Source: a virus | Length of the DNA: 30,057 bases | Virus record (IMG/VR): IMGVR_UViG_3300044619_001653 | Coordinates: 1-30,057 of that record | Strand: one strand, 5' to 3' | In this document: in pieces, positions 1 to 30,057 of the stretch | Layout: every line of letters begins with the position of its first letter | Position numbering within the stretch: position 1 is the first letter of the stretch | Translations under genes and position numbers: made by a program | Notes under the pieces: model-generated | Told to the model about the DNA's origin: nothing | The model's input: the letters and a program-made list of their open reading frames with translations, nothing else | The model's database searches: none

Positions 1-1135
1 ACTTCTGAACAATCTGCTTTACATAGGTACGTTCTGATTCGAGACCACCGTCGTTAGAGTAGTAAGGATAGATACAAACATCAGCGGCTTCTTGTAGTGT
101 GAACCCGTCACAGATGAGACCAGCGGCAGCAAGCAGTGTACGAGTAGAGATAGCCGTAGAGATACGTGAACCATCGAGTGCTTCAACCTGTGTGGCGTTA
201 TACACATCAGCGAGAATCTCCACCGTCTTTGCATCCATTGTAGGACAGGTCATCGAGACAAGCTCCATCTGTTGTTGCTTGTTGAGGATGTCCATCTCAA
301 GGATTTGGAAACGGTCAGCGATAGCACGGTCAATCTGACGTGTTGACGTGTACTCCATACCGATGTTCGCGGTAGCAATAAAAGAAACACCGTTGGCTAC
401 CTTGATAACAGGAGACGTTGGTGATTCGTCTACACGTACATACCGTTGTGATTCATCGAGAACAGTCATGAGGATGTTCCAAGCTTCAGGGTGAGCACGT
501 GACAACTCATCAAGAAGGATAACCGCGTTCTCTGTTTGAAGAGCCTTGATGAACGTAGAGTCAGCGAAGTAAGTACCGCTGTCCTTATTGAAGTGGGTGT
601 TACCAATCAGTGTAGAACGTGGGTCTTGTGTAGCACCGAGGTTGAAGTAGAAGAACGGACGTTCCATCGCATTAGCAACCGTGGTAACTGCGAGTGTCTT
701 ACCACAACCAGCAGGACCTGTAATCATAAGGTTCTTACCACGAACAACCGAACGTACAAGATACTTCCACTTCACGTCAGAGAGGATAAGAGTCTTTGGA
801 CGAATGTCAGGTGACGTGTGAATCATGTTCAGAACCGCTTGTTCGTTCTGTGGTGCAGTCAATGTAAACTCCTTCGTGGTAGATTGTGTTGTAGGTTGTG
901 TACGGAAGTTATCAGGGCAAACGTCGTTAGTGATACGAACGTTACCACCTGCAAACATCTTGAAACAAATATCATTGAAACTACCGTCACGATCTGTACC
1001 ATAGTTACGGATGAGACGGTCGATACCTGCCTTACCGTCGGTATAGTAGTTCTTCTCGTTACCGTCCATATCGCGCACTGTCCAGTAACCGTCAACAACC
1101 GAAGCCATGAGGTAGGTGAAAGATTGGTTAGCCAT
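1..1135 (-). CDS. MoxR/CobS-type AAA+ ATPase (C-terminus beyond window edge)
   Basis: About 378 codons are readable from the ATG at 1133-1135 to the left edge, with no stop. Residues 1-95 are an unrecognised N-terminal region. The AAA+ core follows: Walker A GPAGCGKT at residues 140-147, Walker B VILLDE ending at E210, a sensor-1-like FIATAN segment, and downstream arginines (RQIDRAIADRF) typical of MoxR/CbbQ/CobS ATPases. Such ATPases remodel targets together with a VWA-domain partner, and one is encoded at 9544-11679. The gene has its own promoter (1177-1207) whose spacer palindrome recurs only at the VWA gene, and an ACACAAGGA ribosome-binding leader. The family call is strong. The target is unknown; chaperone-like remodelling is inference from the family. 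Confidence 0.9.
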   Translation of the reverse strand, partial: MANQSFTYLMASVVDGYWTVRDMDGNEKNYYTDGKAGIDRLIRNYGTDRDGSFNDICFKMFAGGNVRITNDVCPDNFRTQPTTQSTTKEFTLTAPQNEQAVLNMIHTSPDIRPKTLILSDVKWKYLVRSVVRGKNLMITGPAGCGKTLAVTTVANAMERPFFYFNLGATQDPRSTLIGNTHFNKDSGTYFADSTFIKALQTENAVILLDELSRAHPEAWNILMTVLDESQRYVRVDESPTSPVIKVANGVSFIATANIGMEYTSTRQIDRAIADRFQILEMDILNKQQQMELVSMTCPTMDAKTVEILADVYNATQVEALDGSRISTAISTRTLLAAAGLICDGFTLQEAADVCIYPYYSNDGGLESERTYVKQIVQK

Positions 1136-1176
1136 TGTGTTGTCCTTGTGTGTTTGTGTGTTGTGAACTTATGATA

Positions 1177-1207
1177 CAAAACTACGGAATTTTTCCGTAA
1201 GAAACAA
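1177..1207 (-). promoter_or_regulatory. Bacteroidota-type promoter for the AAA+ ATPase, with spacer palindrome
   Basis: Read on the minus strand: TTG (1207-1205), a 20-nt spacer, then TAGTTTTG (1184-1177), which matches TAnnTTTG. The spacer contains TTACGGAAAAATTCCGTA, an inverted repeat with 7-8 nt arms. The same promoter with the same palindrome occurs at 9472-9502 upstream of the VWA gene. Transcription would start near 1170, about 35 nt before the ATG. Confidence 0.8.
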
Positions 1208-1212
1208 GCCCC

Positions 1213-1221
1213 TGTGGATAA
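1213..1221 (-). promoter_or_regulatory. DnaA-box-like site TTATCCACA
   Basis: An exact match to the E. coli DnaA box TTATCCACA on the minus strand, 5 nt upstream of the ATPase promoter's -33 element. The AAAAAGTTATCCACA context recurs at 8489-8502 and 9454-9467. The match is seen; DnaA binding is inference, and a phage regulator could equally use the site. Confidence 0.55.
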
Positions 1222-1226
1222 CTTTT

Positions 1227-1251
1227 TAAGTCCTTGATTTATAAGGACTTA
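1227..1251. repeat. TAAGTCCTT/AAGGACTTA inverted repeat
   Basis: TAAGTCCTT (1227-1235) and AAGGACTTA (1243-1251) are perfect 9-bp arms around a 7-nt loop. On the minus strand the repeat begins immediately after the TGA of the gene at 1252-1527 and precedes the ATPase promoter. No U-tract follows, so an operator or an RNA-processing hairpin is as likely as a terminator. Confidence 0.8.
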
Positions 1252-1527
1252 TCAGATACCCTGTGGAAACCATAGTGAATCTTCACTACCTACACGAGCA
1301 TAGAACTTACCACCAGAGAAGTTACATACCCATTGATACGTTCCTTCACCGATGTCTTCATGAGGAACAAGTCCATCATACATCTCATCGAGGAGGTCGA
1401 AGGCAATATCGTTTGAAAGTGCGATTGTGTCTGTGTCATTCATATATGACTGAATGTCACTGTATGCTTGGTTGGAGAGTGTGAGTTGTGCAATCATTGG
1501 TGCCTCTTCGCAAAAGGTGATTTTCAT
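1252..1527 (-). CDS. Hypothetical small phage protein, 91 aa
   Basis: I do not recognise this protein. It has a mixed acidic composition without signal peptide or membrane segment, and the C-terminal half is aromatic and glycine-rich (GTYQWVCNFSGGKFYARVG). The chosen ATG (1525-1527) shares its A with the upstream stop in a TAATG overlap, which indicates translational coupling. An internal ATG at 1497 is the alternative start. It is the last gene of a four-gene minus-strand unit that begins at the 2362-2393 promoter, and it ends on a TAAGTCC repeat. Confidence 0.7.
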   Translation of the reverse strand: MKITFCEEAPMIAQLTLSNQAYSDIQSYMNDTDTIALSNDIAFDLLDEMYDGLVPHEDIGEGTYQWVCNFSGGKFYARVGSEDSLWFPQGI

Positions 1528-1754
1528 TAGTTACCGAACGTCTTGATGTTGAACATATTGTGAATACGTGTTGATGCGTCAACGAAAGAGTAACCTGCGT
1601 GTTGAGCGAACTTCTGACAAGACTGTGCGAATCGTGTATAGTCGGAGTGGTCACGGTTCGTATAGAACGAACGAAGAGCGGAACCTGTTTCTTCTGCGAG
1701 TGCCCAATAGGTTTCGCCTGAGCACGGTGTAGGGAAAAGTGTGAGCTGTGACAT
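1527..1754 (-). CDS. Hypothetical small phage protein, 75 aa
   Basis: Unrecognised. The start MSQLTLFPTPC at 1752-1754 is preferred over a longer reading to 1814 because ACACAAGGG, the SD-like leader used throughout this region, lies just upstream, and because the longer version would overlap the preceding gene by about 55 nt. The middle carries an aromatic and charged segment (SFYTNRDHSDYTRFAQSC). No membrane segment is visible. It is coupled to the following gene by a TAATG overlap. Confidence 0.65.
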   Translation of the reverse strand: MSQLTLFPTPCSGETYWALAEETGSALRSFYTNRDHSDYTRFAQSCQKFAQHAGYSFVDASTRIHNMFNIKTFGN

Positions 1755-1758
1755 TAGA

Positions 1759-1980
1759 TTACCCTTGTGTGTTTGGAGTGTAATAAACTGTTCGTTCCAT
1801 GAGAAGAGTCTCATTCTGTTCGGGAGTCAATAAGCCCATGGCGAACTTCATCTCGTCCCATGATGATACAGATGTGACTGCTGTGTTTTCATACTTGTGA
1901 GCGAAATCAGATGCGTTCTCCCAATTGAACGTCATCATTGATACACGACCGTTGGTCGCGAGATAGAGTGAAGGAATCAT
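1759..1980 (-). CDS. Hypothetical small phage protein, 73 aa
   Basis: Unrecognised. The start MIPSLYLATNG at 1978-1980 overlaps the upstream stop as TAATG, with GGAG about 14 nt upstream. A TTG start at 1995 is possible but less likely. The sequence is soluble-looking, with a run of charged helix-forming residues (WDEMKFAMGLLTPEQNETLLME). It belongs to the four-gene minus-strand unit 1252-2327. Confidence 0.65.
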   Translation of the reverse strand: MIPSLYLATNGRVSMMTFNWENASDFAHKYENTAVTSVSSWDEMKFAMGLLTPEQNETLLMERTVYYTPNTQG

Positions 1981-2327
1981 TACTTGTTTCTCCAAATGTT
2001 TGACTTTGACTTGATAGATTCGACTGATGACGGGATAACACTTTCACCTGCGTTCATATGGAACGTCTCGTTGATTTGATTCAACATACGTTCACGTCCA
2101 AGATTCATACCAGCATCAAACCCATCTTTGTATTGAGCATCCGCCGTGTTATAACCAATACCTTGTAGAGTTGTTTCAAACGCAGTGAGAAGAGCATAGT
2201 CGGACATACTCTTGACTGACTTGTAATAACCGTGAACATCAATCTGACGGAGACGAGCTTCCAACTGCTCACGGAGCGAGAGGTCTTTCAACTCTCTATT
2301 GACGTGGGGATATTCGTGAAGTTCCAT
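1980..2327 (-). CDS. Hypothetical early phage protein, 115 aa
   Basis: First gene of the minus-strand unit, 35 nt downstream of the promoter at 2362-2393, with CACAAGGAC as ribosome-binding leader. The protein is largely helical and charged (LSLREQLEARLRQIDVHGYY), with a glycine-containing turn DGFDAGMNLGRERML. It has no signal peptide, membrane segment or recognisable catalytic motif. Position under a strong early-type promoter suggests a host-directed or regulatory role, but that is inference only. Confidence 0.7.
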   Translation of the reverse strand: MELHEYPHVNRELKDLSLREQLEARLRQIDVHGYYKSVKSMSDYALLTAFETTLQGIGYNTADAQYKDGFDAGMNLGRERMLNQINETFHMNAGESVIPSSVESIKSKSNIWRNK

Positions 2328-2361
2328 TAGGTTGTCCTTGTGGGTTGTTTTTTCTAATACA

Positions 2362-2393
2362 CAAACCTACGGAATATATTCGATATATCCAAA
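2362..2393 (-). promoter_or_regulatory. Bacteroidota-type promoter, minus-strand arm of divergent pair
   Basis: On the minus strand TTTG (2393-2390), a 20-nt spacer, then TAGGTTTG (2369-2362). The spacer starts GATATATC and ends ATTCCG, as in the promoter at 3410. It drives the unit 1252-2327. Two DnaA-like sites with one mismatch lie upstream (TTTTCCACA at 2399-2407 on plus, TTATCCCCA at 2412-2420 on minus). Confidence 0.8.
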
Positions 2394-2425
2394 TGTTTTT
2401 TTCCACACCAATGGGGATAACTTTG

Positions 2426-2530
2426 TAAGTCCTTATAAATCAATGGGTTAGAGAATAATTAATTTTTATTCATAATCTAAGTCCTTATAAATAAGGCACT
2501 TACGTTAACCCCAATGAAATCAAGGGGTTA
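2426..2530. repeat. Inverted-repeat cluster in the divergent intergenic region
   Basis: This stretch between the two divergent promoters holds a half-copy TAAGTCCTTAT (from 2426), an imperfect hairpin TAAGTCCTTAT/ATAAGGcACTTA (2478-2502, one bulged C), and a second stem TAACCCC (2506-2512) with GGGGTTA (2524-2530). No gene is visible here. The elements belong to the AAGTCC family found at 1227, 3363, 8387, 9429 and 13974. Confidence 0.65.
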
Positions 2531-2550
2531 CAATTATGAACAAAAATTCA

Positions 2551-2582
2551 TTTGGATATGTGGTGGAAGTTCCTTATGTTTG
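2551..2582 (+). promoter_or_regulatory. Bacteroidota-type promoter for the SprT-like gene
   Basis: TTTG (2551-2554), a 20-nt spacer, then TATGTTTG (2575-2582), a full TAnnTTTG match. It overlaps the 5' part of a longer possible reading frame from 2552, which shows that the true start of the downstream gene is the later ATG at 2615. Confidence 0.75.
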
Positions 2583-2614
2583 AGGATGTCTCAAATCATA
2601 CCCAAGAAAACCCA

Positions 2615-3100
2615 ATGATAAAAACTGCCCGTCTTAAACGTCATGACCGTTCGTGGTTCTACAAACCAGATAAGAACATTGCACTATACAACTTATCACG
2701 TCGGTCAATAACAGAAGAAGAACTGAATGAGTTCTTTGACTATGCACTACAATGGTGCCAAAAGAAGTTCGGTAAGGTAAAGGGAAAGGAACTGCCCCAC
2801 ATCGAATGGGAGTGGAACGAACCGTGGTATCAAAAAAAGAAATTGCTAGCACTATATGATAAGGAAGACAACGTTGTTTCTATCAGGATACAAGGACACC
2901 GTACTATATACAACCTTGCTAATACGGTTATACATGAGTACATACACTACCTACAACCAACACACGCTAACTGGTATGAGAGGTATGACAAGATGTATGG
3001 GTATCAAAACAACCCATATGAGATAGAGGCATACCACTTAGGAGACCTATACTCCGTAGAGTGCGCCAAGATAGTAGTGGGGTGGATGGGTAGGAGGTAA
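2615..3100 (+). CDS. SprT-like zinc metallopeptidase, 161 aa
   Basis: The protein contains HEYIH at residues 107-111, preceded by the hydrophobic helix YNLANTVI. A downstream NPYEIEAYHLG segment (133 onward) can supply the third zinc ligand. This is the layout of SprT/Wss1-like minigluzincins, which in cells cleave proteins bound to DNA. Start: a frame open from 2552 exists, but 2551-2582 is the promoter, so the ATG at 2615 (MIKTARLKRHD) is chosen. It stands alone between a divergent promoter region and a gene-free repeat tract. The substrate is unknown. A phage role in clearing DNA-bound host proteins or protein-DNA crosslinks is inference. Confidence 0.8.
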   Translation: MIKTARLKRHDRSWFYKPDKNIALYNLSRRSITEEELNEFFDYALQWCQKKFGKVKGKELPHIEWEWNEPWYQKKKLLALYDKEDNVVSIRIQGHRTIYNLANTVIHEYIHYLQPTHANWYERYDKMYGYQNNPYEIEAYHLGDLYSVECAKIVVGWMGRR

Positions 3101-3110
3101 CGAAATAACA

Positions 3111-3300
3111 CCCCCATATGAGGAGGGTATATACACCCTATATACCCCATAGGTATATACGCCATATACCCCTTATATAACCCCCTTTTAACCCCTATAA
3201 TACCCTATATACCCCCAAATATAGGGTATATAAGATACCCCAAAATAGGGGGTATAGGGGGGTATAATTACCCGTAAACCCCTATGGGGGAGGGGGGTTC
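3111..3300. repeat. Gene-free C-rich/G-rich TATACCCC repeat tract
   Basis: There is no reading frame worth reporting. The first half of the tract is dominated by CCCC/TATACCCC units and the second half by GGGG/GGGTATA units, so the region folds on itself. Clear stems are TACCCTATAT (3201-3210) with ATATAGGGTA (3219-3228), and ATACCCC (3235-3241) with GGGGTAT (3249-3255). Function is unknown; an origin, a packaging or pausing site, or a structured RNA are all possible. Confidence 0.6.
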
Positions 3301-3362
3301 GGTAAATGCGATTTAGGTGTTTTTCTATCGGGGTCAATTTTTTCATATAGGAAAATTTGTCC

Positions 3363-3389
3363 TTAAATCCTTACGGTGTAAGGACTTAA
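3363..3389. repeat. AAGTCC-family inverted repeat
   Basis: TTAAATCCTTA (3363-3373) and TAAGGACTTAA (3379-3389) form 11-bp arms with one non-Watson-Crick pair around CGGTG. A DnaA-like site with one mismatch (TTTTCCACA, minus strand, 3395-3403) sits between this repeat and the promoter at 3410, the same order as in the other cassettes. Confidence 0.7.
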
Positions 3390-3409
3390 CCTAATGTGGA
3401 AAACTTTTA

Positions 3410-3441
3410 TTTGGATATATCCCCAAAATTCCGTATCATTG
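3410..3441 (+). promoter_or_regulatory. Bacteroidota-type promoter for the 3.47-7.5 kb gene chain
   Basis: TTTG (3410-3413), a 20-nt spacer starting GATATATC and ending ATTCCG, then TATCATTG (3434-3441), one base off TAnnTTTG. The first gene starts 30 nt downstream at 3471 with an AGGAGA ribosome-binding site. It is the only promoter I see for the whole overlapping chain. Confidence 0.75.
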
Positions 3442-3470
3442 TAATTCATTTCATTCACTCAGGAGACATT

Positions 3471-3668
3471 ATGTCTAACATCAAGTTCATCATCTATCAA
3501 TCATTTCGTGACAATCCCGAAGTGTTGGTAACTACGCCAGAGTTAGAACAAGAGTTCATCGAAGAATGGTTCGGTGACGGTAACGAACGGTATCTTCCAG
3601 ACTACGACCGTACAGAACACAATGAGACAGGTATTCTTATTCGTAACGAAGGTCTGAGGGTACTGTGA
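3471..3668 (+). CDS. Hypothetical small phage protein, 65 aa
   Basis: Unrecognised acidic protein (MSNIKFIIYQSFRDNPEVLV...). The frame is open from 3396, but that part is promoter; the ATG at 3471 follows AGGAGACATT at proper spacing. It ends in a TGATG overlap with the next gene. First gene of the long early chain. Confidence 0.65.
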   Translation: MSNIKFIIYQSFRDNPEVLVTTPELEQEFIEEWFGDGNERYLPDYDRTEHNETGILIRNEGLRVL

Positions 3669-4000
3669 TGGTAGATTGGTCAAAAGAACGATTGGAAGAC
3701 ATGAGGAGGTTTGACGACCTTCGAGGTCTTCCAAAAGATGTGCTAACAAAGGATGTTGTCATCTCTATATGTGAAGACATTATCGACCACTTTAACATAC
3801 CAAAGGTAAGAGACTTTTACTTTTGGAAAGAAAAGGACGGTAAGAATGAATCCTACTACATCACATTCGGTTGGTACAATCTAATCGGTTCTCTACTCTA
3901 CCAAACAGGTGTCCAACACAACGGTACACTTTCACACTATCATCCTGACGCTTGGTCAATAATTCAATCAAAACTCCCACAACTTTCAGAAACAACATGA
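3668..4000 (+). CDS. Hypothetical phage protein, 110 aa
   Basis: Unrecognised. It begins MVDWSKERLEDM at the ATG sharing its A with the previous stop. A charged helical N-terminus is followed by an aromatic-rich stretch (DFYFWKEKDGKNESYYITFGWYN). No signal peptide or membrane helix is visible. It overlaps the HAD-like gene by ATGA, so the two are probably co-translated. Confidence 0.65.
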   Translation: MVDWSKERLEDMRRFDDLRGLPKDVLTKDVVISICEDIIDHFNIPKVRDFYFWKEKDGKNESYYITFGWYNLIGSLLYQTGVQHNGTLSHYHPDAWSIIQSKLPQLSETT

Positions 4001-4290
4001 TAATCTACGTTGACATAGACGAGACGATATGTCACTACGAGGGTAAACGGGAGTACCCACTCGCCGTTCCTTTAAAGGACAATATCGCCAAGATAAACAA
4101 GTTATACGATGAAGGACATCACATCACGTACTACACTGCTCGTGGTGCCATCAGTAAGAAAGACTGGTATGACCTTACAGAGACCCAACTAAACGAATGG
4201 GGATGTAAGTATCATCATCTCAGTGTTGGTAACAAACCACACTACGACCTACTAATCTGTGACAAAACAAAACGTATTGAGGAAATATGA
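3997..4290 (+). CDS. HAD-superfamily phosphatase-like protein, 97 aa
   Basis: MIIYVDIDETICHYEG places HAD motif I (DxDxT) at residues 6-10, and YYTARG about 40 residues later fits motif II (T/S). The C-terminal DLLICDKTK lies where the motif IV acidic residues of small HAD proteins occur, although one acidic position appears to be Cys. There is no cap domain. Similar minimal HAD proteins are common in large phages and are often annotated as nucleotidases or polynucleotide 3'-phosphatases. The substrate cannot be read from sequence. The start is the ATG in an ATGA overlap with the previous gene; earlier in-frame starts lie inside that gene. Confidence 0.75.
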   Translation: MIIYVDIDETICHYEGKREYPLAVPLKDNIAKINKLYDEGHHITYYTARGAISKKDWYDLTETQLNEWGCKYHHLSVGNKPHYDLLICDKTKRIEEI

Positions 4291-4616
4291 ACAACAACAT
4301 TGAAAAAGTAATTCGTGACGGTAAGGTTGCCGTACTCGTATCTCGTGGGTACGGTGCTGGTTGGTCAACGTGGACAGACGAAGTAGAGACGTATCTATTC
4401 CATCCAAAGTTGGTTCAAATGGTGGAAGAAGAACGCCACAGTGAAATAACAACAGAGTGGATGGAACAAGAACTCGGTCTCGATGTTTCCTACACAGGTG
4501 GTACAGACGGTCTTGAAATTCAATGGGTTCCAGTTGGAACACAGTTCGTTATCCACGAATATGACGGTCACGAATCACTCAGAACTATTGACGACTTTTA
4601 TTGGATGACTGCCTAA
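4287..4616 (+). CDS. Conserved-looking hypothetical phage protein, 109 aa
   Basis: Unrecognised function. It starts by ATGA overlap with the HAD-like gene. Notable is the early segment VAVLVSRGYGAGWSTW (residues 13-28), a glycine-rich turn of the kind seen in small conserved phage proteins, followed by an acidic helix region and a C-terminal beta-rich part (FVIHEYDGHESLRTID). It is soluble, and ends in a TAATG overlap with the next gene. Confidence 0.65.
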   Translation: MNNNIEKVIRDGKVAVLVSRGYGAGWSTWTDEVETYLFHPKLVQMVEEERHSEITTEWMEQELGLDVSYTGGTDGLEIQWVPVGTQFVIHEYDGHESLRTIDDFYWMTA

Positions 4617-4945
4617 TGAAAAACAACATGAACACAGAATGGATAACAGACCGACTGCCAACGGCAGAGGATGCACTCACAGATGGTAGCGTTTGGACAT
4701 TTTACGATGGCAAGGTTATGATGTGGTCATACGACGGCGTTCAACTCGGTACACCATGGCAACGAATCCCAACTCCCGAACCTTACGTCAAACCTAAACG
4801 GTGGACGGTGGAGTTCAGCGCCTATGACAACACATGGATTATGCGTGACAACGTTGAAGGTTGGGTACGTCTATTGTACATTGATAGATGTCACAGGGAT
4901 GCCGCTCAACAAATCGAAGACATTTACAACAAGGTGAATCCGTGA
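4616..4945 (+). CDS. Hypothetical phage protein, WITDR/PW-type, paralogue of 6116-6421
   Basis: Starts at the ATG in a TAATG overlap (MKNNMNTEWITDRLPTAED). Shared with the gene at 6116-6421 are WITDR-x-PT-x-x-D at the N-terminus, a central G-x-PW with a proline-rich P-x-P stretch, and P-x-RW. These match in order and spacing, so the two are probable paralogues. WITDR..P proteins with an early W and a central PW resemble a group of small phage proteins of unknown function. No membrane segment is present. Confidence 0.7.
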   Translation: MKNNMNTEWITDRLPTAEDALTDGSVWTFYDGKVMMWSYDGVQLGTPWQRIPTPEPYVKPKRWTVEFSAYDNTWIMRDNVEGWVRLLYIDRCHRDAAQQIEDIYNKVNP

Positions 4946-5148
4946 AAACACCCCTATCGGAACGAATCAGACCTAATTCAGAAGCCGCCCCGTGGGTGAT
5001 TGACGAAGTAAAGAAGTTAGAGAAACAAAACAAGATAATGTTGGACGCCATCAAGGAGGCAGTGAGTTATCCCGATGACTACTATTGGCGTATTATCAAC
5101 GAACTATTAGAAAAAACACTACAAGACGTAGAAGGAGAAAATCAATGA
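4942..5148 (+). CDS. Hypothetical coiled-coil protein, 68 aa, GTG start
   Basis: The GTG at 4942 overlaps the preceding TGA (GTGA). The protein reads (V/M)KTPLSERIRPNSEAAPWVIDEVKKLEKQNKIM. A heptad-like helix (EVKKLEKQNKIMLDAIKEAV) suggests a short coiled coil. An upstream ATG at 4888 would overlap the previous gene by 58 nt and is less likely. Function unknown. Confidence 0.6.
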   Translation: MKTPLSERIRPNSEAAPWVIDEVKKLEKQNKIMLDAIKEAVSYPDDYYWRIINELLEKTLQDVEGENQ

Positions 5149-5312
5149 CAAGGAAAACCCAACGAATCGTATATGGACTCTTCGTCCTCGGAATATGTAT
5201 TGCCTTCTCTGCCGCGATGGCAATCGGTACGGGTATGTTCGGACAATGTAACAATCAACAGGAATCGGAATGCCGGTGTTCCTGTAATCAAAATGAAACC
5301 CGGAATAAATAA
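5145..5312 (+). CDS. Small membrane protein with Cys-rich tail, 55 aa
   Basis: Starts by ATGA overlap at 5145. A basic N-terminus (MTRKTQR) precedes one hydrophobic helix (about residues 8-30), followed by a short hydrophilic tail with four cysteines (CNNQQESECRCSC). The arrangement suggests an inner-membrane protein with its tail outside the cytoplasm. Function unknown. Confidence 0.6.
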   Translation: MTRKTQRIVYGLFVLGICIAFSAAMAIGTGMFGQCNNQQESECRCSCNQNETRNK

Positions 5313-5719
5313 TGTTCTACAAAAAGAATATCAAACCCATGAATGAATCAAGGGGAACCCATGTTCCACACTCAATCATTCAACCTCCACCTAAACCCTA
5401 TCATCGAGAACATAAACCTGAAAAAGAAATGACAACCTACAATCTACTCATCCTCGATAAGGCGATTCAACATCACTATGAATCAGAGGAGGTTATCTGT
5501 CCTTCTCAAGAAGAAGTAGAGGATGCACTCGCAGATATTTCGTTAGAGATTCAAAGATTGAAGGAGGAGAAGGCAGAACTTATGGTAACTCTGAATGGGA
5601 TTCAAAACGTCCTAAAGGGAAATCCCGTAGTGACTGAATTTGACATGGTAGAGATGATTCACAAGATACAATCAATAACATTCATTGGACTAAACAAAGT
5701 AAAAGGAGAAAAGGAATGA
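5312..5719 (+). CDS. Hypothetical phage protein with coiled coil, 135 aa
   Basis: The ATG shares its A with the upstream TAA. The first ~40 residues are polar and proline-rich (SIIQPPPKPYHREHKP). A helical segment follows with a strong coiled-coil character (about residues 75-100, SLEIQRLKEEKAELMVTL). A second possible start, MTTYNLLILD, lies at 5429. No family recognised. Confidence 0.6.
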   Translation: MFYKKNIKPMNESRGTHVPHSIIQPPPKPYHREHKPEKEMTTYNLLILDKAIQHHYESEEVICPSQEEVEDALADISLEIQRLKEEKAELMVTLNGIQNVLKGNPVVTEFDMVEMIHKIQSITFIGLNKVKGEKE

Positions 5720-5988
5720 GTGGTGGACGTTTCGGATATTCGCAACATAGGTTGACCGAGATGGTCGAAGAGATAGAAACGGTCATTCAAAACAATGGTG
5801 TAAAAGACCAATGGGGTTATGCCGATAACTTCTCGGAGGAAACCATTGGAGAGTTTCGTAATGGAATTGCCGCACTAAAACGTGCTTATGTTTACGCACA
5901 ACGTATTGATTGGTTAGTTTCTTCTGATGACTCTGAAGAGGGCTTCCATGAAAGATTGAAACACGATTTGAAGGGATTAGAAGAATGA
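5716..5988 (+). CDS. Conserved small phage protein, MSGGRFGY-type, 90 aa
   Basis: The opening MSGGRFGYSQHRLTEMVEEIE resembles small phage proteins that start with S-G-G-x-F-x-Y followed by a charged helix; their function is unknown. The remainder is helical, with FSEETIGEFRNGIAALKRAYVYAQRIDWL in the middle. It starts by ATGA overlap and ends by ATGA overlap with a very small membrane protein. Confidence 0.7.
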   Translation: MSGGRFGYSQHRLTEMVEEIETVIQNNGVKDQWGYADNFSEETIGEFRNGIAALKRAYVYAQRIDWLVSSDDSEEGFHERLKHDLKGLEE

Positions 5989-6131
5989 TTGAAATAGTTA
6001 TGTTTTTTTCGGGATGGTGGTACTTCTCGAAGTTACGTCAACGAATAGAGTTACTTGAGATGCAAGTAATGTTATTGTCTACACCGAAGAATGAACAGGA
6101 AAAGGAGAGTGAAGAATGGTCAATTGGATAA
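5985..6131 (+). CDS. Micro membrane protein, 48 aa
   Basis: A short frame starting by ATGA overlap at 5985, reading MIEIVMFFSGWWYFSKLRQR then IELLEMQVMLL. One hydrophobic helix (residues 2-14) is followed by a basic and amphipathic helix. It ends 16 nt inside the next gene. Support comes from the coupling pattern shared with its neighbours and the membrane-helix signature, not from homology. Confidence 0.5.
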   Translation: MIEIVMFFSGWWYFSKLRQRIELLEMQVMLLSTPKNEQEKESEEWSIG

Positions 6132-6421
6132 CGGATAGAGAACCGACAATAAAGGACGGCGACCCATTGGGTAATGTTCTGACGGTCTCACCGATTGGGG
6201 AAGTTATCACCGAGAGGTTCAATGTAGTGGTGAAGGGTATGCCGTGGATGCCGACACCTGTACCACCTAAACGACCCTCGACTCGGTGGCACTTGGGTTC
6301 ACAACCAAACTTTCTGACTGATGGGGAGTTTACCGTTATTGTATCAGGTGGTGAAAACAAACGTGAACGTGATAAGGTTGTAACTGTTATATTAGAAACG
6401 TTAAATATGGAGTTACCGTAA
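6116..6421 (+). CDS. Hypothetical phage protein, WITDR/PW-type, paralogue of 4616-4945
   Basis: MVNWITDREPTIKDGDPLGN aligns with the N-terminus of 4616-4945. The central GMPWMPTPVPPKRPSTRW aligns with that gene's GTPWQRIPTPEPYVKPKRW. The C-terminal third has diverged. No membrane helix or catalytic motif is visible. The start is the ATG at 6116 after GAGTGAAGA, and the gene ends in a TAATG overlap with a micro membrane gene. Confidence 0.7.
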   Translation: MVNWITDREPTIKDGDPLGNVLTVSPIGEVITERFNVVVKGMPWMPTPVPPKRPSTRWHLGSQPNFLTDGEFTVIVSGGENKRERDKVVTVILETLNMELP

Positions 6422-6546
6422 TGGGTATCTTTAAAGTAATAATGACCGCGATTGTTCTTCTTTCTATCCTCGGAGGAACACTCATGATAACTCGATGGGG
6501 ATTGGAAAAGTTTATAAACTTCTTCTTACAACGAAAGGTAAAGTGA
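6421..6546 (+). CDS. Micro membrane protein, 41 aa
   Basis: MGIFKVIMTAIVLLSILGG is a single membrane helix, followed by a basic amphipathic tail ending in FFLQRKVK. It is coupled on both sides: TAATG at the start and TGATG with the exonuclease-like gene. No family recognised. It is supported by the tight coupling and the helix. Confidence 0.5.
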   Translation: MGIFKVIMTAIVLLSILGGTLMITRWGLEKFINFFLQRKVK

Positions 6547-7349
6547 TGATTTCAAAAGATAAAATAATGAATACACTCTTCTACGATATTGAAACCACGA
6601 CTCGGTATAAGACGTATGAAGAATACAAAGAAGCAGAACCGTTCATGGCAGATGACTTTGAATACCGTGTTCAATTGAAGTGGAAGAAAAACGAATTGTT
6701 GGATAAGACGTACTCTGAAATTTACCACGACGAGGCGATGATTTATCCCGAACACGGACAGGTCATCGCAATCTCTTGGAAGATTTGGGATGGTAAGTCA
6801 TTCAGTGGAGATACGATTGGATTTAAGGATTGGGATGACTATGCCACCCGTGGTAACACCCATGCCGATAAGGACATCTTGATTGAGTTCAATAAGGTCA
6901 TGGAAACTATCTTTGGTGATGAGAATGGTTCTCTCGGTGGGTATCGTATCAAGTATTTTGATAACCCGTTTCTTTACAAGCGAATGTTGATTAACGGAAT
7001 TTATCCACACAAGTCACTTATCTCCGTTGGTAAGAAACCGTGGGACATTCCACACCTCGACTTGTATGATTGGTGGAACGGTGTTGGTGTAAATGGTATG
7101 GCTGGGTTTGGAGCTGCGTGTGAAGTTATGGGTGTAAAGAATCCAAAGGAAGAAGAAATCAGTGGTCGCCAAGTTTGTTATCGTTTTTGGGATGACCACA
7201 ATATCCAGATGATTAACGAATACTGTATGAGAGACGTTGATTCTTCTATTGATTTTGCAATTAACTTGTCTCACGATAAGTTGACATCAAAGTATAATAA
7301 AACTCTCCAAGAATGGAACGAAAGAAAGGAAAACGAAAATGGTATTTGA
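6546..7349 (+). CDS. DEDDy-type 3'-5' exonuclease, 267 aa
   Basis: The three exonuclease motifs are in order. Exo I is FYDIET (D14, E16), Exo II is in RIKYFDNPFL (D139), and Exo III is YCMRD with Y226 and D230, the Y-x3-D form that defines the DEDDy class (DnaQ-like/PolB proofreading). The protein is a stand-alone exonuclease domain with no polymerase or helicase part. Such proteins degrade or proofread single-stranded DNA 3' ends. The start at 6546 is a TGATG overlap; an internal ATG at 6567 directly before FYDIET is the alternative. It sits in a chain of unknown small genes, so its pathway is not indicated by context. Expected partners would be phage replication or recombination proteins. 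Confidence 0.82.
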   Translation: MISKDKIMNTLFYDIETTTRYKTYEEYKEAEPFMADDFEYRVQLKWKKNELLDKTYSEIYHDEAMIYPEHGQVIAISWKIWDGKSFSGDTIGFKDWDDYATRGNTHADKDILIEFNKVMETIFGDENGSLGGYRIKYFDNPFLYKRMLINGIYPHKSLISVGKKPWDIPHLDLYDWWNGVGVNGMAGFGAACEVMGVKNPKEEEISGRQVCYRFWDDHNIQMINEYCMRDVDSSIDFAINLSHDKLTSKYNKTLQEWNERKENENGI

Positions 7350-7524
7350 TGTTATTACATCCCTCGCACTTATTAGTTCTATCATCATTATTTGGGTTCA
7401 ACGTAAAACAATTATGAATTTAGAACAAGAGATATGGCAGTTAGAACAAGATTATAAGAGGGACACTGGAAAGGTGTATCAGTGGAAAGGTCGTGTCTTT
7501 GACCTATGGAATGTAAATCAATAA
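7339..7524 (+). CDS. Small membrane-anchored coiled-coil protein, 61 aa
   Basis: A hydrophobic N-terminal helix (about residues 3-19, DVITSLALISSIIIIWV) is followed by a charged heptad-like helix (MNLEQEIWQLEQDYKRD). It overlaps the exonuclease gene by 11 nt. It is probably an inner-membrane protein with a cytoplasmic or periplasmic coil; function is not recognised. Confidence 0.6.
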   Translation: MVFDVITSLALISSIIIIWVQRKTIMNLEQEIWQLEQDYKRDTGKVYQWKGRVFDLWNVNQ

Positions 7525-7539
7525 CAGAAAGAAATAATC

Positions 7540-7776
7540 ATGACACTTCGAGAGATGTTGATTCAATCAATCGTAGAATTTGAGATGGTTAGTAGGGAAG
7601 ACGTAATACCTGTCAATTACTTTGAAAAGATGAATGACTCTGAACTTATGAGAATATATCGTAATATCGTTTGGGACGAGGCATACACCGATGGACACGT
7701 TGAAGGATATTTCAAAGGTGTAGATTATGAACGGGAACAATCAAGAAAGATAGACCCACGAGCAATATTAAACTAA
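7540..7776 (+). CDS. Hypothetical phage protein, 78 aa
   Basis: Soluble, acidic and helical (MTLREMLIQSIVEFEMVSRE...), with a C-terminal GHVEGYFKGVDYEREQSRK segment. No motif recognised. It lies 15 nt after the previous gene and 16 nt before the secreted-protein gene, so it is likely in the same transcript. Confidence 0.6.
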   Translation: MTLREMLIQSIVEFEMVSREDVIPVNYFEKMNDSELMRIYRNIVWDEAYTDGHVEGYFKGVDYEREQSRKIDPRAILN

Positions 7777-7792
7777 TATAAAGGAAGATAAC

Positions 7793-8389
7793 ATGAAAAA
7801 GATTTTACTTACCGCACTTACTTTGATTGTGAGTGTCTCTTCAGGAATGGCTCAAAAACCTGGCGATTACATTAAGGAAAGAATCCGAAACAACTTTCCA
7901 ATTTTTTCGTTCACACCTTGTACTCCGTTTCTTTTGGAGTTCGGTTCGAGTGCAGATGCTGTGATTAGAAAGGCATCCGAGATTGGTATCAAGTACCATA
8001 GTAAACTCAAACTCCCAACACCGGAAGGTGGTTACATTTTGGCGTTCTATGATTTGGATAACCTTCGTTCAGTACAAGGGTTTCCTATGACAGAAACAAT
8101 TGTGTATATGATGTCTTTTACAAAGAAGGATGAATATTTTTCTTTCTCTATGAGAATAAATTGCGCCAACATTTATTACTCAAAATCATTTTATGATATG
8201 TTAGTCGAACAAACTAACAAGACATATGGTTACACAAAATCAACATCAGGAGCAACAATGTCCTTATGTGAAGATAGAGAAAGTTTGATGTTTGGTAAAA
8301 AGTTATCTGTAACAACATCACTTGACGGTTCAAGTACAACACTAACAATCATTGACCTATCTATTCTTGAATCTGCCTTGACGAAGTAA
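7793..8389 (+). CDS. Secreted (periplasmic) protein of unknown function, 198 aa
   Basis: A classical Sec signal peptide opens the protein: MKK, a hydrophobic core ILLTALTLIVSV, then SSGMAQ with cleavage expected after Ala-Gln or Ala, a form usual in Bacteroidota exports. The mature part is beta-rich and contains CTPF near residue 42 and further cysteines (CANIYY, LCEDRE). No family recognised. AAGGAAGATAAC lies upstream of the ATG. Its TAA stop is the first part of an AAGTCC repeat, so the transcript probably ends here. Export by a lytic phage suggests action on the host envelope, for instance blocking superinfection, but this is inference. Confidence 0.7.
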   Translation: MKKILLTALTLIVSVSSGMAQKPGDYIKERIRNNFPIFSFTPCTPFLLEFGSSADAVIRKASEIGIKYHSKLKLPTPEGGYILAFYDLDNLRSVQGFPMTETIVYMMSFTKKDEYFSFSMRINCANIYYSKSFYDMLVEQTNKTYGYTKSTSGATMSLCEDRESLMFGKKLSVTTSLDGSSTTLTIIDLSILESALTK

Positions 8390-8488
8390 GTCCTTTATTT
8401 TATTGGACTTACCGTGGACTAAGTTTAACCCCTTGAAATATAAGGACTTACGATTTATCCCCGTAAGTCCTTTATTTGTATAGACTTA
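8387..8488. repeat. AAGTCC-family repeat cluster
   Basis: Three successive elements are seen: TAAGTCC (8387-8393) with GGACTTA (8405-8411); the strong stem AAGGACTTACG (8442-8452) with CGTAAGTCCTT (8462-8472); and a degenerate copy ending TAGACTTA near 8488. The first element begins on the stop codon of the upstream gene. The middle stem is repeated almost exactly at 13975-14003. There is no gene in 8390-8584. Confidence 0.75.
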
Positions 8489-8493
8489 AAAAG

Positions 8494-8502
8494 TTATCCA
8501 CA
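8494..8502 (+). promoter_or_regulatory. DnaA-box-like site TTATCCACA
   Basis: Exact TTATCCACA within AAAAAGTTATCCACACC, 13 nt upstream of the promoter at 8516. The extended context is shared with 9454-9469 and, on the other strand, with 1213-1226. Confidence 0.55.
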
Positions 8503-8515
8503 CCCACATTTTTTA

Positions 8516-8547
8516 TTTGGATATATCATATATGTTCCCTAATTTTG
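8516..8547 (+). promoter_or_regulatory. Bacteroidota-type promoter
   Basis: TTTG (8516-8519), a 20-nt spacer starting GATATATC, then TAATTTTG (8540-8547), a perfect TAnnTTTG. It drives 8585-9431. The reading frame open from 8552 starts at the expected transcription start, so the gene start must be the ATG at 8585. Confidence 0.82.
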
Positions 8548-8584
8548 TGTATTGAAATTCTTCACACACATCGGGACAACCCCT

Positions 8585-8866
8585 ATGAAAAACACCAAGT
8601 TTTCTTCGTTTTACCTTCACACAAACGAAAAGCAAATTGGCGACCGTAAGCGCGATACTGTAACAACGTATCACATGATTCTCCGTCCTACGTCGGTAAT
8701 CAACGAAGAACAACGTCGGTTCTTGTGTGAATACAATCGTATGACAAAGATTGCAACATTCCGCAATGAGAAGGGTCAAATTGTTGAAGTTCAAAAGATG
8801 GGTAACAAGGTCGTTGTAGATTTTGTCTATGCCATGGCACAACAAGTATTTCAAACTGCTCAGTAA
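8585..8866 (+). CDS. Hypothetical early phage protein, 93 aa
   Basis: Starts MKNTKFSSFYLHTNEKQIG, 38 nt after the promoter, with a CACATCGGGACAACC leader. It is a basic N-terminal half with a beta-like C-terminal half (KIATFRNEKGQIVEVQKMGNK). Function unknown. First gene of a three-gene early unit with the four-Cys protein and a conserved small protein. Confidence 0.65.
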   Translation: MKNTKFSSFYLHTNEKQIGDRKRDTVTTYHMILRPTSVINEEQRRFLCEYNRMTKIATFRNEKGQIVEVQKMGNKVVVDFVYAMAQQVFQTAQ

Positions 8867-8889
8867 TTTTCACACACAAGGATAATAAA

Positions 8890-9216
8890 ATGCCACGAGG
8901 ACGTAAACCCAAGAAGACTTCCAAGAAGTCTAATGTTATCGAATCGGTAATCAAGCGAGGAAAAATTTACTGTATCAACAGTAAGAAGAACAAAACACCG
9001 TATTGGGGTGGTGAGACGTGTGATACTTACATCGACCACGACGGTGAAATTGTTCGGTTTGTTTGTTCAACGTGTGTTGCAAAATTGGTTCCAGTCGAAC
9101 GTAAAGGCCCGAAAGTTGACCCTGTAACTGGTGAAAAACGAAAGCGTGGTCGTCCGAAGGGAAGTACGAATAAACCAAAAACAATTACAACAAACACAAA
9201 AAAAGGTAAGAAGTAA
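8890..9216 (+). CDS. Four-cysteine protein with AT-hook-like tails, 108 aa
   Basis: The N-terminus carries PRGRKPK and the C-terminal region KRGRPKGS; both are AT-hook-like RGR/GRP cores, which bind AT-rich minor groove. Between them lie CINSKKNK, then G-x-x-C-DTYIDHDG, then FVCSTCVAKLVPVE, a possible zinc-binding four-Cys module. The gene at 22475-22867 carries the same Cys spacing and the ending C-x-x-C-x-A-x-x-VP-x-E, so they look paralogous. A DNA-binding role is likely but not proven. The leader is CACACAAGGATAATAAA. Confidence 0.65.
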   Translation: MPRGRKPKKTSKKSNVIESVIKRGKIYCINSKKNKTPYWGGETCDTYIDHDGEIVRFVCSTCVAKLVPVERKGPKVDPVTGEKRKRGRPKGSTNKPKTITTNTKKGKK

Positions 9217-9431
9217 TGGAAACGATTCAAAAGTACGAGATGGACATCTACACAGCCGTTGGTCTTGCGGAAGGTTTTGAACAACCTGAATCAGAGGAAC
9301 AAGTTATTGCCGCATGGCAATATCTCGTTGACACAGGGGTTGTTTGGCAACTTCAAGGACGGTTTGGACGTACTGCACATGACCTGATTCAAAACGGGAT
9401 TATCAACCCTCCATCGAGAGGATATAACTAA
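9216..9431 (+). CDS. Conserved small phage protein, WxLQGxFGRTAxxLI-type, 71 aa
   Basis: The C-terminal half WQLQGRFGRTAHDLIQNGII, preceded by WQYLVDTGV, matches the pattern of a small protein found in many unrelated phages (VxTGxxWxLQGxYGRxAxxLIxxG). The function of that group is unknown to me. It starts by TAATG overlap with the AT-hook-like gene. Its own TAA is the first triplet of a TAAGTCCTT repeat. Confidence 0.75.
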   Translation: METIQKYEMDIYTAVGLAEGFEQPESEEQVIAAWQYLVDTGVVWQLQGRFGRTAHDLIQNGIINPPSRGYN

Positions 9432-9453
9432 GTCCTTTATTTTCAAGGACTTA
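9429..9453. repeat. TAAGTCCTT/AAGGACTTA inverted repeat on a stop codon
   Basis: Perfect 9-bp arms, TAAGTCCTT (9429-9437) and AAGGACTTA (9445-9453). The first three bases are the stop codon of the upstream gene. The repeat is followed at once by AAAAAGTTATCCACA and the VWA promoter. Confidence 0.8.
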
Positions 9454-9458
9454 AAAAG

Positions 9459-9467
9459 TTATCCACA
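9459..9467 (+). promoter_or_regulatory. DnaA-box-like site TTATCCACA
   Basis: Exact TTATCCACA, 4 nt upstream of the -33 element of the VWA promoter. The same AAAAAGTTATCCACA block is found in front of the ATPase promoter on the other strand (1213-1227). Confidence 0.55.
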
Positions 9468-9471
9468 CCCC

Positions 9472-9502
9472 TTGTTTCTTACGGAAAAATTCCGTAGTTT
9501 TG
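9472..9502 (+). promoter_or_regulatory. Bacteroidota-type promoter for the VWA gene, with spacer palindrome
   Basis: TTG (9472-9474), a 20-nt spacer, then TAGTTTTG (9495-9502). The spacer contains TTACGGAAAAATTCCGTA, identical to that of the ATPase promoter at 1177-1207, and the flanks (TTGTTTC on the left, GTTTTGTA on the right) are also identical. A regulator dimer bound there would block both promoters. Confidence 0.82.
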
Positions 9503-9543
9503 TAAACGTTCAATTCAGTACACAGTTCTCACACAGGAGTAAT

Positions 9544-11679
9544 ATGTCAACAGCAAAACGTTCACCGTGGTTTCTTTCCAACGAGAAGAAGTCTCGGTCT
9601 AACTTTTGGAAGTCTCGTAATTCGGGATATTCTTCTTCAAACTATTGGTTGAAGGATTCTATCTTCGAGAAGAAGCAATCATACTTCTTTGACGAAGATG
9701 ATACGGTAGAGAAGGCATCAAAGTATGACCATATGCAACTCGCACAATACCAGCGTGCGATTGCGAACTTCGTTCGTATTCTCACAGGCCGTGGTGACAT
9801 CCAAGTGAAGTACAACAACGGTGGTAATTCATATACAGACGGTAAGACAATTACTCTTTCACCGAACATCAAGGAGAAGGAGTTTGATACTGCGGTAGGT
9901 CTTGCTCTTCATGAAGCATCACACATTCTGTATACAGACTTTGACAAAACGAATCAGTATATCGAAGATACTGTTAGAAATACAGGTTCACGTTATTCTG
10001 ATGAAGTAGACCAACGTAAGATTCTCCTCAACCTTGTGGAAGACCTTTACATTGATGCGATGACGTATCGTTCTGCCCCTGGGTATCGTGGTTATTATTC
10101 ATCACTATACCAAAAGTATTTCGGTGATAAGAAGATTGTAGAAGGTCTGTGGTCAAAGGATTATGCGGAACCAACGTGGAACAACTACCTGTTCCACCTT
10201 ATCAACATCCGTAATCCACAACGTAATCTCCAAGCTCTTCCTGGTCTTGAGAAGATGTTCAAGATGTTGGACTTGCCAAACGTTCTTCGTATGTCCACAT
10301 TTGAAGACCGCATCTACTTGTCCAAGTATCTGTTTGATACTATCTCGAAGTATGTAGACGCGACGAAGGAGTATCAACAACAGTTACAGTCACAGATGGG
10401 TAACGGTGACGGTAGTTCTGAAGAACAGATGACACAATCTCTGAATGACCTACTTGAACAGATGGCTGACCAAGAGTCTGGTGATGAACAAGAAGGTAAC
10501 GGTGGTAGTGGTGACGGTAAGTTTACCGCGTCCAATGGTGTCAACATCGGTGAAGAAATGGACGGCACAAATGCACTTGACCTCGATAAGTTATCAGACA
10601 AGGCAAAGGCACAATTGCAGAAGTTAATTGACCAACAACGTGAGTTCATCAAGGGTCAACCACGTAAGGGTAAGTTGTCCAAGGCAGACCAACAGAAGGT
10701 TGATGCTTGGGCTGAAGTTGATATGGAAAAGAAGACCGTCGGTGCTAACTCTGAGTTCAGTAAGAAGGGTCTTCCACTTTACATCATCAATGATGTTACT
10801 AACTCGTTCATTGAGAATCTCGGTAACGCTTATGGTCTTCGTAGTTATGTTGGCACATACAGTCAGAACCGTATCAACGATGCCATCAACCGTGGTAAGA
10901 TTCTTGCTAAGAATCTTCAACTTCGTAACGAAGAACGTTCACTAAAGACATCACGTCTTGATAGTGGTAAGATTGACAAGCGTCTTCTTCACGAGATTGG
11001 TTTCGATAACTTTGACATCTTCCAAAAGGTGAACATCAACGCTTACAAGCCATCGTACATTCACATCTCCATTGACCAATCAGGTTCAATGCAGGGGTCG
11101 AAGTTTGATGCGGCTATGGAGTTCGCTGCTATGTTCGCTACGGCATCAAAATATATCAAGAACATCCATCTTGTTATCTCACTACGTTCTACGTTCGATG
11201 GTTCGGGTAAGTCTAATGGTTGGTCTCGGTACTCTACACAGAATACTCCATACCTCATGTATATCTTTGATTCAAAGAAGCACAACATCCAACACGTTCG
11301 TTCACTCTTCCCGAAGGTTACTGCAAACAACCTGACACCAGAAGGATTGTGTTTCGACGGTATCATGAAAGATACTATTCAGAAGTCTGCCAATACAGAA
11401 GCTTACTTCATCAACATCTGTGACGGTGAACCGTACATGAATTACAGTTCAGGTAATGGTTCTTTTGAGTATGGTGGGCCAAAGGCACAAGCTCACTCAC
11501 GTAAGCAGATGCAACGTATGGAACAGAACGGTGTGAAGTTCATCACGTACTTTATCGGTAGTCGTTATGACTTTGAAGCGGTAGAGAAGTGTTATGGCAA
11601 GAACGCAGTCCTTCTGCAACGTGCAGATGAGATTGGTGTAATTACAAAGACAATGAACAAGCGATTGCTTGCCGCCTAA
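9544..11679 (+). CDS. Metallopeptidase-like + VWA domain protein, partner of the MoxR ATPase, 711 aa
   Basis: The N-terminal part has an HExxH motif, LHEASHILYTDF (H123-H127), as in the predicted metallopeptidase domains that precede VWA domains in MoxR-linked proteins (DUF2201/CobT-like). An acidic, Gln/Gly/Ser-rich linker lies around residues 280-345. The C-terminal VWA domain shows the full MIDAS set: DQSGS (D511-S515), T598 in LTPEG and D627 in ICDGEP. Known pairs of MoxR-type ATPases with VWA proteins (CobS/CobT, RavA/ViaA) act as metal-insertion or protein-remodelling machines. Here both genes share the same promoter sequence although about 8 kb apart and on opposite strands. The frame is open from 9472, but that is promoter; the ATG at 9544 follows ACAGGAGTAAT. 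Confidence 0.88.
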   Translation: MSTAKRSPWFLSNEKKSRSNFWKSRNSGYSSSNYWLKDSIFEKKQSYFFDEDDTVEKASKYDHMQLAQYQRAIANFVRILTGRGDIQVKYNNGGNSYTDGKTITLSPNIKEKEFDTAVGLALHEASHILYTDFDKTNQYIEDTVRNTGSRYSDEVDQRKILLNLVEDLYIDAMTYRSAPGYRGYYSSLYQKYFGDKKIVEGLWSKDYAEPTWNNYLFHLINIRNPQRNLQALPGLEKMFKMLDLPNVLRMSTFEDRIYLSKYLFDTISKYVDATKEYQQQLQSQMGNGDGSSEEQMTQSLNDLLEQMADQESGDEQEGNGGSGDGKFTASNGVNIGEEMDGTNALDLDKLSDKAKAQLQKLIDQQREFIKGQPRKGKLSKADQQKVDAWAEVDMEKKTVGANSEFSKKGLPLYIINDVTNSFIENLGNAYGLRSYVGTYSQNRINDAINRGKILAKNLQLRNEERSLKTSRLDSGKIDKRLLHEIGFDNFDIFQKVNINAYKPSYIHISIDQSGSMQGSKFDAAMEFAAMFATASKYIKNIHLVISLRSTFDGSGKSNGWSRYSTQNTPYLMYIFDSKKHNIQHVRSLFPKVTANNLTPEGLCFDGIMKDTIQKSANTEAYFINICDGEPYMNYSSGNGSFEYGGPKAQAHSRKQMQRMEQNGVKFITYFIGSRYDFEAVEKCYGKNAVLLQRADEIGVITKTMNKRLLAA

Positions 11680-11710
11680 TTTTTTTTCAACCTTATAAAA
11701 GGACAAAACA

Positions 11711-11932
11711 ATGGTTATCGGAATTGAATTCAATCGTGTAAAGACACCAAGTGGAAAGACATTCTACCGTGTTGCACCTTACTTGAACAATGTAAGTAAG
11801 ATGAAGGTTGGTGTTGCGGCACTTCTCATTTTCACAATCGGCTTCTTTGGTGTAATGAGTGCCTTCTCGAAGGAAACATCAAAGGATAATTCACACATTC
11901 GTCCATATTCTTCGTACTTGGGTGTACGATAA
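11711..11932 (+). CDS. Small membrane protein, 73 aa
   Basis: A soluble, basic N-terminal half (MVIGIEFNRVKTPSGKTFYR) is followed by one membrane helix (about residues 33-52, VGVAALLIFTIGFFGVMSAF) and a short polar tail. It has an AAAAGGAC leader, 31 nt after the VWA gene, and may share its transcript. No family recognised. Confidence 0.6.
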   Translation: MVIGIEFNRVKTPSGKTFYRVAPYLNNVSKMKVGVAALLIFTIGFFGVMSAFSKETSKDNSHIRPYSSYLGVR

Positions 11933-11944
11933 AAGGAAACAACA

Positions 11945-12400
11945 ATGAAGAACACACTATTTGCTCTCGCACTTTTTTCTCTCACACTAGTTGGTTGTAG
12001 TGAAAATTACTCCAACGGTGAACGTATCGGATTCGTTACCAAGTTTTCCAATCGTGGTTTGATTTGGAAGTCTTGGGAAGGTGAATTGAACCTGACACAA
12101 ACAGGTATGAACACATCAAGTACGTTTCAGTTTTCAATTGATAATGACCGTCAAGATGAAAATGTGGTGAAGATTCTTGATTCTGCCGCAACACTTGGGT
12201 GGAAGGTAAAGATTCGTTATCACGAGACTGCGTTCAAGAATTGGTTTCGTAATCGTGGAGAAACTGACCATTTTGTTGAAACCGTAGAAGTTCTCGACCG
12301 TACACCACTTTCTGTGTTCAATACCCCACAAAAGGACGGAGTACACGTTGCCGGTAAGGTAGATACAATTTATCTCGTTATTTGGCGTGACAAAAAATAA
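11945..12400 (+). CDS. Lipoprotein of unknown function, 151 aa
   Basis: The signal peptide MKNTLFALALFSLTLVGC ends in the lipobox LVGC, so Cys18 should be lipidated. The mature part begins SENYSNGERIGFVTKFSNRG, then LIWKSWEGELNLTQTG. This resembles a family of bacterial lipoproteins with a G-x-VTKFS-x-x-GL-x-WK-x-WEGEL pattern, sometimes labelled 6-phosphogluconate dehydrogenase in databases without good reason. The last third contains VETVEVLDRTPL. A phage lipoprotein facing the periplasm or outer surface suggests superinfection exclusion or envelope change; this is inference. It is probably a host-derived gene. Confidence 0.72.
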   Translation: MKNTLFALALFSLTLVGCSENYSNGERIGFVTKFSNRGLIWKSWEGELNLTQTGMNTSSTFQFSIDNDRQDENVVKILDSAATLGWKVKIRYHETAFKNWFRNRGETDHFVETVEVLDRTPLSVFNTPQKDGVHVAGKVDTIYLVIWRDKK

Positions 12401-12402
12401 CG

Positions 12403-12434
12403 TTTGGAATTGTCAGATTTTTTTCGTACATTTG
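12403..12434 (+). promoter_or_regulatory. Bacteroidota-type promoter
   Basis: TTTG (12403-12406), a 20-nt spacer, then TACATTTG (12427-12434), a full TAnnTTTG match. It starts 2 nt after the lipoprotein stop and has no AAGTCC repeat or DnaA-like site, unlike the cassettes to its left. It drives 12469-13947. Confidence 0.75.
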
Positions 12435-12468
12435 TATTACATCAATCAACCACCTCAAAGGTAACACA

Positions 12469-12741
12469 ATGAAGAAAGTCCGAAAAGTAGAACCATTCAA
12501 TTGGTCACGGACACCGACTAATGAAAATATCCACAAGGTATTTTTCGCTGACCCAAATGCTTACACGACGTTCGGTAAGTCAATTACAAAGGATGAGATT
12601 TGTAATTCTCTTGCCCTCCACAACAAGATTACATCGCTCGAACAAAAGAAGCAAATGTTTAAAAATATGTTCGTCTTCACTCTTGTAATGATTCCATTTT
12701 TCTTTTTCTTTTACAATATTTTTATCGGAGTTTCTCGATGA
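12469..12741 (+). CDS. Membrane protein, 90 aa
   Basis: A hydrophilic N-terminal domain (~65 residues, basic start MKKVRKVEPFNWSR) precedes one strongly hydrophobic C-terminal helix (FVFTLVMIPFFFFFYNIFIG). It is therefore tail-anchored, with the main part likely cytoplasmic. CTCAAAGGTAACACA precedes the ATG. It overlaps the next gene by ATGA. Function unknown. Confidence 0.62.
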   Translation: MKKVRKVEPFNWSRTPTNENIHKVFFADPNAYTTFGKSITKDEICNSLALHNKITSLEQKKQMFKNMFVFTLVMIPFFFFFYNIFIGVSR

Positions 12742-13097
12742 GTATTTCTCGCAATCACGAAAGTGCAATCGTTGTCACACCAGCAACGTTGAAGCAACAA
12801 ATCATCATTCGTCTTACCACGTTGGTGAATAAACAGGGTGGAGAATATTATTTCTTTGGCGAAGATGGTTACACAAATCCAGTGGTGGATATTGAAGGTA
12901 TGGAAGTTCACGGACTGGAGACGAAGGGTCGAGATGTTTATCTTCTGATGATTGACCCTGAAAATCCGATGAATAATGAAGACTATATTCCATATAACGC
13001 AAATGAGTTTTATATCGAACAACTGTGGTCTGTCTACATGGCGTGTGAACCAATTTATTCATCGAAGTTCAATGACTATGCAACATTCCAAGAGTAA
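12738..13097 (+). CDS. Hypothetical phage protein, 119 aa
   Basis: Unrecognised soluble protein. A helical start (LKQQIIIRLTTLVNKQGG) is followed by a beta-rich, acidic middle (VDIEGMEVHGLETKGRDVYLLMIDP) and a C-terminal NEFYIEQLWSVYMACE. The start is the ATGA overlap with the membrane protein gene. Confidence 0.62.
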   Translation: MSISRNHESAIVVTPATLKQQIIIRLTTLVNKQGGEYYFFGEDGYTNPVVDIEGMEVHGLETKGRDVYLLMIDPENPMNNEDYIPYNANEFYIEQLWSVYMACEPIYSSKFNDYATFQE

Positions 13098-13329
13098 AGA
13101 TTTCGTTATAGGACAGAAGACATTTGCAAGGTATAACGATGACTATAATGACTTACAAATAAATTTTATACCAACATACCTTGTAGAAGACAACGGAATT
13201 TTGTATATTGGCACGAAGAATGATATGGTCGGTACACCGAAAGGATATTTTCCACTTCATTCTCTTATTGGAACAAATCAAATAAACTCAAAGTATTTAA
13301 CAAACATTTATCTCAAAAAGAAGGATTAA
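13072..13329 (+). CDS. Hypothetical phage protein, 85 aa
   Basis: The start is uncertain: ATGs at 13072 (MTMQHSKSKDF) and 13078 both overlap the previous gene by about 20-26 nt, and the frame is open further upstream to 12976. The segment FVIGQKTFARYNDDYNDL, followed by YLVEDNGILYIG, looks like a small beta-barrel-type domain. No family recognised. Confidence 0.5.
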   Translation: MTMQHSKSKDFVIGQKTFARYNDDYNDLQINFIPTYLVEDNGILYIGTKNDMVGTPKGYFPLHSLIGTNQINSKYLTNIYLKKKD

Positions 13330-13331
13330 TC

Positions 13332-13538
13332 ATGGCTTTCTATCTGGCAAAGGTTCAATTTGAAATCACCCACGATAACGGTAAGGTGAAGAAGCAAGGT
13401 CGAACCTATATGGTAAACGCGGTATCTGTTACCGATGCAGAAGTTCAAGTGAACAAGTATCTATCAACGTGTGTTGACCCATTTGAGGTCAAGACCATTT
13501 CAGAATCAAAAATCGTGGATTATATCAATGAACAATGA
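13332..13538 (+). CDS. DUF4494-like small protein, 68 aa
   Basis: MAFYLAKVQFEITHDNGKVK, then a K-K-Q-G-R-x-Y-MVNAVSVTDAE pattern and FEVKTISESKIVDYI, fit the DUF4494 type known from Bacteroidota phages and prophages (a K-V-x-x-E start, a central YLVDAxSxTEAE-like stretch). Function is unknown. It lies 2 nt after the previous gene and overlaps the next by 11 nt. If right, it supports a Bacteroidota host. Confidence 0.65.
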   Translation: MAFYLAKVQFEITHDNGKVKKQGRTYMVNAVSVTDAEVQVNKYLSTCVDPFEVKTISESKIVDYINEQ

Positions 13539-13947
13539 TTTTAATAAGATGTTGGATTCATACAGTTCCGAATGGGAACAATGTTTGAATACACAAACTC
13601 TCGAACAATTGCAAGATTCATATACTAATGTTGAATCAACACGAGAAGAAATCCTAAATTGGGTTTTCGATAATATTAAATCGGATGAAGAACAATCGGA
13701 ATATTTCGTAACATTTGGTCAGATGGAATCTGCACTGATTGATGAATCAAACGGTATTCCTGTTTTCGATGATTCATTTGATATTTACGAATCATTCGAT
13801 GAATACGAATCATACTACCAACGGTATGGATGTTTGACACCAGAATTCGTTGTCTCATGGGACACGGAGAATATACTATTCGATGATGGTGACGGTAACA
13901 TTGAAATCGTGGCACGTCCTGATGTACTGATGAGGAACGGAGATTAG
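13528..13947 (+). CDS. Very acidic hypothetical protein, 139 aa
   Basis: Starts MNNDFNKMLDSYSSEWEQCL at 13528, overlapping the DUF4494-like gene by 11 nt. Acidic residues and tyrosines dominate the middle (FDDSFDIYESFDEYESYYQRYG), and the end is DGDGNIEIVARPD. Such acidic, DNA-mimic-like composition is common among early phage inhibitors, but no family is recognised and the role is open. It is the last gene before a large AAGTCC repeat cluster. Confidence 0.62.
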   Translation: MNNDFNKMLDSYSSEWEQCLNTQTLEQLQDSYTNVESTREEILNWVFDNIKSDEEQSEYFVTFGQMESALIDESNGIPVFDDSFDIYESFDEYESYYQRYGCLTPEFVVSWDTENILFDDGDGNIEIVARPDVLMRNGD

Positions 13948-13959
13948 TAGAATCTTCAT

Positions 13960-14019
13960 AAGTAGTTGATTTATAAGGACTTACGGTGATTTCGTAAGTC
14001 CTTTATTTTTAAGGACTTA
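13960..14019. repeat. AAGTCC-family repeat cluster, rightmost copy
   Basis: The strong stem AAGGACTTACG (13975-13985) with CGTAAGTCCTT (13993-14003) is nearly identical to the stem at 8442-8472. It overlaps a second inverted repeat TAAGTCCTT (13995-14003) with AAGGACTTA (14011-14019), so the middle arm can pair either way. A half copy lies at 13960. No promoter of the usual type follows, and no further copies were seen to the right. No gene lies between 13948 and 14134. Confidence 0.75.
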
Positions 14020-14134
14020 ACTATGGGGTTTAAATCGTTTTTAAGGGGTTTTTATTGGTTGGGGTATAGTTCGGTATGGGTAATGGTATAAAAACGTCAC
14101 CAAGACGACGGAAACGGTCAAAAACGAGGTGTTT

Positions 14135-14443
14135 ATGATGTCTATTTTGATGATTTTATCAACGGTGTTTATATCACCAAATCAAACCTGTGATTATAGA
14201 GTCTTTGTCACCAAAAACAGATATGAGGCAGACTTATGGGTTTGGAAAACTGACAATAGATATGAATCAAAAGATAAAGAGGAATTGTGGACTGAAACAG
14301 TTTCAAAACCTACATCTAATTTTACTGTGAGATATGTAAAATCAAAATATCAATCTGATTTGATTGTATATTTTACTGATTCAAAATATCAAGCTGGATG
14401 GAAGAAAAATCACAGTCTGAAAAATATTCTGAATGTTAGATAG
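14135..14443 (+). CDS. Exported protein, DUF6150/septoil-knot-like repeats, 102 aa
   Basis: The N-terminus MMSILMILSTVFISPNQTCDY looks like a short signal peptide. The rest consists of repeated units of the form (R/V)-x-(F/Y)-V-x-K-x-(R/K)-Y-(E/Q)-(A/S)-DL-x-V-x-x-T-D: one at about residues 22-46, another at about 65-92 ending KYQAGW. This is the repeat style of the DUF6150/7(1)-septoil-knot proteins. ATGs at 14135 and 14138 both follow GAGG; GTG 14129 is less likely. Promoter not identified. Function unknown. Confidence 0.62.
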   Translation: MMSILMILSTVFISPNQTCDYRVFVTKNRYEADLWVWKTDNRYESKDKEELWTETVSKPTSNFTVRYVKSKYQSDLIVYFTDSKYQAGWKKNHSLKNILNVR

Positions 14444-14450
14444 AAAACAC

Positions 14451-14481
14451 TTGACTCGTATTGATTTATTTTGTATCTTTA
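14451..14481 (+). promoter_or_regulatory. Probable Bacteroidota-type promoter with flanking direct repeat
   Basis: TTG (14451-14453), a 20-nt spacer, then TATCTTTA (14474-14481), one base off TAnnTTTG. At and just after the expected transcription start lies a direct repeat AGTGAACAC (14483-14491 and 14500-14508), 17 bp apart start to start, which may be an operator. Confidence 0.6.
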
Positions 14482-14516
14482 CAGTGAACACGGGAAAAGA
14501 GTGAACACTTAAAAAA

Positions 14517-14594
14517 AGATACTATTATAATATAGTTATTATAGTATAATAGAAGTAATAGTATATAGTAGTATATAATATAGAGGTTATAGTA
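14517..14594. other. AT-rich low-complexity leader
   Basis: About 78 nt almost entirely A and T with scattered G, made of TATAGTA/TATAATA-like units and practically no C. It forms the 5' leader of the gene at 14595, ending in an AGAGG ribosome-binding site. It could be a translation-enhancing leader or an easily melted DNA element. Confidence 0.5.
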
Positions 14595-14858
14595 ATGATA
14601 AATAACATTATTAGAATAGAAGATAATGTATATCTTGTAAAGAGAGTTTTGAACAACACAACCTCTGAAGAAACTGCAACTACAATACACAACAATCTTG
14701 GAACCGATTCTTTACTTCGTGACAAAGATGGAAAATGGTTTTGCTGTATAAGAGCAAGAGATGCCGAGTATAGGGACGTTGAACTTGTCCCAACTGAATC
14801 CCGTGTTGATTACACGGGAACTGAATTTGAACTTGGGGACAACGGCGGTCTCGGTTAA
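14595..14858 (+). CDS. Hypothetical phage protein, 87 aa
   Basis: Unrecognised. The N-terminus is MINNIIRIEDNVYLVKRVLNN, with a pair of cysteines in WFCCIRARD and an acidic, glycine-rich C-terminus (GTEFELGDNGGLG). It is soluble. It stands alone between two promoters at the left-right region boundary. ATG at 14595 after AGAGGTTATAGTA. Confidence 0.6.
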   Translation: MINNIIRIEDNVYLVKRVLNNTTSEETATTIHNNLGTDSLLRDKDGKWFCCIRARDAEYRDVELVPTESRVDYTGTEFELGDNGGLG

Positions 14859-14865
14859 AAAATCA

Positions 14866-14897
14866 TTTGGAAATGTCCCAAAAATTTCTTATTATTG
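14866..14897 (+). promoter_or_regulatory. Bacteroidota-type promoter for the transglycosylase gene
   Basis: TTTG (14866-14869), a 20-nt spacer, then TATTATTG (14890-14897), one base off TAnnTTTG. The leader to the ATG at 15011 is about 108 nt. It contains a small stem TATGTC/GACATA (14956-14972) and a DnaA-box-like site. Confidence 0.7.
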
Positions 14898-14986
14898 TAA
14901 TAACAAAAAACAACTGATATTTATACTTGGTCGGTATAAGTGTTGTAGTAACACCTATGTCCTTGTGACATAAAGAATGAAAACAA

Positions 14987-14995
14987 TTATCCACA
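14987..14995 (+). promoter_or_regulatory. DnaA-box-like site TTATCCACA in a leader
   Basis: Exact TTATCCACA, but downstream of the promoter and 16 nt before the transglycosylase ATG, so its geometry differs from the early cassettes. It may be chance or an origin-type box. Confidence 0.35.
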
Positions 14996-15010
14996 AAAGA
15001 GAGAGTTGAT

Positions 15011-15499
15011 ATGACTAACAAATGGAAACGGGTTACAATTACCCTTCTCGTAGTCACGGCATTTGCCTTGATTGCAATGACCCCGATTAATCGTGGTTTG
15101 ATTATGAAGGACGTATTGTATTCATCTATCGTTTGGGTTGAGTCGAAAGGCAATGCAAACGCAAAATCAAGAGACGGGTCTGTTGGAATTGTCCAAATTA
15201 AACCTGTCATGGTCAAGGAAGTAAATCGAATCTGTAAGATTCGAGGAATTGATAAGAAATTCACACTTGCTGACCGTAAGAGTCCGGCAAAGTCTGCCGA
15301 GATGTTTTGGATATATCAGGAATTTTATAATCCTGACCTTAACAGAGACTCGCTTTCTAAACATGATATGGAAATCATGGCACGAAAGTGGAACGGTGGC
15401 CCAAACGGTCACATGAAGCGTGGTACTAAAAAGTATTGGCGCAAAGTTTCAAAGAGAGTTTCTATTGAGCTAGAAGACCGGAATCTAGCAAAGATGTAA
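15011..15499 (+). CDS. Signal-anchored lytic transglycosylase, 162 aa
   Basis: A basic start and one hydrophobic helix (about residues 8-25, VTITLLVVTAFALIAM) anchor or export the protein. The SLT-type core follows: WVESKGNANAKS with catalytic Glu44, then DGSVGIVQIKP, and later ARKWNGGPNG, the order seen in soluble lytic transglycosylases. Such enzymes cleave the MurNAc-GlcNAc bond of peptidoglycan. The N-terminal helix suggests a signal-anchor endolysin or a peptidoglycan hydrolase tethered to the inner membrane. It is the only gene between its promoter and the structured hairpin at 15505. Confidence 0.8.
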   Translation: MTNKWKRVTITLLVVTAFALIAMTPINRGLIMKDVLYSSIVWVESKGNANAKSRDGSVGIVQIKPVMVKEVNRICKIRGIDKKFTLADRKSPAKSAEMFWIYQEFYNPDLNRDSLSKHDMEIMARKWNGGPNGHMKRGTKKYWRKVSKRVSIELEDRNLAKM

Positions 15500-15504
15500 A
15501 ATAT

Positions 15505-15586
15505 AAATGGGGTAGAAGAAGTTGTATAGAGTGATGACTAAATCATCAAAATATACCGACCAAAGTTTTTTTCTTCTGCCCCATTT
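15505..15586. ncRNA. Large structured hairpin, candidate regulatory RNA or processed terminator
   Basis: AAATGGGGTAGAAGAA (15505-15520) pairs with TTCTTCTGCCCCATTT (15571-15586) over 16 bp with a single G-U pair. The 50-nt interior folds further: GTATA (15524-15528) with TATAC (15552-15556), and TGATGA (15532-15537) with TCATCA (15543-15548) around CTAAA. No U-tract follows the outer stem. It starts 5 nt after the transglycosylase stop. Type is uncertain; an RNA element is inferred from pairing alone. Confidence 0.45.
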
Positions 15587-15642
15587 TCTATTATACAAAT
15601 ACTATTTATTTGTAATTCTGTTCACGAGTATCGGAGATAATT

Positions 15643-15888
15643 TTGGAACTTATTATTTCGTTTCTGATTGGATTTTGTATGACTTGGTTTTTAATTAAAG
15701 AGGATGTTGTTCCTCAAACAACTAACCTGTGTCCAAACAAAGAAGCTATAAATCAACTGGCGGAAACATACTGTGGAAATAAAAAGCTTGTAAAAGAATT
15801 AAAAGAATACTCTTTACTGAAAATACAAGATGGTCACTATGAATATGGTGATGTCTTAAATACACTAAAAAAGAAAGACGTAGTATGA
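15643..15888 (+). CDS. Small membrane protein, 81 aa, TTG start
   Basis: The TTG at 15643 lies 7 nt after GGAG (15632-15635) and gives MELIISFLIGFCMTWFLIKED. One membrane helix is followed by a helical tail with LAETYCGNKKLVKELKEYSLL. No ATG fits better. It is coupled to the next gene by ATGA. Its closeness to the transglycosylase would allow a lysis role, for instance holin-like, but one helix and a long tail are not diagnostic. Confidence 0.55.
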   Translation: MELIISFLIGFCMTWFLIKEDVVPQTTNLCPNKEAINQLAETYCGNKKLVKELKEYSLLKIQDGHYEYGDVLNTLKKKDVV

Positions 15889-16376
15889 CAAAACGTGAAA
15901 GACAAATGAAATCTATGCTGAATTACTATGGAATTGATACTGGTAGTAATAAAGATGAAACGATGTCTAAGCGAGAACAAAAAAAGTTTTTAGATACCCT
16001 AAACGCAAATTATGATGCACACACTGTTCAAGATATTTTGAGCAAAATAAAAGATAAATTCAAAGATAAAAATAAAGAACAAGAAGAATCGGATGACCCG
16101 TTTTTTGATTCTCTTAAAAAAGATGAAGAAGATTCTGGTAGAGATTTCCCACTTGACCCAAATATTTTTCCTGGTAAGAAACCAGGGTTCAATCACAATG
16201 AAATGTTAAACTTTGGTTTCATGGGTCTTAATCTTAATCCAGAGATAGAAAAATTCATCACTTGGATTTCCGACCTACTTTATTCGGCAGACCACAAAGT
16301 AATTATTACTGAAGAAGGTGATATTACAAATATTAAACTTCAAAAGATTAAAAAGAAGGGTGGAAGAAAGAAGTAA
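15885..16376 (+). CDS. Hypothetical charged phage protein, 163 aa
   Basis: Unrecognised. The first half is very charged (KIKDKFKDKNKEQEESDDP, then a long acidic/basic stretch), the middle is proline and glycine-rich (PLDPNIFPGKKPGFNH), and the C-terminal part has a hydrophobic helix-like stretch EIEKFITWISDLLY. It ends in the basic tail KIKKKGGRKK. The layout resembles scaffolding-like or assembly proteins but there is no family match. Confidence 0.6.
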   Translation: MTKRERQMKSMLNYYGIDTGSNKDETMSKREQKKFLDTLNANYDAHTVQDILSKIKDKFKDKNKEQEESDDPFFDSLKKDEEDSGRDFPLDPNIFPGKKPGFNHNEMLNFGFMGLNLNPEIEKFITWISDLLYSADHKVIITEEGDITNIKLQKIKKKGGRKK

Positions 16377-16638
16377 CTATATAGAATGGTTATTCAACCT
16401 TGAAGAAATATTGAGAGATTTCAATATAGAATACTCTGACTATGATGAATTTCACCTGAATGATGCAATCACAGAAACCGAACGAATTATAGAAGAACAT
16501 CACTTAACTAAACAAAATAATTTGACGGAAGATATGATTGACAATTACATGAAGAGTGCAATAAAAAAAGAACCATCCAAAAAAGATTACTACGAAACAA
16601 TTTCCTACTATGTCAAAAAGCGATTACTCCAACATTGA
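16360..16638 (+). CDS. Hypothetical acidic helical protein, 92 aa, non-ATG start
   Basis: The frame is clearly open from 16318 but contains no ATG before the conserved-looking part (YIEWLFNLEEILRDFN). The best start is GTG at 16360 (reads MEERSNYIEW), overlapping the previous gene by 17 nt. A GTG at 16318 or a TTG at 16411 are alternatives, as is expression by frameshift from the upstream gene, whose end is A-rich. The body is acidic and helical, ending YYVKKRLLQH. Function unknown. Confidence 0.5.
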   Translation: MEERSNYIEWLFNLEEILRDFNIEYSDYDEFHLNDAITETERIIEEHHLTKQNNLTEDMIDNYMKSAIKKEPSKKDYYETISYYVKKRLLQH

Positions 16639-16969
16639 GCACAATGATATTCCTTTATGGAAAAATCATGAATACATTGATTTTAAAACGTCTGCACAGA
16701 TGTTAGAATGGGTGTCTAATGATAAGGTAAACTTTGTTCTTTCTGATAAGGTTTATACTGCGATGTTGGATTGTTTGAATCGTGGTGTTGAGGAAACAAT
16801 AGTTGCAACAATAATAGTGGAAAACGGAACATCTGTGGATGTTGTAATCAGAAAACCAAACTTTCAAAAAATACTTTCATCATATACTCAACGACTTTTG
16901 AACGCTGAAAATTATGAGAAGTTATCGGTGATAAAAAAAGAAATGCAAAAATTTAATTTGGAAATTTGA
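16610..16969 (+). CDS. Hypothetical phage protein with UVR-like C-terminal helix, 119 aa
   Basis: Starts MSKSDYSNIEHNDIPLWK, 29 nt inside the previous gene. Residues 85-115 (QKILSSYTQRLLNAENYEKLSVI) resemble the helical UVR motif (x-A-x-x-x-E-x-Y/F-E-x-A-x-x-I), which mediates protein-protein contacts in UvrB, UvrC and others. The family is not identified. The promoter 16957-16988 begins inside its last codons. Confidence 0.58.
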   Translation: MSKSDYSNIEHNDIPLWKNHEYIDFKTSAQMLEWVSNDKVNFVLSDKVYTAMLDCLNRGVEETIVATIIVENGTSVDVVIRKPNFQKILSSYTQRLLNAENYEKLSVIKKEMQKFNLEI

Positions 16970-16988
16970 AGAAAATTTCTTAGATTTA
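16957..16988 (+). promoter_or_regulatory. Probable Bacteroidota-type promoter for the thyX unit
   Basis: TTTG (16957-16960), a 20-nt spacer beginning GAAATTTG and ending ATTTCT, then TAGATTTA (16981-16988), one base off TAnnTTTG. It overlaps the end of the upstream gene and precedes 17020-18927. Confidence 0.6.
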
Positions 16989-17019
16989 TTTATTCACAAT
17001 TATTCATTTATGATGACGT

Positions 17020-17220
17020 ATGGGAAGAGATTATAGACACCGAGGCCCAAAAGCCGAAAAATTCGAAGATGGTTATGAAATGTTTAAAGACAAAAAGCTT
17101 CCATCTTATGACCGAACAAAGAATCGAAAACAAAATAAAATCAATTTAAATCAGTTTGAATTAGAGCAAGAACCTGACTTTGAATTGGAACAAACAGATG
17201 AGGATTACAATGTCAGTTAA
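17020..17220 (+). CDS. Small charged hypothetical protein, 66 aa
   Basis: Starts MGRDYRHRGPKAEKFEDGYE. It is basic in the first half and acidic in the second (LEQEPDFELEQTDEDYN), so likely disordered. It overlaps the thyX start by 11 nt, which suggests translational coupling. No family recognised. Confidence 0.58.
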   Translation: MGRDYRHRGPKAEKFEDGYEMFKDKKLPSYDRTKNRKQNKINLNQFELEQEPDFELEQTDEDYNVS

Positions 17221-17866
17221 ATTAGTTTCAATCACACATCCTTCTCTTGAAAAAGAGATGACACCTGAAGAGTTCATGGTGTATATCGCCCGTGTATCTA
17301 ATCCATCTAATCAGATGAATGTAGAAACGGCTCCACGTCTTATCAATTATCTCATCAAGCACAAACACTGGTCTCCGTTTGAGTTCGTTGATATGACCGT
17401 GGAAATTGTAACACGCCGTTCTATTGCTGCACAAATTCTTCGTCACAAGTCATTCTCATTCCAAGAATTTTCCCAACGATATTCTTCAGCAACATCTGTT
17501 CAAGATATTGAACTTCGTAAACAAGCAGAGAAGAATCGTCAATCATCTGCGGAAGCTTACAATCCTGAATGGGTTGGTGGTGTAAAGTTATCTGATATTG
17601 TATCTGGTCACTTTCAAGCATCCCTAAATCTTTACAATGAGATGATTCAAGCTGGTATCGCTCGTGAAGTTGCCCGTGATGTACTTCCACTTGCAACTGA
17701 AACAACAATGTATATGAAAGGTTCTATTCGTTCTTGGATTCATTACCTCGAACTTCGTACACTCGAAGATACACAAAAAGAACACCGAGATATTGCGAAT
17801 GGTATTCGTGATATTTTCACTCAGAACTTTCCAAGCATTTCAGAGGCACTTGGATGGGGGATGTGA
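17210..17866 (+). CDS. thyX: FAD-dependent thymidylate synthase ThyX, 218 aa
   Basis: ThyX makes dTMP from dUMP using FAD and methylene-tetrahydrofolate, securing thymine supply for phage DNA synthesis. The signature is RHKSFSFQEFSQRY (R78, H79, K80), the ThyX RHR-x7-S motif with Lys for the second Arg. Further typical stretches are HWSPFEFVDMT and, near the C-terminus, REVARDVLPLATETTMYMKG and RTLEDTQKEHRDIA. The length of 218 is usual. The ATG at 17210 follows AGATGAGG; a longer frame from 17180 lies inside the previous gene. It is followed by a GTGA overlap. Confidence 0.93.
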   Translation: MSVKLVSITHPSLEKEMTPEEFMVYIARVSNPSNQMNVETAPRLINYLIKHKHWSPFEFVDMTVEIVTRRSIAAQILRHKSFSFQEFSQRYSSATSVQDIELRKQAEKNRQSSAEAYNPEWVGGVKLSDIVSGHFQASLNLYNEMIQAGIAREVARDVLPLATETTMYMKGSIRSWIHYLELRTLEDTQKEHRDIANGIRDIFTQNFPSISEALGWGM

Positions 17867-18099
17867 GGAAATTTTACGAAGAGTCCCTAAACTTTAATTG
17901 GGAAATGTTGGAAGAAAATCCAAATTATTTCATCGAATTAAACTCGATGACATCATTTCAAAAGTTAGATGAATTATATGATATGTATATCTACTTTCTC
18001 GAAAAAGATGAATTTGAAAAATGTGAAATTATTCAAAATAATATAATGACCATACGAAGCAAATATCATACAGTAATAAGAGAGAAAAAATCGTTATGA
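17854..18099 (+). CDS. Hypothetical helical phage protein, 81 aa
   Basis: It begins inside the end of thyX. ATG 17854 gives MGDVRKFYEESLNF; GTG 17863, in a GTGA overlap with the thyX stop, is an equally plausible start. It is helical and acidic, with DMYIYFLEKDEFEKCEIIQNNI resembling the UVR-like helix of 16610-16969. Function unknown. Coupled to the next gene by ATGA. Confidence 0.58.
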   Translation: MGDVRKFYEESLNFNWEMLEENPNYFIELNSMTSFQKLDELYDMYIYFLEKDEFEKCEIIQNNIMTIRSKYHTVIREKKSL

Positions 18100-18407
18100 C
18101 CGATACTGAAAAAGTTATGAAACGTGTATTAAAAAAGTTTCCAAATGCAAAAATGCTTTTTGATTCAGAAAAAAATTTGTATATTGACATAAATGGTGTG
18201 AATTTATCGGAAGAACATTTACTTCCTCCGACTAAAGACCCCCACACTGCATGGGAAATGGCAGATTTAAGTTTGAAGATGACACAAAACTTTAATCGTA
18301 CACACCCATTGAGAACTGAATTTGCTTCTTCAAAGGAAACGAAAAAGCGAATAAATCGTAGAAGAAATAGAAATATGGACTATTATGGATTATTTGACAA
18401 TGACTGA
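18096..18407 (+). CDS. Hypothetical phage protein, 103 aa
   Basis: Starts MTDTEKVMKRVLKKFPNAKM by ATGA overlap. The middle is DINGVNLSEEHLLPPTKDPHTAWEMAD, and the end is very basic (KETKKRINRRRNRN) then acidic. No family recognised; the basic tail suggests contact with nucleic acid or with an acidic partner, which is inference. Confidence 0.58.
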   Translation: MTDTEKVMKRVLKKFPNAKMLFDSEKNLYIDINGVNLSEEHLLPPTKDPHTAWEMADLSLKMTQNFNRTHPLRTEFASSKETKKRINRRRNRNMDYYGLFDND

Positions 18408-18927
18408 AAATATGATTATTGAAGAAATTATTAACACCGGTATATCATCGGAAGATACTATCCTACATTTAGGTGCTGGGTATAAAGAAGGTTCTTTATT
18501 AGAAACTCTATGTGAATACTGGGATTTAACACCGAATGATTTATTGGCTGGATATTTTGTTGGTGTGGATTCTAGCGAAGATAAAATATCAATGTTAACA
18601 AAAAAATTCAATTCAAGTAGTTTTATCAAATCTTCTTTTCAAGAGTATATGGATAATAACTCTGATGTGGAGTTCGATTGGACTATTCTAACTGGTGTGT
18701 TCGATGAACACCTATATGGGAACAATCAATATGATTATGTATTTGAAACAATTAAACGTTCTTTGCAGACTTCAAACAGAGGAGTCATCCTTACGATAAA
18801 TCAAAACGTATCAAATAGTTTCGCATACAGTTCTGTATTTATTTTTACTCATTTGATTTCTACATATTCAAAAGTCTTTGTTAAAAAGATTGAAGATGAT
18901 AGTTATATTTTTTCTATTCTAAAATAA
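18385..18927 (+). CDS. Class I SAM-dependent methyltransferase-like protein, 180 aa
   Basis: The Rossmann-type methyltransferase pattern is visible: motif I in DTILHLGAGYKEGSLLE, an acidic residue ending the second strand in YFVGVDSSEDK, and a central strand FDWTILTGVFDEH. No DPPY/NPPY or PCQ motif is seen, so a DNA-base methyltransferase is unlikely and the substrate stays open. Start ATG 18385 overlaps the previous gene by 23 nt; ATG 18400 (MTENMIIEE) is the alternative. The last quarter has a hydrophobic stretch (FAYSSVFIFTHLIS). Confidence 0.7.
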   Translation: MDYLTMTENMIIEEIINTGISSEDTILHLGAGYKEGSLLETLCEYWDLTPNDLLAGYFVGVDSSEDKISMLTKKFNSSSFIKSSFQEYMDNNSDVEFDWTILTGVFDEHLYGNNQYDYVFETIKRSLQTSNRGVILTINQNVSNSFAYSSVFIFTHLISTYSKVFVKKIEDDSYIFSILK

Positions 18928-18939
18928 GGGATTATTTTT

Positions 18940-19335
18940 ATGCTCACTTTACTTATTATTTTTATAGCCATTGCCGCGAGTGGTTTTGGATTCTGGTTCT
19001 ATAACAAGAAACAAATCACAAATCTTTCAGAACAAATTGATGATAAGAATGCAATCATCAACGCACTCCAGGGTCATGTTGAAACTGTTGTTGAGGTTGA
19101 ATCTTCATTTGCAAGAACAAATTCAAATGATGAATGGCGTGGTAATACAACTGTAAATTTGACACCAACAGTTGAAGAGGCACTCGGCCTAAAGGAGAAA
19201 AAGAATAAGAATAAATTTCATAAGAAGGATGGAAATAAGAAAACACCGAGGTCTCCACAACCTTCTACATTTGAACAATCAAATGAAAAGAAGAATCGTC
19301 CAAAGCCACGTAAGAAGAATAAGCCAACCGAATAA
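18940..19335 (+). CDS. Membrane-anchored basic protein, spanin-like layout, 131 aa
   Basis: An N-terminal membrane helix (MLTLLIIFIAIAASGFGFWF) precedes a short coiled-coil (ITNLSEQIDDKNAIINALQG), and the last 60 residues are lysine- and proline-rich (KKNKNKFHKKDGNKK). The N-terminal helix plus coiled coil is like an i-spanin, but the very basic tail is not, and no o-spanin is seen nested in it. Function open. It is followed by an intrinsic terminator. Confidence 0.55.
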   Translation: MLTLLIIFIAIAASGFGFWFYNKKQITNLSEQIDDKNAIINALQGHVETVVEVESSFARTNSNDEWRGNTTVNLTPTVEEALGLKEKKNKNKFHKKDGNKKTPRSPQPSTFEQSNEKKNRPKPRKKNKPTE

Positions 19336-19341
19336 TTACTT

Positions 19342-19372
19342 AAAGGGGAATCATAAATGATTTCCCTTTTTT
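19342..19372 (+). terminator. Intrinsic terminator after the thyX unit
   Basis: AAAGGGGAATCAT (19342-19354) pairs with ATGATTTCCCTTT (19357-19369), 13 bp with one G-U, followed by a T-run to 19372. The A-run at the base makes it partly bidirectional. Confidence 0.75.
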
Positions 19373-19426
19373 AATTATATTTATATCTATAACACTTGGA
19401 TATTTAAATTTTTTCTGGAGAAATAA

Positions 19427-20050
19427 ATGGCAGTAGTCACAATTGGTGGACAAAGTTGGGTTGTTGAAAATTTGGATGTGGACACATTTAGAGATGGAAC
19501 GTCAATCGCACACGCGTCATCATCTGCACAATGGGATTCATATGCTAAGTCATTGACACCTGCTTGGTGTTATTATAAATTCGATTCTAGTAACTCACGC
19601 GATTACGGTAGATTATATAATTGGTATGCCGTAAGTGCTTCTCAAAATCTAGCTCCAGTTGGGTTTAGATTACCAACTTTGGCCGATTGGACAACTCTCA
19701 TCAATGCACAAGGTGGACAATTAACCGCCGGCCGTCCATTAAAGAATACGAAATTTTGGGGTAGTATGGCTCGCATTAACGGAAATGGTTCAAATGCAAG
19801 TGGATTTACCGCAAATCCTGGTGGATATATGTTACAAGACGGTGAATTTTATGATTTTAGTTGGAGTGCTAATTTCTGGTCAACAACAACTGCATCGGCT
19901 GGAGACGCATATACAACACGTCTTTTCTGGCAAAATGCACAAGCAATAAATCCACAAGCAAACATGGGTATGGGTCTTTCTGTTAGAATTCTTGCAAGTG
20001 GTTCATACACAGGTAGCTCGAACTTCAATCCAAGTGAAAACTACGGATAA
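19427..20050 (+). CDS. FISUMP-domain protein, candidate tail adhesin, 207 aa
   Basis: Almost the whole protein is a FISUMP (Fib_succ_major) domain. The order is IGGQSWVVENLDVDTFRDG, AWCYYKFDSS, DYGRLYNWYAVS, LAPVGFRLPTLADWTTL, ASGFTANPGGYML, FWSTTTASAGDAY and a final GLSVRILAS. The domain has a C-type-lectin-like fold and in Bacteroidota phages is found on surface-exposed virion proteins and as a target of diversity-generating retroelements. There is no signal peptide, consistent with a virion protein. It is monocistronic: terminators lie before (19342) and after (20076). RBS CTGGAGAAATAA. The tail role is inference. Confidence 0.75.
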   Translation: MAVVTIGGQSWVVENLDVDTFRDGTSIAHASSSAQWDSYAKSLTPAWCYYKFDSSNSRDYGRLYNWYAVSASQNLAPVGFRLPTLADWTTLINAQGGQLTAGRPLKNTKFWGSMARINGNGSNASGFTANPGGYMLQDGEFYDFSWSANFWSTTTASAGDAYTTRLFWQNAQAINPQANMGMGLSVRILASGSYTGSSNFNPSENYG

Positions 20051-20075
20051 GATAGACTAAACGTAAAAAAAATTG

Positions 20076-20115
20076 AATGGGAGACAAGATTTTTCTTGTT
20101 TCCCATTGTTTTTTT
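20076..20115 (+). terminator. Intrinsic terminator after the FISUMP gene
   Basis: AATGGGAGACAAGA (20076-20089) pairs with TCTTGTTTCCCATT (20094-20107) over 14 bp with one G-U. After one G follow seven Ts (20109-20115). It is 25 nt after the stop. Confidence 0.88.
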
Positions 20116-20126
20116 GCTTATATTAG
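20096..20126 (+). promoter_or_regulatory. Possible Bacteroidota-type promoter for uvsE
   Basis: TTG (20096-20098), a 20-nt spacer, then TATATTAG (20119-20126), two bases off TAnnTTTG. It overlaps the terminator stem. The uvsE ATG lies 29 nt downstream, the usual distance in this genome. Confidence 0.45.
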
Positions 20127-20154
20127 AACTCACATTATTCATCATAGGATTGTT

Positions 20155-21063
20155 ATGAATCTCGGTTATGCCTGTATCAATATGACTCTTGGTAAGAAAA
20201 AAATCACTACCAATCGGTCAATGATAAAGAAAACATTTATCCAACGTGGTATCAATTATGCCGCTGAACTTGGACTTCAAAACGTCAAGGACTTGGAAAC
20301 TATTATTCATTGGAACGTAGAGAACGGTATCAAACTGTTCCGTATCTCATCCGATATGTTTCCGTGGGCATCCGAATATGGTATAGAAAACCTCCCTAAC
20401 ATACAGGAAATTGCAGAGGTAATGAAACGTACAGGTGAGTACGCAAAACTCAATGGCGTTCGTTTGGGGTGTCATCCTGGCCCTTTTAACGTACTCTGTT
20501 CACCGAATGAGAAAGTTGTTCAGAACACTATTATTGACTTGGAAAACCACGGTAAGGTTCTTGATTTATTAGGACTCTATAACTCACCATTCAACAAGAT
20601 AAACATCCATTGTAACGGTGTATATGGTGATAAAATTGCATCAATGCAAAGATTTTGTGATAACTATGACAGATTGTCACACTCTGTCAAATCTCGTCTT
20701 ACGGTTGAGAACGATGACAAAGCTAGTATGTACAGTGTGAAAGACCTGATGTATATCCATGAACGTATCGGTATTCCAATTGTGTTTGATTATCACCATC
20801 ATACATTCAACACTGGTGGTCTATCGGAACAAGAAGCTCTTGAACTTGCTATGTCAACTTGGACTAATTATATCGTCCCCGTAGTTCATTACTCTTCGTC
20901 CAAACCAAAGGAATCTGGTAATCCAAAAGACAAACCACAGGCTCATGCAGACTACATTTTGGAAAAAATAAATACTTATGGGTATGACGTAGATGTCATG
21001 CTAGAGTGTAAAGCAAAAGAATTAGCACTACTAGAATACCGTAACATTAATGGGGATTTTTAA
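20155..21063 (+). CDS. uvsE: UV damage endonuclease UvsE/UVDE, 302 aa
   Basis: UVDE nicks DNA 5' to UV photoproducts and abasic sites, opening an alternative excision route. The protein fits a UVDE TIM barrel. It starts MNLGYACINMTLGKKKITTNRS, the usual N-terminus of the family. Metal-site segments are in order: FRISSDMFPWAS, RLGCHPGPF, NIHCNGVYGDK, RLTVENDDK, IVFDYHHHTFN and VVHYSSSK. Length matches the family. The frame is open from 20077 but that part is terminator and promoter; ATG 20155 is chosen. ATG of the next gene follows its TAA directly. A phage copy likely repairs virion or intracellular genomes, suggesting light-exposed hosts. Confidence 0.92.
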   Translation: MNLGYACINMTLGKKKITTNRSMIKKTFIQRGINYAAELGLQNVKDLETIIHWNVENGIKLFRISSDMFPWASEYGIENLPNIQEIAEVMKRTGEYAKLNGVRLGCHPGPFNVLCSPNEKVVQNTIIDLENHGKVLDLLGLYNSPFNKINIHCNGVYGDKIASMQRFCDNYDRLSHSVKSRLTVENDDKASMYSVKDLMYIHERIGIPIVFDYHHHTFNTGGLSEQEALELAMSTWTNYIVPVVHYSSSKPKESGNPKDKPQAHADYILEKINTYGYDVDVMLECKAKELALLEYRNINGDF

Positions 21064-21357
21064 ATGAAAATGAAAAGACTATTGGAACTTGCAGGTATCA
21101 CACCAGAAACTTATATATCTGAATCAATACCTGGAAATGTCATGAACCAACGATTCAAGTATGTTGGTAAAACATTAAAGTTTGAACCCGATTCAAACGT
21201 TTTTGATTCACTACACGATTTCTTTGCGGAAATTAGATTTAGTTGGGACACAACAGAATCTGAAGTTAAAAAATATATAGATTCTCTTTCATATGAAGGT
21301 GGAAAGATTGTATTGAATCATTCTGGAAAAAAACAAGTAGAGTTGGTAAAAATATAA
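21064..21357 (+). CDS. Hypothetical phage protein, 97 aa
   Basis: Begins MKMKRLLELAGITPETYISE directly after the uvsE stop. The K-x-x-x-L-x-x-LAGI start resembles the N-terminal peptides of several T4-like phage virion or packaging-associated proteins, but no family is assigned. The C-terminal half is acidic then beta-like (GGKIVLNHSGKKQVELVK). Confidence 0.58.
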   Translation: MKMKRLLELAGITPETYISESIPGNVMNQRFKYVGKTLKFEPDSNVFDSLHDFFAEIRFSWDTTESEVKKYIDSLSYEGGKIVLNHSGKKQVELVKI

Positions 21358-21367
21358 GAGTAATCAT

Positions 21368-22459
21368 ATGTTACAAAAGGTATTCAATCTCAAAAACCTT
21401 ATTTGGTTTTGCGCGATTGGACTAGCGATATTTTCTGGATACTACTCTATATTCGGAATATCAAAACTATTTTCAGGTGGTTCATGGTCAATAATTGGTA
21501 TGGCATCAATGTTGGAACTTTCCAAACTTGTTGTTGTAACATTTCTACATGACCATTTTAAAACACTCCGTTTCCTGTTCAAGACATATCTTTTATCTGC
21601 TGCAGTGGTTCTTATGGTAATCACTTCTATTGGTGTTTATGGGTATCTAACAAACTCATATCAGGAAACTGCAAAGGTAATCTACAAAGCACAAAATGAA
21701 ATAACTCTCCTTGACCAAAAGAAAAAATTGTTCGAGGAACAAAAAGTACAAGTAGATAAATCAATAGAAGATAAAAACAATCGTCTAAAATCACTCGACC
21801 AAATTCGTGTTTCTCAACAAAACGCTTATACACAACAACTAACACAGAAACGTGGGACGGGTGGTCTATCTAAAAATATTGCATCGGTTGATAAGTCATC
21901 GGAAACTATAAACGGTGATATTTCAATACTGACTCAAAAATCATTTGCACTATCGGATTCTATTGCAAAGATTGACCAAACAAAACTAACAATAACGAAT
22001 GAATCATTTTCATCAGAACTTGGCCCACTACTTTATTTAAGTAGAATAACTGGTGTTTCAATGGATATTATTGTAAACTGGTTCATTCTTATTCTTGTTA
22101 TTGTATTTGACCCACTCGCTGTTAGTTTGGTAATAGCCGCTAATCATTTGAGTTCAAAAGAGAAACAGAAAGAATCATTGGATAAATTAAGTGAAATTGG
22201 ACAAGAAACAGGAATTGGATATGAGGAACCAGTCCAAAGTTTCCCTTCATCAATCAACAATCAAATAACTGATTCTGTTACACAATCTAAATTGGATGAG
22301 GTGAAGATAAAAATTCCTAAAAAACAAAGAAAAAAACGTTTGAAAAAAACAGAAGAAGTTAGTATATTAAAAGAAGATGATGATATAAATTTAGATAAAC
22401 AAAATGAATTTTATGGAGAGCCGGTTAATGTTGGTGCAAATCCGGTTTCATCTTACTAA
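21368..22459 (+). CDS. Four-helix membrane protein with periplasmic/cytoplasmic coiled coil, 363 aa
   Basis: Membrane helices are seen at about residues 10-32, 40-60, 72-95 and 233-262 (VNWFILILVIVFDPLAVSLVIAA region). Residues 100-220 form a long coiled-coil stretch (KAQNEITLLDQKKKLFEEQK...), with a Gly-rich break KRGTGGLSKN. The last ~90 residues are charged and lysine-rich. The MDIIVNWFI-x-DPLAVSLV block resembles a membrane protein frequent in marine T4-like phages whose function is unknown. It may act in lysis timing, host membrane takeover or virion assembly; none is shown. Confidence 0.68.
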   Translation: MLQKVFNLKNLIWFCAIGLAIFSGYYSIFGISKLFSGGSWSIIGMASMLELSKLVVVTFLHDHFKTLRFLFKTYLLSAAVVLMVITSIGVYGYLTNSYQETAKVIYKAQNEITLLDQKKKLFEEQKVQVDKSIEDKNNRLKSLDQIRVSQQNAYTQQLTQKRGTGGLSKNIASVDKSSETINGDISILTQKSFALSDSIAKIDQTKLTITNESFSSELGPLLYLSRITGVSMDIIVNWFILILVIVFDPLAVSLVIAANHLSSKEKQKESLDKLSEIGQETGIGYEEPVQSFPSSINNQITDSVTQSKLDEVKIKIPKKQRKKRLKKTEEVSILKEDDDINLDKQNEFYGEPVNVGANPVSSY

Positions 22460-22474
22460 GTAAAGGAATATGTT

Positions 22475-22867
22475 GTGAAATATGTTTTATGTCAAAATAA
22501 TGATTCAAAAAGCAAATACTTCAAAGGTATTCGTTGCTATGAAGAGGTTTTGATTGATGACAGGTCACAAAATGGACTTTGTTGGAAATGTACAGCCATG
22601 ATGGTTCCAATTGAAGAAAAGAAATCAAATGAAGGATACCCTCGTGGTTGGAAGTTTATGTCTGAATTCGTTGATAAAGATGGTAATGTTTATCATAAAG
22701 GTGAACTTCAAGAAGAATTATTTGGTACATTACCACCAACAGAAATAAAGAAATCCGAAAAGAAGATTGTAAGAAAAAAGAAAAATACACTCGACGATAA
22801 GGTTGTGAAAGAGTACACGAATAGGATTTTGACAAAGAAAAAATTAAAAAATAAAAGGAGTAAGTGA
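22475..22867 (+). CDS. Four-cysteine protein, paralogue of 8890-9216, 130 aa, GTG start
   Basis: The GTG at 22475 after AAAGGAATA gives (V/M)KYVLCQNNDSKSKYFKG. The Cys pattern C-x15-C-x15-C-x2-C (YVLC, IRCYEE, LCWKC), followed by TAMMVPIEEK, aligns with the gene at 8890-9216, including the C-x2-C-x-A-x-x-VP-x-E block; probably a zinc-ribbon-like fold. The C-terminal half is lysine-rich without AT-hook cores. Function unknown; a nucleic-acid or assembly role would be a guess. Confidence 0.62.
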   Translation: MKYVLCQNNDSKSKYFKGIRCYEEVLIDDRSQNGLCWKCTAMMVPIEEKKSNEGYPRGWKFMSEFVDKDGNVYHKGELQEELFGTLPPTEIKKSEKKIVRKKKNTLDDKVVKEYTNRILTKKKLKNKRSK

Positions 22868-22868
22868 A

Positions 22869-23519
22869 ATGGAAAACTTATATGATGACGATATACGAGA
22901 AGAAAAAAATTCTAAGAAGTCGGTTAATCAAGATGACTTATCCGTAAAATGGAAAGAGGCACTTGCTCAAATAGATTATGGTATTGATGTTGCATCATCA
23001 ACACTTTATATGTTTGGTGATATTGCCGACGGTACTTTATATGATTTTATGTTGCGTATTCGTGCGATACTCCACATGAGACCAGAAGAAAATTCAAAAG
23101 ACCCAATCAACATTATCATCAATTCTGATGGTGGTGATGTATATGAGGCACTCGGTATGATTGACTTTATCCAGTCACTTAATGTAAAGGTAAACACAAT
23201 TTGTAGAGGACGTGCAATGTCAGCCGCAGCTCTACTTCTCTGTTCAGGTACAGGTCTTCGTGCTGCCTCAAAGAATAGTACAATCATGTTCCATGAGATG
23301 TCTTCGGGTATCTACGGTAAGTCATCAGACATGAAGGCAAACGTACAACACATGGAAAAGTTGGAAGAAGTTTTGGTTGGTATCATGAATACAAATTCCA
23401 ATAAAGACGATAAGTTCTGGAAGGAAAATACTGTAAAGGATTTTTATCTTTCACCGGAAGAAGCTATTGAACTTGGTGTAATTGATAAGATAATCCAACC
23501 AACCTACACAAGAGGGTAA
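22869..23519 (+). CDS. ClpP-type serine protease, 216 aa
   Basis: The ClpP/crotonase-like protease fold is clear: INIIINSDGGDVYEALGM, then nucleophile Ser118 in GRAMSAAALLL, and catalytic His142 in IMFHEMSSG. A C-terminal EEAIELGVIDKII is the usual ClpP ending. Cellular ClpP works with ClpX/A ATPases. In phages ClpP-like proteins serve either as prohead maturation proteases or as supplements to the host Clp system. No scaffold or capsid gene is adjacent here, so the role is open. ATG after a 1-nt gap from the previous stop, with AAAAGGAG just upstream. Confidence 0.85.
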   Translation: MENLYDDDIREEKNSKKSVNQDDLSVKWKEALAQIDYGIDVASSTLYMFGDIADGTLYDFMLRIRAILHMRPEENSKDPINIIINSDGGDVYEALGMIDFIQSLNVKVNTICRGRAMSAAALLLCSGTGLRAASKNSTIMFHEMSSGIYGKSSDMKANVQHMEKLEEVLVGIMNTNSNKDDKFWKENTVKDFYLSPEEAIELGVIDKIIQPTYTRG

Positions 23520-23520
23520 T

Positions 23521-23853
23521 ATGATATATTTGGTTTCTATACTGATAATACTTCTGTTGTCTTCTGGTTATGCAAATTTCAATTTGTATAGAAAGTATTC
23601 GCAATTAGAAGAAACTGCGATGGATAATCAAAATTTCATATTTTCTATGCGTAATAGAGTGTTGAGCCATAAATCTTATCTTCGTCAATTAGATAGAAAT
23701 GGCTCATTTGAATCAGATGACGAAGTTGGTTTCTTTTTCAAAGAGTTAAAACAAATTATTAATGATATTTCTGTATATTTGGATGTCAACGATGACGTAG
23801 ATGAAGAAGAACAAACTCCAAAAAATATACGGTCACAGATAACGAGGTTGTAA
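23521..23853 (+). CDS. Small membrane-anchored phage protein, 110 aa
   Basis: An N-terminal helix (MIYLVSILIILLLSSGYANF) is followed by LYRKYSQLEE and a soluble part with FESDDEVGFFFKELKQII. The S-DDEVG-x-x-F-x-E pattern after a single helix resembles a small protein encoded next to the late sigma factor in T4-like marine phages. Function unknown. TAATG overlap with the sigma gene. Confidence 0.65.
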   Translation: MIYLVSILIILLLSSGYANFNLYRKYSQLEETAMDNQNFIFSMRNRVLSHKSYLRQLDRNGSFESDDEVGFFFKELKQIINDISVYLDVNDDVDEEEQTPKNIRSQITRL

Positions 23854-24587
23854 TGGATGTGCCTGTAAAAAAGAAAAAACAAAATATATACTTCACAAAA
23901 GATACAGAAAATGCTATCATAGAATATAATGAATGTGAAGACCCTATACAGAGAAATATAATCTACACTTCAAGAATTCATCCTGCATTCTATAAGCTTT
24001 CTGAAATTATGATACATAGGTTTAAGTTTTATAATTTTGATATTCCACATGAGGATGTTAAACATGAAGTAATATCATTCTTACATGAAAAAATCTGTAA
24101 GTATAAGGAAGAGAATGGTAAGGCATTTTCATACTTCTCCATAGTTGCTAAAAATTATCTTATAGCTGAGAATAACAAAAACTATTACCAGTATAAGAAG
24201 AAGCATAATATAGAGGCAATTGATTCGGAACGTAATATCGTTAATGAGCAGATAAGAAGTGAAATGATAGATGAACAGAAGGACTTTATCGATATGTTCG
24301 TCGAATTGATGGAAGAACATCTTTCTCTTATTTTTACAAAACAAAGAGATGTTCAGATTGCAGATTCAATACTCTATCTTTTTAAGACAAGAGAAAACAT
24401 TGAAAATTATAACAAGAAAGCGATTTACATTTTAATACGCGAAAGAACTGGTGTTAAATCACAATACATAACGAATATAATCAACAAAATGAAACTAATT
24501 TATGGTAGATTATATAAGGAGTATTCTGATGGTAGAAACATTGCAAAATTCGATTGGTACGATTTACAAGACATTATTGAAGATTAG
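23853..24587 (+). CDS. gp55-like late RNA polymerase sigma factor, 244 aa
   Basis: The protein reads as a divergent sigma-70-family factor of the T4 gp55 type: YFTKDTENAIIEYNECED, RNIIYTSRIHPAFYKLSEI, DVKHEVISFLHEKI and KAFSYFSIVAKNYLI correspond to region 2 (core binding and -10 melting). A C-terminal part ends FDWYDLQDIIED. Such factors direct host core polymerase to late promoters, in T4 together with the gp33 co-activator and gp45 clamp. Start by TAATG overlap. It precedes the baseplate genes it would be expected to activate. No T4-type TATAAATA late promoter is obvious in this window. Confidence 0.82.
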   Translation: MDVPVKKKKQNIYFTKDTENAIIEYNECEDPIQRNIIYTSRIHPAFYKLSEIMIHRFKFYNFDIPHEDVKHEVISFLHEKICKYKEENGKAFSYFSIVAKNYLIAENNKNYYQYKKKHNIEAIDSERNIVNEQIRSEMIDEQKDFIDMFVELMEEHLSLIFTKQRDVQIADSILYLFKTRENIENYNKKAIYILIRERTGVKSQYITNIINKMKLIYGRLYKEYSDGRNIAKFDWYDLQDIIED

Positions 24588-24600
24588 ATATTTATAAGAT

Positions 24601-24987
24601 ATGGGATTTGATACAGAAATATTTGGAAGCAAAAAATTCTCGGATTTGTTAAAAGACATCTATGAGAATCAAAAGAAGAAAGATAGACAAATCAATCTTC
24701 TTATTGCTGATTTGAAACCACTTATTACAAACATAGGTGATGCTGCTCTTCTTGTACCTGTAATCAAGGACTATATGGAAGTATCTGTTAAGAATGATGA
24801 ACATCTTGTAAAGATGGCGGCTGTTGTTCAACGAATGGTCTCGAACAAGGGAGAAGAAGGTAATTCTTTCTTGACAGATGAAGAAAAGGACGCTCTTCTA
24901 AAAGAGATTAAATCAATCGGTGAATCAGTAGAGGAAACCAAATCGGATGAATCCACAAAAGACGATATTAAACGGGCAGGAATATGA
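24601..24987 (+). CDS. Hypothetical T4-like phage protein, 128 aa
   Basis: Begins MGFDTEIFGSKKFSDLLKDI, helical and amphipathic, with ALLVPVIKDYMEVSVKNDEHLVKM in the middle and an acidic tail. Proteins with this MGFDTEIFG-like start lie near baseplate genes in related phages; function is unknown to me. It overlaps the gp5-like gene by 41 nt. An unusual ATATTTATAAG lies just upstream. Confidence 0.65.
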   Translation: MGFDTEIFGSKKFSDLLKDIYENQKKKDRQINLLIADLKPLITNIGDAALLVPVIKDYMEVSVKNDEHLVKMAAVVQRMVSNKGEEGNSFLTDEEKDALLKEIKSIGESVEETKSDESTKDDIKRAGI

Positions 24988-26452
24988 GTTAATATCCGCT
25001 GAAGTAGTTAACGTTGACTTTAGCGGTAATGATAAAGAAAAACTCTATACCATTTATTGTAGGATAATGGGTGCCTATGGTTCTCAAGCCGCAGGTGATA
25101 TAATACAAGCACGTGCACTCGATGCTAATATAAAAAACATACCGATTGCTGGTGAAGTTGTAATGTTAATGAAAGGGCCAACTGCATATAATAGTGCAGG
25201 TGCAACTGGTCAAGAATATTACTACACGAATCCTGTCTCCGTTCAAAGTTCTGTTCACCATAATGGTATTCCTGGTGTTACAGAATACCTACCGAACACA
25301 AAACCATCAAATTCTACTGTTCGTCAAAATGCGAGAGATGGTATATCTAATAAATCATCTTCTCGTCTTAAAGTAAAGACAACGATTGACCCAGCATTTC
25401 CAGAACGTCTTGATGTCTATCCTGTTCAGCCTTATTCTGGTGATATTATTCTTGAAGGTCGATGGGGTCAATCGATTCGTTTTGGTTCAACTGTTGATGA
25501 AAGAAGGACATATCCTGTAAAACCTTTATGGAAAAAAGGATTAGGTGAAACGGGTAATCCCATTCTTATCATTTCTAACGGAACAAATCCTGAGACAAAA
25601 CCATTTAACGAGTTTGTACTCGAAAACCCAGATGAAGACGATTCTGCAATATGGATGACATCTGGTCAATCTGTTAGATTTACACCTGCATCCACATATA
25701 CACCTTCAATATCAGATAAAAGTGTAAATCTGTACAAGAAAAATGAGTATGGTGGAAATCAAGTAATAATTGCATCAGACCGTTTAATTTTCAATGCTCG
25801 TAAACAGGAACTAATTGCTTTTTCAAAAGAAGGTATAGGTCTTTCTTCTGAAAAAGCAATTTCTATTGATGGTAAACAAGTTGTTGAAATGGAATCTGCA
25901 AGAATTAACTTGGGTATAAATGCGTTGTCACCTGCATTATTAGGTGATAGAAGTATGGATTGGTTAAATACTTTATGTGATATATTGGCAAAACTTATAA
26001 CAACAATTACACAAACAACTGTTCCTACTGGAGTTGGTCCATCTGGAATACCGATTAATGCCTCGGAATTTATAGGAATTCGTGGTGATATACTAACATT
26101 ACAACGAAAGATAGAAAAATTACAATCGCAACTTGTCTTTTTAAATGAAAAATCCGCTGGTCCAAGTCAAGACGCAAAATCTTCTGCGGTTGTTCGTGAG
26201 GATATTAAAGAACAACGTCAAATTGCACAAGAACCACCAAGAAAGATTACAGATATTGGGGATGTTAGATTGGGTGAAATTGATATAACAACAGGAACAA
26301 CTGGTCAACAAGGTATTCTTTCAAATCCAATAACTGGTGAAATATATGGCCCTAGACTAACAGATGCAAAAACATTTAAGTTTGATAAAGCTTATGGTAA
26401 ATGGTTGGACACCGGCACATTCGACGACTCAGAATTTAAGGATATGCCGTAA
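24947..26452 (+). CDS. gp5-like baseplate hub/spike protein, lysozyme-less, 501 aa
   Basis: The N-terminal ~130 residues fit the OB-fold of T4 gp5 (YTIYCRIMGAYGSQAAGDII, IPIAGEVVMLMKGPTA). The middle has the typical VYPVQPYSGDIILEGRWGQSIRFGST and NPILIISNG stretches of gp5-like hub proteins, then a beta-rich part that could form a spike base (SEKAISIDGKQVVEMES). The C-terminal third is helical with a coiled coil (LQRKIEKLQSQLVFL) and a final ARLTDAKTF-like tail. No lysozyme domain is inserted; the next gene supplies a separate hydrolase. Start: ATG 24947 lies inside the previous gene; no better in-frame ATG exists. Confidence 0.8.
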   Translation: MNPQKTILNGQEYELISAEVVNVDFSGNDKEKLYTIYCRIMGAYGSQAAGDIIQARALDANIKNIPIAGEVVMLMKGPTAYNSAGATGQEYYYTNPVSVQSSVHHNGIPGVTEYLPNTKPSNSTVRQNARDGISNKSSSRLKVKTTIDPAFPERLDVYPVQPYSGDIILEGRWGQSIRFGSTVDERRTYPVKPLWKKGLGETGNPILIISNGTNPETKPFNEFVLENPDEDDSAIWMTSGQSVRFTPASTYTPSISDKSVNLYKKNEYGGNQVIIASDRLIFNARKQELIAFSKEGIGLSSEKAISIDGKQVVEMESARINLGINALSPALLGDRSMDWLNTLCDILAKLITTITQTTVPTGVGPSGIPINASEFIGIRGDILTLQRKIEKLQSQLVFLNEKSAGPSQDAKSSAVVREDIKEQRQIAQEPPRKITDIGDVRLGEIDITTGTTGQQGILSNPITGEIYGPRLTDAKTFKFDKAYGKWLDTGTFDDSEFKDMP

Positions 26453-27543
26453 TGCCAATAATAATAACAGATATAGAAAATGAGCAACCAGTAGTAACTC
26501 CAGAAGAATCAAAAAAACTTATAGAGTATGTACCTACGGATGATGCATCGGAATTAACTATCAACGATATACGAAATGAACAATTTGATATTTATAATGA
26601 TTTAAATTTTACTTCAGGTACTTCAGGTACTTCGGGAACATCCGGTACATCAGGTACTTCGGGAACATCCGCTACATCAGGCACTTCGGGAACATCCGCT
26701 ACATCAGGCACTTCAGGTACTTCGAGAACATCAACCACAAGTGGCGGGAAAAAACAAAAAGCAAAACGTAAAAGACAAAAATCACCAAAACCTGCTCCAC
26801 CAGAAATAGTTCTTGACCCAAAAACGATTGCTGGTGTAAATCAAATTCCATTAGATTCGGAACAACAAAAATTATTAGAAAAGGCAAGAAATATTCCTGA
26901 TGTGCCGGAGTATTTAAAACAGCTCATGCCATTACTTATTGGAAGCCCATATAACATAAATAAACCAACATATCTTGCACATTTTCTTGGTCAGTTAAAA
27001 ACCGAATCAAGTTTTTATCCAAAATCTGAAGGTGTTAATTATAGTGGAACTAGATTAAAAGACATTTTCCCATCAAGAATAACAACTGATAGTCTGGCAT
27101 TATCATTAGGTAAGAATGGGAAAGGACCAAGACCAAATCAGATAAATGGTTGGCCTGATATAGTATATGGTGCAAAAAATGAAAAAACAAGAGGTGGTAA
27201 TACTTTTAATAAAAATGCACCACCACAGACATCCGAGGGATATGCCTATCGTGGTCATGGTTTGATACAACTGACATTTAAAGATGCCTACGAACGATTT
27301 ACGAAATATGTTGATAAAGAAACGAATATAGATTTTGTTGCAAACCCCGATATACTTAATGAACCAAAATGGGCATTAATATCTTCGTTATGGTGGTGGA
27401 AAGGACATCCAGCTGTTTATATTGATTCTGTCAGTGATACTGCCATCGATATAGTTTCAAAGGCTGTAAATGGAAAAAGCAAAGCAAATCATTTCGAACT
27501 TCGTGTAAAATGGACAAAATATTATTATAATTTACTAAAATAG
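26452..27543 (+). CDS. GH19 chitinase-like peptidoglycan hydrolase with TSG repeat linker, 363 aa
   Basis: Domains in order: an acidic N-terminal ~53 residues; a Thr-Ser-Gly/Ala repeat tract (about 54-96); a basic, proline-rich linker (KQKAKRKRQKSPKPAPP); then a GH19-type catalytic domain from about 125. Key sites: LAHFLGQLKTESSFYP with likely catalytic Glu185, and YAYRGHGLIQLT (266-275), the GH19 YRGRG-x-IQLT signature. Phage GH19 proteins cleave peptidoglycan. It follows the gp5-like gene by TAATG overlap, so it probably acts at the baseplate during entry, doing the job of the lysozyme domain inside T4 gp5. A late lysis role is the alternative. Confidence 0.82.
   Translation: MPIIITDIENEQPVVTPEESKKLIEYVPTDDASELTINDIRNEQFDIYNDLNFTSGTSGTSGTSGTSGTSGTSATSGTSGTSATSGTSGTSRTSTTSGGKKQKAKRKRQKSPKPAPPEIVLDPKTIAGVNQIPLDSEQQKLLEKARNIPDVPEYLKQLMPLLIGSPYNINKPTYLAHFLGQLKTESSFYPKSEGVNYSGTRLKDIFPSRITTDSLALSLGKNGKGPRPNQINGWPDIVYGAKNEKTRGGNTFNKNAPPQTSEGYAYRGHGLIQLTFKDAYERFTKYVDKETNIDFVANPDILNEPKWALISSLWWWKGHPAVYIDSVSDTAIDIVSKAVNGKSKANHFELRVKWTKYYYNLLK
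26629..26709 (+). repeat. Three tandem 27-bp repeats coding Thr-Ser-Gly/Ala
   Basis: Copies at 26629-26655, 26656-26682 and 26683-26709. Copies 2 and 3 are identical; copy 1 differs at two positions. Partial copies flank them (from 26611, and to about 26736). The unit keeps frame and encodes nine residues of the TSG/TSA tract. Slipped-strand length variation is likely. Confidence 0.85.
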
Positions 27544-27553
27544 GTGAAGGACT

Positions 27554-27979
27554 ATGGATACATCAAAATTTCTAAAACAAATTCGTTCTATCATTCGTGA
27601 AGAAATAGAATATGCACTTGACAAGAAGCTTACCGAAAACCATAAGAAAGATGACCGTAAGGTTCTATCTCATGGTATGAATCTTGTAAAGGAAGCAAAC
27701 AAAGTTGCAAAGAAAACACCACCTCCATCAAAAACAGGAATGACAAGCATACAAGCTCTTCTTGATGAAACTCGACGTTCTATGGAACAAAGTTTAATGA
27801 TGGAAGGTGACGATATGGAAATGAGATTTACAACGGATTCATTGAATGCGTTCTCAAATCATATCAATGCAACACCTGCTGGTATCGACCCATCACAGGT
27901 TGCTCCTGAAGTTGCTGAGGCACTCACAAGAGATTATTCAGCTCTCATGGCAAAAATAAATGAGAAAAAAGGGAGATAA
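27554..27979 (+). CDS. Hypothetical structural-region protein, 141 aa
   Basis: Starts MDTSKFLKQIRSIIREEIEY, a helical N-terminus of the kind many T4-like virion proteins show, then a lysine-rich middle (EANKVAKKTPPPSKTG), and a C-terminal SNHINATPAGIDPSQVAPEV. Between the hydrolase and gp25-like genes, it is likely a baseplate or tail component; no family recognised. Confidence 0.65.
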   Translation: MDTSKFLKQIRSIIREEIEYALDKKLTENHKKDDRKVLSHGMNLVKEANKVAKKTPPPSKTGMTSIQALLDETRRSMEQSLMMEGDDMEMRFTTDSLNAFSNHINATPAGIDPSQVAPEVAEALTRDYSALMAKINEKKGR

Positions 27980-27982
27980 TAA

Positions 27983-28483
27983 TTGGCAACTTATAGAAGA
28001 AAAACTAGGATTCCATTAAGTGAAAAATTTGTAGATACCAAACTTTCAAAACCGATTGGTGTCACTATACCATTTAATAATCCAAACGGAATATTCTTTC
28101 AAAGTTTCACAAATAGAACACAAGTTTATTCTAACTTGAAAAACTTACTTCTAACTGCAAAGGGTGAACGATATATGTTACCCGAATTCGGAACAGAAAT
28201 CAGGTTCATTCTGTTTGAAAATATAAGTAGTGAAGAAGAATTTCAAGAAAGAATAAAAGGCGATATAACAGAGGCAATATCAACTTGGATGCCATATCTA
28301 ATAATACAGGATTTGGAAGTCAATATTAATATGTCAGAAGATGGTAGAGTGGACGACCCGACTCATGCAGTTGGTATAACTTTAAATGTCAGAATATCTG
28401 GAACAAACATATATTTGCCAATTCAGATATTTATATCAGACACAGGTACATTGACCATTCAAGAGGCGATTTATAATGGCTGA
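27983..28483 (+). CDS. gp25-like baseplate wedge protein, 166 aa, TTG start
   Basis: The central GPW/gp25 domain is clear: KNLLLTAKGERYMLPEFGTEIRF and FENISSEEEFQERIKGDITEAI, followed by PYLIIQDLEVN. gp25 joins the gp6-gp7 wedge and the tail sheath in contractile tails. No ATG fits; TTG 27983 after GGGAGATAATAA gives (L/M)ATYRRKTRIPLSEKF. It overlaps the gp6-like gene by 8 nt. Confidence 0.88.
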   Translation: MATYRRKTRIPLSEKFVDTKLSKPIGVTIPFNNPNGIFFQSFTNRTQVYSNLKNLLLTAKGERYMLPEFGTEIRFILFENISSEEEFQERIKGDITEAISTWMPYLIIQDLEVNINMSEDGRVDDPTHAVGITLNVRISGTNIYLPIQIFISDTGTLTIQEAIYNG

Positions 28484-30057
28484 TTTAGTAAAGAAAGATA
28501 TACGTTATTTATCGAGAGATTTTGCTTCATTAAAGCAGAATCTTATCGATTTTTCAAAAAATTATTTTCCAAATACATACCAAGATTTTAATGAAACATC
28601 TCCTGGTATGATGTTTTTGGAAATGGCCGCATATGTTGGGGATGTACTTTCATACTACACGGACGTTACTCTACAAGAGTCTCTGATACTCCAATCTTCT
28701 GAAAAGCAGAATATTCTTAATATCGCACAATCTCTTGGATATAAACCAAAGACAAACATCGCATCGAGTGTAAAATTAGATGTATTTCAAATAGTACCTG
28801 CGATAAGTGTTGGTGGTAATATTGTTCCTGATTATTCATATGCGTTTGCAATAGAACCTGGTATGGTTATCGGTGCAGACATAAACAACACAACTGCTAG
28901 ATTCAGAACAACTGATTATTTGGATTTTAAATTTAGTAGTTCATTCGACCCTACCGAAGTCACTCCATACGAGATAGATGACATTACAAATGAAGTAACA
29001 TTTTGGTTGCTTAAAAAATCTGTAAATGCTGTCTCTGGTGTAATAAACACAAAAACATATACATTTGGTGACCCAAAACCATATGATAAAATTACATTAG
29101 AAGATTCAACTATAATTGAAATTTTATATGGTATTGATTCCGATGGAAACAAATGGTATCATGTTCCTTACTTGGCACAAGATACTATCTTTGAACCAAC
29201 TCCAAATATTTCAAGAAACGATAGACAACTCAGCAACCACAGAACTGAAACACCTTACTTGTTGAAATTGCGTAAGATTTCAAGAAGATTTATTTCAAGA
29301 CAAACTGGCGAAGGTGTAATTGAAATGCAATTTGGTGCTGGTGTATCTGATTTGGATGACGAGTTATTGATACCAAATCCAGATTTAGTTGGAAATTCTT
29401 TAACAGGAATCGATTCTCCAACTTCTGTTGATATTGACCCGTCTAACTTCTTATACACAAAAACATATGGACTTGCACCAAACAATACAGATATTACACT
29501 ATACTATACAACTGGTGGTGGTGTTGCCGATAACGTCCCAAGTGACACAATTACTCGTGTAATATCAAGAACATTGTTAATCGATGAGACTGGTTTAGAT
29601 ACTACACTTTATAATCAATGTATTGCAAGCTTAGCAGTAACAAACCCAGAACCAGCAACAGGTGGTAAAGCCGGTGAAGATATAAATGAGATTCGTCAAA
29701 ATGCTCTTGCTTATTTTGCTTCACAAAATCGTGCGGTAACAAAAGAAGATTATATCATACGAGCATACAGTTTACCACAAAGATATGGTTCTATTGCAAA
29801 GGCATATATCACAAAAGATACACAATTGACGGAAGAATCTATTTTCAACAGTGATAGAGTTGCTAACGATTTAGCATTGAATCTATATGTACTTGGTTAT
29901 GATGCAAATAGTAAACTTACAAGTATAAATGATGCAACAAAGGAAAACTTAAAAACGTATATCAATCACCACAGAATGCTAACTGATGCCATAAACATAA
30001 AAGATGCTTACATAATAAACATCGGGGTTGAGTTTGACATAATCACGTTACCAGATC
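28476..30057 (+). CDS. gp6-like baseplate wedge protein (baseplate J), truncated by window edge
   Basis: 527 codons are readable without a stop. The start MADLVKKDIRYLSRDFASLKQN is the usual gp6 opening, followed by FPNTYQDFNETSPGMMFLEM, AYVGDVLSYYTDVTLQES and LNIAQSLGYKPKTN, characteristic of T4 gp6/phage baseplate J proteins. A later NRAVTKEDYIIRAYSLPQRYG is the conserved C-terminal J motif. gp6 dimers form the ring around the hub that controls sheath contraction. The gene continues beyond 30057. Confidence 0.9.
   Translation, partial: MADLVKKDIRYLSRDFASLKQNLIDFSKNYFPNTYQDFNETSPGMMFLEMAAYVGDVLSYYTDVTLQESLILQSSEKQNILNIAQSLGYKPKTNIASSVKLDVFQIVPAISVGGNIVPDYSYAFAIEPGMVIGADINNTTARFRTTDYLDFKFSSSFDPTEVTPYEIDDITNEVTFWLLKKSVNAVSGVINTKTYTFGDPKPYDKITLEDSTIIEILYGIDSDGNKWYHVPYLAQDTIFEPTPNISRNDRQLSNHRTETPYLLKLRKISRRFISRQTGEGVIEMQFGAGVSDLDDELLIPNPDLVGNSLTGIDSPTSVDIDPSNFLYTKTYGLAPNNTDITLYYTTGGGVADNVPSDTITRVISRTLLIDETGLDTTLYNQCIASLAVTNPEPATGGKAGEDINEIRQNALAYFASQNRAVTKEDYIIRAYSLPQRYGSIAKAYITKDTQLTEESIFNSDRVANDLALNLYVLGYDANSKLTSINDATKENLKTYINHHRMLTDAINIKDAYIINIGVEFDIITLPD

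Follow-up and report, generated by a model that had tools for sequence, protein, structure and literature searches.

A matched promoter pair with a TacA1-like inverted repeat at the separated MoxR-type ATPase and VWA genes of a virus

The ATPase and VWA genes

The virus record consists of only the 30,057-nucleotide stretch analysed here (the window), and all site counts refer to those 30 kb; a contig extending it to the left was searched for and none was found. Two genes of the window, 8.4 kb apart and on opposite strands, are the subject of this analysis:

1..1135, minus strand: gene of a MoxR-type AAA+ ATPase of the NorQ/CbbQ kind, incomplete at the window end
9544..11679, plus strand: gene of the VWA partner, with MIDAS residues D511, S513, S515, T598 and D627 and an HExxH motif

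The ATPase matches PF07728 (8.7e-19, 68 bits), the C-terminal CbbQ_C domain PF08406 (2.7e-6, 28 bits for a cut-off of 20.6 bits) and phrog_249 (3.4e-29), and the nearest solved AAA structure is that of midasin. PDB sequences gave only spurious weak matches for the VWA protein, and it was the fold search that resolved it as a NorD-like VWA/MIDAS protein: the top structural match of its AlphaFold model is the NorD VWA domain bound to NorQ (E 8.3e-9), and the MIDAS of Rea1 was also matched. The MIDAS residues and the HExxH motif are invariant in 32 relatives. In the other virus clusters that have both genes, these are on one strand in all 71 cases and less than 700 bp apart in 55, with both gene orders represented, whereas the opposite-strand arrangement is found in this virus alone. 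The conserved neighbourhood, the NorQ/CbbQ domain and the NorD-VWA/Rea1-MIDAS fold bear out the proposal of the first-pass annotation that the two genes encode two halves of one machine. Large phages frequently encode MoxR/VWA pairs.

Two identical promoters

The regulatory features upstream of both genes, and the promoters with which they are compared, are the following:

1177..1207, minus strand: ATPase promoter core, made up of TTG, 20 bases and TAGTTTTG, with the -7 at 1184-1177 and the spacing of the virus's other promoters
1183..1199, minus strand: operator-like inverted repeat of 17 bp, TACGGAA-AAA-TTCCGTA, with its right arm on the -7; it matches the TacA1 operator consensus
1213..1227, minus strand: box AAAAAGTTATCCACA, which contains the DnaA-box-like TTATCCACA; also present 5' of the 8516 promoter
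1227..1251, no strand: hairpin TAAGTCCTT..AAGGACTTA 5' of the ATPase promoter (fold z -3.15)
2362..2393, minus strand: ordinary promoter TTTGGATATATC...TTCCGTAGGTTTG, right arm of the repeat present, left arm absent
3410..3441, plus strand: ordinary promoter TTTGGATATATC...TTCCGTATCATTG, likewise with the right arm and not the left
8516..8547, plus strand: ordinary promoter TTTGGATATATC, same hairpin and box cassette, no palindrome
9429..9453, no strand: hairpin TAAGTCCTT..AAGGACTTA 5' of the VWA promoter (fold z -3.64)
9453..9467, plus strand: box AAAAAGTTATCCACA 5' of the VWA promoter
9472..9502, plus strand: VWA promoter core, identical in sequence to that of the ATPase, with the -7 at 9495-9502
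9480..9496, plus strand: the inverted repeat again, an exact copy found in the window search

A 33-base promoter, TTGTTTC-TTACGGAAAAATTCCGTA-GTTTTGTA, is identical 5' of the ATPase gene (minus strand) and the VWA gene (plus strand); TTGTTTC and GTTTTGTA flank both copies, and the box AAAAAGTTATCCACA is present 5' of each. Among all pairs of upstream regions in the window, this one has the top score (52, the next being 32), and the two loci differ in the hairpin loops, in the four bases after the box (GGGG/CCCC) and in the 5' UTRs. Exact copies of the 18-mer first taken for the palindrome lie at 1183-1200 (minus) and 9479-9496 (plus), and no third site was found across the window with up to three mismatches allowed (0.04 expected by chance). 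A search of the window with TACGGAANNNTTCCGTANNTTTG likewise returned 1177-1199 (minus) and 9480-9502 (plus) only. The claim of one promoter-operator sequence shared by both genes thus stands, with two exact copies and no third in the window. The first-pass annotation had also placed the palindrome between the -33 and -7 elements of these two promoters alone, out of eleven. The repeat is indeed confined to these two among the window promoters, but the right arm of the true 17-bp repeat takes in the TA of the -7, so that it overlaps this element instead of lying wholly between the two, and the promoters are here counted as eight clear ones (pattern TTTG/CTTG-N20-TAnnNTTG) plus weaker ones. A bidirectional promoter was considered and dropped, as the opposite strand at the phage site lacks a -7.

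Not everything in these upstream regions is particular to the pair. TTCCGTA alone also occurs 5' of the -7 at 2369 (minus) and 3434 (plus); the right arm of the repeat is also an ordinary extended -7 of the virus, which partly explains this arm. The sequence TTATCCACA also lies 5' of the non-palindromic promoter at 8516 (box at 8494), with variants 5' of other promoters, and TAAGTCCTT has 13 exact occurrences in the window, as hairpin arms. Both are general cassette parts, not specific to the ATPase/VWA pair. The earlier description of flanks, upstream element and repeat as alike at both genes is right as to their identity, but TTATCCACA and TAAGTCCTT do not distinguish this pair. The stems of the hairpins at 1227-1251 and 9429-9453 match each other, and because stems, box and promoter all match, duplication of the cassette is a plausible origin of the two copies. 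Neither hairpin is followed by a T run, which is present after a hairpin at 13975.

Matched promoters in related viruses

The pairing of these promoters recurs in the family, with sequences that differ from lineage to lineage. In 18 of 56 clusters, where 1.6 would be expected, the ATPase and VWA genes rank first among all upstream pairs of their locus; in a stricter test restricted to promoter-bearing genes, the excess persists but is weaker (11/29, 4.7 expected, P about 0.003). Their promoters match at p<=0.05 in 60% of loci, compared with 3.7% for neighbouring gene pairs, and the median promoter similarity is 26 between ATPase and VWA genes within a genome and 10 between orthologous promoters of different genomes. 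This recurrence argues for the coregulation of the two genes that had been suggested from the single sequence. Longer relatives have one to three further genes with the pair's promoter, not homologous to each other, which suggests that the coregulated set may include more than these two genes; an exclusive two-gene regulon is not supported as a rule.

The palindrome itself does not behave in this way. None of the relatives searched carries it. As a family rule, a palindrome was rejected: its mean percentile is 0.54 among 42 clusters, with no enrichment in the shared promoters of the relatives. The VWA promoter of a sister virus (L008), TTTGGTTGGTAAC..., is without it, and the box 5' of that promoter is AAAAAGTTTTCCACA, a variant of AAAAAGTTATCCACA; the sister contig (L008/G001) stops just before the ATPase gene, which limits the comparison to the VWA promoter. 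A contig of the same virus (L003, 99.6% identical) starts inside the VWA gene, downstream of its promoter.

Likeness to TacA1 operators

The phage repeat fits the TACGGA-N5-TCCGTA of TacA1-type operators. TacA1 proteins (PF08681, DUF1778) belong to GNAT-type toxin-antitoxin modules, and their operators in Bacteroidota have the same repeat in the same register, overlapping the -7 with a right arm that forms the TA of TAnnTTTG. The tacA operators of Mucilaginibacter contain a 17-mer identical, in reverse complement, to that of the phage. The outermost G..C pair of the TacA consensus (GTACGGA..TCCGTAC) is absent in the phage, which has T..G instead. Sites of this type number 46 among 84,980 genomes, 36 of them in Bacteroidota and 14 directly 5' of TacA1-GNAT toxin pairs. 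Conversely, the site is present in 32 of 41 TacA1 upstream regions, and in most of these it overlaps the -7, like its phage counterpart. Each of nine genomes picked for a site at TacA has a single one, and in one genus (101 genomes) five of seven exact sites are at TacA. The same repeat is also found, with no TacA, in Bacteroidales promoters of EtfB, GuaB, SerB/CNNM and an omega-like gene. In Bacteroidota, this control site appears to occur mainly 5' of a toxin-antitoxin gene pair, and the phage host is probably a member of this group.

Unlike the TacA1 operators, the phage repeats are two distant sites with no adjoining antitoxin or toxin gene: they lie not 5' of a tacA-tacT operon but 5' of the ATPase and VWA genes. 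No phage-encoded TacA was found: a small profile detected neither TacA1 nor anything similar in the window, and PF08681 is absent from 17 of 18 relative virus records, the remaining one matching only through a toxin-binding end that belongs to a different protein. Nothing direct was found in the literature on phage operators read by antitoxins or on TacA operator sequences. Because the site is of the TacA1 ribbon-helix-helix operator type, a candidate family can be named for the regulator: a dimeric regulator of both promoters from among the TacA1 antitoxins is plausible.

Regulation of the pair

Several scenarios may explain this arrangement. The favoured one, with a probability of roughly one half, is that the matched promoters keep the ATPase and VWA genes co-expressed and that the repeat is a putative operator for a TacA1-type dimeric ribbon-helix-helix repressor. 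Its observed basis is the sequence identity of the promoters, the family-wide recurrence of matched promoters, and the agreement with TacA1 operators in sequence and register. The two genes would have been separated and placed on opposite strands, and copying of the promoter cassette would have given each the same promoter, so that the NorQ/CbbQ-type ATPase and its NorD-like VWA/MIDAS partner would still be expressed together. The repeat on the -7 would most likely serve as the operator: RNA polymerase would be blocked at both promoters while a TacA-type repressor is bound there, and release of the repressor would turn both on. Such a regulator would come from the host or from a part of the phage genome beyond the window.

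Alternatively, the hairpin, box and promoter could form a mobile cassette with no dedicated regulator, recently copied and palindromic by chance. It is unlikely, if the best placed of the alternatives: the two copies agree in their hairpin stems, box and promoter but not in their loops and leaders, other window promoters have parts of the cassette, half of the palindrome is an ordinary extended -7, and the relatives' shared promoters show no palindrome enrichment. Yet chance copying explains poorly why matched promoters of this pair recur in many lineages, and the fit to the TacA operator would have to be a coincidence. A temporal promoter class (middle genes, for instance), with more members outside the window and a phage transcription factor reading the motif in place of a TacA-type repressor, would account for the further genes with the pair's promoter in longer relatives and for the separate class formed by the ordinary TTTGGATATATC promoters. 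It is improbable, however, given that the 30 kb hold no further member, that matching still favours the ATPase/VWA pair when compared with other promoter-bearing genes and that the palindrome fits a known operator type.

Two other readings deserve little credence. The sites are identical to host-type operators, and on a multicopy phage genome they would outnumber the single host site, so that they could act as decoys that titrate host TacA-TacT and upset the module, control of the two genes being secondary; but two sites placed exactly in the promoters of partner genes fit regulation better, which makes this very improbable. That the repeat followed by GTTTTG acts in RNA, as a hairpin or a weak terminator, and not as a protein site is barely credible: a pattern scan does list the repeat as terminator-like, but it sits on the -7, 5' of the expected transcription start, and its T run is four bases that belong to the -7.

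Under the favoured reading of an operator-controlled pair, a more specific and rather unlikely extension is that a lytic phage placed both halves of an essential-looking MoxR/VWA machine under a copy of a host toxin-antitoxin operator, with the antitoxin of the host, or else the state of the module during infection, as the switch signal. If a host TacA antitoxin does read the operator, this would be a case of a phage that takes a host toxin-antitoxin module as its signal. More generally, the promoters of the pair tend to stay matched while their sequence turns over between lineages, which suggests that balanced expression is needed, and promoter matching gives a means of identifying co-regulated phage partners.

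Comparison with known systems

The upstream cassette resembles the promoter early stem-loops (PeSL), mobile regulatory cassettes of T4-type phages (cited in PMC4503421). In a T4-like phage, a composite stem-loop and promoter unit is repeated in intergenic spaces, as such a unit is in the window. The cassette of the window differs in its Bacteroidota-type promoter (TTTG/TAnnTTTG), in the added putative operator and in copies that serve one functional pair, and terminator activity of its hairpins is not evident, with no T run after the stem. The ATPase and VWA genes are rearranged in this virus, which would be at most an indirect sign of gene shuffling of the PeSL type.

The proteins themselves are those of NorQ-NorD, CbbQ-CbbO, RavA-ViaA and CobS-CobT, in which a MoxR ATPase has a MIDAS-bearing VWA partner, normally encoded next to it: the phage ATPase is of the AAA_5/MoxR type with a CbbQ/NorQ C-terminal domain, and its partner has a VWA domain with a complete MIDAS. 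The two MoxR/VWA subunits of Bacillus phage 0305phi8-36 are also linked (PMC2147016). In contrast to these pairs, the genes studied here lie 8.4 kb apart on opposite strands under duplicated promoters, and the VWA protein also has an HExxH motif.

A shared promoter block upstream of the ATPase and VWA genes

These 30,057 bases, an IMG/VR record, are a fragment of a T4-like phage encoding a gp25-like baseplate wedge protein, a ClpP-type head protease, ThyX and UvdE. Its promoters follow the Bacteroidota pattern (TTTG, a spacer of 20 bases, TAnnTTTG), so the host probably belongs to that phylum. The 18-mer TTACGGAAAAATTCCGTA has two exact copies in the window, 1183-1200 (minus strand) and 9479-9496 (plus strand), in the promoters of two genes:

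1135 to window end, minus strand: MoxR-type ATPase gene, TTACGGAAAAATTCCGTA copy in its promoter
9544-11679, plus strand: VWA protein gene, TTACGGAAAAATTCCGTA copy in its promoter

A window-wide mismatch search confirmed the first-pass annotation in assigning one exact copy of the palindrome to each of these promoters, and revealed no third site in the window at three or fewer mismatches (0.04 expected). The block TTGTTTC-TTACGGAAAAATTCCGTA-GTTTTGTA is identical at both. The palindrome had also been placed between the promoter elements; the palindrome itself stands but this placement does not, as the inverted repeat proper spans 17 bp (TACGGAA-AAA-TTCCGTA) and its right arm supplies the TA of the -7. 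Since the ordinary promoters of the window read TTTGGATATATC...TTCC(G)TAnnTTTG, the extended -7 TTCCGTA is common, and the left half is what distinguishes the pair.

Both promoters are preceded by a box (AAAAAGTTATCCACA) and by a hairpin whose stems are TAAGTCCTT/AAGGACTTA, and differ in the hairpin loops, the 4 bases after the box (GGGG versus CCCC) and the leaders. These upstream elements had been taken as marks of the pair, a claim that had to be abandoned: TAAGTCCTT occurs 13 times exactly in the window, and the box is also found upstream of the 8516 promoter, which has no palindrome. The VWA promoter of the sister virus has the hairpin and the box (AAAAAGTTTTCCACA) and lacks the palindrome; its contig stops short of the ATPase promoter.

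A DnaA-box-like sequence (TTATCCACA) in A-rich surroundings lies at 1213-1227, 2412-2424, 3395-3407, 8488-8502 and 9453-9467, upstream of promoters, in either orientation and at varying distances from them; it is also present at promoters of the virus records G003 and G017 and, as TGTGGATAAATTTAACG, in distant relatives. Three arms alternate at 8442-8495 and at 13975-14019 (AAGGACTTA / TAAGTCCTT / (A)GGACTTA); they could pair into either of two mutually exclusive hairpins, of which one has a T run behind it, as in an attenuator. Near-repeats of TATACCCC fill a long noncoding stretch (3100-3300) and are kept in the sister virus (L170:11690-11850). The same virus was found in a different metagenome (IMGVR_UViG_3300042905_003151, 99.6% identical); the overlap starts at 11280 and that contig extends about 3.3 kb beyond the right end of the window. 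The Microcystis phage Mel-JY01 (PP395634.1) has a cyanobacterium as recorded host and a Bacteroidota-looking VWA promoter (30930-30965, TATGTTTG); its true host may therefore be a bacterium associated with the cyanobacterium.

Conservation of the gene pair and recurrence of its matched promoters

AAA_5 and the CbbQ/NirQ/NorQ C-terminal domain are both recognised in the ATPase, and by profile midasin is its closest relative of known structure. All the MIDAS residues and the HExxH motif of the VWA protein are kept in 32 relatives, and its AlphaFold model (pLDDT 73.6) best matches the VWA domain of NorD bound to NorQ (E 8.3e-9), followed by the Rea1 MIDAS domain. Scanning IMG/VR with both proteins provided 72 analysable non-redundant clusters (<80% VWA identity), including the window. 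Both genes are on one strand in 71 of the 71 other clusters and within 700 bp in 55 of them (gene orders 27:28), separations above about 10 kb not being visible in most loci; the opposite-strand arrangement is exclusive to the window among the 72. The one-strand neighbourhood and the NorD-NorQ-type fold match bear out the earlier view of the two proteins as halves of one machine: the genes are partners.

The 160 bases upstream of every gene were compared pairwise within each locus, with genes called by a simple ORF picker and statistics that take no account of the tree beyond the 80% clustering. Noncoding DNA precedes both genes in 56 clusters. In 18 of these ATPase-VWA matched better than any other pair (1.6 expected), and in 30 it ranked within the top 5%; the combined Fisher p (5e-25) is indicative only, because within-locus pairs are not independent. 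The top-5% rate was 59.6%, against 3.7% for neighbouring and 2.2% for distant gene pairs, and part of this excess is accounted for by the same promoter class at both genes. In a stricter test, limited to loci with at least 3 other promoter-bearing genes, VWA ranked first among the partners of the ATPase in 11/29 loci (expected 4.7; P about 0.003), and in the reverse direction the ATPase came first for VWA in 10 (P about 0.011). When whole contigs are considered, the pair still ranks first in 6 of 10 relatives, where 1-3 further genes, not mutually homologous, can share its promoter. The median similarity of the two promoters within a genome is 26, versus 10 for promoters of the same gene between genomes, and the two promoters of the window score 52 with each other, comparisons of the window with other clusters reaching 11.5 at most. 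Thus, the pair keeps matched promoters while their sequence turns over between lineages, and this is a family trait. Palindromes are not part of this rule: they are strong in the window and in three other contigs (L053, L018 and L050), and most have no strong one.

A candidate TacA1-type operator

In IMG/VR, TACGGAANNNTTCCGTANNTTTG was found in only two other contigs, neither time at ATPase/VWA genes. Another viral contig (L005:6586-6608, minus strand) has the same promoter-embedded repeat, flanked by a set of rightward genes and by a divergent gene of 224 aa; the product of the latter looks regulator-like at its N-terminus (Pfam: only a weak coiled-coil match). Across 84,980 bacterial and archaeal genomes, 46 stretches were recovered, 36 from Bacteroidota; 14 of the 46 sit 25-90 bp upstream of a small TacA1 protein (PF08681, the ribbon-helix-helix antitoxin), after which comes a GNAT acetyltransferase toxin, in Mucilaginibacter, Sphingobacterium, Prolixibacteraceae, Flavobacteriales and even Photobacterium. 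Each of 9 genomes selected for having the site at TacA has a single copy of the 17-mer. The 101 Mucilaginibacter genomes contain 7 exact sites, where a rough estimate gives about 2 by chance in some 540 Mb; five of the 7 lie at TacA. Starting from Bacteroidia TacA1 genes, 32 of 41 upstream regions have the site (p<=0.01). The repeat is also present without TacA at some Bacteroidales promoters (EtfB, GuaB, SerB/CNNM, an omega-like gene); therefore, it is not exclusive to TacA.

Beyond the observed sequence and placement of the repeat, the partner relation of the genes and the recurrence of promoter matching, the most likely mechanism suggested by the sequence is repression: a TacA-type ribbon-helix-helix dimer would occlude the -7 at both promoters, and the ATPase and VWA genes would be silent until it departs. 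Neither the window nor 17 of the 18 relative records searched yielded a TacA1, so the source of the regulator would have to be an unseen gene of the phage or a host antitoxin. The operator would be recent in this lineage, which fits the promoter turnover of the family. A virus record, G129, encodes a 360-aa membrane protein (L307:1330-2409, minus strand) whose match to PF08681 (positions 43-79, 23.6 bits) covers the toxin-binding end of TacA1 and leaves out the DNA-binding part; this protein could be a mimic neutralising a GNAT toxin; an apparent counterpart in the window (21368-22456) has no PF08681 match.

Compared with the TacA1 upstream consensus (GTACGGANNNNNTCCGTAC-ATTTG), both phage sites lack the outermost G..C, and the right arm of the bacterial operators usually overlaps the -7, the same register as in the phage. 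Copying of a cassette is the probable origin of the matched promoters, by analogy with the PeSL cassettes of T4-type phages as outlined in PMC4503421 (citing Arbiol 2010 and Comeau 2014).
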